Assembly (NCBI GenBank): GCA_026394715.1
Contig: JAPKXR010000204.1
Coordinates: 1 to 45,837 of the forward strand
DNA from: Methanomicrobiales archaeon
Lineage (GTDB): Archaea; Halobacteriota; Methanomicrobia; Methanomicrobiales; Methanospirillaceae
Length of the DNA: 45,837 nucleotides
Direction of reading: 5' to 3'
The position numbers were made by a program, and so were the translations under genes. Under the pieces are notes generated by a model. That model saw only the letters and a program-made list of their open reading frames with translations, made no database searches and was not told where the DNA came from. Positions 1 to 45,837 of the stretch are shown here, piece by piece. Numbering within the stretch: the stretch's first letter is position 1; each line of letters opens with the position of its first letter.

Positions 1-312
1 CCCTTCAACGACCGGTAGGCCGAGATTGATCGCATTCCGAAAGAATATCCGGGAGAAGGAAGGTGCGACCACGGCAACAAGCCCGGCTTCTTTGAGTGCA
101 ACCGCTGCCTGTTCACGTGAAGACCCGCACCCGAAGTTCCTGCCTGCAACAATGACCGCCCCCCGGAGCCTGCTGCCAAGCGACGGGTCCAGGTCTTCGA
201 ACACGTGCTGAACCCAGACCTGCCGGTCCTTCGTCCGGAGGTACCTTCCGGCGATGATGATATCAGTATCGATATCGGCCCCAAGGCAAACCGCATTCCC
301 TTCAAGTTTCAC
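1..312 (-). CDS. aksE: Homoaconitase small subunit (AksE/HacB), 3' end cut by window edge
   Basis: Small (swivel) subunit of the homoaconitase that isomerises homocitrate and its longer homologues during 2-oxosuberate synthesis for coenzyme B. The visible 104 codons begin V-K-L-E-G and contain the LeuD-family GADIDTD loop, the substrate-specificity loop YLRT, and the conserved [11 protein letters not shown] and [18 protein letters not shown] segments. From known family work, YLRT marks homoaconitase, while isopropylmalate isomerase has a hydrophobic loop there (YLVM/YLVY type). The start is a GTG whose first four bases (GTGA) overlap the stop of the large subunit, so the two are translationally coupled. 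The gene continues past base 1 of the window. Confidence 0.9.
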
Positions 313-1523
313 GGTACTACCTCCGGGGCGGTCAGGACCCCAGTAAGAGCACTAGCTGCTGCGGTTGCCACCGATGCAAGGTAGATGCTGCCCCCGATAC
401 CCATCCGGTTCGTAAAGTTACGGTTTGCCGTCGAAAGGCAGACTTCACCTTCACCCAGTACCCCCATGTGTGCCCCGAGACAGGGGCCACACCCGGGTGT
501 CCCTATCGTGCAGCCGGAGGCGACGATGTTTGAAAGGACACCCGTATCAGCGGCTTTTCGGAGGACTCCGGCAGAGGACGGGATCACAATTGTCCTTACC
601 TTTACCTTTTTTCCGCGTACTATGGAGGCAAACCGTTGCAAATCTTCAAACCGCCCGTTTGTGCAGGTACCGACAAAGACCTGGTCAAGGGCAAGCCCTT
701 CAAGCGATTCCACCGGTTTTGCAGAATCGACCCGGGGAGGAGGCGCGACTACCGGCACAAGGTCACCGAGATCAACCCGGAGCTCGTCAGCATAGGTGCA
801 GGGCTCCGGCACCTGGTTTTCTACCCGGTGACCGAACCGGAGGAGATACTCCTTCGTCACGTCATCGGCGTAAAACAGGCCGGTTTTTGCCCCGGCCTCC
901 GTGGCAAGGTTCGTCATGGTAAGACGGCCCTCCATGGAGAGCGATTTCGTCCCGTCACCGATATATTCAAGGGCCTGGTAGGAAGCACCGTCCATCCCGA
1001 GTTTTGAAATTACTGTCAACGCAAGGTCTTTTGCCTCAACTGCACCGTGAAAAGACCCGGAAAGCCTGACACCAATTGTTTCCGGTACCCGGAACCATGT
1101 TGTCCCCGAGGCCCATATTGCCGCCATGTCCGTTGCGCCAATACCGGTTGCAAACGCACCGAATGCCCCGAGCGTACAGCTGTGCGAGTCTGCACCGACC
1201 ACGATCTCCCCGGGAAGCACCTCTCCTTCACCCATCAGCTGGTGACAGACCCCGCCCCCGATATCGGAGAAATGGATGCCCCGCGACCTTGCGAACTCCC
1301 TCAGCTCTTTCTGGAGCGTGGCCGTAGTGCTATTATTTGCCGGGACGATATGGTCGAAGAGGATATACAGACGTTCCGGGTGCGCCGGGCCAGGGCACCC
1401 CATCTCCTTCCAGGCCTCAAGCGTAAGCACGCCTGTACCGTCATGCACATATGCCCGGTCAACTTCCGCGTCGACATAGTCCCCGGCTCCTGCGCCGAGG
1501 ATCCGTTCGGAAAGCGTCCTCAT
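309..1523 (-). CDS. aksD: Homoaconitase large subunit (AksD/HacA)
   Basis: Catalytic subunit (404 aa) of the aconitase-superfamily enzyme paired with the YLRT small subunit next to it. The three [4Fe-4S] ligands are visible: Cys287 in GTCTNGR, and Cys345 and Cys348 in the GCGPC motif, followed by the conserved [12 protein letters not shown] active-site stretch. The length fits the two-subunit LeuC/HacA family of about 400-420 aa. It lies between aksA (its start overlaps the aksA stop in an ATGA) and aksE (GTGA overlap). LeuC for leucine synthesis is the alternative, but the YLRT partner and the adjacent homocitrate synthase favour the coenzyme B pathway. Confidence 0.9.
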
Positions 1524-2653
1524 GCCAGCGACCCCTCTCCCTGGACTCTCTTTATCAGTTCAAGAAGGCGTTCAGGGGTGACAATCGTTTTATGCTCCCC
1601 TTCGGTTTTCACCAGTTCAAGAACACGGCATACCTGGCCTTTCGAAAGCTGGAACCCGAGTGCAGATACCACGTATTCGAGCGCTTTCGACCCGGTATGT
1701 TTCCCGAGAATGAATTTACGCTCGCCACCGACCATTTCCGGGGAGAAATATTCGTATGTTTCCGGGTCCTGGAGAATTGCAGCGATATGGATGCCACTCT
1801 CATGGGAAAAGGCATGGGCACCTACGACCGGCTGGGTCCTTGCCACCGGAATATTGGATGCCTTTTCAACCAGTTTTGAAAGGTTTTGCAGGTGGGTGAG
1901 GTCATACCGTTCTACCCCTGCTTTCATGCGGAGGGCGACGAGAACAGACTCAAGGGGAGCGTTCCCCGCCCGTTCGCCAATGCCGTTGACTGTTGTATGG
2001 AGCTGGAACGCCCCGGCCTCTGCAGCAGTAATCGTGTTCGCCGCAGCGAAGCCCATGTCATTATGGCAATGTGCACAGACCGGGACACGGACGGTCGATA
2101 CGAGGTCCCCCATTACCTCGTACATCTCAAGCGGTGTCAGGCACCCGACCGTATCCGCAAAAGACAGGAGGTGGGCACCGTGGTCTTCACCCTGACGAAA
2201 TACTTCCTTTAAGAAACCACGGTCTGTCCGGGAGGCGTCTTCAGCGGCGAACCGTACTGCAATCCCATGGTCGTGGACGAATTCAACGATACCAAGTGCC
2301 GCCGAAAGGACTTCTTCCCTTGGTTTTTTGTATTTATGCCTGATATGGAGGTCAGAAGTTGCAATGAAAATACTGACCAGGTCAACACCGCAGTCTATCG
2401 CACACTCTGCGTCCTCTTTCCGTGCCCGTGCAAGGCAGCAGACCCGGGCATCGAGGCCCATATTCGCGATCTCTGTCACGCATTTTTTTTCATCTGCTGA
2501 TACGATGGGAAACCCGGCTTCGATTACTTCGACCCCGACCCTGTCAAGGACCTGGGCAATCGACTTCTTTTCATCACAGGTGAATGACACACCCGGCGTC
2601 TGCTCCCCATCCCGGAGCGTCACATCACAGATTTCAACATTCCACGGTTTCAT
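1520..2653 (-). CDS. aksA: Homocitrate synthase AksA (coenzyme B 2-oxoacid elongation)
   Basis: Condenses acetyl-CoA with 2-oxoglutarate, and then with the C6 and C7 homologues, to start each elongation round towards 2-oxosuberate. The DRE-TIM metallolyase signature DVTLRDGEQTPGVSF lies near residues 7-21, HCHNDMGFA carries the metal-binding histidines, and a LeuA/NifV-type GIGERAGNAPLE follows. At 377 aa it lacks the long C-terminal regulatory domain of leucine-regulated IPM synthases, as AksA/NifV do. Start: ATG at 2653 is preceded by GGAAGGGAG; an in-frame start at 2683 would overlap the upstream gene more and has no such site. CimA and NifV are alternatives; the homoaconitase neighbours support AksA. 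Confidence 0.88.
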   Translation of the reverse strand: MKPWNVEICDVTLRDGEQTPGVSFTCDEKKSIAQVLDRVGVEVIEAGFPIVSADEKKCVTEIANMGLDARVCCLARARKEDAECAIDCGVDLVSIFIATSDLHIRHKYKKPREEVLSAALGIVEFVHDHGIAVRFAAEDASRTDRGFLKEVFRQGEDHGAHLLSFADTVGCLTPLEMYEVMGDLVSTVRVPVCAHCHNDMGFAAANTITAAEAGAFQLHTTVNGIGERAGNAPLESVLVALRMKAGVERYDLTHLQNLSKLVEKASNIPVARTQPVVGAHAFSHESGIHIAAILQDPETYEYFSPEMVGGERKFILGKHTGSKALEYVVSALGFQLSKGQVCRVLELVKTEGEHKTIVTPERLLELIKRVQGEGSLA

Positions 2654-3929
2654 GGTGTCTCCCTTCCGGACAGTTCCCGTCAATCACCAGTACTACAGGC
2701 GATCCCGGGAGGACAAGCATTTCCCGGAGACGGGTTTCATCGTCAGCCCGGCAGATTACAGGGTCAGCCCAGGCAATATAGGGGAGGATATCGTAGGCCC
2801 GCTGCCCACCCGTCATCCCCATGCAGTTGTTTTTCATAACAATGCACAGCAACGGAGTTTTTTTCTCATACACGTCGATCAATGCAGGGAGTCCGGAATG
2901 GAGGAGTGCATAATCCCCGGTAAGTGCAACGCCCGTGCTTTTTGCCGCCACCCCGATTGATGACCCCATGCCATAACTGACAAAACTGGTCCTGAACGGC
3001 GGGTTCATGCAGAGAACGCAGCACCCTGCATCGCAGGTGACCGTAATCCCTCGTTCGTCAAGGACCTTGATCGCCAGGATAAAGGGGCAGCCTTTACAGA
3101 ATGAGCGATAAAAACCACGGTCTTCCCTTCGCTCGGGGTCCGTATATGCCGGGGGAACCATGCGTTGGTGCTCCCTGACAAACGGCCTCCCAAGTTCCTG
3201 TACCTCCTTACATATGCCCGGCCCTGCTGCGGGAGGGTACACAATAATTATGCGTGATGCCCCCCGGGAAAGGTTCGCTTTATCCCCGGTGCCTGCAGCA
3301 CCAACAAGTGCGGTTGTCCCGTTCATCCGGTTCAGGGGCGATTGTTTCGACCACTCGCACATTGGTCCGAGCATATTTCTCGCCCGTTCAACCCGCCCTT
3401 TCATGGTGAGGTTTAGCGGTGCAATCGTCCCGGTTTTTCCCTTTCTTTCGGTATTCCCGGGAGACACTACGGCATCGAGAAGGTCTGGGGTAAGGCGGAG
3501 AATTGCGATCCTTGAGAATGATTCCGAGGCCCGGAACGCCTCTTCGACGGCTTCATGCACATTCTCCGGGCCGGGTTCTATTACCGGCACCTCGGCAAGT
3601 TCCCCGTAATATCTCGAGTCCTGTGCATTTTGTGACCCCTCGGCTTTTGGGTCATCCCCGACTACAATGACCACACCTGCCAGAAGTCCCTGGGTTGTCG
3701 CCTCAACAAACGGGTCTGCACAGGCATTCAGCCCGACATTTTTTAGGATTACGGCCGCTCTCCGGCCTGAAAGCGAATCGCCAAGGGCATATTCGATCGC
3801 CACCTTCTCGTTGATGACAGACTCTGCACCCGTCTTTTCAAGCACTCCGCTGACAGGAAAACCGGGCACTCCGTAAAACCGGTCTGCGGCAGCAAGGAGG
3901 GCCATCGTTATTGCATCTTCACCTTTCAT
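2634..3929 (-). CDS. IorA-like thiamine-diphosphate enzyme lacking the ferredoxin domain; candidate 2-oxosuberate decarboxylase
   Basis: This 431-aa protein matches the N-terminal PYR and C-terminal PP domains of indolepyruvate:ferredoxin oxidoreductase alpha (IorA). Visible are the PYR segment with VNEKVAIE (cofactor-activating Glu), the HVGLN-like KNVGLNACADP, SQNAQDSRYY, a CKGCPF block, and the TPP/Mg motif GDY followed 27 residues later by NN. IorA is normally about 600 aa and ends in a two-[4Fe-4S] domain that passes electrons on. Here the protein stops after the PP domain and no IorB gene is present. It overlaps both neighbours (ATGA with the radical SAM gene). Inference: a non-oxidative 2-oxoacid decarboxylase, which would suit the unassigned step 2-oxosuberate to 7-oxoheptanoate. 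Family confident, substrate not. Confidence 0.75.
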   Translation of the reverse strand: MKGEDAITMALLAAADRFYGVPGFPVSGVLEKTGAESVINEKVAIEYALGDSLSGRRAAVILKNVGLNACADPFVEATTQGLLAGVVIVVGDDPKAEGSQNAQDSRYYGELAEVPVIEPGPENVHEAVEEAFRASESFSRIAILRLTPDLLDAVVSPGNTERKGKTGTIAPLNLTMKGRVERARNMLGPMCEWSKQSPLNRMNGTTALVGAAGTGDKANLSRGASRIIIVYPPAAGPGICKEVQELGRPFVREHQRMVPPAYTDPERREDRGFYRSFCKGCPFILAIKVLDERGITVTCDAGCCVLCMNPPFRTSFVSYGMGSSIGVAAKSTGVALTGDYALLHSGLPALIDVYEKKTPLLCIVMKNNCMGMTGGQRAYDILPYIAWADPVICRADDETRLREMLVLPGSPVVLVIDGNCPEGRHHETVEC

Positions 3930-4894
3930 AGCGGCTCACCCGGGACGAGGTCGCAACCCCTGCACCGGACGCACATCGTCAGTGCCATCCGGGGGTCCAG
4001 CCCTTCATCTTTTAATGCTTTTTCATGATAGCCGGCAACCCGGAGCAACCGTTCAGCACTCGGCCGCCTGGAGCCGGCAAATCCTGCAATCGGGTTCAAA
4101 GGCCTGATAACAGGAATTACTCCAAGGGTTGCAAGTTCCAGAATACATGCTTCCATTTCTTTGTCTGTTTCTCCAAGGCCGAGAATTACATTTGAAAATA
4201 CGTTGCCGCGTCCGAATAACTCCACTGACTTTTTAAGGACCAAAAAAATGAGATCACGGTCATGGCCCGGGCACAACAAGGCAAACAATTCCGCCGTGGC
4301 GCATTCCAGGTTGAACTTTACTTCCTTTACCCCGAGTTCATGCAGGCGTCCGGGTGTCTGTTCGGTTGGGTAAATTGAGACACCTATCGGAAGACCAAAC
4401 CCTGAAAGGTCCCTGACAACCTCGCAGACAAACTGTTCCTCCTCGTAAATATCTGAATATACACCGCTTGTTATGGAGATTGCTGCAATCCGGTCTTTTA
4501 TTCCATCGACCATGGCATGGATTTCCCCGATTGTTTTTCTCCGCTTTGGCAGTCGCGGGACATTGCAGTAATGACAATGAAAGATACAACCGCTGCTGAC
4601 GGTAATGTAGGCCTGGTCAGGGCAGTGCAGGCCAACCGGGTCAAGCCGGCCCTGCAGCACAATCTCCCCGAAACGGAGTGTTGCAGACCCTTCACCGGCA
4701 TGGACAATTTCCACGGGGCTTGTGTCCGAAAGGGAGAACCGCACCCTCATACCATTGGAGGAAAAGAAGACAGAGCCTTTTCCCCCTGCTCCCGGTCCTG
4801 CAGATGAACTTGAAATATAGGGTGTCGCATCCCTGCCGCTGAGTCGTGCTGACCCAACGGTCAGGAGGGCCGCTTTTAATTCCTGTCCTTGCAT
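3926..4894 (-). CDS. BioB-like radical SAM protein of the coenzyme B/marker operon
   Basis: Radical SAM enzyme, 322 aa. Cys103, Cys107 and Cys110 in SGCIFHCHYC form the CX3CX2C site for the SAM-binding [4Fe-4S] cluster. The first 90 residues form a methanogen-type beta-rich extension ending in HCPDQAYITVS, and the C-terminus carries an extra CVRCRGC cluster that could bind an auxiliary Fe-S centre. The body recalls biotin-synthase/HmdB-like TIM barrels, but the substrate is not known to me. Start ATG at 4894 has AGGAGG nine bases upstream. It overlaps the upstream gene by 19 bp and the downstream TPP gene by 4 bp, so all are probably co-translated. Sulfur insertion into a C7 acid is an attractive but untested role. 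Confidence 0.75.
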   Translation of the reverse strand: MQGQELKAALLTVGSARLSGRDATPYISSSSAGPGAGGKGSVFFSSNGMRVRFSLSDTSPVEIVHAGEGSATLRFGEIVLQGRLDPVGLHCPDQAYITVSSGCIFHCHYCNVPRLPKRRKTIGEIHAMVDGIKDRIAAISITSGVYSDIYEEEQFVCEVVRDLSGFGLPIGVSIYPTEQTPGRLHELGVKEVKFNLECATAELFALLCPGHDRDLIFLVLKKSVELFGRGNVFSNVILGLGETDKEMEACILELATLGVIPVIRPLNPIAGFAGSRRPSAERLLRVAGYHEKALKDEGLDPRMALTMCVRCRGCDLVPGEPL

Positions 4895-5769
4895 AGGGTC
4901 AGGGCCTCCTCGTATTTCGTGTAAAACGGAATTGCAGCGACCGCACCAATACTACCACGACCATTCCTCACGATGCGCAGGTTGACATCATCGATCTCCA
5001 GGATCGACCCCTTGGTCACCTCGCCACGTTTCACCTTCCACGCGAAATCCATGAGACCAGATGGATCGAACCCCGTGTATACTGCCATGCCGGTATCTTC
5101 TGAAAGGGTGTAGCGGTCCAGCAGTCCTGCAAAATGATCGATTAAGCGGGCGGGATCGGATGATGCAAATTCGGCCACAATGCTGACACAGTTTTTCGTC
5201 CGGTACGGTACCGGGTACAGCTGCACAATCGTGTGCGACAGGTAGCGGGACTGCGGGTCCTCAACAACCCTCGCAATATTATGGACAAGGGTCCAGGTTG
5301 CCCACTGTTCAGGTGTATCAGTATCATCCACACCAATCAGGACACGCTGTCGACGTGGTAGCCAGACCGTTGACCCGGCACGTTTCCCTCCCCCTGACGG
5401 GTCATTCGTACTTCGCGTAACACCCTGCGCGTAGGATCGGCATATGGACGCACCGACACCCCCGCCGCCAAGCCCTACATAGGAGACCCTGATTTCATCC
5501 TCATCGACAAAAACTGCGCTTATCCCGGCAGGGAAATGGGAGCCCTCGAGCGCAAGGTCTGCCTCACCCGGGCGTAGCAGGTACCGCATTGTAGAACCCA
5601 CATTCCGGACAGAACGGACAAGCGGACTCTGTGCATAATGATGTTGTGCCCACATGGCACCCCCGGTACAGTCGAAAAATTCGATCAGTTCTACCCGCTC
5701 GCCTGCGGAGTCCGCAACCGCAACAATCTGCGGGTACCGTATGATATACGGTTCAGGTAGGTTCACCAT
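4876..5769 (-). CDS. Methanogenesis marker protein 11-like, TiaS-related DDTD protein
   Basis: 297 aa. The first half carries YIIRYPQIVAVAD, a GGAMW-AQHHYAQSPLVR block and YVGLGGGGVGA, which I associate with methanogenesis marker protein 11, a family reported as restricted to methanogens. The second half starts with LIGVDDTDTPEQWATWTL, the phosphate-binding signature of the kinase domain of TiaS (tRNA-Ile2 agmatinylcytidine synthase). The rest of TiaS (OB-fold and Zn-ribbon) is absent, so tRNA modification is unlikely. It overlaps the following radical SAM gene by 19 bp and the preceding DDTD gene by 17 bp. The reaction is unknown; a small-molecule kinase is an inference. Confidence 0.72.
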   Translation of the reverse strand: MVNLPEPYIIRYPQIVAVADSAGERVELIEFFDCTGGAMWAQHHYAQSPLVRSVRNVGSTMRYLLRPGEADLALEGSHFPAGISAVFVDEDEIRVSYVGLGGGGVGASICRSYAQGVTRSTNDPSGGGKRAGSTVWLPRRQRVLIGVDDTDTPEQWATWTLVHNIARVVEDPQSRYLSHTIVQLYPVPYRTKNCVSIVAEFASSDPARLIDHFAGLLDRYTLSEDTGMAVYTGFDPSGLMDFAWKVKRGEVTKGSILEIDDVNLRIVRNGRGSIGAVAAIPFYTKYEEALTLCKDRN

Positions 5770-6712
5770 ACAGACCTGCCGCTTCGATGCCCCTGTTGGC
5801 CCACAATACAGACCCTAATGCACCAATTCTGCCCTTTCTTCCTGCAGTGTCGATAAACCTGATCCCGGCAGATGACGCAATATCCTCAGCATCCTTCAGG
5901 CTGACGATCTCGGTCTTAATTCTCCGGCAGGCACCGTTCATTATTTTCGGGAATTCGATACCCCGGTAGTAGGCAATTCCCGTGTCGTCGCTGAAAGAAA
6001 ACTCCCCGATATAATCCCGGACATAGTCAAGAAGGGCATCAACAGACCCGGGCCTGACGGCAAAATTCAATGCAGACCCCACGCAGTTGGTGGTTTTTTC
6101 CGGTACCCTCGGGTTGAGCTGGATCAACCTCATATTAAGAAATTCCACCCCGGGTACCGGGCACTGTTCTCCGCATTTCAGGGCAAGTACCCAGGTAGCT
6201 CCTTTCTCGGGGGTGTCGGTGTCATCAATCCCGATGGTGACCTTCTCGTACAGGGGTGAAAAAATACGTACCCGGTTCACCCTCGCACCGCCGACCACCA
6301 TATCCTCCTCTGTCGGGTATTCAGCCCGGGTCACACCCGGTGCCTGTGGAAGGCAGGCCGCGATGCCGAGTCCGGCCCCGGCAATACCTGCCCAGGACGT
6401 GACGACTTCGTCACCCTGCACCTCGACGCCTTCGAGTGCCTGGCCGCCGATATTCTCCCCGGCAGCCCCGAAACTTGCCTGAAATAAACCAAGCCGTGCC
6501 AGCATCCTCATTTCAGTGCCTTCAACACGGGCAGAGACGGTGGCCCCTTTTGCACGAATGCGGTTCATCGCGTCCCACTCAATAGGTCCCCTCGCATGGC
6601 ACTGCTCAATGATCTCTGCAAGGCCGGCACCCTTGTCCACCATCACGAGAAACCGCCGGGAAAACAGTGATCCATACTTCGTTTTAATTTCTTCGGGTGT
6701 TTTGACAATCAT
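5753..6712 (-). CDS. TiaS-like DDTD-domain protein (second, divergent copy), first gene of operon
   Basis: 319 aa; like its neighbour it carries TIGIDDTDTPEKGATWVLALK near the middle and a downstream SDDTGIAYY segment (neighbour: SEDTGMAVY), so both have the TiaS-type kinase fold signature behind a distinct N-terminal domain. The N-terminus (KTKYGSLFSRRFLVMVDKG, then a GGQALEGVEVQGDEVVTSWAG block) differs from the marker-11-like protein. The two may form a heterodimer from an ancient duplication. ATG at 6712 is 46 bases downstream of a TATA box on the minus strand, with GGTGA just upstream. No specific function recognised. Confidence 0.7.
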   Translation of the reverse strand: MIVKTPEEIKTKYGSLFSRRFLVMVDKGAGLAEIIEQCHARGPIEWDAMNRIRAKGATVSARVEGTEMRMLARLGLFQASFGAAGENIGGQALEGVEVQGDEVVTSWAGIAGAGLGIAACLPQAPGVTRAEYPTEEDMVVGGARVNRVRIFSPLYEKVTIGIDDTDTPEKGATWVLALKCGEQCPVPGVEFLNMRLIQLNPRVPEKTTNCVGSALNFAVRPGSVDALLDYVRDYIGEFSFSDDTGIAYYRGIEFPKIMNGACRRIKTEIVSLKDAEDIASSAGIRFIDTAGRKGRIGALGSVLWANRGIEAAGLYGEPT

Positions 6713-6753
6713 TTTGTCACCGGAAATTCCGTTAACAGAATAGTCGGCGAGAT

Positions 6754-6763
6754 ATTATATAAG
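6754..6763 (-). promoter_or_regulatory. TATA box of the coenzyme B/marker operon
   Basis: On the minus strand the sequence reads CTTATATAAT. With the usual archaeal spacing of about 25 bases, transcription would start near 6732, giving a roughly 20-base leader before the ATG at 6712. No second promoter is evident downstream, since all gene junctions overlap. Confidence 0.55.
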
Positions 6764-6810
6764 AAGATCGATCGGGTTACCAGACCAGTAATCCGGAAAG
6801 AAAAATGAGT

Positions 6811-7698
6811 TTAAAGGATCTTGTGGAGCTCGAACTTGAACGGCCCGAGGGTGCCACCATAGTTACCGGCGCTGATGAATTTGACGCCTTTTACCATGCA
6901 GGCGGCCCGGATCCCTGCAGCCATTGCTTCAGCAACCGCTGCTTCCGATACCCCGTCGATGACGATTTCGAACACACCATTGATTCCATCTGGTATCTTG
7001 CTGTCCGGGATCTTGCTCTTCAGGGTCGGACAATATTGTTCGTTCGTGCTGGCAACCATGAATTTATACTTCTTGCTGCCTACTTTCGATCCACTACCGA
7101 CAATGCCGCCCGGGAAGGACGTGATAACGCCACAAACTTCATCGATCGCCGCCACGGCTGCCTGCGCTCCAACGAGTGCGGACATCGTGCTGTCACCCAT
7201 GACAAAGAAGTTGCCCCCTGCAACGCCCTTCACAACCCCAATCTCTTCTTCTGTCAGGAAATCTCCACCCATCAGGGGTATTGCCCATACACTCCGGTCT
7301 CCGACCTTGGTCTGGTACTCGTAGCCGTCACCAAAGAAATGGAGTTTCATCGGGAGTTTCTCTTCGCAGTCTGTAATACCGTTGAACGCGGCGGTGGTTG
7401 GTGCAGTAAGCACGCACTCTGCGACTCGTTCAATCAGTTGTTCTTTTAATTTTTTCTTGCTTGGGTGGACAATAAGTATGCCATATCCAGGCCTGCCGTC
7501 TGGGGTCTGCTGTGGGGGGACATACTGGTCAATACCTGCTTCTGCCGGACATGCGATAACTGATGTCCCAAAACCGGTCGCTTCGACGGCTGCACTGTAT
7601 GCAAGTTCCTTCGTTGCGGCGGTAACGATTACAGAGCATACCCATGCCGGAAACGCTTCTGCAAACGTGTCGTCTATCTTTACACCGTTAATTTCCAT
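6811..7698 (-). CDS. ftr: Formylmethanofuran:tetrahydromethanopterin formyltransferase
   Basis: Second step of CO2 reduction: cytosolic transfer of the formyl group from formylmethanofuran to tetrahydromethanopterin. The protein starts [19 protein letters not shown] and ends [12 protein letters not shown], with the family blocks [21 protein letters not shown] and [17 protein letters not shown]. Its 295 aa match the usual length. The frame is open upstream to 7866, but ATG 7698 is preferred: GAGG lies nine bases upstream and the extra 56 residues do not resemble the family. It stands alone, divergent from the fwd-hdr operon across a 1.6 kb gap, with an A/T-rich TATA-like stretch around 7741-7752. 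Confidence 0.96.
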
Positions 7699-9346
7699 AT
7701 TCAAATACCTCGGACAAAGAGTGTACCATAGCCGTGATAGAATAAATTTTCTAAGTGATTTTCGGTAGGAGACAAAAGAACGTATACAAATAGGACACGA
7801 AAATTTTTTGCCCGCTTGGTGTGTTAACGGGAACGGCCTCCCTTTCAGAACCTGACAATATACCACAATATTACTGATCTAATCGGCCCCTGATAGTCAC
7901 GAAATAATTATAATTTAGGCTTAATTCTATTTTTAACCCATATTTTACCATTAAATTACCAAGACCTGATAACGTACCGTCACGTTTATTATAAACCATA
8001 TCATGCGATATACAACAGTTGAAGGATAAGACAACAGCCAGAGTTAAAAAAACGGTAAGGTGACAGAAAAAAACGAGGGGACCCATGCACCGGGTTAACC
8101 GCACCCTCATTTGAACAGGAATTATTTCTAAATCCTTTGGCAGAACCAGATGGCAGTCCACTAACTAGTAGCACAGGCTGCAGTTGACCACACCCATACG
8201 ATATTATTCACAAGAATGGGTAGAACAACGGAGAAGATCTAAAGTTGCCGGGAGGCCGGATTAAAAACAAGGGGACCGTAACAGACGGACGCTGCACCAG
8301 GGGTTACCCCTTCTTCACTGCAGCGAATTATCATCCCGGGTAATTGCCAGAAGGATCATTTTTTAATGGAGTTCCCGGGAAAAATCCCCACCCGTTTTCG
8401 AGAAGATTCCAGGGGAACGTGATGCCCTTTTCTCCAGGAGGTCCCAACCATTAATGCCCACACCCCCGGAACCTACGATTGTGTGCAGCCTTGCACGCAT
8501 GTGCTGGACTTAGCCACACCAAAAAACGCCGGTAGTGATGATGATCGATCAGGCCCCTTCATTTTTCCCGTGTCTCCCCCGATCGCCGGTGATTTCGCAA
8601 CGCTGAACTTTTAGGGGACGTTTCATCAGGTCTCCAGCAGGTAGGTCAAAAATCGGGATGACCCTCCCGGAAATTACCCCCGGACTGTGTAGAACACCCC
8701 CTCCAAATCCGGGAACCGACGGCATTAAAGCCGATTCCTTTAGAAAAAACGTGCCCTGATACGGAATTTACAGCAAGGTCATTCAATCAGGCAAAGCGAC
8801 CAATAATCGGGGAGTATAATCCAACAGGAACGCCCTGGTTTCTGCACCCTTGAGTTTATTCCAGGGCAGCCATAATCACCCCCGCTATCAGGCCTATAAA
8901 AGTCCCTGATTTCAGCCCGATTTTTATCCGGTGGTAGTCCCATGATAATGCATGGAAATTGGTTGTAACCTGGAACAACCCCAGTCTCTGCTATGGCAGG
9001 AACGTACCGTATACCAACCGGAACGCCAGGAAAGCCAGAAATTTTGCCGAATAATTCGGCTCGAATTTGAGATCAGACGCTTTAATGACAGCGGAACAAT
9101 TTAATACTCCCGATTTACCCCTATTCTTGGATAAAATCGAAAAATCGTGCGAAAAAGCGCATCCATTGTTTCCTCGAGATGTAAGCAGGTACACTTTATT
9201 TCATTACCAGTTAACATCAATACCTTAATTCCCGGATTAAACCTGCAATAAATCCCCATTGCAATTCAGAAGAGTTTATCTACATTATTTTACAACTTTT
9301 TTTATATCGATTTTAATAATCGATCGAGCTGGTGCGTGATTAAGCA
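7699..9346. other. 1.6 kb gene-free stretch between ftr and the fwd-hdr operon
   Basis: No convincing gene is seen on either strand. Short frames at 7871-8161 and 8991-9194 (minus) have odd composition and no recognisable motif. It contains the ftr promoter, the fwd-hdr promoter at the right end, and a structured patch at 8249-8339 with a nested hairpin: CGCTGCA 8290-8296 pairs with TGCAGCG 8319-8325 around GGGG-TTA-CCCC at 8300-8310. No tRNA, RNase P or SRP RNA signature was recognised. It could hold an unrecognised ncRNA, a decayed gene or simply a long regulatory region. Confidence 0.5.
9298..9324 (+). promoter_or_regulatory. Promoter and operator-like palindrome of the fwd-hdr operon
   Basis: A TATA-like stretch (TTTTTTATAT, about 9298-9307) runs into the perfect inverted repeat ATCGATT-TTAAT-AATCGAT at 9306-9324 (7-bp arms, 5-bp spacer). 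The ATG of the first gene is at 9347, so the repeat sits between TATA and the expected start of transcription, where a bound repressor would block initiation. Confidence 0.55.
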
Positions 9347-9610
9347 ATGGCATTTGCAGTGCATATTAACATGGAGCATTGTACCGGCTGTAACAATTGT
9401 GTGGTAGCGTGCCCGGTTGACGCATTGGAACTGCATACCGTAGATCCGGCAACCAAGGAAAAGATCTACAAGGTCGTGGGCGGGAAATCCGTTGTCCTTG
9501 ACTTTAAAGCAGAACTTTGCGCCGGTTGCGGCGTATGTGTAGAAGCATGTCCACATGATGTTATCAGACTGGCCGGACCCTGGAACGCAGGGACGGCAAA
9601 GGTACAGTGA
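9347..9610 (+). CDS. fwdG: 2[4Fe-4S] ferredoxin subunit of formylmethanofuran dehydrogenase (FwdG-like)
   Basis: 87-aa ferredoxin with two CX2CX2CX3CP motifs (CTGCNNCVVACP near residue 12 and CAGCGVCVEACP near residue 65), so two [4Fe-4S] clusters. First gene of the fwd-hdr operon, just before the polyferredoxin, the position and size of FwdG. Its role would be to feed low-potential electrons into the W/Mo formate dehydrogenase site of FwdB. The assignment to FwdG rather than a free ferredoxin rests on context. Confidence 0.75.
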   Translation: MAFAVHINMEHCTGCNNCVVACPVDALELHTVDPATKEKIYKVVGGKSVVLDFKAELCAGCGVCVEACPHDVIRLAGPWNAGTAKVQ

Positions 9611-9632
9611 GCAAAGGAGTGAGGTAAAATAC

Positions 9633-10793
9633 ATGACATTGTTTCCTAAATACTCCAAAGTACGGGATGGAGTGAATTTCGTGAACTCGCAGAAACTTCT
9701 GCAGAGCACGAGTACCCTGGTCCTGAATTCGGAGGTCTGCACAGGGTGTGGCGTTTGTGTTGACGCCTGTCCTGAAGAGGCAATCGTACTCGGACTTGTT
9801 GGGGCGGTAAGGCGGGGTGCAGTTGATTATGCTGCACCGGTGGATATTGACGAGCAGAAATGCGTTTATTGTGGCGTCTGCGTCATAATGTGCCCGTTCA
9901 ATGCCCTGACCCATAAAGTTGACGGCGAAGAGAGACTCCCTATTCTCGAAAAAGAAGGGTTCCCACAATATGACATAACCGCAAAGATCGACCAGGAAAA
10001 GTGTGTTAAATGCACTATCTGCGATGAGGTCTGCCCACGTGATGCAGTTCTTCGCGATGTCCCCGTCTATGAGGGCGTCGATGCAGCCGGAAATGAGCGG
10101 CAGGTGGCATTGAAGAGCAAGACCATATTCAAGGTTGATGATGAAAAATGCACACTTTGTGGTATCTGCGGGGCAGTCTGCCCGGCAATCAATGTGAAGC
10201 ACAAGCCGTTCACAGCCGAAATCGGCAAGGTTGAAGGGGAAGTTATCTGGGACGAGACAAAGTGCGATGCATGTAAAGTCTGCGTTGAACTCTGTCCTGA
10301 AGAGTGCATAACCGTAGAACGCGAGATAGTCAGCGACAAGATGGCCGGTGAAGTAACTATCGATCAGAAGCAGTGCTGCACCTGTACATGGTGTTCAACG
10401 AACTGCCCGACTGAAGCCATCACTATTGAAAAAATCTTTTCCGGGGATATTGAGTTTACTGCAACAAAATGTCCAGGTGGTTGCTCTACCTGCGTGGATA
10501 TCTGCCCTGCAAATGCCATCTTCCTGCCTACCCCAAAGGCAGCAGCTGATATGAAAGGCCAGATCGAGCCCACAATCGCAGTCAACAAGGATTTCTGTAT
10601 CCTTTGTGGTGCATGTGTCAATGCATGCCCGGGCGAGGATATTATCGTCCTCAAGAGGGATGGAATCCGGATTAAAGGCGAAGAAACTGAGCTTTTCAAG
10701 AAGATCAAGGCGAAACTCTTCGAGAAGAGGACATCAAAGGTTAAAGAAGATGTCCAATCTCAGGTGAACCTGAAAATGATGGAGAAGGCGTGA
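9633..10793 (+). CDS. fwdF: Polyferredoxin subunit FwdF of formylmethanofuran dehydrogenase
   Basis: 386 aa with eight cysteine motifs of CX2CX2CX3CP type, one of them spaced CX3CX2CX3CP (CPGGCSTCVDICP), matching the eight-cluster FwdF that wires electrons through the Fwd complex and joins it to heterodisulfide reductase. ATG 9633 (MTLFPKYSKV) follows the SD GGAGTGAGG; the frame opens 26 codons earlier inside fwdG, but that extension has no family similarity. It lies 22 bp after fwdG and 10 bp before hdrC, so co-expression with Hdr is built in. Confidence 0.9.
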   Translation: MTLFPKYSKVRDGVNFVNSQKLLQSTSTLVLNSEVCTGCGVCVDACPEEAIVLGLVGAVRRGAVDYAAPVDIDEQKCVYCGVCVIMCPFNALTHKVDGEERLPILEKEGFPQYDITAKIDQEKCVKCTICDEVCPRDAVLRDVPVYEGVDAAGNERQVALKSKTIFKVDDEKCTLCGICGAVCPAINVKHKPFTAEIGKVEGEVIWDETKCDACKVCVELCPEECITVEREIVSDKMAGEVTIDQKQCCTCTWCSTNCPTEAITIEKIFSGDIEFTATKCPGGCSTCVDICPANAIFLPTPKAAADMKGQIEPTIAVNKDFCILCGACVNACPGEDIIVLKRDGIRIKGEETELFKKIKAKLFEKRTSKVKEDVQSQVNLKMMEKA

Positions 10794-10803
10794 GGTAACA
10801 GGT

Positions 10804-11385
10804 ATGGCAAGAATAAAAGGATACCCTGAAGCATTGGAGGCCAAGCTCCGTGACAGGTACGTGTACGGTGAGGATACGAATGGGAAATTCACGGAAACCG
10901 TAGAAAAGATCTCGATGTCAATCCCCCACATGTGCTACCAGTGTGGCACCTGCACCGCTTCCTGTCCGTCAGCTCCCCGCAGCTCATACCGGATCAGGAA
11001 GTTTGTCAGAAGAGTTGCACTCGGACTCGAAACTGAAGCACTCACCGACCCGGACCTCTGGCTCTGCACGACCTGCTACAGCTGCACGGACCGCTGCCCG
11101 CGTGATATTGCACCAACCGATGTCATCATGGCGATGCGAAACCTCGCTTTTAAACGTGATATCATCCCGGTCAATTTCTTAAAGACCGTCCAGGCAATTT
11201 ACACGACGGGTCACGGTGTGCCAAATAACGATGTAAACCGTGCAGCCCGTGTGAAACTTGGAATGGATGCCGATCCCCCGACAACCCACACCTATAAGGA
11301 ATTCATACCCGGTATACAGAAGATCCTCGACTATTACAAACTCAAGGCGAATGCCGACAGGATCGTCAAGGAAAGGGAGGGGTAA
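10804..11385 (+). CDS. hdrC: CoB-CoM heterodisulfide reductase subunit C
   Basis: 193-aa iron-sulfur subunit that relays electrons from HdrA to HdrB. Two classical clusters are visible, CYQCGTCTASCP (residues about 44-55) and CTTCYSCTDRCP (about 84-95). It is the soluble HdrC type: no membrane segments of the HdrE kind follow. Eleven bases after fwdF, with SD GAGGTAACAGGT before ATG. Next gene: hdrB, 6 bp on. Confidence 0.95.
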   Translation: MARIKGYPEALEAKLRDRYVYGEDTNGKFTETVEKISMSIPHMCYQCGTCTASCPSAPRSSYRIRKFVRRVALGLETEALTDPDLWLCTTCYSCTDRCPRDIAPTDVIMAMRNLAFKRDIIPVNFLKTVQAIYTTGHGVPNNDVNRAARVKLGMDADPPTTHTYKEFIPGIQKILDYYKLKANADRIVKEREG

Positions 11386-11391
11386 GCAATC

Positions 11392-12306
11392 ATGGAAGCA
11401 AAACATAAATACGCATTTTATCTCGGCTGCATTGCCCCCAACCGGTACCCCGGTTCCGAAGCGGCTGCAATCAAGACCAGCAGGAAACTTGGTATTGAAC
11501 TGGTTCCTCTTAAAGGCGCAAGCTGTTGTCCTGCACCCGGTGCATTCGGTTCCATTGACTTGAATGTCTGGTATGCGATGGCAGCACGTAACATCGTTCT
11601 CGCCGAGCAGATGAAGACAGACATTGCCCTGCTCTGCAACGGGTGTTACAAGTCAATCTGGGAAGTAAACCACAAACTGAAACACAACGATGAACTCCGT
11701 GACGGGGTAAACGAGGTGCTGAAAACCATCGATATGGAATACAAAGGCTCGATCAACGTCTACCACCTCGCAGAACTCCTCTACGACAAGAACATCGTCG
11801 GTGTTGACAAGGTCAGGGACAGCGTTACAAACCCGCTGAAGGGAGCACGGATTGCCGTCCACTATGGGTGTCACCTGATAAAGCCCAGAAAAGACCGTGA
11901 ATTTGGAGCTACCGAGATACTGGACACCGAAGCACCGACCTGGATGGAAGAACTGGTTGGCGCCCTTGGTGCGACCCCGGTAGAATACCGTCAGAAGATG
12001 CAGTGTTGCGGTGCCGGTGGCGGTGTACGTGGCTACGATATTGTCCATGCGCTTGATATCGCCAACGAGAAACTGATCAACCTGCAGGAAGTTGGGGTAG
12101 ACGCCCTCACTGATATCTGCCCGTTCTGTCAGCTCCAGTTTGACCGCGGCCAGATTGAGATCGAAGAGAAGTTCGGGGTCAAATATAACCTGCCTGTACT
12201 TCACTACTGTGAACTGCTTGGACTTGCACAGGGAATGAGCCCGCAGGACCTTGCACTTGATCTCCATGCGATCAGCTGCGAGCCGTTCCTGCAGAAGGTG
12301 CTGTGA
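11392..12306 (+). CDS. hdrB: CoB-CoM heterodisulfide reductase subunit B
   Basis: 304-aa catalytic subunit that reduces CoM-S-S-CoB with its two non-cubane [4Fe-4S] clusters. Both CCG-type cysteine blocks are present: GASCCPAPGAF near residue 45 with CNGCYKS downstream, and MQCCGAGGGVRGYD near 205 with CPFCQLQFD downstream. SD GGGAGGGG precedes the ATG. The stop lies 14 bases before the hdrA ATG. Confidence 0.96.
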   Translation: MEAKHKYAFYLGCIAPNRYPGSEAAAIKTSRKLGIELVPLKGASCCPAPGAFGSIDLNVWYAMAARNIVLAEQMKTDIALLCNGCYKSIWEVNHKLKHNDELRDGVNEVLKTIDMEYKGSINVYHLAELLYDKNIVGVDKVRDSVTNPLKGARIAVHYGCHLIKPRKDREFGATEILDTEAPTWMEELVGALGATPVEYRQKMQCCGAGGGVRGYDIVHALDIANEKLINLQEVGVDALTDICPFCQLQFDRGQIEIEEKFGVKYNLPVLHYCELLGLAQGMSPQDLALDLHAISCEPFLQKVL

Positions 12307-12320
12307 AGGAGGTACTGAAC

Positions 12321-14432
12321 ATGGCTGAAAGAAAAACCAAAAAAGAGACAGCGTCCACGAAAGATACCACCGCTGCAGTAACGAAGCAGGCACCTGCGAA
12401 AGCCGCAATAGGAGAACAACCCCAGAAAGCGAAAGAGGCACGGGTTGGGGTTTTCATCTGCCACTGTGGTACAAACATTGCCGGTTCAATGGATATCAAC
12501 GCGGTACAGGATTATGCAAAAACTATTCCGAATGTCGCCTATGTTGACAACTACAAGTATATGTGTTCGATGCCCGGGCAGGCCGTGATTGACAAGGCAA
12601 TCCATGAGAACAAACTCACAGGTGTCGTCGTCGCCGCGTGTTCACCACGTCTCCACGAACCAACGTTCAGGACGGCAACCAAGGAAGGTGGCCTCAACCC
12701 GTTCAAGTTCGAGATGGCAAACATCCGTGAGCAGAACTCATGGGTGCACATGCATGACCAGGAAGGGGCAACAGATAAAGCAAAAGACGCAGTCCGTATC
12801 GCCGTTGCAAAGGCATCGCTCCTCGAAGACCTCTTCCCGAAGAGTGTCCCCGTTGAGAAAGCCGCAATGGTTGTCGGTGCGGGTATCGCCGGGATGCAGG
12901 CAGCCCTTGACCTGGCAAACGCCGGTATCAAGACCTACCTGATCGAGAAGACCCCGACCATCGGCGGTCGTATGTCCCAGCTCGACAAGACGTTCCCGAC
13001 CCTTGACTGTTCGCAGTGTATCCTCACCCCGAAGATGGTGGATGTAGGGAGGAACGAAAATATCGAGCTGATGACCTACTCTGAGGTCGAATCCGTAGAA
13101 GGTTACATCGGTAACTTCGATGTCACCATCAGAAAGAAGGCCCGCGGTGTGCTCTCAGTGGGAGAAGCTGAAGCGATGGGCATTGTGGGAGGTGGCTGCA
13201 ACGGCTGTGGTGACTGTGAGGCAGTCTGCCCGGTAGTCCAGCCAAACACCTTTGAAGAAGGAATGAAGCCACGAAAGGCGATATATATCCAGCACCCGCA
13301 GGTCGTCCCCCTGCTCTACACCATTGACTTTGAGTCCTGTATCAAGTGTGAACTCTGTGTCAAGATTTGTGGTGAAAAGAAGGCAATCGAACTGAACAAG
13401 GAAGATGAGTTCGTCAAGGTGAAGGTAGGTACTGCAATCCTTGCCACCGGGTATGATATCTTCCCAGTCGAGAACAAGACAGAATGGGGCTACAAGAGAT
13501 ATGAAAACGTCATTACCAGCCTGGAATTCGAACGCCTGATCTGTGCATCGGGCCCAACCGGCGGCCACATGGTCCGCCCAAGTGACGGGGTCGCACCAAA
13601 GCGGGTCGCATTCCTCCTCTGTGCAGGTTCAAGAGATAATACCGGGAATGGTAAACCGTACTGTTCAAGGTTCTGCTGCATGTATTCATTGAAACATGCC
13701 CACCAGCTGATCGAGAAAATGCCTGGAGTTCAGCCTTATATCTTCTACATGGATATCCGGTCCTTCGGTAAGATGTACGAAGAGTTCTACTACCGTATCC
13801 AGGACGAGGGTGCAAAGTTCATCAGGGGTCGTGTCTCGAACATTCTCGAAGATCCGGGTTCAAAGAACCTCATGGTATTTGCTGATGACACCCTGCTTGA
13901 TCGGCCGATGAAACTTGAAGTCGACCTTGTCGTCCTTGCTGCAGCGATCCAGCCCGCAGCCGACACCAACAGGACCAGGAAACTCTTCGGTGTATCCTGT
14001 TCCATGGACGGATGGCTCCTTGAAGCACACCCGAAACTGAACCCATGCGGTACCACCACAGCCGGTGTTTTCCTCGCAGGGGCATGCCAGGCACCAAAGG
14101 ACATTCCTGACACGGTTGCTTCGGCAGAAGGCGCTGCATCGGCAGCAAGTATCCCAATCCATGTCGGTCACGTGGAACTTGAGCCATACTTCGCCGTATG
14201 TATCGAGGAAAAATGCGCAGGATGCGGGATGTGTGTCAATCTCTGCCCGTATACCGCACTTGCACTCATTGAAAAAGATGGACGAAAAGTCATGCAGGTT
14301 ACAGAAGCGAAATGTAAAGGCTGCGGTACCTGCGGTGGATTCTGCCCTGGTGGCGCAATCTGGATGAACCACTTTGCAACACCACAAATTATTGCTCAGA
14401 TTGATGCATTCCTCCTCGGAGGCGAGCAGTAA
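12321..14432 (+). CDS. hdrA: CoB-CoM heterodisulfide reductase subunit A with a Lys/Ala/Thr-rich N-terminal extension
   Basis: 703-aa flavoprotein, the electron-bifurcating subunit. The FAD-binding VVGAGIAGMQAALDLANAG follows an N-terminal domain containing VFICHCGTNIAG. An inserted ferredoxin (CNGCGDCEAVCP; CIKCELCVKIC) and two C-terminal clusters (CAGCGMCVNLCP; CKGCGTCGGFCPGG) are visible. ATG 12321 has the SD AAGGAGGT eight bases upstream; an earlier in-frame start would overlap hdrB. Conserved sequence begins only at residue 42: the first 41 residues are low-complexity K/A/T-rich, whereas HdrA normally reaches this point within the first few residues. The stop overlaps the mvhD ATG (TAATG). 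Confidence 0.95.
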   Translation: MAERKTKKETASTKDTTAAVTKQAPAKAAIGEQPQKAKEARVGVFICHCGTNIAGSMDINAVQDYAKTIPNVAYVDNYKYMCSMPGQAVIDKAIHENKLTGVVVAACSPRLHEPTFRTATKEGGLNPFKFEMANIREQNSWVHMHDQEGATDKAKDAVRIAVAKASLLEDLFPKSVPVEKAAMVVGAGIAGMQAALDLANAGIKTYLIEKTPTIGGRMSQLDKTFPTLDCSQCILTPKMVDVGRNENIELMTYSEVESVEGYIGNFDVTIRKKARGVLSVGEAEAMGIVGGGCNGCGDCEAVCPVVQPNTFEEGMKPRKAIYIQHPQVVPLLYTIDFESCIKCELCVKICGEKKAIELNKEDEFVKVKVGTAILATGYDIFPVENKTEWGYKRYENVITSLEFERLICASGPTGGHMVRPSDGVAPKRVAFLLCAGSRDNTGNGKPYCSRFCCMYSLKHAHQLIEKMPGVQPYIFYMDIRSFGKMYEEFYYRIQDEGAKFIRGRVSNILEDPGSKNLMVFADDTLLDRPMKLEVDLVVLAAAIQPAADTNRTRKLFGVSCSMDGWLLEAHPKLNPCGTTTAGVFLAGACQAPKDIPDTVASAEGAASAASIPIHVGHVELEPYFAVCIEEKCAGCGMCVNLCPYTALALIEKDGRKVMQVTEAKCKGCGTCGGFCPGGAIWMNHFATPQIIAQIDAFLLGGEQ

Positions 14433-14884
14433 TGGCAGGACATGAAGGCCCCCCAAAACGCGAGGAAGGCGCATTTAAGCCCAAGATTATTGGGATCCTC
14501 TGCAACTGGTGTTCGTACGCCGGTGCCGATCTCGCCGGTGGCGGGCGTATCCAGTACCCGCCCGATGTCCGGGTAGTCCGAGTCATGTGCACGGGACGTA
14601 TCGACCCGCTCTTCATCATGAAGGCATTCACAGACGGTGCAGACGGGGTACTGATTTCAGGCTGCCATTTCGGTGACTGCCACTACCTCGAAGGAAACTA
14701 CAAAGCTGCAAAGAGGCTGTTCCTTGTGAAGAACCTGTTGAAAAACATCGGTCTTGAGGACAAGAGGCTAAGGATGACCTTTGTTTCTGCATCAGAAGGA
14801 GCAAAATGGGGTCAGGTTATCACTGACGTCGTAAAGACCGTGGAAGAGCTTGGCCCAAGCCCCCTGGCAGAACTGATGAAATAA
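14432..14884 (+). CDS. mvhD: MvhD-type [2Fe-2S] subunit linking Hdr to its electron donor
   Basis: 150 aa; NWCSYAGADLAG, CTGRIDPLF and SGCHFGDCHYLEGN are the conserved cysteine segments of the F420-non-reducing hydrogenase delta subunit. MvhD docks on HdrA and passes electrons from the donor. No mvhA or mvhG lies nearby, as in Methanomicrobiales, where formate dehydrogenase or another donor is thought to take their place. It overlaps the hdrA stop by one base. Confidence 0.93.
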   Translation: MAGHEGPPKREEGAFKPKIIGILCNWCSYAGADLAGGGRIQYPPDVRVVRVMCTGRIDPLFIMKAFTDGADGVLISGCHFGDCHYLEGNYKAAKRLFLVKNLLKNIGLEDKRLRMTFVSASEGAKWGQVITDVVKTVEELGPSPLAELMK

Positions 14885-14920
14885 GAAGGAATAATTCCGG
14901 CTAAACGATCCGGCTGGAAC

Positions 14921-14955
14921 TGGCAATTGAGAGGGAGGAAAGACCTCTGTTGCCA
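14921..14955 (+). promoter_or_regulatory. Bipartite hairpin in the mvhD-fwdD intergenic spacer
   Basis: TGGCAA (14921-14926) pairs with TTGCCA (14950-14955) and, inside it, AGAGG (14930-14934) with CCTCT (14944-14948), leaving a 9-base loop. It sits in the only long spacer (118 bp) of an otherwise tightly packed operon, exactly between the Hdr and Fwd catalytic blocks. No T-run follows, so a processing site or stability element is more likely than a terminator. Confidence 0.45.
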
Positions 14956-15002
14956 CAGTCTGCCGGGTTGTGAAGCAGGATAATAAAATAAGAGGAAAAA
15001 AT

Positions 15003-15404
15003 ATGGCAAAGATTACCCTTAACCTTATTTCCGGCCGGACTATCCACCAGGGGGTGGCGATGGAGGGAGGAAAAGAGAAAGACCTCTATCGCAAAGCTGC
15101 CGGGATTATTGAGATGGACGATTCAGACTTTAAGAAGCTCGGGTGCTGGAAAAATACCAATGTCCGTGTGACAAGTCCGTATGGCACCGTCATTGTAAAA
15201 GCACAGGAGACCTCCCAGGGGCCACACCCTGGTGTTGGTTTTATCCCCATGGGACCCTGGGCCAACCAGATCGTTAACCCGAACACATACTCTACCGGTA
15301 TGCCCACATTCAAAGGAGTACCCGTTGAGGTTGAAGTTGCAATGGACCAGCCCATCATTCTCGGCGTTGAACTTGTACAGAAAGCATGCAGGGGTGAACT
15401 CTGA
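15003..15404 (+). CDS. fwdD: Formylmethanofuran dehydrogenase subunit D
   Basis: 133 aa, a molybdopterin-dinucleotide-binding (MopB C-terminal-like) subunit that completes the FwdB active site. It starts MAKITLNLISGRTIHQG and contains NTNVRVTSPYGTVIVKAQ and HPGVGFIPMGPWANQI, typical for FwdD. ATG 15003 (SD AGAGGAAAA) is preferred over an in-frame upstream start at 14970. Its stop overlaps the fwdB ATG (TGATG). Confidence 0.93.
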   Translation: MAKITLNLISGRTIHQGVAMEGGKEKDLYRKAAGIIEMDDSDFKKLGCWKNTNVRVTSPYGTVIVKAQETSQGPHPGVGFIPMGPWANQIVNPNTYSTGMPTFKGVPVEVEVAMDQPIILGVELVQKACRGEL

Positions 15405-16720
15405 TGACAAAGACAGTTACTGATGTGGTATGTCCGTTCTGCGGTACGCTCTGTGACGATCTCGAGGTCTCAGTTACTGATGATGGTAAACAGATCCTTG
15501 ACGTGTACAACGCCTGCGCAATTGGTGCAGAAAAATTCCTGCATTCACAGGCAAAAGACCGGATCACCAGACCGAGACTCCAGCAGCCGGATGGAACCTG
15601 GAAAGATATCAGCTATGACGAGGCGGCTGATTACACGGCAAAAATGCTTGCCGGTGCAAAGAAGCCGCTGATGTACGGGTGGAGCTCGGTCAATTGTGAA
15701 GCCCAGAGCGTTGGAAACGAGATTGCAGAGACATGCCGTGCATGTGTTGATAATACAGCCGCAGTCTGCCACGGCACCACCCTGATTGCAGTACAGGACA
15801 TAGGCCTGCCTACCTGCACACTTGGTGAGGTTAAGAACCGGGCTGACACTATTATCTTCTGGGGATGCAACCCTTGTCACGCCCACCCACGCCACATGTC
15901 CCGGTACTCGATATTCCCACGTGGATTCTTCACGGGAAAGGGACATAAAAGCCGTAAACTGGTGGTAGTTGACCCCCGTGTCACCGACACCGCAAAGATG
16001 GCGGATATGCACCTCCAGGTCACCCAGGGACAGGACTACGAGCTCCTTAACGCCTTCCGTGTCGCGATCAGAAACGAATGGCTGCCGGATGTCGTCGCAG
16101 GAATACCAAAAGAGAAGATCATCGAGGCGGTAACCATGATGAAGGCAGGCCGGTTCGGGATCATCTTCTTCGGTATGGGTGTTACCCAGTCGCTTGGAAA
16201 GAACCACAATATCGATGAGGCAATCGCCGTCACCAAAGACCTCAACGAATACACGAAATTCTCCATCATGCCAATGCGTGGTCACTACAATGTGACAGGG
16301 TCCGGAGAGGTCCTCGCATGGCAGTTCGGGTACCCGTATTCCGTTGACCTTACCCGCGGTTTCCCGCGGTACAACCCGGGCGACACGAGCTCTATCGACC
16401 TCCTTAACCGGGGGGAAATTGATGCAGCATTTGTTATTGGAAGCGATCCGGGAGCACATTTCCCAATCAGTGCAGTAAAGAAGATTTCACAGGTCAATTC
16501 AGTATGCGTCGATCCTCACATCACCCCGACCAGTGGTGTTTCAAAGCTTCATGTGCCTGTTGCATTCAATGGTGTTGAGACCGGTGGCAATGCATACCGC
16601 ATGGATAACGTTCCAATCGACTGCCGTAAAGTTGTCGATGCTCCGGAGGGCATGCTCACCGATGAACAGTTCCTTGTAATGGTCCGCGATCGTGTGAAGA
16701 AACTCAAGGGGGTCGCATAA
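15404..16720 (+). CDS. fwdB: Formylmethanofuran dehydrogenase subunit B (W/Mo catalytic subunit)
   Basis: 438 aa, formate-dehydrogenase-like subunit that reduces CO2 to formate at a metal-bispyranopterin centre. The N-terminal cluster motif DVVCPFCGTLCDD is at residues 6-18 and the metal ligand is a cysteine (TAAVCHGTT), not selenocysteine. WGCNPCHAHPRHM follows. Sequence alone does not tell whether the metal is tungsten or molybdenum. Stop is followed one base later by the fwdA ATG. Confidence 0.95.
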   Translation: MTKTVTDVVCPFCGTLCDDLEVSVTDDGKQILDVYNACAIGAEKFLHSQAKDRITRPRLQQPDGTWKDISYDEAADYTAKMLAGAKKPLMYGWSSVNCEAQSVGNEIAETCRACVDNTAAVCHGTTLIAVQDIGLPTCTLGEVKNRADTIIFWGCNPCHAHPRHMSRYSIFPRGFFTGKGHKSRKLVVVDPRVTDTAKMADMHLQVTQGQDYELLNAFRVAIRNEWLPDVVAGIPKEKIIEAVTMMKAGRFGIIFFGMGVTQSLGKNHNIDEAIAVTKDLNEYTKFSIMPMRGHYNVTGSGEVLAWQFGYPYSVDLTRGFPRYNPGDTSSIDLLNRGEIDAAFVIGSDPGAHFPISAVKKISQVNSVCVDPHITPTSGVSKLHVPVAFNGVETGGNAYRMDNVPIDCRKVVDAPEGMLTDEQFLVMVRDRVKKLKGVA

Positions 16721-16721
16721 T

Positions 16722-18434
16722 ATGGCAGAATATATCATTAAAAACGGATTTGTATTCGACCCCGTCCAGGGTATCAAGGGCGAAAAAGCCGATGTTGCCA
16801 TCAAGGATGGCAAAATCGTCAAGGACGTCTCAAAATCTGCAAAGGTCATCGATGCCGCAGGAAAGACGGTGATGGCCGGTGCCGTCGAGATCCACGCACA
16901 TATCGCAGGCCCGAAGGTAAACCTGGGCCGGATCTACCGCCCGGAAGACAAGCTCTTCACCTGTACCGCAACCAAGGGAATTGAACGGACAGGCTCCGGG
17001 AATTCGATTCCAAGCACCTTCAAGACCGGCTACGAGTATGCCAAGATGGGTTACACGACATGCATGGAGGCAGCAATGCCACCGATGTTCTCACGCCACG
17101 TGCATGAGGAGATCCGGGACACCCCTATCATTGACGAGGGTGCATTCCCGGTCTTCGGCAATAACTGGTTCGTGATGGAATACCTGAAGAACAACGAGGT
17201 AGAGAACACCGCGGCATATATTGCCTGGCTGCTCCGTGCAACAAAGGGATATGCTGTCAAGGTCGTCAACCCCGGCGGCACCGAAGCATGGGGATGGGGA
17301 CTGAACTGTCTCTCGATCAATGACCCGGTCCCGTACTTCGATATTACACCGGCAGAAATTGTGAAGGGGCTTATCGAAGCAAACGAGTACCTCGGTCTCC
17401 CCCACTCGATGCACATCCACCCGAATAACCTCGGAAACCCCGGATGTTACCAGACAACCCTGGACACCCTGAATCTCGCGGACGGTTATAAGGCAAAGAA
17501 CAAGTTTGGTCGTGAGCAGGTCATGCACATTACCCACATGCAGTTCCACTCCTACGGTGGAGAGAACTGGGGTAATTTCGAGTCCAAGGCCACGGAAATC
17601 ATGGACTATGTGAACAGTCACAAGAACCTCACGATGGATACGGGTAATGTAACCCTCGATGAGACCACAACGATGACTGCCGATGGTCCATTCGAACACC
17701 ACCTGACAGGGCTGAACCACCTGAAATGGGCAAACTGTGACGTGGAGCTCGAGACTGCAGCCGGTGTCGTGCCGTATATCTACAGCCCCGACATCAAAGT
17801 CTGTGCCATCCAGTGGTCAATAGGTCTTGAACTCGCACTCCTTGCAAAAGACCCGATGCGCTGCTTCATCACGACAGATCACCCGAATGCAGGACCATTC
17901 ACCCGGTACCCCCGTGTCTTCAAGTGGCTGATGAGCAAGAAGGCCCGTGACGAGCGGCTCAACACCTTCAAGAATGCTGACAAGGTCATTGCAGCATCGA
18001 CCCTTGGTAGTATCGACCGTGAGATCACGCTCTACGAGCTCGCCCAGATGACCCGTGCAGGGCCGGCAAAGTCCCTCGGGCTTGCCAATATCTGTGGGGG
18101 CCTAAAGCCAGGCATGGATGCTGACGTTGCCGTGTATGATTTCAACCCTGATAAACCACTTGCAGACCCCGAAATGATTGAAACCGCCTTCTCAAGGGCG
18201 GCATATGTCTTCAAGAGCGGTGTGCAGGTAGTCACACACGGTGATATCGTAAACATCGGCAACAAGCGCACCCTCTGGGTTGATGTCAAGGTAAATGACA
18301 ACCCGCAGGTCATGCGTGATATCAAGGAAAAATTCCTGAAATACTACAGCATGACCCAGGCAAACTACGAATCACTCGGACACCACTTTGTCCCGAATCC
18401 GTTAGCCTTAGAGGTAGATGCAACCCAGGTGTAG
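16722..18434 (+). CDS. fwdA: Formylmethanofuran dehydrogenase subunit A (amidohydrolase)
   Basis: 570-aa dinuclear-zinc amidohydrolase that condenses formate, delivered by an internal tunnel from FwdB, with methanofuran. Metal ligands are visible in order: EIHAHIAGPK, the carboxylated-lysine region GYAVKVVNPGG, HIHPNNLGNPG, HITHMQFHSYGG and TTDHPNAGPFT. The length matches the family. It sits between fwdB and fwdC with minimal spacing. Confidence 0.96.
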   Translation: MAEYIIKNGFVFDPVQGIKGEKADVAIKDGKIVKDVSKSAKVIDAAGKTVMAGAVEIHAHIAGPKVNLGRIYRPEDKLFTCTATKGIERTGSGNSIPSTFKTGYEYAKMGYTTCMEAAMPPMFSRHVHEEIRDTPIIDEGAFPVFGNNWFVMEYLKNNEVENTAAYIAWLLRATKGYAVKVVNPGGTEAWGWGLNCLSINDPVPYFDITPAEIVKGLIEANEYLGLPHSMHIHPNNLGNPGCYQTTLDTLNLADGYKAKNKFGREQVMHITHMQFHSYGGENWGNFESKATEIMDYVNSHKNLTMDTGNVTLDETTTMTADGPFEHHLTGLNHLKWANCDVELETAAGVVPYIYSPDIKVCAIQWSIGLELALLAKDPMRCFITTDHPNAGPFTRYPRVFKWLMSKKARDERLNTFKNADKVIAASTLGSIDREITLYELAQMTRAGPAKSLGLANICGGLKPGMDADVAVYDFNPDKPLADPEMIETAFSRAAYVFKSGVQVVTHGDIVNIGNKRTLWVDVKVNDNPQVMRDIKEKFLKYYSMTQANYESLGHHFVPNPLALEVDATQV

Positions 18435-18443
18435 GTGAGTACC

Positions 18444-19244
18444 ATGGAAACCGTAACTATAACCATGAAAAATCCCCCGGCGTTGTATCTCGAGGCTGAA
18501 CACATCTGCCCGGATGAATTTGCCGGGAAAACAACCGCACAGATCGCAGAACTCCATGTGTACGAAGGGAATGTAACTTCCACACTTGGCAAGTACTTCG
18601 AAATTTCCGGGAATGCCGGGGCAACCGCCGAAGAAACGAAAATCGTTGTTAAAGGCGATGTGAAGAAAGTCAAGTACATCGGCATGAAGATGAGTGCCGG
18701 CGAGATCGTCGTTGAAGGCTCAACGGACCTGTATGCGGGCGCATGGATGTCCGGCGGCAGGATGCAGGTCAAGGGCGATATCCAGGCCTTTGCAGCAACG
18801 GCGATGAAAGGTGGAGAACTCATTATCGAGGGGAACGCCGGAAATTACCTTGGTGCTGCATACCGCGGCGACTGGCGTGGCATGTCCGGCGGGAAGATCC
18901 TCGTGAAGGGGAACGCCGGCAGTGATGTCGGCATGTACATGACGGGTGGTGAGATGGTCATCAACGGGGACGTGGATGTACACCTTGCGACCCATGCAGA
19001 AGGCGGGAAAATCACCGTCAAAGGAAACGCACCCGGCAAGGTTGCCGGACAGATGGTGGAGGGAGAGGTCATCATCTTCGGCACCATCGACGTGATGATG
19101 CCAGGTTTCAAGTATGTCGATGATGTAGACCTTGAAATCGACGGGACGACAGCAAAGTTTGCCCATTATATCGGTGACACCGGCGAGCGTCACAAGAAAA
19201 GAAAGGGACAGATGGTATACGGTAACTTATACCAGAAAATCTGA
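18444..19244 (+). CDS. fwdC: Formylmethanofuran dehydrogenase subunit C
   Basis: 266 aa, a right-handed beta-helix scaffold related to the glutamate synthase alpha C-terminal domain. It is built of repeating G-x-x-G units (for example MSAGEIVVEG, MKGGELIIEG, MTGGEMVING, AEGGKITVKG). ATG 18444 with SD GGTGAG four bases upstream is preferred over an in-frame GTG at 18435. Last gene of the operon; T-runs follow at 19247-19251 and 19313-19323. Confidence 0.94.
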   Translation: METVTITMKNPPALYLEAEHICPDEFAGKTTAQIAELHVYEGNVTSTLGKYFEISGNAGATAEETKIVVKGDVKKVKYIGMKMSAGEIVVEGSTDLYAGAWMSGGRMQVKGDIQAFAATAMKGGELIIEGNAGNYLGAAYRGDWRGMSGGKILVKGNAGSDVGMYMTGGEMVINGDVDVHLATHAEGGKITVKGNAPGKVAGQMVEGEVIIFGTIDVMMPGFKYVDDVDLEIDGTTAKFAHYIGDTGERHKKRKGQMVYGNLYQKI

Positions 19245-19312
19245 TCTTTTTCACCAAAAGAGCGCACTGCAAATTCATACGATTGAACTGTGGGTGCGGT
19301 ACTTCGTAATAC

Positions 19313-19323
19313 TTTTTTTATTT
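19313..19323 (+). terminator. T-rich termination site after fwdC
   Basis: TTTTTTTATTT after a shorter TTTTT at 19247-19251 and before the mcr promoter region. Archaeal RNA polymerase commonly terminates at such U-tracts without a strong hairpin. Confidence 0.4.
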
Positions 19324-19589
19324 CCCATCGTACCACCGTAATTATTGATTCCGGATTTGGGGGTAATATTTGAATATTCCCCCAATATAAGTAATTATTT
19401 TAATCTTATTATATTAAAAAATAAAAGTATAAAACACAACCCTTATATTAAGAGTATATGAATATACAATTGTCCCATGAGGGGACGTGCAATAGTGACC
19501 TTCAGTCTGCATTCGTGAGCCGAGGCGCTCATACACTTTCAGTGAACGTATTGTACAGTTTGGTAAACGTAAGTTAATGGAGGAAAATT
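19324..19589 (+). promoter_or_regulatory. mcr promoter region and long 5' leader
   Basis: The 345-bp gap between fwdC and mcrB is very A/T-rich at 19375-19470 with several possible TATA boxes (AAGTATAAAA near 19435, CTTATATTAAG near 19442). A perfect palindrome GTATAT-GA-ATATAC lies at 19454-19467 and a hairpin GTCCC-ATGAG-GGGAC at 19472-19486. If either TATA box is used, the leader is roughly 100 bases or more, ending in the SD GGAGG before the ATG at 19590. AACGTA is repeated near 19545 and 19566. Confidence 0.5.
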
Positions 19590-20903
19590 ATGGCAAAATA
19601 TAAGGAAACAATTGACCTTTATGACGATGAAGGGAAGCTGCTCAAGAGCGGCGTCACCCTTGAAAAAGTCAGCCCCCTGGTCAACCCGGGTATCAAGAAG
19701 ATCATCGACCTCACCAAGAGGACAGTCGCAGTCAATTTCGCCGGTATCGACGAAGCATTGAAGACCGGAAAGGTCGGCGGCAAGAGCAACCAGATCCTCG
19801 GGCGCACCATGAAAGTGGACTGTGTCAAGGACTGTGATGCACTCTCGGCCAAGATCAAGGAGATGGTCGAAGTCACCGCCGGTGACAACACCAAGATCAC
19901 CAAGGTCGGCGGCGGCAAGATGATTCTCGTCGAGTGCCCAAGCTCACGTCTTGAGTCAGCAGCCACCTATGATGCCGCATCAACGGCAGTTGCAGCAGCC
20001 ACCACCTATGCACTGATGGATCAGTACAAGGTCGATATGTTCAACATGTCGATGGTCAAGGCTGCAGTCTGGGGTACCTACCCGCAGACAATGGACATGC
20101 AGGGAGGCGCTGTCGTCTCTATCCTGTCCATTCCGCAGAACAACGAAGGTCTCGGGTACGCACTCCGTAACATCCCTGCGAACCACGCAGCAATGATGAC
20201 CCACCGGAATGCAATCCAGGGTGCAGCACTTTCGTCCATATTCGAGCAGGCCGGAGAATTCGAGATGGGTATGGCAATCGGTCCCTTCGAGCGTGCACAG
20301 CTCCTGCTTCTCGCATACCAGGGCCTTAATGCAAACAACCTCGTCTACGACCTCGTCAAGGCGAACGGCAAGACCGGAACTATCGGTACTGTCGTCCAGA
20401 GCCTGGTAGAGCGTGCCATTGAAGACAAGGTCATCAAGCCAGGCAAGAAAGCCAAGAGCGGCTTCACATTCATGGACACCAAGGACCCGATGCTCTGGAA
20501 CGCCTATGCATCAGCAGGTACCCTTGCAGCAACCATGGTAAACTGTGGTGCCGGACGTTTCGCCCAGGCAGTTTCTGCAACCCTGTTATACTTCAACGAC
20601 CTGCTTGAACATGAGACCGGCCTCCCAGGCTCCGACTTCGGTCGTACAATGGGTGTCGCAGTCGGGTTCTCATTCTTCAGCCACTCGATCTATGGTGGCG
20701 GTGGCCCAGGTGTCTTCAACGGTAACCACGTTGTCACCCGTCACGCTGCCGGTGTTGGTATGCCCTGTATCGTCGCAGCATGTTGCCTCGACGCAGGTAC
20801 CCAGATGTTCGGCCCGGAGGCCACATCGAAGATCTACCAGGACACCTTCGGTCAGATCGATGAGTTCAAGAAGCCGATGCAGTCGGTTGCAAAATCTGTA
20901 TAA
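19590..20903 (+). CDS. mcrB: Methyl-coenzyme M reductase beta subunit
   Basis: 437 aa; forms the alpha2beta2gamma2 MCR that releases methane from methyl-CoM and CoB with the nickel cofactor F430. Contains the beta-subunit blocks KVSPLVNPGIKKIIDL, GKVGGKSNQILGR and the C-terminal SIYGGGGPGVFNGNHVVTRHAAG near the active-site channel. SD GGAGG six bases before ATG. First gene of mcrBDCGA. Confidence 0.97.
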   Translation: MAKYKETIDLYDDEGKLLKSGVTLEKVSPLVNPGIKKIIDLTKRTVAVNFAGIDEALKTGKVGGKSNQILGRTMKVDCVKDCDALSAKIKEMVEVTAGDNTKITKVGGGKMILVECPSSRLESAATYDAASTAVAAATTYALMDQYKVDMFNMSMVKAAVWGTYPQTMDMQGGAVVSILSIPQNNEGLGYALRNIPANHAAMMTHRNAIQGAALSSIFEQAGEFEMGMAIGPFERAQLLLLAYQGLNANNLVYDLVKANGKTGTIGTVVQSLVERAIEDKVIKPGKKAKSGFTFMDTKDPMLWNAYASAGTLAATMVNCGAGRFAQAVSATLLYFNDLLEHETGLPGSDFGRTMGVAVGFSFFSHSIYGGGGPGVFNGNHVVTRHAAGVGMPCIVAACCLDAGTQMFGPEATSKIYQDTFGQIDEFKKPMQSVAKSV

Positions 20904-20920
20904 TCCAAGCAAGGATTCGA

Positions 20921-21391
20921 ATGACAGAAGCCAAATTTCCCCAGGCAAGGATTGTCACCGAGCGTTTACTCAACCCGGAAACAGTGGAACGTCTCCTCAA
21001 CCAGATTATTACCGTTGAAGGTATCCGGAGGATCATCCTGAATGGTCCCCGACTCCCCTCTACAATCCCTTACGGGCCAGCCCGTAATGTAACAAATCCT
21101 CATTCCATGAGAGGAATGATCAAGGTTGGCGATCAGGAGATGGAGCTCGCCGTTCATGTTGGGACGATACTGCTCGAACTGGAAAGCCGCGATGTGATAC
21201 CCTCACTCAAGGCTGCTTGTGACACGGTCTTTACCGAATTCACATACCGGGTCCAGGAAGGACGGTACATGAAAACGGAACCAACACTGTCTGACTATGC
21301 AAAGTACGGACCTGATGCGGACAAGAGTATTATCGGAATGTCGGACCCTAAAAGCAAAACGGGCCCCGTAATTCTCCAGGGAATAAAATAA
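20921..21391 (+). CDS. mcrD: McrD, MCR assembly/maturation protein
   Basis: 156 aa; not part of the active enzyme but implicated in MCR assembly. Family blocks include ERLLNPETVERLLNQI, GPRLPSTIPYGPARNVTNPH and the C-terminal KYGPDADKSIIGM. SD AAGG before the ATG, 17 bases after mcrB. The C-terminal frame ends two bases before mcrC. Confidence 0.93.
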   Translation: MTEAKFPQARIVTERLLNPETVERLLNQIITVEGIRRIILNGPRLPSTIPYGPARNVTNPHSMRGMIKVGDQEMELAVHVGTILLELESRDVIPSLKAACDTVFTEFTYRVQEGRYMKTEPTLSDYAKYGPDADKSIIGMSDPKSKTGPVILQGIK

Positions 21392-21393
21392 CT

Positions 21394-22032
21394 ATGCCGA
21401 TGGGAAGAGTTACCCAGGTTGTCGATTGCCGCGAGGCGATGGGCATGGGAAAAGGTGGAGGAATTGCCCAGCGTGGGACCATATCAGAATGCCGTTACCC
21501 GGATGTTATCGTGGTCGGCATGTCCCCCGGACGGCGCCATGTCACCAAGCCCGTGTGCGATATCACCTCAGCATTACGGCAGCAGGGTATCGAGTACAGT
21601 ATCAGTACGCTGGTGCTGAACGCCGGAAGCGGCGTGCCCCCCGATGCACAAAATGTCGGAGGTGGCGTACTCGGAGCATATTTCGGCATAACAGAGAAAG
21701 AGATCCGCCAGATCGAGAAGCATAAGCTTGCCATCCTCCACCATGGAAATGTTCGTTCCCACGTAGTCCACAAGGTGCGATACATTCTCCAGGCTTGCGA
21801 TATCAGGGCAGTCGTGGTCTCACAGGCCCCGATTGACTTCGAGGATCTCGCCAAGGTGGGGGTAAGGACTGCAGTGGTCATGCCGCCAGCAGACAAGGTG
21901 AAGACCAGGGGCACCGTGATGGCGATTGTCAGCGGTGTCACAAGAGGTCAGACACCAACGCGTGAAAAGATGGCCGATGTCATTCATGCAGTAATGAAAA
22001 TAATGAAATCCCAAACTAATCAGGAGAGATAA
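21394..22032 (+). CDS. mcrC: McrC, component of the MCR activation machinery
   Basis: 212 aa; GRVTQVVDCREAMGMGKGGG at the N-terminus and LNAGSGVPPDAQNVGGG near residue 70 identify McrC, which co-purifies with the ATP-dependent MCR activation complex that also uses AtwA (its gene is at 33376 in this window). The start may be this ATG or the one two codons later (MGRV). Three bases separate it from mcrG. Confidence 0.93.
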   Translation: MPMGRVTQVVDCREAMGMGKGGGIAQRGTISECRYPDVIVVGMSPGRRHVTKPVCDITSALRQQGIEYSISTLVLNAGSGVPPDAQNVGGGVLGAYFGITEKEIRQIEKHKLAILHHGNVRSHVVHKVRYILQACDIRAVVVSQAPIDFEDLAKVGVRTAVVMPPADKVKTRGTVMAIVSGVTRGQTPTREKMADVIHAVMKIMKSQTNQER

Positions 22033-22035
22033 AAC

Positions 22036-22800
22036 ATGGCTTACAAACCACAGTATGGACCTGGTTCATCCACTATCGCCGCAAACAGGCGCAAGTACAT
22101 GGACCCGGCTTCGAAGCTGGAAAAGGTCCGCGATGTGACCGATGAAGACCTCGTACTGATCCTCGGGCACCGTGCACCAGGGTCCGCATACAAGACTGCC
22201 CACCCCCCGCTCGCAGAACAGCAGGAACCAGCATGTCCAATCAGGAAACTTGTGACCCCGACAGACGGCGCAAAGGCCGGGGACCGCATCCGCTACATCC
22301 AGTTCGCTGACTCGATGTACAATGCACCCTGCCAGCCCTACCTCAGGTCATACCTCGAGGCATACAAATACCGCGGGATTGACCCCGGAACCCTCTCAGG
22401 ACGTCAGATCCTTGAATGCCGTGAGAGAGACCTCGAGAAATACTCCAAAGACCTCGTCAACACCGTCCTCTTCGACCCGGCCCTCACCGCTGTCCGTGGA
22501 TGTACCGTGCACGGGCACTCCCTTCGTCTCGCAGAAGACGGGATGATGTTCGACATGCTCCAGCGCTGCGTCCTCGACAAGAAGAGCGGCATTGTGAAGT
22601 ATGTGAAGGACCAGGTCGGCGTTCCACTCGACCGTGAAGTTAAGGTCGGAAAGCCAATGGACGAAAAGTGGCTCAAGGCACACTCAGGTATCTTCCATTC
22701 ACTCGTTGGCGTGGCATTCCGTGATGATGCAGAATATGTCGAATACGTCCAGCGTGTCCACTCGCTGAGGACCAAATACGGCTTCATGCCAAAGGAGTGA
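22036..22800 (+). CDS. mcrG: Methyl-coenzyme M reductase gamma subunit
   Basis: 254 aa starting MAYKPQYGPGSSTIAANRRKY, with GHRAPGSAYKTAHPPLAE and RGCTVHGHSLRLAEDG, both standard for McrG. SD AGGAGA. Ends six bases before mcrA. Confidence 0.97.
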   Translation: MAYKPQYGPGSSTIAANRRKYMDPASKLEKVRDVTDEDLVLILGHRAPGSAYKTAHPPLAEQQEPACPIRKLVTPTDGAKAGDRIRYIQFADSMYNAPCQPYLRSYLEAYKYRGIDPGTLSGRQILECRERDLEKYSKDLVNTVLFDPALTAVRGCTVHGHSLRLAEDGMMFDMLQRCVLDKKSGIVKYVKDQVGVPLDREVKVGKPMDEKWLKAHSGIFHSLVGVAFRDDAEYVEYVQRVHSLRTKYGFMPKE

Positions 22801-22806
22801 TTAAAG

Positions 22807-24492
22807 ATGGCAACAAAGAAAATCGAAAAAACCCAGAAGCTCTTCCTGAAGGCGCTCAAGACCAAATTCGCAGAGGACCCCCAGGCAACCCAGACCGTAT
22901 TCAAGCGTGAAGGCCTGAAACAGTCCCCACGGAAGATAGAGTTTATCAAGGAAGGCCAGAAGGTAGCGATGGAACGTGGGATCAGCCAGTACGACCCGCT
23001 CCGCTGCCACCTTGGTGGTATCCCACTCGGTCAGCGCCAGCTGATGACCTACGAAGTCTCCAACACCGGCGTCTTCGTAGAGGGTGATGACCTCCACTTC
23101 GTCAACAACGCTGCCATGCAGCAGATGTGGGACGACATCCGGAGGACCATCATCGTAGGACTCGACCTCGCTCACGCGACCCTGCAAAAGCGTCTCGGTA
23201 AGGAAGTCACCCCTGAGACCATCAACGAGTACCTCCACATCCTGAACCACGCAATGCCCGGTGCGGCAGTTGTCCAGGAACACATGGTTGAGACACACCC
23301 AGGCCTCGTCGACGACTGTTACGTCAAGGTATTTACCGGCGACGACGAGATGGCAGACGACATCGAGCCACAGTTCCTGGTCAACATCGAGAAGCTCTTC
23401 CCAGGCAAGAGTGCCGAGGCACTCAAGGCCGCAGTCGGCAAGTCGATGTACCAGGCAGTACACATCCCGACGATCGTATCAAGGACCTGCGATGGTGGGA
23501 CCACCTCAAGATGGTCAGCCATGCAGATCGGTATGTCGTTCATCAGTGCGTACCACATGTGCGCCGGTGAAGCAGCAACCGCAGACCTTGCATACGCCGC
23601 AAAGCACGCGGGTGTCATCCAGATGGCCGACATCCTGCCAGCCCGCCGTGCCCGTGGTCCAAACGAACCCGGTGGCATCAAGTTCGGTCACTTCGCCGAC
23701 ATGGTCCAGACCGACCGGAAGTACCCGAACGACCCCGTCCGTGCATCCCTTGAAGTTGTGGGAGCAGGTACCATGTTATTCGACCAGATCTGGCTCGGAT
23801 CCTACATGTCCGGTGGTGTCGGGTTCACACAGTATGCAACCGCTGCATACACCGACAACATCCTCGACGACTACACCTACTACGGTATGGACTATGTCAA
23901 GTCCAAGTTCGGTGGAGCCGGCAAGGTACCATGCACGCAGGAAGCAGTCAACGATGTTGCAACTGAAGTCACGCTCTACGGTATGGAACAGTACGAACAG
24001 TTCCCGACTGCACTCGAGACCCACTTCGGTGGCTCACAGCGTGCATCCGTCCTCGCAGCCGCATCAGGTCTGTCCGCCGCAATCGGTACCGGAAACTCCA
24101 ATGCCGGTCTGAACGCCTGGTACATGTCCATGCTCCTGCACAAGGAAGGATGGTCACGTCTCGGGTTCTTCGGCTACGACCTGCAGGACCAGTGCGGTTC
24201 CGCAAACTCGATGGCCATCCGTGGTGACGAAGGTTGTATCGGAGAACTCCGTGGACCAAACTTCCCGAACTATGCGATGAACGTCGGTCACCAGGGAGAG
24301 TACGCTGCAATCGCAGGCGCTGCTCACTTTGGACGCGGCGATGCATGGACCCTCAGTCCCTTAATCAAGATCTGTTTCGCCGACCCCTCGCTCAAGTTCG
24401 ACTTCTCCGAACCACGCAGAGAGTTCGCAAAGGGTGCAATCCGCGAGTTCATGCCCGCCGGAGAACGCTCCTTAGTCATACCAGCAAGGTAA
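22807..24492 (+). CDS. mcrA: Methyl-coenzyme M reductase alpha subunit
   Basis: 561 aa, the catalytic subunit. The peptide with the thioglycine and neighbouring modified residues reads [12 protein letters not shown], and FGGSQRA carries the glutamine methylated in other MCRs. The [20 protein letters not shown] region used for mcrA typing is intact. Its overall pattern resembles Methanomicrobiales McrA (Phe rather than Tyr before the thioglycine also occurs in Methanosarcina). SD AAGGAGTGA. Followed by an eight-T run. Confidence 0.98.
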
Positions 24493-24506
24493 GACCCATT
24501 CATTCA

Positions 24507-24519
24507 TTTTTTTTCTTTT
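24507..24519 (+). terminator. T-run terminator of the mcr operon
   Basis: TTTTTTTTCTTTT begins 14 bases after the mcrA stop, a typical strong archaeal U-tract terminator. Confidence 0.65.
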
Positions 24520-25425
24520 ACTTGGCGTCCTATTCCTGCCATCCAGCACTGATGGCACCGACCATAATGGAGCCGTATAATTAACAACCATAATCGAATT
24601 ATTCAAGGCCCGGTCTAAAATTCATAGAATTGACCTGAATCAGGAAACGGTCTTCCCTGGCCGTTTATTATCGCAAATAGTATATAATTTTCATTTCATT
24701 GAACCATCACCCCTACCGATGCCATTCGGGATCGTGATTCTTTCCGGGAGGACGATCGTATGAGGCCTTAATGAGGTGTGCGTATTTGTAAGAATTGGAA
24801 GGAATGTGGGAAGGTGGGGGCTGGGTTAGGGTTGAGTCTTCCAGCCCGGAAGTTCCGACTCCTGGATAACCTCTGCAACCGTATCCACTTTTTTGCCAGA
24901 TAAAAACCATATTGACCTCAAAGCAGAAAACCTGCCTTGAAAACAGAGGTGACATCAGGGCGCCCACTTTGAGATCACCAGTCTCTGTGCGTTTATTGAG
25001 GCCAGTTTGGCCTCCTTTGTCCTCAAGTGCCTAATCCTGCTGGTGGCAGCGATTTTAGCCCGATTCCGGCGATAATAGGCCGCCTGTTGTCCCTTATACT
25101 TTTCCTGGTTCCGCAAACGCCACCGTTTCAACCTCGGAATTGCCTTATTCGGTTTTTCGCGACCTGGCAATATTTTTCATCGATCCAGATTCACTAGAGG
25201 CTCTGATTCCAGACATACAACCCATACCAGTATCTTTGCATACGGTTGATGACATTACAGTACACCAAAGGGGTGGTTCGTGTATCGTTCGCTGCAAATT
25301 CCTGTACACCTCGCTCTTCCAACATGATGTTGTGCCAAAGAATGTGTTAAGAATGGAAAATTATCTTTCCCTTGCAAATATGAGGATAACGAAAGAACTA
25401 TGCCCTGACCCTGTGAGAGGAATAT
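24520..25425. other. 0.9 kb sparse region after mcr
   Basis: Nothing certain is coded here. On the minus strand, 24955-25170 could encode a 71-aa strongly basic protein (listed separately). Other short frames (24713-24967 minus; 25140-25463 plus) show no motif and skewed composition. The right end holds the probable promoter of the MBL gene, including a degenerate relative of the regulon palindrome at about 25372-25390. Confidence 0.4.
24955..25170 (-). CDS. Possible 71-aa basic protein, N-terminal part like HNH/homing-type proteins
   Basis: Not recognised with confidence. The sequence is Arg/Lys/Asn-rich with a repeating pattern (RWRLRNQEKYKGQQAAYY then RRNRAKIAATSRIRHL) like the DNA-binding leader of some phage HNH endonucleases, but no HNH core follows. 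The start would be TTG at 25170 with no clear SD. It may be a gene remnant or a chance frame. Confidence 0.25.
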   Translation of the reverse strand: MPGREKPNKAIPRLKRWRLRNQEKYKGQQAAYYRRNRAKIAATSRIRHLRTKEAKLASINAQRLVISKWAP

Positions 25426-26283
25426 ATGGCGCCGCTGTTATCACTTACCGTCCTTGTCGATAATAATACCATAATTGATCATTACTTTTCCGGGGAGCCC
25501 GGACTCTCTTTTCTCATTACCACGCAAGGCAGGAAAATCCTTTTCGATACGGGCTATTCAAATTTATTCCTTCAGAATGCTAAAAGCCTTGGAAAGGACC
25601 TTCTTGACCTGGACATGGTTGTCATCTCACATGGTCACCTCGATCATACCGGTGGGCTACCAGACCTGGTCCGCCACCTGACCCGGGCTATCATCGAAGA
25701 GGTCCCCGCCAGGAGACCGAGGGTCATTGCCCACCCCTATTGTTTCTACCCACGTCCTAAACTGCCCATTCCAAATATCGGATCAATAGTAACCGAAGAA
25801 GAACTACGAAGACACTTTTCGGTGGAGTTATCCACAAGTCCACGCTGGCTTACCGAAGACCTTGTTTTCCTGGGACAGATCGGGAGGACATTTGATTTCG
25901 AATATACCACAGCAGGAAAACGGAAAATTTTGATGCCGGATGGCAGAATAGAGGATGACGAACTTCTTGACGATACCGCACTTGCGTTCCGGAGTGAGAA
26001 AGGACTGGTCATCATCACCGGTTGTTCTCACGCGGGAATCTGCAACATCGTGGAACACGCAAAACGGGTGTGTGGAGAGGAGCGGATTGCGGGTATTATC
26101 GGGGGCCTCCACCTTCTTTCACCGGACCAGCCCCGTCTCAAAAAGACGGTATCTTACCTGCGGAACCTGCACTTACAATCCCTGCATGCCTGTCACTGCA
26201 CATCGTTATCCTCAAAAATTGCCCTTGCAGCCAGTTGTCCCCTGCAGGAGATCGGTGTAGGGATGACACTTATATTTGAGTAG
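25426..26283 (+). CDS. MBL-fold metallohydrolase, COG1237 type (pterin-ribofuranosyl-aminobenzene-phosphate synthase-like)
   Basis: 285 aa with the metallo-beta-lactamase metal motif SHGHLDHTGG near residue 67, a second histidine in GCSHAGICN near 205, and the terminal GGLHLL and CHCTSL segments. COG1237 proteins of this kind are annotated as dihydropterin-ribofuranosyl-aminobenzene phosphate synthase, tentatively linked to methanopterin synthesis; the assignment is weak. ATG with SD AGAGG. A clear paralogue (same blocks: LFDTGYS, HPYCFYPRPK versus HPRCFLPRPK, LLDDTAL) starts at 45160. Confidence 0.8.
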   Translation: MAPLLSLTVLVDNNTIIDHYFSGEPGLSFLITTQGRKILFDTGYSNLFLQNAKSLGKDLLDLDMVVISHGHLDHTGGLPDLVRHLTRAIIEEVPARRPRVIAHPYCFYPRPKLPIPNIGSIVTEEELRRHFSVELSTSPRWLTEDLVFLGQIGRTFDFEYTTAGKRKILMPDGRIEDDELLDDTALAFRSEKGLVIITGCSHAGICNIVEHAKRVCGEERIAGIIGGLHLLSPDQPRLKKTVSYLRNLHLQSLHACHCTSLSSKIALAASCPLQEIGVGMTLIFE

Positions 26284-26340
26284 CTCTCAATAATCACCTT
26301 TAATTCCTTCAGTGAATGACTCATTATCCAGTTGATTGTG

Positions 26341-26901
26341 ATGAGCGACCCTGTACCACTCAAAGGAGTCCCCGGCATACTCCGCCCGTTCAAGGAATAT
26401 CTTGAGAAGCATGGTTTTGTCAACGGGGACCAGATCGTATACTATGGAGTGCCCGGTACCTGTACCCCGTTTATTGAACTCCTCGCATTTGCAGTCCGTG
26501 GACTTGGGCTTGAACAGGTGTTTGTCCCATATTTTACAGAAGAGAAAGCGAAAAGAATCGGGTTTGTTGAAGAAATCGGGATGCAGGTCTCACAAGACCC
26601 GGTACCGCTTCATCCAAAAGCGCTCATCATTATGGGTGGACTTGCCATGCCAAACGTTCCGGTTACTATCACTGATGCAAGAATAGTAATTACCCGCCAT
26701 CCCGAAGCGGTTACGTTGGGGATTTGTTTCATGCATATGTTTGAGAAAGCAGGCTGGAGGAAAGAGATTAAATACGATCTTCTTATTGATGCGAGTATTG
26801 ATCCGGTAACAGTAGAAACACAGACGATGACGCTGTCGGAACGGTCCCGGTATTTGATCAATCTTTACAATCTGACTCACCCGGGATCCGAACATAAATA
26901 A
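26341..26901 (+). CDS. DUF2124-like methanogen protein
   Basis: 186 aa, single-domain alpha/beta protein without cysteine motifs, signal peptide or membrane segments. Blocks such as DQIVYYGVPGTCTPFIELLAFA, FVPYFTEEKA and HPKALIIMGGLAMPNV resemble the archaeal DUF2124 family as I remember it. Function unknown. ATG 26341 is chosen over a TTG three codons upstream; no SD is seen, so the mRNA may be leaderless or short-leadered. It follows the MBL gene by 57 bases, so both could be in one transcript. Confidence 0.65.
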   Translation: MSDPVPLKGVPGILRPFKEYLEKHGFVNGDQIVYYGVPGTCTPFIELLAFAVRGLGLEQVFVPYFTEEKAKRIGFVEEIGMQVSQDPVPLHPKALIIMGGLAMPNVPVTITDARIVITRHPEAVTLGICFMHMFEKAGWRKEIKYDLLIDASIDPVTVETQTMTLSERSRYLINLYNLTHPGSEHK

Positions 26902-27156
26902 GATACGTGTCCTGAACGCCCTGATAATCTTCTAACGGGTTTCGATGGAAAAAATATTTTTTTATATCTACTGTTTTTAAGGGGATTCACACATGATTTC
27001 GTTGATCTCTGTCCCAAACTTCTGGCATAACGCGGGATAATACCTGGCAGATACGAAAAAGCAGGTGTATCAATTGTGCGGTAAAAACCGGTTTTATGGA
27101 TCCATATTTTTCCGGAAAAAATTTCGCGAATTGGTGGATAGGGGGCCCCTGGATCT

Positions 27157-28245
27157 TTATTTCGCCTTCATTGCATGAAAATCATAACCCGGAACATAAT
27201 TGGGTACTTTATTTAATGGAGTCGTGGCCGGAACGGTCTTTGGGATCTCCATCACCCGGTAGAATTCTGCTAAATCCATCCCGGCATACACTGCCCCTTC
27301 TTCAATCGTCATGGAACCTCTAAGATCCATGATGTTCAAGGGTGCACCACCCTGCTGAATACTCCCTATTGGGGGGACCGTTACCTGTAAGAACCCAACA
27401 GTATTGAGCAGGGCGATAGCACCAAAGAAGATACAGACAGTCCCCAGGACAAAGAGTAAAGGTTTGGCCGTTTTTCCTGCAATCGTCATCCTAATGACTG
27501 GTGTTTTAGATGGGCAGACATCCACACATGTTGTGCACCCGATACACTCTGAAGCATTGACTGCTGTTTTTCTTCCGGGCTCAATCCCCATTGGGCAGGA
27601 CCGGGCACATTTTCCACACTCCATGCACTCAGAGCGGGTAACCCTCGTCGGACTTACCAAAGAGAAGATCCCAAACAGGGCACCGGCCGGGCATAGGTAC
27701 TTACAGAAGAATCGCCCGATAACGAGAGATACCGCAAGAACCACGAGGAGAATGAGTAATCCGATTCCGTTTTCATTGAGTATCTCTGCACCTGACCAGA
27801 TATGAGCATACGCAACATAGGGATCATACGGTGATACCCAGAGCGTAGCAGTAATCCAGGCCATTCCGATGACAATCGCGAGGATAATGTATTTTACATA
27901 CCGGAGCACTCTGTCTGAATGGGCTGAAATGGAAAGTTTTTTGGGAGTTAGCTTCCCGATAAACTCAAAGATGGCCCCGAACGGGCAGATATTGCCACAT
28001 ATCGCTCTGCCAAAAATGATCGTAATCCCAAGAGAGAGGAATAGCAGGGTCATCGTCCCTGAGAAGAGTTTCTGCAGATTAGCATGGCCTGACAGCCAGA
28101 TCTGCAGATTCTCGAGCCCACCCAGGGGACATATTGCATGAACCGACGGAAACGCAGCTCCTGCGGTGATATGCAGGTAATTAAGAATCATTGAACCGAT
28201 GAGAATTATTCCGAGAATCGCCCACCGAACATATCTGACATTCAT
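27157..28245 (-). CDS. NapH-like polytopic membrane Fe-S protein
   Basis: 362 aa with about five transmembrane helices, two membrane-associated CX3CP motifs (CGNICPFGAI, CKYLCPAGAL) and a ferredoxin part with CMECGKCARSCP and CIGCTTCVDVCP. The C-terminus (MDLRGSMTIEEGAVYAG and DLAEFYRVMEIP) is a small domain seen behind NapH-like proteins of anaerobes. Likely a membrane electron carrier of unknown partner. ATG 28245 is preferred over an in-frame ATG at 28305 because AAGGAG lies five bases upstream. It stands alone. Confidence 0.8.
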   Translation of the reverse strand: MNVRYVRWAILGIILIGSMILNYLHITAGAAFPSVHAICPLGGLENLQIWLSGHANLQKLFSGTMTLLFLSLGITIIFGRAICGNICPFGAIFEFIGKLTPKKLSISAHSDRVLRYVKYIILAIVIGMAWITATLWVSPYDPYVAYAHIWSGAEILNENGIGLLILLVVLAVSLVIGRFFCKYLCPAGALFGIFSLVSPTRVTRSECMECGKCARSCPMGIEPGRKTAVNASECIGCTTCVDVCPSKTPVIRMTIAGKTAKPLLFVLGTVCIFFGAIALLNTVGFLQVTVPPIGSIQQGGAPLNIMDLRGSMTIEEGAVYAGMDLAEFYRVMEIPKTVPATTPLNKVPNYVPGYDFHAMKAK

Positions 28246-28877
28246 TGGAACTCCTTGATCATTCACCCATAACCCACGGTGCGGGTATCTCTGACGGGAA
28301 TTCATCTTACCGGGGTGAGTCCAAACTTAGGCACCACCCTTTCGTATCATGCGGTCAGATCAGGTATATACAAAACCCGGGTATGGGGGAGATGCTGATA
28401 GTATGTGCCTACCCCTATTAATCCCTCACCATCCCGGATTGCACAATTTTCTAAAAGCTTTCGCGAGGGGATGTGAGTATGATGGATAGTGAGTCCGTGG
28501 TCAAAGTAACAGAACCTGTAATTTCAGAATGTCCTCATACCAAACGTATGGCCTATCGCGGACTTACCCAATTTCCCCCCCGAAAATCTGTTAAAACAAC
28601 TCAATATACGACCGAATTATCGAAACGATACCAACAGGAGGGTATCCACACCCCACCCCAAACCCTAAAATCCATTCTCGTTCGTTTAAATCGCCCGCAT
28701 TTGGCTCCGATTGCCACAAATACTTAATAAGGCTAAATTGGGCGTATTTCCATTTATTCAACCGAAATCTGGCCGTTTTTGGGTTGCAGCCTTTTCCAAA
28801 ACCCCATAAAAGACCTCGTTAAACGCAGGATTTACCAATTTCCAGATTACGTTGGCCATTTTAATGCCCCACCATGA
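28246..28877. other. 0.6 kb without a recognisable gene
   Basis: Contains the upstream region of the NapH-like gene. An 84-codon frame at 28473-28727 (plus) has no motif and unusual composition and is not believed. The right side borders the ComEC-like fragment. Confidence 0.4.
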
Positions 28878-29096
28878 GACACGATCACCCTGGACCCAGG
28901 CCTGACCATCTCGGTCCTCAACCCAACCGCCACCTTCTCCGACGACATCAACCAGAACTCCATCGTCCTGATGATGACCTACAGAAGTATTGCATTCCTG
29001 TTCATGGGTGATGCCAATGCCGATGTCGAAAGCCGAATTGCTAATAGCGGAACGACTCTTCAGGCAGATTCGTTACCTAATATACTGAATCATTAA
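28878..29096 (+). pseudogene. C-terminal fragment of a ComEC-like MBL hydrolase
   Basis: From the TGA at 28875 the frame reads without a start codon through LDPGLTISVLNPTATFSDD, then NQNSIVLMMTYRSIAFLFMGDANADVESRI to a TAA at 29094. This matches the end of the extracellular MBL domain of ComEC/Rec2-type proteins, where NxNSxVL and FLFxGDxxxxxE are conserved, but the HxHxDH part and everything upstream is missing. A decayed gene remnant. Confidence 0.65.
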
Positions 29097-29106
29097 GAAA
29101 ACGATT

Positions 29107-29538
29107 ATGAAATTTTATTGGCCTGCAATCGCCCTTATTATCCTGGGGATATTCATTATCGTTTCCCCATGGACTATCGCTCCAGTCTGTGAAGTAAATG
29201 GGATGTATGCCAAGCTAACTTCAGGAAAAGATTTCCCCATGCCCTGTGGGTGGACTGTACGGGCAGAGCTCGGCATCGGTGCCCTTGTTGTAGTTGCAGG
29301 TATACTTCTCGCATTTGCTAAATCTGCAGAGGCGAAGATGATGGTCGGAATATTCGGTGCGGTCCTCGGTCTCCTGGTCATTTTATTCCCAACAGTAATC
29401 ACAAAGATGTGTGCCCTGGCCGATCATCCCTGCAACATTCTGACAAAACCCTTGCTCATCATCCTCGGCCTTATTGTAATTATCGTATCCGGCTGGGTAA
29501 TTTATACGTCACGAAACGAGATGGGAAAGGATGGATGA
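29107..29538 (+). CDS. DUF4418-like four-helix membrane protein
   Basis: 143 aa with four hydrophobic segments (about residues 6-24, 55-72, 76-94, 113-133), conserved-looking PMPCGWTVRAELGIGAL, and paired cysteines in APVC, PMPC, TKMC and DHPC. This is the pattern of DUF4418, often found near ABC transporters, although none is adjacent here. Function unknown. It starts ten bases after the ComEC-like fragment. Confidence 0.7.
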   Translation: MKFYWPAIALIILGIFIIVSPWTIAPVCEVNGMYAKLTSGKDFPMPCGWTVRAELGIGALVVVAGILLAFAKSAEAKMMVGIFGAVLGLLVILFPTVITKMCALADHPCNILTKPLLIILGLIVIIVSGWVIYTSRNEMGKDG

Positions 29539-29656
29539 AACTAAAATCCAGGGTCTGCTAATAACCAATCACCCATTTTCTATTGTTTCCCGGTGAAGAC
29601 GGGTTATCCGGATCATGTATCACTTCAATGTTCGCGGTGGTGGTTATCCTTCTCAT

Positions 29657-30430
29657 TTATACCTGGCATAAAGGAGGGTAATACCTGGCAAAACGCCCTT
29701 CCCGCACTTCTGATACCATTCCTTGAGCAATCAGCCGGTGCATCCATCGTGTGACTGATGGTCCAGCGAGGCCAAGCTGATCAGCGAGCTCTCCACGGGT
29801 GATACCAGGATTAGCCCCAACCAGGGTGATAATGTTGTTTGATGTCGGACACTTCCGGAACAGGATCTGCTGCTGGTCTGCATGACCATAACGCCCATGG
29901 TTTTCAAAGAAATGATATCCCCCACCTTGCTCGATGCAGACGATCTTCTTCATGCGGTCAAGGTATGCGATGTGGTACCGCAATGTGTGCAGGTTGATAC
30001 CAGTCAGTGAGGCCAGCATCGGGACATCAATACCCGGGTTCATGAGGATTGTCGAATAAATCAATTGCCTCTTCTCGTGCTCAAGAATATTCTTCCCTGA
30101 CAGGCGCCGGTAGCCCCGGAGCAAGACTCTCCGCACAGGTGCATTCCAATCAAATGGGTCCCGCTGAAGTTCCCGTTGTACCTGGCACGCGGGAGAGCGT
30201 TCCTGGCCATGGCGGGGAACCTGTGGCATCGGCCTGTTACCCCTCTCCTGCATCATACCATTATTAACAATTCCCGCGGACCCCGCACCATAACGGTACG
30301 CATGACCCCCCCCACTCCTGGCTGTGGATTGATCTGGAACACCAGATCTGTCGCTATCGCTATACGGTGCAAGCGGCAGTGCAACGAGGGTTAGCATGAG
30401 AAGTACGAGTAGAAGGGTTCCGGGTTTCAT
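29657..30430 (-). CDS. Tandem winged-helix regulator with an N-terminal hydrophobic segment
   Basis: 257 aa. Residues 3-22 form a signal/anchor helix (LLLVLLMLTLVALPL), followed by a roughly 80-residue low-complexity linker and two winged-helix units: NPGIDVPMLASLTGINLHTLRYHI and NPGITRGELADQLGLAGPSVTRWMHRL. This architecture occurs in methanogen membrane-linked regulators, which usually show a second membrane helix before the wHTH part; I see none here. ATG 30430 is chosen because a TATA box lies 26 bases upstream, leaving almost no leader; the longer frame to 30553 would start upstream of that promoter. Divergent from a secreted Cys-rich protein. Confidence 0.7.
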   Translation of the reverse strand: MKPGTLLLVLLMLTLVALPLAPYSDSDRSGVPDQSTARSGGGHAYRYGAGSAGIVNNGMMQERGNRPMPQVPRHGQERSPACQVQRELQRDPFDWNAPVRRVLLRGYRRLSGKNILEHEKRQLIYSTILMNPGIDVPMLASLTGINLHTLRYHIAYLDRMKKIVCIEQGGGYHFFENHGRYGHADQQQILFRKCPTSNNIITLVGANPGITRGELADQLGLAGPSVTRWMHRLIAQGMVSEVREGRFARYYPPLCQV

Positions 30431-30455
30431 CCTGCTAAGAACGTAGTAGTGAGGA

Positions 30456-30465
30456 ATTATATAAG
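30456..30465 (-). promoter_or_regulatory. TATA box of the winged-helix regulator
   Basis: CTTATATAAT on the minus strand; the predicted transcription start falls within a few bases of the ATG at 30430, so the mRNA is nearly leaderless. Confidence 0.5.
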
Positions 30466-30636
30466 ACCTCAGAATACGGCAGATGTTTACCCAATCGACC
30501 ATAAAAGCCCGGAACAGCATGTGTAGCTGCCAGTCTGAGAAATGGTTTATCACACCGGGATAACGTATGATGCAGGACCGGCGAATGATGGATCAACCAC
30601 CATCATGATGCCGGCAATCAATGGAGGAATACATCC

Positions 30637-30966
30637 ATGATGAAAAAAATCTTGATTTGTGCGATTATCGCACTGGTCCTCGTCCCTGCCTCAGTAATGG
30701 CAGCAGGGTTCGGAGGAAAAGGTACAGGGACCGCATCCGGCCAAGGGCAGTGCCTCCAGGATGGACAGAACTGCGTGAACCAGACCTGCCAGCAGGGCAC
30801 AGGCACCCAGGCACAATATCGCTTTGGTGCACTGCAGAATGGAGCAAACGGGGCCACGGGTACCCAGTGTTCCGGCAATGGTCAATGTAACACGGTAAAG
30901 AACCAGACCCGTTCCATGCTCCGCCTTCATGACGGATCATGCGGGGGCTGTAAAAACACACCCTGA
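30637..30966 (+). CDS. Small secreted Cys-rich protein
   Basis: 109 aa with a clear signal peptide (KKILICAIIALVLVPASVMAAG, cleavage after AxA-like VMA). The mature part is Gly/Asn/Gln-rich with seven cysteines in spaced pairs (QCLQDGQNC, NQTC, TQCSGNGQC, SCGGC), suggesting metal binding or disulfides outside the cell. SD GGAGGA nine bases upstream. It is divergent from the winged-helix regulator, which may control it. Not a family I can name. Confidence 0.65.
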   Translation: MMKKILICAIIALVLVPASVMAAGFGGKGTGTASGQGQCLQDGQNCVNQTCQQGTGTQAQYRFGALQNGANGATGTQCSGNGQCNTVKNQTRSMLRLHDGSCGGCKNTP

Positions 30967-31039
30967 ATCCGGAGGCATTATACACACTGGACAAATTCCA
31001 GTAACATTTTTTAACTCTGTGATTTCATGAGGTAACCTA

Positions 31040-31339
31040 ATGAGAAAAATTACTATTAATGCAATTGTAGATATTGGCTGCCTGGTTACGTTCATTCCGT
31101 CGCTCATTTCCGGGCTTGTGCTATACCTGGTCCTTCCATCAGGTGGAGGCCGGGGGAACAGCTGGTCATTGTTCCTGAACATACCACGAAGCCAGTGGCT
31201 GAACCTTCACAATTACACGTCACTGGTATTTGCTGCACTGATTATTATCCACCTGCTCCTGCACTGGATGTATTTCCGGAATATCAGGAAATGCCTGATT
31301 ACAAAAGATAAAGCAGCATGTGATGTGCCAGCCCGGTAA
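31040..31339 (+). CDS. DUF4405-like small membrane protein
   Basis: 99 aa with two membrane helices (about residues 8-33 and 59-77). Histidines in LHNYTSLVF and IIIHLLLHWMYF fit the DUF4405 pattern, which resembles the haem-binding core of b-type cytochromes; haem binding is an inference. SD GAGGT. It follows the secreted protein by 73 bases and may be co-transcribed. Confidence 0.7.
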   Translation: MRKITINAIVDIGCLVTFIPSLISGLVLYLVLPSGGGRGNSWSLFLNIPRSQWLNLHNYTSLVFAALIIIHLLLHWMYFRNIRKCLITKDKAACDVPAR

Positions 31340-31413
31340 TCTTGTTTTTTGTGGGCCTGGATTATCCACAATCAGGGCAGCAATTCTTATGCACAACGGA
31401 TTATCTTTTAATG

Positions 31414-31433
31414 ATTATGCTCATATGTGTAAT
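31414..31433. promoter_or_regulatory. Regulon palindrome, copy 1
   Basis: Reads ATTATGC-TCATAT-GTGTAAT and follows an A/T-rich TATA-like stretch (TTTTAATGAT, 31407-31416). The Cys/His-rich gene starts 36 bases on. One of five copies of TTTAYGC-TCATAT-GNGTAA in this window. Confidence 0.65.
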
Positions 31434-31468
31434 TATAGTACGGGAAACCGTATCAATCGGTGATACAT

Positions 31469-31705
31469 TTGCCAGAACAAACAAACAAAACAAACAACGA
31501 GGAATCTACTCCATCCCCTGAACAAGATTGTATTGATGAACATACCTGTGCATGCGGTGAAAAGCACCCGCACCATGCCGGTGGGATCAGCCAACGGGAT
31601 TCCTGCGCATCACCTATGAAATTTGGAAATTCCTGCTGCTGCGAACCCGGTGAAAACACAGATAATGCCCCCCACCGCTGCGGACATGGGCCCCGCTGCA
31701 GATAA
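31469..31705 (+). CDS. Small Cys/His-rich, probably metal-binding protein
   Basis: 78 aa with nine cysteines and six histidines in the stretch DCIDEHTCACGEKHPHH, NSCCCEP and HRCGHGPRC; no signal peptide or membrane segment, N-terminus polar (Asn/Thr/Glu/Pro). Not a family I recognise. TTG 31469 is preferred because GGTGA lies five bases upstream; a GTG at 31460 is the alternative. It lies directly behind palindrome copy 1 and ahead of a DUF134 gene. Confidence 0.55.
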   Translation: MPEQTNKTNNEESTPSPEQDCIDEHTCACGEKHPHHAGGISQRDSCASPMKFGNSCCCEPGENTDNAPHRCGHGPRCR

Positions 31706-31838
31706 AGCAGCGATCCTGAAAAACCATTAATTCACGGAATAGTGAAAATAATGGACCTTTTTTCACACGATCCATGAATTTTTGGAAGAGTATATTAAAT
31801 CCATTCCACCCGGGAACATTAATTTCTAACATGATACT

Positions 31839-32219
31839 ATGACTGATAAGGAAGATAGCGTAGTGGACTGCGAAGGCCCCGTAACAAACCCGTGCCCCCG
31901 TAGGGGAAGACCCCGAGTCAGGCGTAATATTGAAGGCCTGGGAGAGTCGCGATGTTACGAGCCCCGCTGCTGCCCCCAGGAAGATGGCATGGGCATCTCG
32001 CTGAACCCGGAGGAGATTGAGCTGATCCGGCTTATCGATCTGGAAGGGCTGGAACAGGAAGAGGCAGCAGAGAAACTCGGGGTCTCACGTAAAACCGCAT
32101 GGCGGGATCTCCAGGAAACCAGGGCCAAGATCGCCGATGCACTTGTCAACGGGAAAAGGATTGAGATGGCCGGCTGCCAAAAAGCAGCAGAAGGCCGGTG
32201 CCCGAAGTGCCCACGATAA
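31839..32219 (+). CDS. DUF134 (UPF0251) DNA-binding protein, copy 1
   Basis: 126 aa. A basic RRGRPRVRRNIEGL near residue 21 is followed by CYEPRCCPQ and a sigma-70-region-4-like helix-turn-helix (LIDLEGLEQEEAAEKLGVS, then RKTAWRDLQETRAKIADALVNGK), the DUF134 signature, and a cysteine-bearing C-terminus (AGCQKAAEGRCPKC). The cysteines before and after the HTH could bind Fe-S or metal. No SD. A strong candidate for the protein that reads the palindrome repeated around it; its paralogue is at 43775. Confidence 0.85.
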   Translation: MTDKEDSVVDCEGPVTNPCPRRGRPRVRRNIEGLGESRCYEPRCCPQEDGMGISLNPEEIELIRLIDLEGLEQEEAAEKLGVSRKTAWRDLQETRAKIADALVNGKRIEMAGCQKAAEGRCPKCPR

Positions 32220-32259
32220 TCGTGTAGTTTTCGTTTCGTACATTCACACATTTTAAGTA

Positions 32260-32279
32260 TTTTTGCTCATATGAGTAAC
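32260..32279. promoter_or_regulatory. Regulon palindrome, copy 2
   Basis: Reads TTTTTGC-TCATAT-GAGTAAC, directly behind a TATA-like TTTTAAGTA (32251-32259) and 37 bases before the DUF169 start. The position between TATA and start suggests repression. Confidence 0.7.
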
Positions 32280-32316
32280 TAAGGTTTCCTGATGCAGGGA
32301 GCCCCGAGGCCTCGAA

Positions 32317-33033
32317 ATGAGCAACGTACCCAATAAAATACCGGTCAATTATGCAGAGGCTGCCGAGATTCTGAAAAAATTACTTACCCTGAAAGGGTCT
32401 CCGGTAGCGATCAAATTTGCAATGAACAAAGACGAGATCCCCACAGGCATGGAGGAACTGGATAAAACAATTCGACATTGTTCTATGGTGAACCTCGCCC
32501 GGAATGAAGGGATAATCTTCTATGCCACTGCCGGAAAACACGAGTGCAATGGCGGTGCATGGGCACTGGGCCTCAGGGATATTACCCCGACCCTGAAGAG
32601 TGGGGATTTTTATTTCAAACTGGGAAAATACAACAGCGCTGCTGCATGCAAACGGACCATCGACAAGGTCCCCCATCTCGGCACAGGCGACACCTACGCA
32701 ACATTGTATGCCCCGCTTGAAAAGGCGCCCTTCACCCCGAATGTAATTATGATCGTGACTAATCCCCGGAACATGCTCAAACTTTCCCAGAGTGCGCTCT
32801 TCACGCTAGGCGGGAGAATTCATGCGGGATTCTCCGGGATCCAGTCGGTCTGTTCTGATGCAACAGCCCAGACATACCTGACAGGGCGGCCGAATTTCTC
32901 GCTCGGTTGTGATGGGTCGAGGAAATTCTCAGGGATTGCCGACGATGAGATGGTGATGGGGTTCCCGGCCGAGATGCTGTCGGAGATCATAACCGCATTA
33001 AAAATCGTAATTGGTGCACCCGGTTCAAAATAG
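32317..33033 (+). CDS. DUF169 family protein
   Basis: 238 aa; blocks SPVAIKFAMNKDEIP, CSMVNLARNEGIIFYATAGKHECNGGAWALGL, PNVIMIVTNPRNMLKL and GCDGSRKFSGIADDEMVMGFP identify DUF169, cytosolic proteins of anaerobes with conserved cysteines and unknown function, often near Fe-S or metal-cofactor genes. ATG with GAGG seven bases upstream. Single gene behind palindrome copy 2. Confidence 0.85.
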   Translation: MSNVPNKIPVNYAEAAEILKKLLTLKGSPVAIKFAMNKDEIPTGMEELDKTIRHCSMVNLARNEGIIFYATAGKHECNGGAWALGLRDITPTLKSGDFYFKLGKYNSAAACKRTIDKVPHLGTGDTYATLYAPLEKAPFTPNVIMIVTNPRNMLKLSQSALFTLGGRIHAGFSGIQSVCSDATAQTYLTGRPNFSLGCDGSRKFSGIADDEMVMGFPAEMLSEIITALKIVIGAPGSK

Positions 33034-33162
33034 AGATCGTTGGTTCGGGGATCATGACAAAGAGTAATGCATGGTGTGCCGGTGTATCCAGAGGACAACT
33101 GGGTGAGGCACAGGTATTCCTCCCACCTCCGGAGATTCTTGTCGGTACCTGATCCTTACCTA

Positions 33163-33182
33163 TTTACGCTCATACGGGTAAT
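33163..33182. promoter_or_regulatory. Regulon palindrome, copy 3
   Basis: Reads TTTACGC-TCATAC-GGGTAAT, 31 bases before the DUF5320-like start. Together with the preceding bases it shares ACCTATTTACGCTCATA exactly with copy 4. Confidence 0.65.
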
Positions 33183-33213
33183 AATTCAATACCAATAAGT
33201 ATGAGGATTTACA

Positions 33214-33357
33214 ATGCCGAACTTTGACGGGACCGGACCTCTGAAACGGGGCCGGGCTATTGGACGGGGACTGGGGCCCTGCAAAAAAAACGAAGACTGC
33301 GTCGGCTGTGAGCGAATAAAACCTGTATCTCACACAGATGCGATTGAACCTGCATAA
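33214..33357 (+). CDS. 47-aa DUF5320-like Cys protein
   Basis: A short gene of 47 codons: MPNFDGTGPLKRGRAIGRGL, then GPC and ED-CVGC. The start MPxxDGTGPxxRGxxxGRGxGxC is the hallmark of the small DUF5320-like proteins found beside NifX/MinD/DUF134 genes in anaerobes. Function unknown; three cysteines may bind metal. It lies behind palindrome copy 3 and 18 bases before atwA, so the two are likely one transcript. Confidence 0.7.
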   Translation: MPNFDGTGPLKRGRAIGRGLGPCKKNEDCVGCERIKPVSHTDAIEPA

Positions 33358-33375
33358 CCTTTCCGGAGGATACAA

Positions 33376-34959
33376 TTGACATCACCATTCATTAGTGTCC
33401 AAAACCTCTGCATGAACTTCGAGGGCAAATGCGTCCTTGATAATATTTCTTTTGAAATCCCGGAGGGGGATATTGTTGGTATCATCGGCAGGAGTGGTTC
33501 GGGAAAAAGTGTGCTGATGCACCTGCTCAGGGGCGTAGAAGAACCGCCGACCCGTGGTTCTGTAATCTACCACATGTCAGCATGTGACACCTGTGACCAC
33601 ATGGATGTGCAAAGCCAGGCTGGTACCACCTGTCCCCACTGCCGTGGCAACCTGGTCACAACGGATGTCGATCTCTGGGGGGAACAGACTGACGGCATGA
33701 AGGCCCGGGTAATGCACCGGACGGCAATCATGTTCCAGCGCACATTTGCCCTGTATGGCGACGACCGCGTGATTGAGAATGTGCTCCACGCACTCGATGA
33801 TATTGACTACCCGCAGGAGAAAGCGGTAACCCGTGCAGCAGATCTGATCGACCAGGTCAGGCTCTCACACAGGATGATGCATATTGCCCGGGACCTCTCG
33901 GGTGGTGAGAAGCAACGGGTTGTGCTCGCCCGCCAGCTCGCAAAAGATCCGGCAATGCTCTTTGCCGATGAACCTACCGGGACCCTCGACCCTGAAACCG
34001 CCCGGATTGTGCACGGGATGCTCATCGAAGCAGCCAGGAAGAACAATATGGGCATGGTCGTAACCTCGCACTTCTCGCAGGTGATCGAGGACATGGCGAA
34101 CCGTGCTATACTGCTGACCGATGGGGAAATTACCGCCATCGGGTCACCAAAAAGTGTGATACGTTCTTTTGCCAGGGATTACCACGAGATTGAGGAGTCA
34201 TTGCCACCGGAGATCGGGGAGACGATCCTCTCTGCCCGTGATGTCACCAAGCGGTATATCTCGGTTGATCGCGGTGTGGTAAAAGCGGTGAATACCGTTA
34301 CGTTTGATGTCGCAGAGAAAGAGATCTTCGGCATTATTGGAAAAAGCGGGGCAGGCAAAACCACGCTCTCACGGATCATCTCCGGGATTATCGAACCCAC
34401 AAGTGGCGAGATGAACATCCGTATCGGTAACGACTGGGTGGACATGACAAAACCCGGTATTGACCAGCGGGGCCGGGCCAAGGGATACATCGGCCTGCTC
34501 CACCAGGAATACGATCTTTTCCCTCACCGCACGGTGCTCGACAACCTGACGGATTCGATCGGCCTTGAATTTCCCAAGGAACTGGCAATCCGGAAAGCCC
34601 TGATTACGCTGAGTGTTGCCGGGTTTGAAATTGGCCGGGCTGAAGAGATCCTGGATCGGCTCCCTGCAGAACTCTCCGATGGTGAACGGCACCGGGTAGC
34701 GCTGGCGCAGGTGCTTATCAGGGAGCCGCGACTCGTGGTCCTTGATGAGCCAACCGGTACAATGGACCCGATCACGAAGCAGGACGTGAAACATTCTATC
34801 CTGCACGCCCGCGATGAGATGGACGAAACCTTCATTGTAGTTTCGCACGATATGGATTTTGTCCGGGATGTCTGCGACCGCGTAGCGCTGATGCGTGGTG
34901 GAAAGATTATCGAGATCGGAAAGACCGCTGACGTTCTGGCGTCAATAGAGAGTGAATGA
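33376..34959 (+). CDS. atwA: Methyl-coenzyme M reductase activation component A2 (AtwA), double ABC ATPase
   Basis: 527 aa, soluble protein with two ABC ATPase halves: Walker A GRSGSGKS and signature LSGGEKQR in the first, GKSGAGKT and LSDGERHR in the second, each with a Walker B (MLFADEPTGTLD, LVVLDEPTGTMD). A CDTC ... CPHC zinc-like insertion in the first half is typical of AtwA. It drives ATP-dependent reductive activation of Ni in MCR together with McrC and others. Start is TTG at 33376 with a strong SD GGAGGA five bases upstream. It is in the palindrome-controlled region, not with mcr. Confidence 0.92.
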   Translation: MTSPFISVQNLCMNFEGKCVLDNISFEIPEGDIVGIIGRSGSGKSVLMHLLRGVEEPPTRGSVIYHMSACDTCDHMDVQSQAGTTCPHCRGNLVTTDVDLWGEQTDGMKARVMHRTAIMFQRTFALYGDDRVIENVLHALDDIDYPQEKAVTRAADLIDQVRLSHRMMHIARDLSGGEKQRVVLARQLAKDPAMLFADEPTGTLDPETARIVHGMLIEAARKNNMGMVVTSHFSQVIEDMANRAILLTDGEITAIGSPKSVIRSFARDYHEIEESLPPEIGETILSARDVTKRYISVDRGVVKAVNTVTFDVAEKEIFGIIGKSGAGKTTLSRIISGIIEPTSGEMNIRIGNDWVDMTKPGIDQRGRAKGYIGLLHQEYDLFPHRTVLDNLTDSIGLEFPKELAIRKALITLSVAGFEIGRAEEILDRLPAELSDGERHRVALAQVLIREPRLVVLDEPTGTMDPITKQDVKHSILHARDEMDETFIVVSHDMDFVRDVCDRVALMRGGKIIEIGKTADVLASIESE

Positions 34960-35001
34960 GCTGAATATAGAATAGGCAGAAAAGACCCAATCCCGAAGGG
35001 G

Positions 35002-35018
35002 AAAAAAGGGACTGTCCC
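35002..35018 (-). terminator. Hairpin plus T6 terminator of the hydrogenase-like pair
   Basis: On the minus strand GGGAC-A-GTCCC is followed by TTTTTT, five bases after the stop at 35024. It has the form of a bacterial intrinsic terminator and also separates the convergent atwA. Confidence 0.6.
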
Positions 35019-35023
35019 TGCCT

Positions 35024-36103
35024 TTATCGCTCCGCACATCCAATACAAGGATCTATCGATAGCACAATTACCGGAACATCCGCAAGTTCGCATCCTTTCA
35101 GCGCTTTTACGAGAAACGGAATATTTGCAAATGTCGGTGTCCTGACCCTGTGGCGGAGCAGATGACGGGTCCCGTTTCCCTTTACATAATGCATCACTTC
35201 ACCACGGGGCTGTTCTGCCCGTGCCCAGCACTCACCATTGGGAGTACCGGTTATTTTAACCTCAACCGGCCCATCGGGAATCTTATCTACCGCCTTTGTG
35301 ATAATATCAATCGATGTTAGCAGTTCCTTTCCCCGGACAACACAGCGGGCATAACAATCTCCACTTTTTTCCACAACGGGCCTGAAATCGATCTTGTCAT
35401 AGGCTGCATACCCAAGCATTCGGGCATCCTCTGCAATACCACTTCCACGCCCTGTCGGACCGACTGCACCAAGTTCATAGGCCTCTTTTTCCAGAATTAT
35501 CCCAATCCCTTTCGTACGGTGCCGGACCGAACTGTCATTGAAAAAGACCTTGTTCAATTCCCTTATATCAGACCCCAAATCTTTTAGACCCGTGACCATC
35601 TCGTCGAGTTTCTTATTCTCAATATCCCTTCGGACACCTCCAATCTTGCACGCCCCCTGGATAACACGTCCTCCTGTCGTTGCCTCAAGGTCATCAAGGA
35701 TCTGTTCACGCAATCGCCACGACTGCATAAAGAGGTTTTCAAATCCAAGAGAATCGGCAAACAAACCGAGCCAGAGGAGATGAGAGTGCATCCTCGAATA
35801 TTCAGACCATATGGTTCGAAGATACAGGGCCCGTTCGGGGACATCGATACCCATAACCGTCTCAATTGCCGTCACATACGTACTGCCATGGATAAAGCTA
35901 CAAATTCCACATATCCGTTCCGCAACGTACACATATTCAGGGAATTCGCGTTTTTCGACCAGTTTTTCCAACCCACGGTGGACATACCCTATAGAGGGAA
36001 TTGCCTCAACTACTATTTCATCCTCAAGGACGAGGTCGAGGTGGATAGGTTCCGGTAGCACCGGGTGCTGTGGCCCGAATGGGATGATTATTCGCCGGGA
36101 CAT
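35024..36103 (-). CDS. Group 4 [NiFe]-hydrogenase-like large subunit (EchE/NuoD type)
   Basis: 359 aa with both nickel-binding cysteine pairs, ERICGICSFIH near residue 63 and DPCIGCAER at the extreme C-terminus, as in Ech/Mbh/Eha-type large subunits. It begins IPFGPQHPVLPEPIHLDL, the NuoD-family start. There is no C-terminal extension for a maturation protease, as in EchE. SD AAGGAGGA before ATG; overlaps the upstream NuoC-like gene by 16 bp. The electron-transfer (small), ferredoxin and membrane subunits needed for an Ech complex are absent here. H2/ferredoxin chemistry is likely but the partner is unknown. Confidence 0.85.
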   Translation of the reverse strand: MSRRIIIPFGPQHPVLPEPIHLDLVLEDEIVVEAIPSIGYVHRGLEKLVEKREFPEYVYVAERICGICSFIHGSTYVTAIETVMGIDVPERALYLRTIWSEYSRMHSHLLWLGLFADSLGFENLFMQSWRLREQILDDLEATTGGRVIQGACKIGGVRRDIENKKLDEMVTGLKDLGSDIRELNKVFFNDSSVRHRTKGIGIILEKEAYELGAVGPTGRGSGIAEDARMLGYAAYDKIDFRPVVEKSGDCYARCVVRGKELLTSIDIITKAVDKIPDGPVEVKITGTPNGECWARAEQPRGEVMHYVKGNGTRHLLRHRVRTPTFANIPFLVKALKGCELADVPVIVLSIDPCIGCAER

Positions 36104-36471
36104 GAGTTGTCCTCCTTGCGGTCGGTATTTACACTGAACGGGTATTTGATAGCGGTCCGGAAGAAAGTGCCGTTGAAATCAAGAGCAATACCCGTGACGG
36201 TAATCCCAAAGAGGTCATGCATCTCGTTCTCGTACGGGAACGCAGCCCAATAAATCCCGGTGATACTAGGGATCGCTGCCCCGGTCGGAACAAGCAGTCT
36301 GAGCGTCCTGAATAAAAAGTTCCGGTCAAACGAGTAGTCCACCTGGAATATCTCACCGAGTTTGGTTATGCTGATCGCAACGAGCCTGTACCCCTCGCTG
36401 TGCAGCTTGGACACACAGGATATTAGATCCGGCGTTTCCGTTGGAATTACCGGTTGTTCTTCTGCCTTCAT
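36088..36471 (-). CDS. NuoC/EchD-like 30-kDa-type subunit
   Basis: About 127 aa; YWAAFPYENEMHDLFGITVTG is the NuoC signature with the ExHDxFG core, preceded by FQVDYSFDRNFLFRTLRLLVP. In group 4 hydrogenases this subunit binds next to the large subunit. ATG 36471 has GGTGG six bases upstream; ATG 36477 or a GTG at 36498 are alternatives. It ends in the start of the large-subunit gene. Confidence 0.75.
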   Translation of the reverse strand: MKAEEQPVIPTETPDLISCVSKLHSEGYRLVAISITKLGEIFQVDYSFDRNFLFRTLRLLVPTGAAIPSITGIYWAAFPYENEMHDLFGITVTGIALDFNGTFFRTAIKYPFSVNTDRKEDNSCPGE

Positions 36472-36498
36472 GCACATCCACCCACCCTGATTTTGCAC

Positions 36499-36743
36499 CT
36501 TCTATAATCACCATATCCTTTCGATGATGATGAATTTATTATCGCCATCGTGTGTATGTGCACCCCGATACTGAGTAGAGGTGCTGGGGAATGACATCGG
36601 TATTCATCATGAATTTTCATATGCACTACCTATTTACGCTCATATGCGTAAAAACTACACTTCATAACAAATGAGTTTGTTGAAGGAATGCACATTAAGG
36701 ATCGAGGGAACCAGACAGCGGAAAAAAGGATAATTAACTGCAC
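36499..36743. promoter_or_regulatory. Upstream region of the hydrogenase-like pair
   Basis: Holds palindrome copy 4, a TATA-like TGATTATAGA (minus strand, about 36503-36512) and the end of the aquaporin operon. A 20-codon frame at 36671-36733 (plus) starts 18 bases after the palindrome, but coding is unproven. Confidence 0.4.
36633..36652. promoter_or_regulatory. Regulon palindrome, copy 4 (perfect)
   Basis: Reads TTTACGC-TCATAT-GCGTAAA: seven-base arms that are exact reverse complements around a six-base spacer. The clearest copy and the basis for the consensus. Nearest gene start is the NuoC-like subunit on the minus strand, about 160 bases away. Confidence 0.75.
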
Positions 36744-37136
36744 TCACTCCGCCGTAATCCGGTCGTAGAAGACTGCTGCTGCTATTGCACCGATGACCGG
36801 CCCGAGGATGTAAATCGGGAAGAATACCCAGAGGTTCGAGCTGCCAAGCAGGAAGTCCATCACGTACGGTCCAAACGTGCGGGCAGGGTTGATGTGAGCC
36901 CCGGATACCCGGCCAAGCGCATAGATGACGGCGGCAATGACGATACCGAACGTGATCCCGATCGCAAACCAGTCACCGAGCCCTCCGAGCTGGCCAATCC
37001 CGATATTGAAGGGGGTTGCCGGTTTTGTCCCATGTGCGATCATCAGCGTGATGGCCGCTGCTCCGGCACCGAAATACACGAGAAGAGCTGTTCCGACACC
37101 CTCAGCAATACTGCGATTAGCTAGCGAAGCCATCAC
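36744..37136 (-). CDS. Half-size AqpM-type aquaporin with the middle deleted
   Basis: 130 aa versus about 246 aa for methanogen AqpM. The N-terminal part (first helix, PFNIGIGQLGGLGDWFAIGITFG, SGAHINPA) matches AqpM up to the first NPA motif; it then continues directly with RTFGPYVMDFLLG, the sequence that follows the second NPA in AqpM, and ends with the last helix. So one NPA is left and helices in between are gone, as expected from a deletion between the two NPA repeats. It could work as a dimer of halves or be non-functional. ATGA overlap with the DUF2180 gene. Confidence 0.8.
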   Translation of the reverse strand: MMASLANRSIAEGVGTALLVYFGAGAAAITLMIAHGTKPATPFNIGIGQLGGLGDWFAIGITFGIVIAAVIYALGRVSGAHINPARTFGPYVMDFLLGSSNLWVFFPIYILGPVIGAIAAAVFYDRITAE

Positions 37137-37345
37137 TTACCATCCCCGTACGCAGCATTGCAGTCCGGGCAGAGCATACGGGGCATCTTCTTTGGCAGTT
37201 TGCGGGAGGGAAGCGGGTACCCGCCCTCCCAGACATCGACTTCTTTCCGGATCGTGTGCTTCATGCACGTCCCCATGCCGCATGCAACGCATACCGCAAC
37301 GGCATCGCTCTCCTTTCCCTCTTTTGCACAGACATAGCACTTCAT
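37133..37345 (-). CDS. DUF2180 zinc-ribbon protein
   Basis: 70 aa with CYVCAKEG, CVACGMGTCMKHT and CPDC, an eight-ligand pattern suggesting two zinc sites, followed by the family's EVWEGGYPLP-like EVDVWEGGYPLPSRKL. DUF2180 is known from methanogens and has no assigned function. ATG 37345 has SD GAGGTGAG four bases upstream; an ATG three codons earlier lacks one. Middle gene of DUF2193-DUF2180-aquaporin. Confidence 0.8.
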   Translation of the reverse strand: MKCYVCAKEGKESDAVAVCVACGMGTCMKHTIRKEVDVWEGGYPLPSRKLPKKMPRMLCPDCNAAYGDGK

Positions 37346-37372
37346 GATTCTCACCTCGTCCCGGTACCGGGA

Positions 37373-38872
37373 TTAGACAGATTCCTTCCACTGGCAGGAG
37401 CAGTGCCGGAAATCCATCAGGGCTGCCGATGCGCAGTCCTTGCAGATCCGGGCAGGAGCCGCTGCAACTTCCTTGTGCAGGGCAATGATGTTGGTCATCA
37501 GGGTTGCCGTGACCGGCTCGCTTGTCAGCAGGCACGGATAGTCGGAGAGGCGCATCATGGCCGAGAACCGGACGGTCATCGCACAGGCCGGGTACGCGTA
37601 CCGCTGCGGGTTTGCCAGCACCTCGTTCTTGAGAACGGGAGAGAGATCGATATCGAACCCACCGACTTTCGGCTTCACCAGCCCCGGCTCGCTGCTCTGC
37701 ATCCTTCGCGCCTTGTCGACCATCTTCCAACCCCGGTAGATCATGTCCATGAAGTCGCAGTTGTGGAGCTCGATGGCTGCCCCCCGCTTTGGGTAGAGCT
37801 GGACATAGTTGTGGTAACGCTTGGTCAGCATGTCCACAACCATAATTGCGTTGAACCCGTCGAGTTCAAGGATATATTCCGCAGCACTTGCCGATGCTCC
37901 AGTCGCTACCGAAAGAACTCCGTTTTCGGTTTTCATCTTCGGGGCCGCTGCGTGCAGGGTCTTGTCCATGACCTCAGTCACCGCTTCGATGACGGCCATG
38001 ATCACGTCGTCCTTGCACATGTTGTACGTTGATTGCGAAATGTGGTGGGCAATGTCCCCAACACAATAGGCCGGTACGGTAACGATGTTGCCGTAGTGGA
38101 CACCCTCGTCAAGGGAGGCTTTCACCGCACCCTGCATCTTCGTGCGGTAGTCCTTCATGTACTTCCGGAAGTCGAACGAGGACTGGCCCACACTGTCCAT
38201 GAGTTTTGCCTGGGCATCGACCGGTGTGTCGTAGATGGACTGGACCATCGCGACTTCCTTCTTTACCGCGTCTGCAAGAGTGGCTCCTCCCTCAACTGCG
38301 TGAGCGAAAACATCACCGATACCGTACGAGGTGTTCATGCCCCATGATTTCGCGGCAAGGATCCCCTGCTTATGTGCAACCGGAATATCCGTTGTTTTGA
38401 GGATCTGGTTGACGATGTTGCTGCTGCTCCCCGGGATCAGGGCAAAATCTACAACACAGGTCGGACCATAAAATCCCGCATAACGCCGGGCAGATTCCTT
38501 CCCGATCAGGGCTTCGGCTTTCCCGATCGCCTTGATGAACACATCCACGCTCTTCCGAAACTTCGGGTCCGCATCGTAGAGCATCTCCAGGATGACAGGC
38601 GTCTGGTAGTGCTCGACATAGGGATCGTCTTCAGGACGGATGGTGTTCGTCAGACCCTTCAAAATGGTGTAATGGGCATTGACCGAATCGGTGTGCAGGG
38701 CAAAGACTGCCTTGCTCTGGCCCCCGGCGGGTTTCATGCCTTTGACTGCGTCAACGTAGACTTTCGTGTCTTCGATGACGAATTTTTCACCGCGTTTCTT
38801 TTTTATCTGGTTCACGTCGGCGTGCTGTGCAGCCATCGCTTCCGTGATCATCTTTTTGATTATTTCCTGCAT
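37373..38872 (-). CDS. DUF2193 family methanogen protein
   Basis: 499 aa, cytosolic, no membrane segments. Blocks RRYAGFYGPTCVVDFALIPG, HYGNIVTVPAYCVGDIAHHISQ and AYPACAMTVRFSAMMRLSDYP resemble DUF2193, a family I know only from methanogens and relatives. The C-terminus is Cys/His-rich (CKDCASAALMDFRHCSC), pointing to a metal or Fe-S site. ATG 38872 is preferred: a TATA box lies 65-78 bases upstream, whereas the longer frame would start within it. First gene of its operon; 27 bases separate it from DUF2180. Confidence 0.75.
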   Translation of the reverse strand: MQEIIKKMITEAMAAQHADVNQIKKKRGEKFVIEDTKVYVDAVKGMKPAGGQSKAVFALHTDSVNAHYTILKGLTNTIRPEDDPYVEHYQTPVILEMLYDADPKFRKSVDVFIKAIGKAEALIGKESARRYAGFYGPTCVVDFALIPGSSSNIVNQILKTTDIPVAHKQGILAAKSWGMNTSYGIGDVFAHAVEGGATLADAVKKEVAMVQSIYDTPVDAQAKLMDSVGQSSFDFRKYMKDYRTKMQGAVKASLDEGVHYGNIVTVPAYCVGDIAHHISQSTYNMCKDDVIMAVIEAVTEVMDKTLHAAAPKMKTENGVLSVATGASASAAEYILELDGFNAIMVVDMLTKRYHNYVQLYPKRGAAIELHNCDFMDMIYRGWKMVDKARRMQSSEPGLVKPKVGGFDIDLSPVLKNEVLANPQRYAYPACAMTVRFSAMMRLSDYPCLLTSEPVTATLMTNIIALHKEVAAAPARICKDCASAALMDFRHCSCQWKESV

Positions 38873-38936
38873 GGTGCTGCAACTCCCGGCACCGGTATCA
38901 GAGGGGGTGCCTGTAATGCAACCTATGGTGCAGCCC

Positions 38937-38950
38937 ATTAATAAATACAT
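38937..38950 (-). promoter_or_regulatory. TATA box of the DUF2193 operon
   Basis: ATGTATTTATTAAT on the minus strand; predicted transcription start near 38918, about 45 bases before the ATG. Confidence 0.5.
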
Positions 38951-39454
38951 TCAGGCAAAAACCGTGGATAACGGAAGTAAGGCGGATCCGTGTATGACAC
39001 GTATTGCTGCACTCGTTCGCTCCAGGGGTTATTACTGCTGAACCTGAAGTCTGCCCAGACCTCTCAAAATACCCTGATTTCATGTGGGCGACCAAATCCC
39101 CGGTAGTAACCATCACCCATCAGTGCGAATTCCCTGTACCGGAATTCCCGTGAGGGTGCCACTCTTATCCCATCAGTTCATCTCCATGGAGTTATGCCGT
39201 TCCGTAGCAAAACAGAACCATGATTTTTCCATCGTGGCTCACGGTATACCCAACTACCGCATTGGGGTTTACGCGTGATGAATTCAAATAAGCCCGTTAA
39301 TTCCCTTTTTTCCATAATAAGGCAAAATCGCACCGTGAGAGGTCGCCATTAACTGCGTGTAATCGTGCCTGATTCTGCCACATATATTACCCCGTCCGGA
39401 CCCCTACAAGATTGCCGGGACGCGAACAGGAGGGTCATTGTTCCGGGGACCGGA
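38951..39454. other. 0.5 kb without a recognisable gene
   Basis: Short frames only, none with a recognisable motif. It separates the DUF2193 promoter from the 3' end of a hypothetical gene on the same strand. Confidence 0.4.
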
Positions 39455-39898
39455 TTATACCTGGCATCCCGGGGTATCCTGCTGGATCCGCCGTACGGCT
39501 GATATTTCGGGAATATTCTCTCCCCCCAGTGCCGTAACAATGGACTGGACATAGGGCTCCTGCCGCGTCATGCTTGGTGATACACATTTGTCCAGCCGCC
39601 CCCCTTTTCTGCCCATCTGTGCAGAACCGGTTGCGATGAAGTGGAGGAAATCTTCTTTTGGAAGACCCCATTTTGTGTTGATCTTCAGGTGAATGATATT
39701 CCAGTTGTCTGGGTTGGGATACATCACGGCCCGGGTACCGGGCAGCCGGACCGCATCCCCCCGATTGGATTGTGACAATGCAACAACCCGCGACCACAGG
39801 GGGTTACACGCAGTCTTTGCCATGGGGCAGTCCCGGCAGAACCTGTTCGTCGGGGGCAGTGCATCCCCCTGGTAATGAGAGCAGAATGTGATGTCCAT
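39455..39898 (-). CDS. Hypothetical protein with an N-terminal cysteine cluster
   Basis: 147 aa, not recognised. The N-terminus has CSHYQGDALPPTNRFCRDCP and KTAC, a C-x15-C-x2-C-x5-C spacing that suggests a zinc or Fe-S site; the rest has blocks NWNIIHLKINTKWGLPKED and FLHFIATGSAQMGRKGGRLDKC. No signal peptide. An ACATTAAAACC TATA-like stretch on the minus strand about 30 bases upstream supports transcription. Divergent from the flavoprotein gene. Confidence 0.55.
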   Translation of the reverse strand: MDITFCSHYQGDALPPTNRFCRDCPMAKTACNPLWSRVVALSQSNRGDAVRLPGTRAVMYPNPDNWNIIHLKINTKWGLPKEDFLHFIATGSAQMGRKGGRLDKCVSPSMTRQEPYVQSIVTALGGENIPEISAVRRIQQDTPGCQV

Positions 39899-40004
39899 CG
39901 CAGAGTGTTATTCAGAAACGCACGGTTTTAATGTATTGATCTATTATCGCATGACCGGGTGGTTGCATCGCAACTATCATAAGCCGGTGCGCTGAGCATT
40001 TACT

Positions 40005-40559
40005 ATGAAGGTGCTGGGCATATCAGGAAGCATGCGAAAAGGGGGCAATACTACAGATCTGGTCAATGTCATTCTCGAACGCTGCCGGGTTGCGGGGATC
40101 GAGACGGACTTTATTTCGCTTTCAGGCAAGAAGATCCACCCCTGCCTGGGCTGCGAGAAGTGCAAGGAGAAGAAATGCTGTGTCATCGAGAACGATGACT
40201 GGGAAAAAATTATCAACAAAGTGCTTGACTGCGATGTGCTTGTGATCGGGTCGCCCACGTATTATTACGACGTGTGCGGCCATCTCAAGAATTTCATCGA
40301 CCGCACGTATTCCCTCTACCATGACCGCAGGCTGGCAGGCAGAAAGGGCGTTGCTGTGTCGGTGCAGGCGCATAAAGGTGCAAACCGGACCATCCAGACG
40401 CTTGAAGGTTTCTTAAGCACGCATGAATTCTCATCGCTGGGCTCGGTCAAGGGCACCGGGTATCATGAAGGTGAAGTGCTTGCTGATAAGGACGCAGTCG
40501 AGAAAGCCCGGAAAATCGGGGATAAAATCGTCCGTCTCGTGAATCCCCGTTATAAATAA
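40005..40559 (+). CDS. Iron-sulfur flavoprotein (Isf/NADPH-dependent FMN reductase-like)
   Basis: 184 aa flavodoxin fold: ISGSMRKGGNT near residue 6 binds the FMN phosphate and IGSPTYYYDV follows near 83. Between them the compact CLGCEKCKEKKCC motif is typical of the [4Fe-4S]-binding Isf family, which carries electrons from ferredoxin in methanogens. No TATA is obvious. It ends 18 bases before the NifX-like pseudogene. Confidence 0.85.
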   Translation: MKVLGISGSMRKGGNTTDLVNVILERCRVAGIETDFISLSGKKIHPCLGCEKCKEKKCCVIENDDWEKIINKVLDCDVLVIGSPTYYYDVCGHLKNFIDRTYSLYHDRRLAGRKGVAVSVQAHKGANRTIQTLEGFLSTHEFSSLGSVKGTGYHEGEVLADKDAVEKARKIGDKIVRLVNPRYK

Positions 40560-40577
40560 TATGGGCGGATTTTTCTG

Positions 40578-40934
40578 TTGGCAGTATCAGCGAAAATCTT
40601 TAATCAATCACTTTTTTGTGGTAACGGGATCGATATTTGCATCGATTATGCAGTCGAACACCATTTTGCACGGGCATCATACTTTATTTTCTATGATACC
40701 TGGACTGGCAAATCGGAAGCGATCAGGGATGAATTTGTCCTCAATGATGCCAGGATTGGGCAGAATACGGTATAGTTACTGAAAAGTTATGGACTTGAAG
40801 CAGTGATTACCGGAGAGATTGGCGATAACACAAAGGATCTTTTGAAGGGTGCTGTAATCCTGCTCCAGGTCTACATAAGGACAGGCAAAGTCAAAGATGC
40901 GATTGATACTATCCTTTCGACTCCACCGAAATGA
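40578..40934 (+). pseudogene. NifX/NifB-type (dinitrogenase Fe-Mo cofactor family) protein interrupted by an amber stop
   Basis: The frame reads AVSAK, a weak middle, FARASYFIFYDTWTGKSEAI, then after GQNTV an in-frame TAG at 40773-40775, and goes on LLKSYGLEAVITGEIGD to KVKDAIDTILSTPPK and TGA at 40932. Both halves align with the NifX-like family (ERFGRAxYF..., LLKxYGVEAVITG...). At the TAG relatives usually carry a lysine-like codon, so a single A-to-T change would explain it. The start (TTG) is also poor. A decayed paralogue of the intact gene at 41613. Confidence 0.7.
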
Positions 40935-40938
40935 TGGC

Positions 40939-41451
40939 CTAACGAAACCGTTCATCTGACTTTATCGAGGTCGCATGATGTGAAACCGCATCGAACCAGC
41001 CGGCCTTTTCCTCACAGTATGAATCAAAAGCGGGCACATAGGGTTTGATATCCAGAAGCGGTGTTCCATCGAGCAGGTCCACATCCTCAATCTCAATCGT
41101 GTTCCCCTCAATACCCACAAGACGGACAATCGAAAGTCCAATCGCATTCGGCCGCTTTGGCGCCCGCGTTGCAAATATCCCACGGGGCATGGGATCAAGG
41201 AATGGTTTTACCTCAAGGGAGTAACCGTGACACCGGTGGAATGCATAAATGAGGATGATACGGGAAAAACCCACCAGGTCCTTAAGGCCTGCAGCAAATT
41301 CCGGGCGGATCTCGATAGTGCCACGTACATCCCGGGCCCCGGTGGGCTGGATAGGCATGCCGGCAATATCGGTAAAGGGGGAATGAACGGTTCCAATCGG
41401 TACATAGGTAAATGATAAGGAATTATCCACGGGACTTTGCATTTTCAACAC
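40939..41451 (-). CDS. trmO: TrmO/TsaA family tRNA t6A37 methyltransferase-like protein
   Basis: 170 aa with IGTVHSPFTD near residue 19 and ATRAPKRPNAIGLSIVRLV near 94, the TsaA/TrmO SAM-binding signature. TrmO N6-methylates threonylcarbamoyl-A37 in tRNA in bacteria; archaeal homologues, often next to metal-cofactor genes, may have other roles. Start uncertain: GTG 41451, TTG 41448 (SD AGGAG five bases upstream) or ATG 41442. It is divergent from the NifX-like gene, sharing the region of palindrome copy 5. Confidence 0.8.
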   Translation of the reverse strand: MLKMQSPVDNSLSFTYVPIGTVHSPFTDIAGMPIQPTGARDVRGTIEIRPEFAAGLKDLVGFSRIILIYAFHRCHGYSLEVKPFLDPMPRGIFATRAPKRPNAIGLSIVRLVGIEGNTIEIEDVDLLDGTPLLDIKPYVPAFDSYCEEKAGWFDAVSHHATSIKSDERFR

Positions 41452-41576
41452 TACTCCTGACGCGGAAATACGGTCTTAACCCCATTAATAGTCCGGTCTC
41501 ACCGGGACATATAATGGAGTTGTTCGCATTAACACGGATTTCAGTACTGAGGTGTACGATACAATAGTTTAAATTA

Positions 41577-41595
41577 ATATGCGCATATGAGTAAT
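41577..41595. promoter_or_regulatory. Regulon palindrome, copy 5
   Basis: Reads ATATGC-GCATAT-GAGTAAT, immediately behind a TATA-like TTTAAATTA (41568-41576) and 18 bases before the NifX-like ATG. It would control the whole NifX-MinD-MinD-DUF134-radical SAM-MBL operon and perhaps trmO. Confidence 0.7.
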
Positions 41596-41612
41596 AATCA
41601 AAGGTAGCGATC

Positions 41613-41945
41613 ATGAAGGTATGTTTTACATCAAAAGGGGCGACACTGGACACCCCCACAGAAGAGAGGTTCGGGCGTGCACCGTATTTTATCATTGTTG
41701 AAAGCGAGAACGGATCTTTTGAGGCAATCCCGAACCCTTACGCCGATGGTTCCGGAGGCGTTGGCCCTAAAGCCGCACAAATACTCATTGCACACAACGT
41801 TAAGGCGTTGATCAGCGGACAGGTCGGCGGGAATGCACGTGAGGTTCTCGATGCAGCAGGGATTGCGATGTATACCTATACCGGGGGTGGACCGGTGAAG
41901 GCAGCAGTAGACAAATTCACTGAGAATACTCTTATTCGCTCATAA
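41613..41945 (+). CDS. NifX-like dinitrogenase iron-molybdenum cofactor family protein
   Basis: 110 aa single-domain protein: SKGATLDTPTEERFGRAPYFIIVE, then GPKAAQILIAHNVKALISGQVGGNAREVL and a GIAMYTYTGG end. The NifX/NafY-like fold binds Fe-S precursors in nitrogenase assembly; stand-alone copies in methanogens and clostridia have no fixed function. It is the first gene behind palindrome copy 5, followed after 62 bases by two MinD-type ATPases. No nif genes are present in the window. Confidence 0.85.
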   Translation: MKVCFTSKGATLDTPTEERFGRAPYFIIVESENGSFEAIPNPYADGSGGVGPKAAQILIAHNVKALISGQVGGNAREVLDAAGIAMYTYTGGGPVKAAVDKFTENTLIRS

Positions 41946-42007
41946 CAGGGGACGCAGGGAAGTATGCTGGCAAGAGACTCCTACGTTAGATGTATGGTGG
42001 AAATGTC

Positions 42008-42859
42008 ATGAAATTAGCAATTGCTAGCGGTAAGGGAGGTACCGGTAAGACCATGGTGGCTGCAAATCTTGCCTTCACACTCTCCCGGGCCGGACAGGTT
42101 ACACTCATCGACTGCGATGTTGAGGAACCCAACCTTCACCTATTTTTTCCGAAAACTGCCACGATAACAGGAATTACCGTACCAGTGCCGGTTATCGATG
42201 AAAATACCTGCCAACATTGTGGTCTATGCGGGGAATTCTGCCAGTATGGCGCGATAACGGTTCTTTCCAACCGGGTCCTTTTCTTTCCCGAGCTCTGCCA
42301 CTCCTGCGGAGGGTGTATGCTGGTCTGCCTGAATGACGCCATCCATGAAGAGCCAAAACGGATAGGAACCGTGGCAATTTCCACACCTTTACCCCACCTG
42401 AAACTTATTTCAGGGATGCTGGACACAGGGAACCCTCACGCAGTGCCAGTTATCAGATCCGCAAAAAAACTGGCAGCGGGAAACCCCCTTGTGATCTGCG
42501 ATTCGGCACCAGGTACTTCCTGCCCGGTCGTCGAGGCGCTGGACGGATGTGATATTTGTATCCTTGTTACGGAATCAACGCCATTCGGCCTGCACGACCT
42601 CAGGCTTGCCGTAGATGTCGCTGATCGACTGGGTATCCCCACGGGGATTGTCATCAACCGGAGTGATGGAAAAGACCAGGAAATAATCGATTTCTGCAGG
42701 GTCCAGGACCTCGAAGTCATGATGACCATTCCTTTTGACCGCGAAATTGCCGCCATCCAGAGCAGGGGAAATATCCTCTGCCAGGTACAACCAACATGGC
42801 AAAATGAGTTTACCGGTCTTTTCATGAAATGCAGAGATCTCTGCAAGGGGATTAAATGA
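42008..42859 (+). CDS. MinD-type ATPase with inserted ferredoxin domain (COG1149), copy 1
   Basis: 283 aa. The deviant Walker A GKGGTGKT is at residues 8-15. An inserted two-cluster ferredoxin (CQHCGLCGEFCQ and CHSCGGCMLVC) follows near residues 66-105, and CDSAPGTSCPVV forms the Walker-B/switch region. COG1149 proteins come in pairs and are thought to use ATP to drive Fe-S or electron transfer. ATG 42008 (SD GGTGG) is chosen over an in-frame ATG six codons earlier. ATGA overlap with the next gene. Confidence 0.88.
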   Translation: MKLAIASGKGGTGKTMVAANLAFTLSRAGQVTLIDCDVEEPNLHLFFPKTATITGITVPVPVIDENTCQHCGLCGEFCQYGAITVLSNRVLFFPELCHSCGGCMLVCLNDAIHEEPKRIGTVAISTPLPHLKLISGMLDTGNPHAVPVIRSAKKLAAGNPLVICDSAPGTSCPVVEALDGCDICILVTESTPFGLHDLRLAVDVADRLGIPTGIVINRSDGKDQEIIDFCRVQDLEVMMTIPFDREIAAIQSRGNILCQVQPTWQNEFTGLFMKCRDLCKGIK

Positions 42860-43740
42860 TCCGGATCGCCGTTATCAGTGGTAAGGGGGGAACGGGAAAG
42901 ACAATGATCACCGCTGCGCTGGCCCAGTTGCTCCCCGGGGGCCTCGTGCTTGCGGACTGCGATGTGGACGCGGCGAACCTTGAGCTCCTTCTTAGCCCGA
43001 AGATAATCCGTACCGAACCATTTATCGGGATGAAAACTGCGGTGATCGATCCCGCCTTCTGTAACCAGTGTGGGGAGTGCATGGATCACTGCCGGTTTAA
43101 TGCAATTGAACGTGACGGGGATATATACCGGGTGAACCCGCTCCGCTGCGAAGGGTGTGCCGTGTGCGTCCATGTCTGCCCCATCGCCATCACGATGCAA
43201 CCACGACAGACAGGAGAGGTGATGTATTCAGACACAGAACCTGGCCATCTTGTGCATGCCCGGCTTGTACCGGGCGCAGGTAACTCGGGGCTGCTCGTCC
43301 ATGCGGTGAAAAAAACTGCCATGGAACAGGACCGGAATTGCGACCTGTTCCTGATCGATGGTCCACCCGGGACCGGGTGTCCGCTCATCTCCACCATCAG
43401 CGGCGTGGATATAGTACTGGTTGTAACCGAGCCGAGCGTTTCGGGGTTACATGATCTCAAGCGGGTGGTAGCGGTCTGCAGGCAGTTCCGGCCACGGGTC
43501 CTTGTTGCTATTAACAGGTTCGACCTGGAACAGTCCCTTACTGAAGTAATACAGTTCTGGTGCATTGAAGAGAATATTCCCATAATCGGTAAGATCCCCT
43601 TTGATCCCATGGTCATTGAATCGGTCAGGAACGGAGTTCCTGTTACCTTTATGCCCACGTCTCCCGCAGCACAAGCCATTCAAATACTGGAATCGAATCT
43701 AGAACAGGAGTTGAGGTACTATAGAGATCAGCGGAAATGA
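42856..43740 (+). CDS. MinD-type ATPase with inserted ferredoxin domain (COG1149), copy 2
   Basis: 294 aa, paralogous to the preceding protein: Walker A GKGGTGKT at residues 10-17, ferredoxin clusters CNQCGECMDHCR and CEGCAVCVHVCP, and IDGPPGTGCPLI. Translational coupling (ATGA) suggests a heterodimer. Its own stop overlaps an ATG (43737) from which the DUF134 frame is reached only after a one-base shift. Confidence 0.88.
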   Translation: MIRIAVISGKGGTGKTMITAALAQLLPGGLVLADCDVDAANLELLLSPKIIRTEPFIGMKTAVIDPAFCNQCGECMDHCRFNAIERDGDIYRVNPLRCEGCAVCVHVCPIAITMQPRQTGEVMYSDTEPGHLVHARLVPGAGNSGLLVHAVKKTAMEQDRNCDLFLIDGPPGTGCPLISTISGVDIVLVVTEPSVSGLHDLKRVVAVCRQFRPRVLVAINRFDLEQSLTEVIQFWCIEENIPIIGKIPFDPMVIESVRNGVPVTFMPTSPAAQAIQILESNLEQELRYYRDQRK

Positions 43741-43774
43741 GGGTGGGTGCTGCCGGCGGCGCGGAAGACCCCGG

Positions 43775-44164
43775 TTGAACCGGACATTTGATGGCGCACC
43801 CTCAGCACGGTGCTTTGCACCACGTTGCGGCCCGGACATCAACGAGGAGTATGTTTCTCTGCTACCCGAAGAACTGGCGGTCCTGGACCTGATTGACCTG
43901 CAGGGCCTTGAACAGGAGATGGCTGCAGCAGCCCTTGGGATTTCCCGGAAGACGGTCTGGCGGGATATCCACGAGGCACACCGCAAGATTGCAGATGCTC
44001 TCGTTCATGGTAAAGCCCTTGAAATCGGAGGATGCCTTCGCAGGAAAAACGGGATATGCCCACTTCGAAATACGGGTGTCTGCCCGAAGGTGTCGGGCAT
44101 CAAAGGCACAACCCTGACATTGGGCACCGACGACCCGTCACTTAGTAATCCCGGCGGTGAATAG
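43775..44164 (+). CDS. DUF134 (UPF0251) DNA-binding protein, copy 2, N-terminus out of frame
   Basis: 129 codons from a TTG. The HTH core (LIDLQGLEQEMAAAALGIS, RKTVWRDIHEAHRKIADAL) closely matches the copy at 31839. Conserved residues CCRRRGRPRLNR continue upstream of this TTG in the same frame to 43748, where no ATG, GTG or TTG exists. The natural ATG at 43737, overlapping the preceding stop as ATGA, is one base out of frame: one more G in the GGG at 43741-43743 would give MRGGCCRRRGRPRL. So this gene carries a frameshift, a programmed slip or a sequencing error. The C-terminus has extra cysteines (GGCLRRKNGICPLR). Confidence 0.75.
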   Translation: MNRTFDGAPSARCFAPRCGPDINEEYVSLLPEELAVLDLIDLQGLEQEMAAAALGISRKTVWRDIHEAHRKIADALVHGKALEIGGCLRRKNGICPLRNTGVCPKVSGIKGTTLTLGTDDPSLSNPGGE

Positions 44165-44196
44165 TCACCGTGCAGCGGGCTGGCCGGATATCCCTG

Positions 44197-45159
44197 ATGA
44201 CCCCAAAGCACATCTTCGGACCGGTCCTCTCCCGAAGGTTGGGAGTTTCGCTCGGGATTGATCTTATCCCGTTCAAGACATGCTCCTACGACTGCGTCTA
44301 TTGCGAATGTGGTGCCACCACCGTTAAAACCATCGTGCGGCAGGCCTTTTTTCCCGCTGAAAATGTGATCACCGAACTCCGCGACGTGCTCGCATCCCAC
44401 CCCCATCTCGATTCTATCACGCTGGCCGGTTCCGGTGAGCCGACACTCTCCTTGTCACTGGGGAGGGTGATCACTTTTGTAAAACTGGAGTATCCTGAAT
44501 ATACCCTTAGTGTCCTTACAAACGGGAGCCTCCTGACCGATGCCATGGTACGGACAGAACTTCTCCCCGCCGACCGGGTGATACCGACCCTGACATCGGT
44601 GTTCCAACCAACCTTTGAGTGCATCCACCGTCCCCACCCATTACTCAGGATCGATGCTATTGTCGAAGGGATCGTGCAGTTCCGGGAACAGTATGCCGGT
44701 GCCCTCTGGCTCGAAGTGTTCATCATCCCCAGCATGAATACCACAACAACGGAACTGGAAGGGCTGAAAGCGGCAATTGAACGGATCAGTCCGGACCGCA
44801 TCCAGTTGAATACCCTCGACCGCCCTCCCGCAGATGGATGGGTCCGGGCGGCCACAGATGCCGAACTTGAACAGGTTAGTGACGTGCTGGGACGAACAGG
44901 TATCGAAATTGTCAGCCGGAAACCACCTGTTTCCCTGGCAACAATGGCAATGACAGAAGTAAGCGAGCTGATCCAGGCAACCCTCTGCCGAAGACCATCC
45001 ACCGTGGAAGACATTGTCCACACGACCGGTCGGAGCGGAGGTGAAGTGGTAAAAATTCTCGGTGTACTTGAACGGGAAGGATTGGTCACTTCACAGAGGG
45101 GAACTCGAGGAGTTTTTTATGCAATCTTACCGGAAAATATGAGCAACGGGGATTCCTGA
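44197..45159 (+). CDS. Radical SAM protein of the COG0731 type with C-terminal winged helix
   Basis: 320 aa. HIFGPVLSRRLGVSLGIDLIP leads into the cluster motif CSYDCVYCECG (CX3CX2C), then LAGSGEPTLS and SVLTNGSLL. COG0731 is annotated as wyosine-synthesis-related, but members in such operons have unknown substrates. The last 70 residues form a winged helix (STVEDIVHTTGRSGGEVVKILGVL). ATG 44197 fits the conserved N-terminus; a GTG at 44170 with SD GGTGA is the alternative. Same direction as DUF134, 32 bases on. Confidence 0.82.
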   Translation: MTPKHIFGPVLSRRLGVSLGIDLIPFKTCSYDCVYCECGATTVKTIVRQAFFPAENVITELRDVLASHPHLDSITLAGSGEPTLSLSLGRVITFVKLEYPEYTLSVLTNGSLLTDAMVRTELLPADRVIPTLTSVFQPTFECIHRPHPLLRIDAIVEGIVQFREQYAGALWLEVFIIPSMNTTTTELEGLKAAIERISPDRIQLNTLDRPPADGWVRAATDAELEQVSDVLGRTGIEIVSRKPPVSLATMAMTEVSELIQATLCRRPSTVEDIVHTTGRSGGEVVKILGVLEREGLVTSQRGTRGVFYAILPENMSNGDS

Positions 45160-45837
45160 ATGAATGTTACGGTTCTCATAGACAACACCGCACTCTTTGA
45201 CCGGATGTTTATCGCGGAGCACGGCTTTTCGGCGTACATCGAGGCTGAAGGGAAGCGGGTGCTGTTCGATACAGGATACTCTGACGCCGTCGTGAAAAAT
45301 GCGCAGAAGATGAAGATCGACCTCCTCGATCTTGACTACATCGTCCTCTCGCACGGGCATTTCGACCACACCAGGGGGCTCTGGCACATCATCCATCTCT
45401 TTATGGAGGCAATAATCGAAGACGCCTCCCACCGGACCCCCCGGCTCATCGCCCACCCCCGCTGTTTCCTCCCCCGCCCCAAACCACCCCTTGGCGACAT
45501 AGGATCTGTCCTCACCTCAGATGAGGTGCAGCGGATCATGCCACTCGAACTGTCAGCAGGGCCGGTCAGTCTCACGCCCAACCTCTTCTTCCTTGGCGAG
45601 ATAGAACGGAAGTTTCCCTTTGAGGGTGCCGATCCCGGGCCACGGCGCATCGTGATGCCGGACGGGGACCTGCATGAGGATCGCCTGCTCGATGATACCG
45701 CCCTTACTTACCGTGGTCGCGAAGGGCTTGTCGTCATCACGGGGTGTGCTCATGCGGGGATCTGCAACACCGTGGAGTATGCAAAGAAGATCTGCGGGGA
45801 GAACCAGGTGCGCGATATTATAGGCGGGCTCCATCTC
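45160..45837 (+). CDS. MBL-fold metallohydrolase, COG1237 type, 3' end beyond the window
   Basis: 226 codons are present; the gene runs off the end. It starts MNVTVLIDNTALFDR directly after the radical SAM stop (TGA then ATG). Metal motif SHGHFDHTRG, then HPRCFLPRPKPPLGDIGS, LLDDTAL and GCAHAGICN. The family and paralogue are the same as at 25426. In the usual HGHxDHxGG motif a glycine is replaced here by Arg (HTRG). The role in the palindrome-controlled operon is unknown. Confidence 0.82.
   Translation, partial: MNVTVLIDNTALFDRMFIAEHGFSAYIEAEGKRVLFDTGYSDAVVKNAQKMKIDLLDLDYIVLSHGHFDHTRGLWHIIHLFMEAIIEDASHRTPRLIAHPRCFLPRPKPPLGDIGSVLTSDEVQRIMPLELSAGPVSLTPNLFFLGEIERKFPFEGADPGPRRIVMPDGDLHEDRLLDDTALTYRGREGLVVITGCAHAGICNTVEYAKKICGENQVRDIIGGLHL

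Follow-up and report, generated by a model that had tools for sequence, protein, structure and literature searches.

The question raised by this contig of a Methanomicrobiales archaeon is what a palindrome that recurs ahead of genes for metal-binding and Fe-S proteins does there, and which protein reads it. The reading that we favor, with a probability of roughly 0.83, is that the motif is an operator of DUF134 proteins, which would repress an Fe-S module from the interval between TATA box and transcription start. The window, i.e. the whole stretch of 45,837 nt analyzed here, is the entire contig of its genome, and a pattern search of it returned five palindrome copies with an 18-nt core, all intergenic and on the plus strand, each within one base of the position given in the first-pass annotation (Table 1). 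By chance, a mean of 0.04 copies would be expected, and shuffled sequences never reached five. When the whole window was scanned with a matrix, the five copies scored 20-30 bits, and the sole further non-overlapping match, at 25372 on the minus strand, scored 11.1 bits. This match had been proposed as a degenerate copy before the MBL gene at 25426; local shuffles reach maxima of up to 14.4 bits, and the candidate, which falls below these, was rejected as being at chance level. In one relative (G077), a real site precedes the MBL gene. The hydrogenase-like pair named as the target of copy 4 was also discarded, because it lies 135 nt away in the opposite orientation. The site orthologous to copy 3 in a congener (G139) reads TTACGCTCATAGGTGTAA.

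Table 1. Predicted promoter elements and module genes, in window coordinates
Feature	Sequence	Position	Strand	Basis or context
TATA-like box, promoter 1	TTTTAATG	31406..31413	+	Sequence; offset -9 fixed across the order
Operator copy 1 (predicted)	TTATGCTCATATGTGTAA	31415..31432	+	Before Cys/His protein-DUF134 genes; congeners and relatives likewise have a site before these genes
Small Cys/His-rich protein		31460..31705	+	No Pfam match; orthologues behind site in related genomes
DUF134a, proposed operator-binding regulator		31839..32219	+	PF02001 E 5e-21; helix GVSRKTAWRD; four-Cys signature
TATA-like box, promoter 2	TTTAAGTA	32252..32259	+	Sequence; offset -9 fixed across the order
Operator copy 2 (predicted)	TTTTGCTCATATGAGTAA	32261..32278	+	Before DUF169
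DUF169 protein		32317..33033	+	PF02596 E 9e-70
Operator copy 3 (predicted)	TTACGCTCATACGGGTAA	33164..33181	+	Before DUF5320-atwA; weakest of the five
Short DUF5320 protein		33214..33357	+	PF17253
Accessory atwA (MCR component A2 homologue)		33376..34959	+	TIGR03269 838 bits, cut-off 517
Operator copy 4 (predicted)	TTACGCTCATATGCGTAA	36634..36651	+	Without module gene downstream
TATA-like box, promoter 5	TTTAAATT	41568..41575	+	Sequence; offset -9 fixed across the order
Operator copy 5 (predicted)	ATATGCGCATATGAGTAA	41577..41594	+	Before NifX-MinD-MinD-DUF134; many genomes of the order also have this operon behind a site
NifX/NafY-type protein (Orp8-like)		41613..41945	+	PF02579 E 1e-22
MinD-type ATPase with ferredoxin insert (Orp3/Orp4-like)		41990..42859	+	
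Second MinD-type ATPase with ferredoxin insert		42856..43740	+	
DUF134b, second DUF134, in regulated operon (autoregulation proposed)		43775..44164	+	PF02001 E 2e-14

Elsewhere in the same genome, three further good copies are present. Two of them belong to C34, a paralogous cluster of DUF134, DUF169, and atwA, and the third (C197) stands ahead of genes coding for DUF5320, NifX-type, and Mrp/NBP35 ATPase proteins; weaker genome-wide matches lie mostly inside ORFs, and a reversed control pattern gives a similar number. Applied to 120 genomes from the order, the strict pattern matched 115 sites, spread over 70 genomes, versus one control match, and the sites before orthologues span six families, which is the conservation on which the first-pass annotation had staked its proposal. 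With the second C34 site counted in (116 sites), the next gene, as assigned by searches over all ORFs, is a module gene at 105 sites (DUF5320, 48; NifX, 32; Cys/His protein, 9; MinD-type, 7; atwA, 5; DUF169, 4), in agreement with the suggestion of an undescribed regulon of promoter-proximal intergenic operators with metal-binding and Fe-S targets; at the other 11, copy 4 among them, a module gene is absent downstream. The called start codon follows these 116 sites at a median of 24 nt, and within 60 nt at 99 of them. Conversely, the motif precedes 27 of 30 DUF5320 genes in a sample not chosen by site. Two congeners keep sites before Cys/His protein-DUF134, DUF169, DUF5320-atwA, NifX-MinD-MinD-DUF134, and further DUF5320 genes. 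This first palindrome form (class A) occurs at about 1-10 promoters per genome, those of one functional module, and it is order-specific, because its model (R1) matches just 2 of about 200 genomes of the phylum outside the order.

The aligned sites of the order have the consensus WTTATGCKCATATGAGTAATAAT, and conservation ends at about -13 and +23, the flanks beyond being variable. Their best symmetry axis is the center of CATATG (63% complementary), about which some members, e.g. TTACACATATGTGTAA, are perfect palindromes. The axis drawn originally, TTAYGC-TCATAT-GNGTAA, lies one base from this center and was dropped, as it is 51% complementary; the perfect arms described for copy 4 hold on that axis only. 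A TATA-like box stands directly before copies 1, 2, and 5, as had been noticed, and copies 3 and 4 have just a weak one. Over the order, a 6-of-8 match to the box is found at exactly -9 at 55 of 116 sites, with most other positions having 1-4. A simple roadblock would tolerate more variation than class A sites show, their spacing and orientation being fixed.

Archaeal repressors usually act between the TATA box and the start, and activators usually do not. With the usual archaeal spacing, the site presumably lies at roughly -23 to -2 of the predicted start; because a TATA box precedes it at fixed spacing, it is expected to fill the TATA-to-start interval in the way of a repressor operator. The arrangement is that of TATA-proximal archaeal repressors, whose operators lie between or over the TATA box and the start, with a TATA offset here of -9 and the start being predicted. 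That the motif is an operator appears nearly certain, and site position makes repression, rather than activation, probable. Were DUF134 to bind the palindrome as an activator, aiding TBP/TFB or RNA polymerase, the fixed orientation and TATA spacing seen in class A would be understandable, as would the poor TATA boxes at copies 3 and 4 and at several promoters of family f5; we consider this rather unlikely, because the site occupies the usual place of repressors, downstream of the TATA box and ahead of the predicted start, and because a second palindrome (see below) contains ATATATAT and therefore probably overlaps the TATA box itself.

The suggestion that DUF134 is the likely regulator came from the first-pass annotation, and the analysis supports it. 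The two DUF134 proteins of the window score 75.5 and 54.2 bits against PF02001 (curated cut-off, 27), and Pfam sigma region 4 models (Sigma70_r4_2) match window DUF134 above cut-off. The AF2 model of DUF134a contains a confident HTH (residues 51-110) that matches sigma region 4, including its -35-DNA-bound form, at 0.7-0.8 A over about 50 residues (PDB 2h27); so short a domain gives structural matches with weak E-values (0.08 and above), and E-values for short models are rough. No DUF134 protein with a solved structure was found in a search by sequence. With the position model, sites were detected in 94 of 97 genomes of the order having DUF134 versus 3 of 23 lacking it (Fisher 1e-16, phylogeny ignored). 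Among the three exceptions, the DUF5320 gene of G092 is cut by the contig end, G099 is 82% complete and its site doubtful, and G017 has a real site before DUF169, with DUF134 not detectable. NifX genes kept without DUF134 in three genomes (G087, G094, and G098) have no site. Because the module genes often disappear as a block, DUF134 included, co-occurrence alone is weak and does not single out DUF134.

Stronger evidence for DUF134 is the covariation of its recognition helix with the palindrome. Class A proteins have the helix SRKTxWRD, and a second DUF134 class (class B), with the helix SQPTFHR, goes with a second palindrome, TTATGAATATATATTCATAA. For example, the first motif is missing at three of the order's DUF5320 genes; these have TTATGAATATATATTCATAA or a near copy instead, and their genomes hold a DUF134 of the SQPTFHR class. 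Over all fetched loci, helix class and palindrome class agree for 72/72 and about 112/114 of the proteins, part of this covariation being confounded by phylogeny because the class A sequences come from one order only; both pairs coexist in three genomes (G053, G041, and G117). A scan of 85,000 genomes, one per species, gave at least 115 exact copies of TTATGAATATATATTCATAA. Among the matches listed, 108 of 115 adjoin DUF134 (96), DUF5320 (53), MinD/Mrp (35), or NifX (26) genes, in archaea and bacteria, these neighbors lying within 3 kb and mostly within 400 nt; the hosts among the matches listed include Methanobrevibacter, Asgard archaea, DPANN, Thermoplasmata, Patescibacteria, and Deltaproteobacteria. 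Within the phylum, 25 of 247 genomes have the second palindrome versus one control genome. Of the few remaining matches listed, one stands before a class V aminotransferase resembling a cysteine desulfurase and one before a sulfur transporter. Most of the DUF134 genes examined outside the order show neither palindrome, and upstream of the SRRAFWED class, palindromes were found only in G320 (TTTCACACATATGAGTGAAA) and perhaps in G305.

Because the second helix class pairs with the second palindrome beside module genes, an ORP-like Fe-S regulon is, judging from these sequence pairings, very probably under DUF134 control, and that DUF134 binds the palindrome itself is highly likely on the same grounds. 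Some other co-inherited protein, e.g. the Cys/His protein, DUF169, or an unlinked regulator, might be the binder, given that loss of the whole module is frequent and that G017 has a site without DUF134. This is improbable, however, since DUF134 alone among the module proteins has a recognizable DNA-binding domain, its recognition helix switches with the palindrome even inside single genomes, and the second palindrome often stands directly before DUF134 alone. The paired helix and palindrome classes provide a clean natural case of a change in transcription-factor specificity. A literature search, with subscription papers and preprints outside its scope so that an earlier description is possible, found no functional work on DUF134/UPF0251/COG1342 or on the second palindrome. 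DUF134, a domain of unknown function in archaea and bacteria, gains from the operator reading a testable molecular function, with two operator sequences ready for gel shift.

We propose that DUF134 would be a stand-alone HTH regulator resembling sigma-70 region 4, a dimer of which would bind the quasi-palindrome centered on CATATG. Bound at class A sites, it would occupy the TATA-to-start interval and block polymerase recruitment or promoter opening; at class B sites, it would occupy the TATA box itself. It would also regulate its own genes, along with a dispersed module of NifX, ferredoxin-type MinD ATPases, Mrp/NBP35, DUF5320, DUF169, the Cys/His protein, and the second atwA. Four cysteines, conserved in 63-67 of 72 class A DUF134 proteins and mostly absent in class B, might sense Fe-S, metal, or sulfide status and pass on this signal, which we put forward tentatively. 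NrpR and the MDR1/DtxR-type archaeal repressors are alike in their core-promoter palindrome, presumed block of polymerase recruitment, and small autoregulated regulon, whereas DUF134 belongs to another protein family, with a sigma-region-4-like HTH; to our knowledge, its operator is also unlike theirs. With sigma-70 region 4 and ECF sigma factors, DUF134 shares the HTH fold but has no region 2, occurs in archaea lacking sigma factors, and goes with core-promoter palindromes, not -35 elements.

If the motif were instead a special core-promoter or initiator element for the basal machinery, its fixed TATA distance and its position over the initially melted region would be accounted for, but not its restriction to a few promoters of one module, its absence where DUF134 is absent, or the presence of the second palindrome in bacteria, and this explanation is very unlikely. 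The location of sites 10-45 nt ahead of start codons would suit an attenuator or transcript binding site in the 5' leader; an RNA-level element is still harder to credit, as most of the motif lies upstream of the predicted start, the palindromes are AT-rich and loopless, and the class B motif coincides with a likely TATA box. Chance repeats or recently copied promoter cassettes, although a few sites are local duplications (G111 and L166), can be dismissed in view of the 0.04 copies expected, the unconserved flanks, the sites before orthologues in six families, and the co-occurrence with DUF134.

Among the targets of the proposed DUF134 operator, the NifX-MinD-MinD set together with Mrp matches the orange-protein (ORP) complex of Desulfovibrio (Orp3, Orp4, Orp5, Orp8, and MrpORP), in which a NifX-type protein, two ferredoxin-motif MinD ATPases, and an Mrp/NBP35 protein form one unit. 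The NifX-type protein and two MinD-type Fe-S ATPases are encoded at 41613-43740 of the window and the Mrp/NBP35 partner at C197 behind the same operator, so that in these archaea the NifX, MinD, and Mrp genes share one operator sequence. The MrpORP of Desulfovibrio vulgaris is able to transfer Fe-S clusters to MinD-type proteins in vitro (PMC6345978), and in Methanococcus voltae two IssA-like members of the NifX family respond to which Fe/S source is supplied (PMC8516115). Desulfovibrio ORP operons are reportedly driven by a sigma54-dependent promoter and a cognate regulator rather than by DUF134 (PMC6345978), whereas an archaeal TATA promoter and a different operator are found here; regulation does not define the complex. 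DUF5320, DUF169, and atwA are outside the Desulfovibrio ORP complex. With the motif, the members (NifX, MinD, Mrp, DUF5320, and DUF169) of an anaerobic Fe-S system about which little is understood can be listed across many genomes.

The MCR activation complex includes A2, and its McrC and Mmp7 subunits hold nitrogenase L-cluster-like clusters (PMC12176620); a functional link of the module to these clusters is speculation. It is conceivable, though doubtful, that DUF134 is an ancient family of bacteria and archaea, with TTATGAATATATATTCATAA identical across domains, that senses Fe-S or sulfide and in methanogens couples complex metal-sulfur cluster supply to an inducible second MCR-activation ATPase. 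The proposal that the motif controls MCR activation stood insofar as a site precedes an atwA. This gene is a genuine A2 homologue, passing the TIGR03269 cut-off, yet an extra paralogue, and the housekeeping atwA is without site; control of core MCR activation is therefore unsupported. In the same genome, a second full atwA (C379) has no site, each of five tested genomes with a site-linked atwA locus has another atwA without site, and in three genomes lacking DUF134 only the site-free atwA is present.

In the related genome G077, a good copy of the operator, the palindrome with a CATATG core that is putatively bound by DUF134 proteins, precedes a gene related to the MBL gene of the window (site at L138:9706), so the MBL protein is predicted to belong to the regulon in this genome at least. 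The first-pass annotation had proposed a degenerate copy before the MBL gene of the window itself, and our scan of the window did not support it. Outside the order, in family f16, the regions upstream of two SRKTLWRD-class DUF134 genes (L288 and L327) have AGCGCATATGTGCATAT in common, about 14 nt from the genes and also with a CATATG core. For the second palindrome, the different putative operator that is paired with SQPTFHR-class DUF134 proteins, exact copies in other organisms precede genes for a cysteine desulfurase-like class V aminotransferase (L361:208-1359), a sulfur transporter (L395:7518-8000), and a ferredoxin-like protein (L438:3639-3896), all three being possible extra members of the regulon.

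Features adjoining the DUF134 genes and their putative operators
Feature	Location	Strand
atwA paralogue in the second DUF134 cluster (L481)	G000:C34:7386-8954	
49-kDa and 30-kDa subunit-like gene pair (complex I/Fpo or group 4 hydrogenases)	35024-36498	-
Aquaporin-family (MIP) ORF, 130 aa, adjoining operator copy 4	36744-37136	-
525-aa protein adjoining the regulon	37373-38950	-
Radical SAM protein, after DUF134b	44170-45159	+

Comparison of the atwA copies revealed a single in-frame TAG in the paralogue (MF*RTFALYGDD) replacing a Gln codon of the others, so this gene may be a broken copy or carry a sequencing error. The MIP ORF, at approximately half the usual length, may be a remnant, and the hydrogenase-like pair stands alone, no other subunits of such complexes being found nearby. 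The 525-aa protein had no match in an NCBIfam search, and the window scan found no operator upstream of its gene. The position of the radical SAM gene behind DUF134b, the second DUF134 gene of the window, is conserved in the congener G146 and in G011.

Follow-up and report, generated by a model that had tools for sequence, protein, structure and literature searches.

In-frame loss of the stretch between the two NPA sites of an archaeal aquaporin gene, a likely disabled duplicate

Introduction

The closest described proteins to the gene studied here are the archaeal aquaporins AqpM of Methanothermobacter (structures 2evu and 2f2b) and Archaeoglobus (3ne2). The two halves of an aquaporin are related by inverted pseudo-symmetry (PMC3962082). 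Variant NPA motifs are reported in a survey of prokaryotic aquaporins, and the accessible part of its text makes no mention of a half-size form (PMC6912568). In a partial literature search, covering papers other than subscription ones, we found neither the term "half-aquaporin" nor any truncated or single-NPA prokaryotic MIP. Half-size membrane proteins of dual topology are exemplified by the Fluc fluoride channels (PMC3755343). Fluc channels share no homology with the gene described below; the likeness is one of analogy only, its product being a small unit that might pair antiparallel, and any dual topology or transport by it would be hypothetical.

Here we describe a halved aqpM gene in a methanogen related to Methanoregula, in which it is one of two water-channel genes. 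Both retained parts of its product align with AqpM, including SGxHINPA and NPARTFGPY, but 117 residues are missing, and with them TM3, TM4, TM5 and the other NPA motif. Unlike the halved gene, the aqpM genes found in the corresponding cassettes of Methanoregula relatives (L005, L006, L008 and L010) encode 247 amino acids with both NPA motifs.

Results and Discussion

Structure of the halved gene

Coordinates refer to the window, the whole stretch of 45,837 nucleotides that was analysed (Table 1). The open reading frame can begin with the GTG at 37136 or the ATG at 37133 and ends with the TGA at 36744-36746, all on the minus strand; the ATG is the start kept in relatives, whose protein begins MASL. 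The predicted protein contains GRVSGAHINPARTFGPY. It matches Pfam MIP (PF00230) in two stretches (E 5e-17, 62.9 bits against a cut-off of 25), and its score of 74.8 bits for NCBIfam TIGR00861 (MIP family channel protein) lies under the curated cut-off of 171.25 bits. When compared using phmmer, the AqpM structures 2evu and 3ne2 are each matched as two separate pieces; in 2evu, residues 2-100 of the half fall on the first repeat and residues 59-130 on the second. In full-length orthologues, the counterpart of residues 1-85 is the first repeat up to and including its NPA, and that of residues 86-130 is the sequence after the second NPA. Amino acid identity to the full-length L005 protein is 97.6% for the first-repeat part and, over the matching C-terminal region, about 87% for the C part. 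Rather than two NPA repeats with six spans and two half-helices in one chain, the gene thus encodes one composite repeat with one NPA. The reading frame is well above chance, with 130 codons open, the upstream gene order kept and a junction pattern matched in this genome only among those searched. It shows no further decay: the frame and the start are intact, as are the C-terminus and the overlap with the upstream stop. Truncation at a contig edge is ruled out because the reading frame lies well within the 45.8-kb contig.

Table 1. Features of the halved aqpM gene, its cassette and the second locus (window coordinates unless another locus is named)
Feature	Position	Strand	Remarks
Halved aqpM ORF	36744..37136	-	130 aa (GTG start) or 129 aa (ATG start, likelier)
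First-repeat part before NPA: TM1, TM2, start of loop B	36891..37136	-	Match to 2evu first repeat
Junction AACCCTGCC (Asn-Pro-Ala)	36882..36890	-	Sequence common to both fused sites
C part: remainder of the loop E helix after the second NPA, then TM6	36747..36881	-	Match to 2evu residues 175-246
Small Cys-rich (CxxC) protein	37133..37345	-	70 aa; kept upstream of aqpM in relatives
DUF2193 protein, intact	37373..38950	-	First cassette gene; Pfam DUF2193 E 2e-269
Extra cassette	36690..39444	-	Flanks separated by 15 nt in sister genome G001 (contig C3)
Decayed DUF2193 fragments	L062:6581-6866 (G000:C273)		Upstream of full-length aqpM

The deletion and its junction

Aligned with 19 full-length relatives, the half has a single clean gap, which is 117 residues long and runs from NPA to NPA, and relative to the 247-aa orthologues the missing stretch is exactly 117 codons (351 bp). 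The two NPA sites are also 351 bp apart in each of 14 full-length genes examined at the codon level, namely the copy on contig C273 of the same genome and 13 genes of other loci. The junction reads GGGGCTCACATCAACCCTGCC then CGCACGTTTGGACC; its left side resembles first-NPA sites (21 nt are identical to that of L012) and its right side resembles second-NPA sites. The longest in-register identical run between the two NPA sites is 4-11 nt in relatives, and the longest of these, TCAACCCGGCC, is present at both sites. Since the NPA sites share short in-register sequence, a deletion by short homology at this place would be in frame by construction, and we infer that such a mechanism took out the missing codons. 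The initial annotation, made from the sequence alone, had described an aquaporin cut in frame between its two NPA repeats with the loss of roughly 115 residues, which agrees with our results apart from the slightly low count. It had further attributed the loss to recombination between the repeated motifs; the short run shared by the two sites accords with this proposal, in which the mechanism itself stays presumptive.

The junction pattern (36868-36902) was sought among 232 genomes of the order and 345 genomes sampled from the phylum, two sets that overlap, and it matched the host genome only. The pattern was degenerate, leading from a first-type NPA context into NPARxFGP, and it is blind to half-aquaporins of other make; a reversed-pattern control gave no matches in the search. 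The junction could also be a wrong join of reads belonging to the two NPA sites, to different strains or to different paralogues, and the state of the genome, in 402 contigs and apparently metagenome-derived, speaks for this. We nevertheless regard an assembly artefact as improbable. At most 11 identical bases are found between the NPA sites of relatives and at most 17 between the half and the C273 aqpM, and usual k-mers are longer, which argues against an assembly collapse without proving its absence. The reading frame is perfect, and the N and C parts are both nearer the L005-type gene than the C273 gene, the C part alone being too short for firm placement between them. A cross between the genome's two paralogues was rejected as the main explanation on the same grounds.

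Origin of the cassette

The halved gene is the last of a cassette with the order DUF2193 - CxxC protein - aqpM. The order is kept in relatives, and the aqpM genes of L005, L006, L008 and L010, which lie behind the same upstream genes, share 81-90% nucleotide identity with the N part of the half. The TGA stop of the CxxC gene overlaps the aqpM ATG (TGATG), which suggests translational coupling of the two genes. The sequences flanking the cassette (36598-36689 and 39445-39962) align to contig C3 of G001, a genome of the same genus, with 15 nt between them, and the downstream hydrogenase-like gene (35024-36103) and the gene at 39455-39898 are neighbours there. A Complex I 30-kDa-like gene beside the hydrogenase-like gene (36088-36498) is unmatched in the aligned stretch of G001 contig C3. 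G001 carries its own cassette, including a full-length aqpM, on another contig.

Judged by this alignment, the cassette would be either extra in the host genome or lost from the corresponding site in G001. Its DUF2193 protein shows 96% amino acid identity to that of L005 and 88% to that of G001, whereas for the ABC gene alongside, identity is 95% with G001 and 83% with the L005 genome. The similarity of the ABC gene to a genome of the same genus also rules out a contaminant contig. Because the cassette is absent from the matching G001 site and is closest to another lineage, it was probably imported from an L005-like lineage. An old duplication followed by differential loss is a possible alternative, and the genome UBA247, which has two cassette copies (L008 and L015), is compatible with it.

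A second aqpM and complementary losses

A full-length aqpM is present in the same genome at G000:C273:15597-16337, where it adjoins a CxxC gene and a DUF2193 gene decayed to fragments. The two loci therefore show complementary losses: the cassette keeps DUF2193 and has its aqpM halved, and the C273 locus keeps aqpM and has its DUF2193 decayed. The disruption of the cassette aqpM is missing from its orthologues, and an intact copy exists elsewhere in the genome, as is expected of a disabled duplicate. With a full-length aqpM still at the other locus, the cassette aqpM would be redundant, and its deletion could be tolerated because of this redundancy.

Taken together, the halved aqpM is likely a recently disabled duplicate, that is, a redundant copy in a gained cassette that suffered a loss-of-function deletion, in frame, between its NPA sites. 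The lineage would have gained a second DUF2193 - CxxC protein - aqpM operon, for which transfer from a related genome close to L005 is the most likely route; this operon now lies beside the hydrogenase-like operon. A deletion between the NPA-coding sites, which have about ten bases in common in the same register, would then have taken out 351 bp in frame. The product would retain one composite repeat made of TM1, TM2, a half-helix and TM6, with TM3, TM4 and TM5 gone, and it most likely forms no channel because these spans are lost.

Pairwise, the half and L005 differ by dN 0.033 and dS 0.528. In a comparison with an outgroup, 21 synonymous and 5 nonsynonymous changes were assigned to the branch of the half (102 synonymous and 288 nonsynonymous sites), and this synonymous excess indicates that most of the branch was under constraint. 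All 5 nonsynonymous changes fall in the C part, where relatives vary as well. The mostly synonymous changes, like the intact frame and the lack of further decay, count somewhat against a disabled gene; they fit a late or recent deletion as well as a constrained product.

A product that is made could have no role beyond partnering or inhibiting the full-length paralogue, or could be a harmless membrane peptide. The same genome does encode a full-length paralogue, the frame of the half is intact and its coupling to the upstream stop is likely; mixed aquaporin assemblies, on the other hand, are normally made up of full-length subunits. We consider either of these readings improbable.

Predicted structure and possible function

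Modelled by AlphaFold as a monomer with a shallow alignment (20 sequences), the half is predicted with pLDDT 54 and pTM 0.37, and its model has four helices at residues 2-36, 51-73, 82-98 and 103-127. Foldseek retrieved no PDB match below E 0.001 for this model, as expected at low model confidence. A full-length L005 control, also a monomer with a shallow alignment (19 sequences), reached pLDDT 75 and pTM 0.79, and its model matches 3ne2 and 2evu at TM ~0.88. There is thus no confident prediction that the half takes up half an aquaporin fold by itself, and this poor model, together with the missing TM3-TM5, suggests a loss of function.

It could be argued that the composite repeat inserts both ways and that two copies pair antiparallel into a pore with two NPA half-helices, like the presumed pre-duplication ancestor. 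The repeats are joined at a structurally equivalent point, giving TM1-TM2-half-helix-TM6 with an odd number of spans, the protein carries few charges, in balance (5 K/R, 5 D/E), neither the frame nor the operon context is disturbed, and aquaporin halves show inverted pseudo-symmetry (PMC3962082). However, the half has lost the contacts of TM3-TM5 along with some of the selectivity filter, a homodimer would have Arg after both NPA motifs, and model confidence is low where that of the full-length control is good. The form is also absent from every other sampled genome and is unnecessary given the full-length copy. A functional half-aquaporin is therefore very unlikely in our judgement, and a natural aquaporin of one repeat, active as an antiparallel homodimer and derived by reversing the ancient internal duplication, is slightly less probable still. 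The initial annotation had noted that a natural half-aquaporin would be remarkable if functional; the full-length paralogue, the redundant cassette, the decayed copies in relatives and the poor fold beside the control weigh against this idea without disproving it.

If the gene is a disabled duplicate only, it would still be a clean case of an internally repeated gene dropping one repeat in frame, and also a case of two operon copies each losing what the other keeps. Its sequence is a ready natural construct for asking if a single aquaporin repeat is able to insert, pair and conduct, a question that bears on the origin of two-repeat channels.

Aquaporin relics and variants in relatives

Other altered aquaporin genes were seen among the genomes compared. 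The same-genus genome G002 retains a remnant of the last 26 aquaporin residues (L060:4133-4210; G002:C38:40587-40709), and no DUF2193 gene was found in it. In G043, the aquaporin gene is interrupted by a stop. A 134-aa reading frame with the second aquaporin repeat only occurs in G045 (L063:1620-2024), downstream of a 333-aa reading frame for a putative FEN1-type nuclease. In a complete Methanoregula genome, a DUF2193 match breaks off at about 236 residues, with a frameshifted aqpM behind it (L028:3807-5207). In many AqpM sequences of Methanoregula and Methanolinea (L007, L013, L014 and L019-L025), the second NPA is NTA (LNTARTFG) and the first NPA is unchanged.
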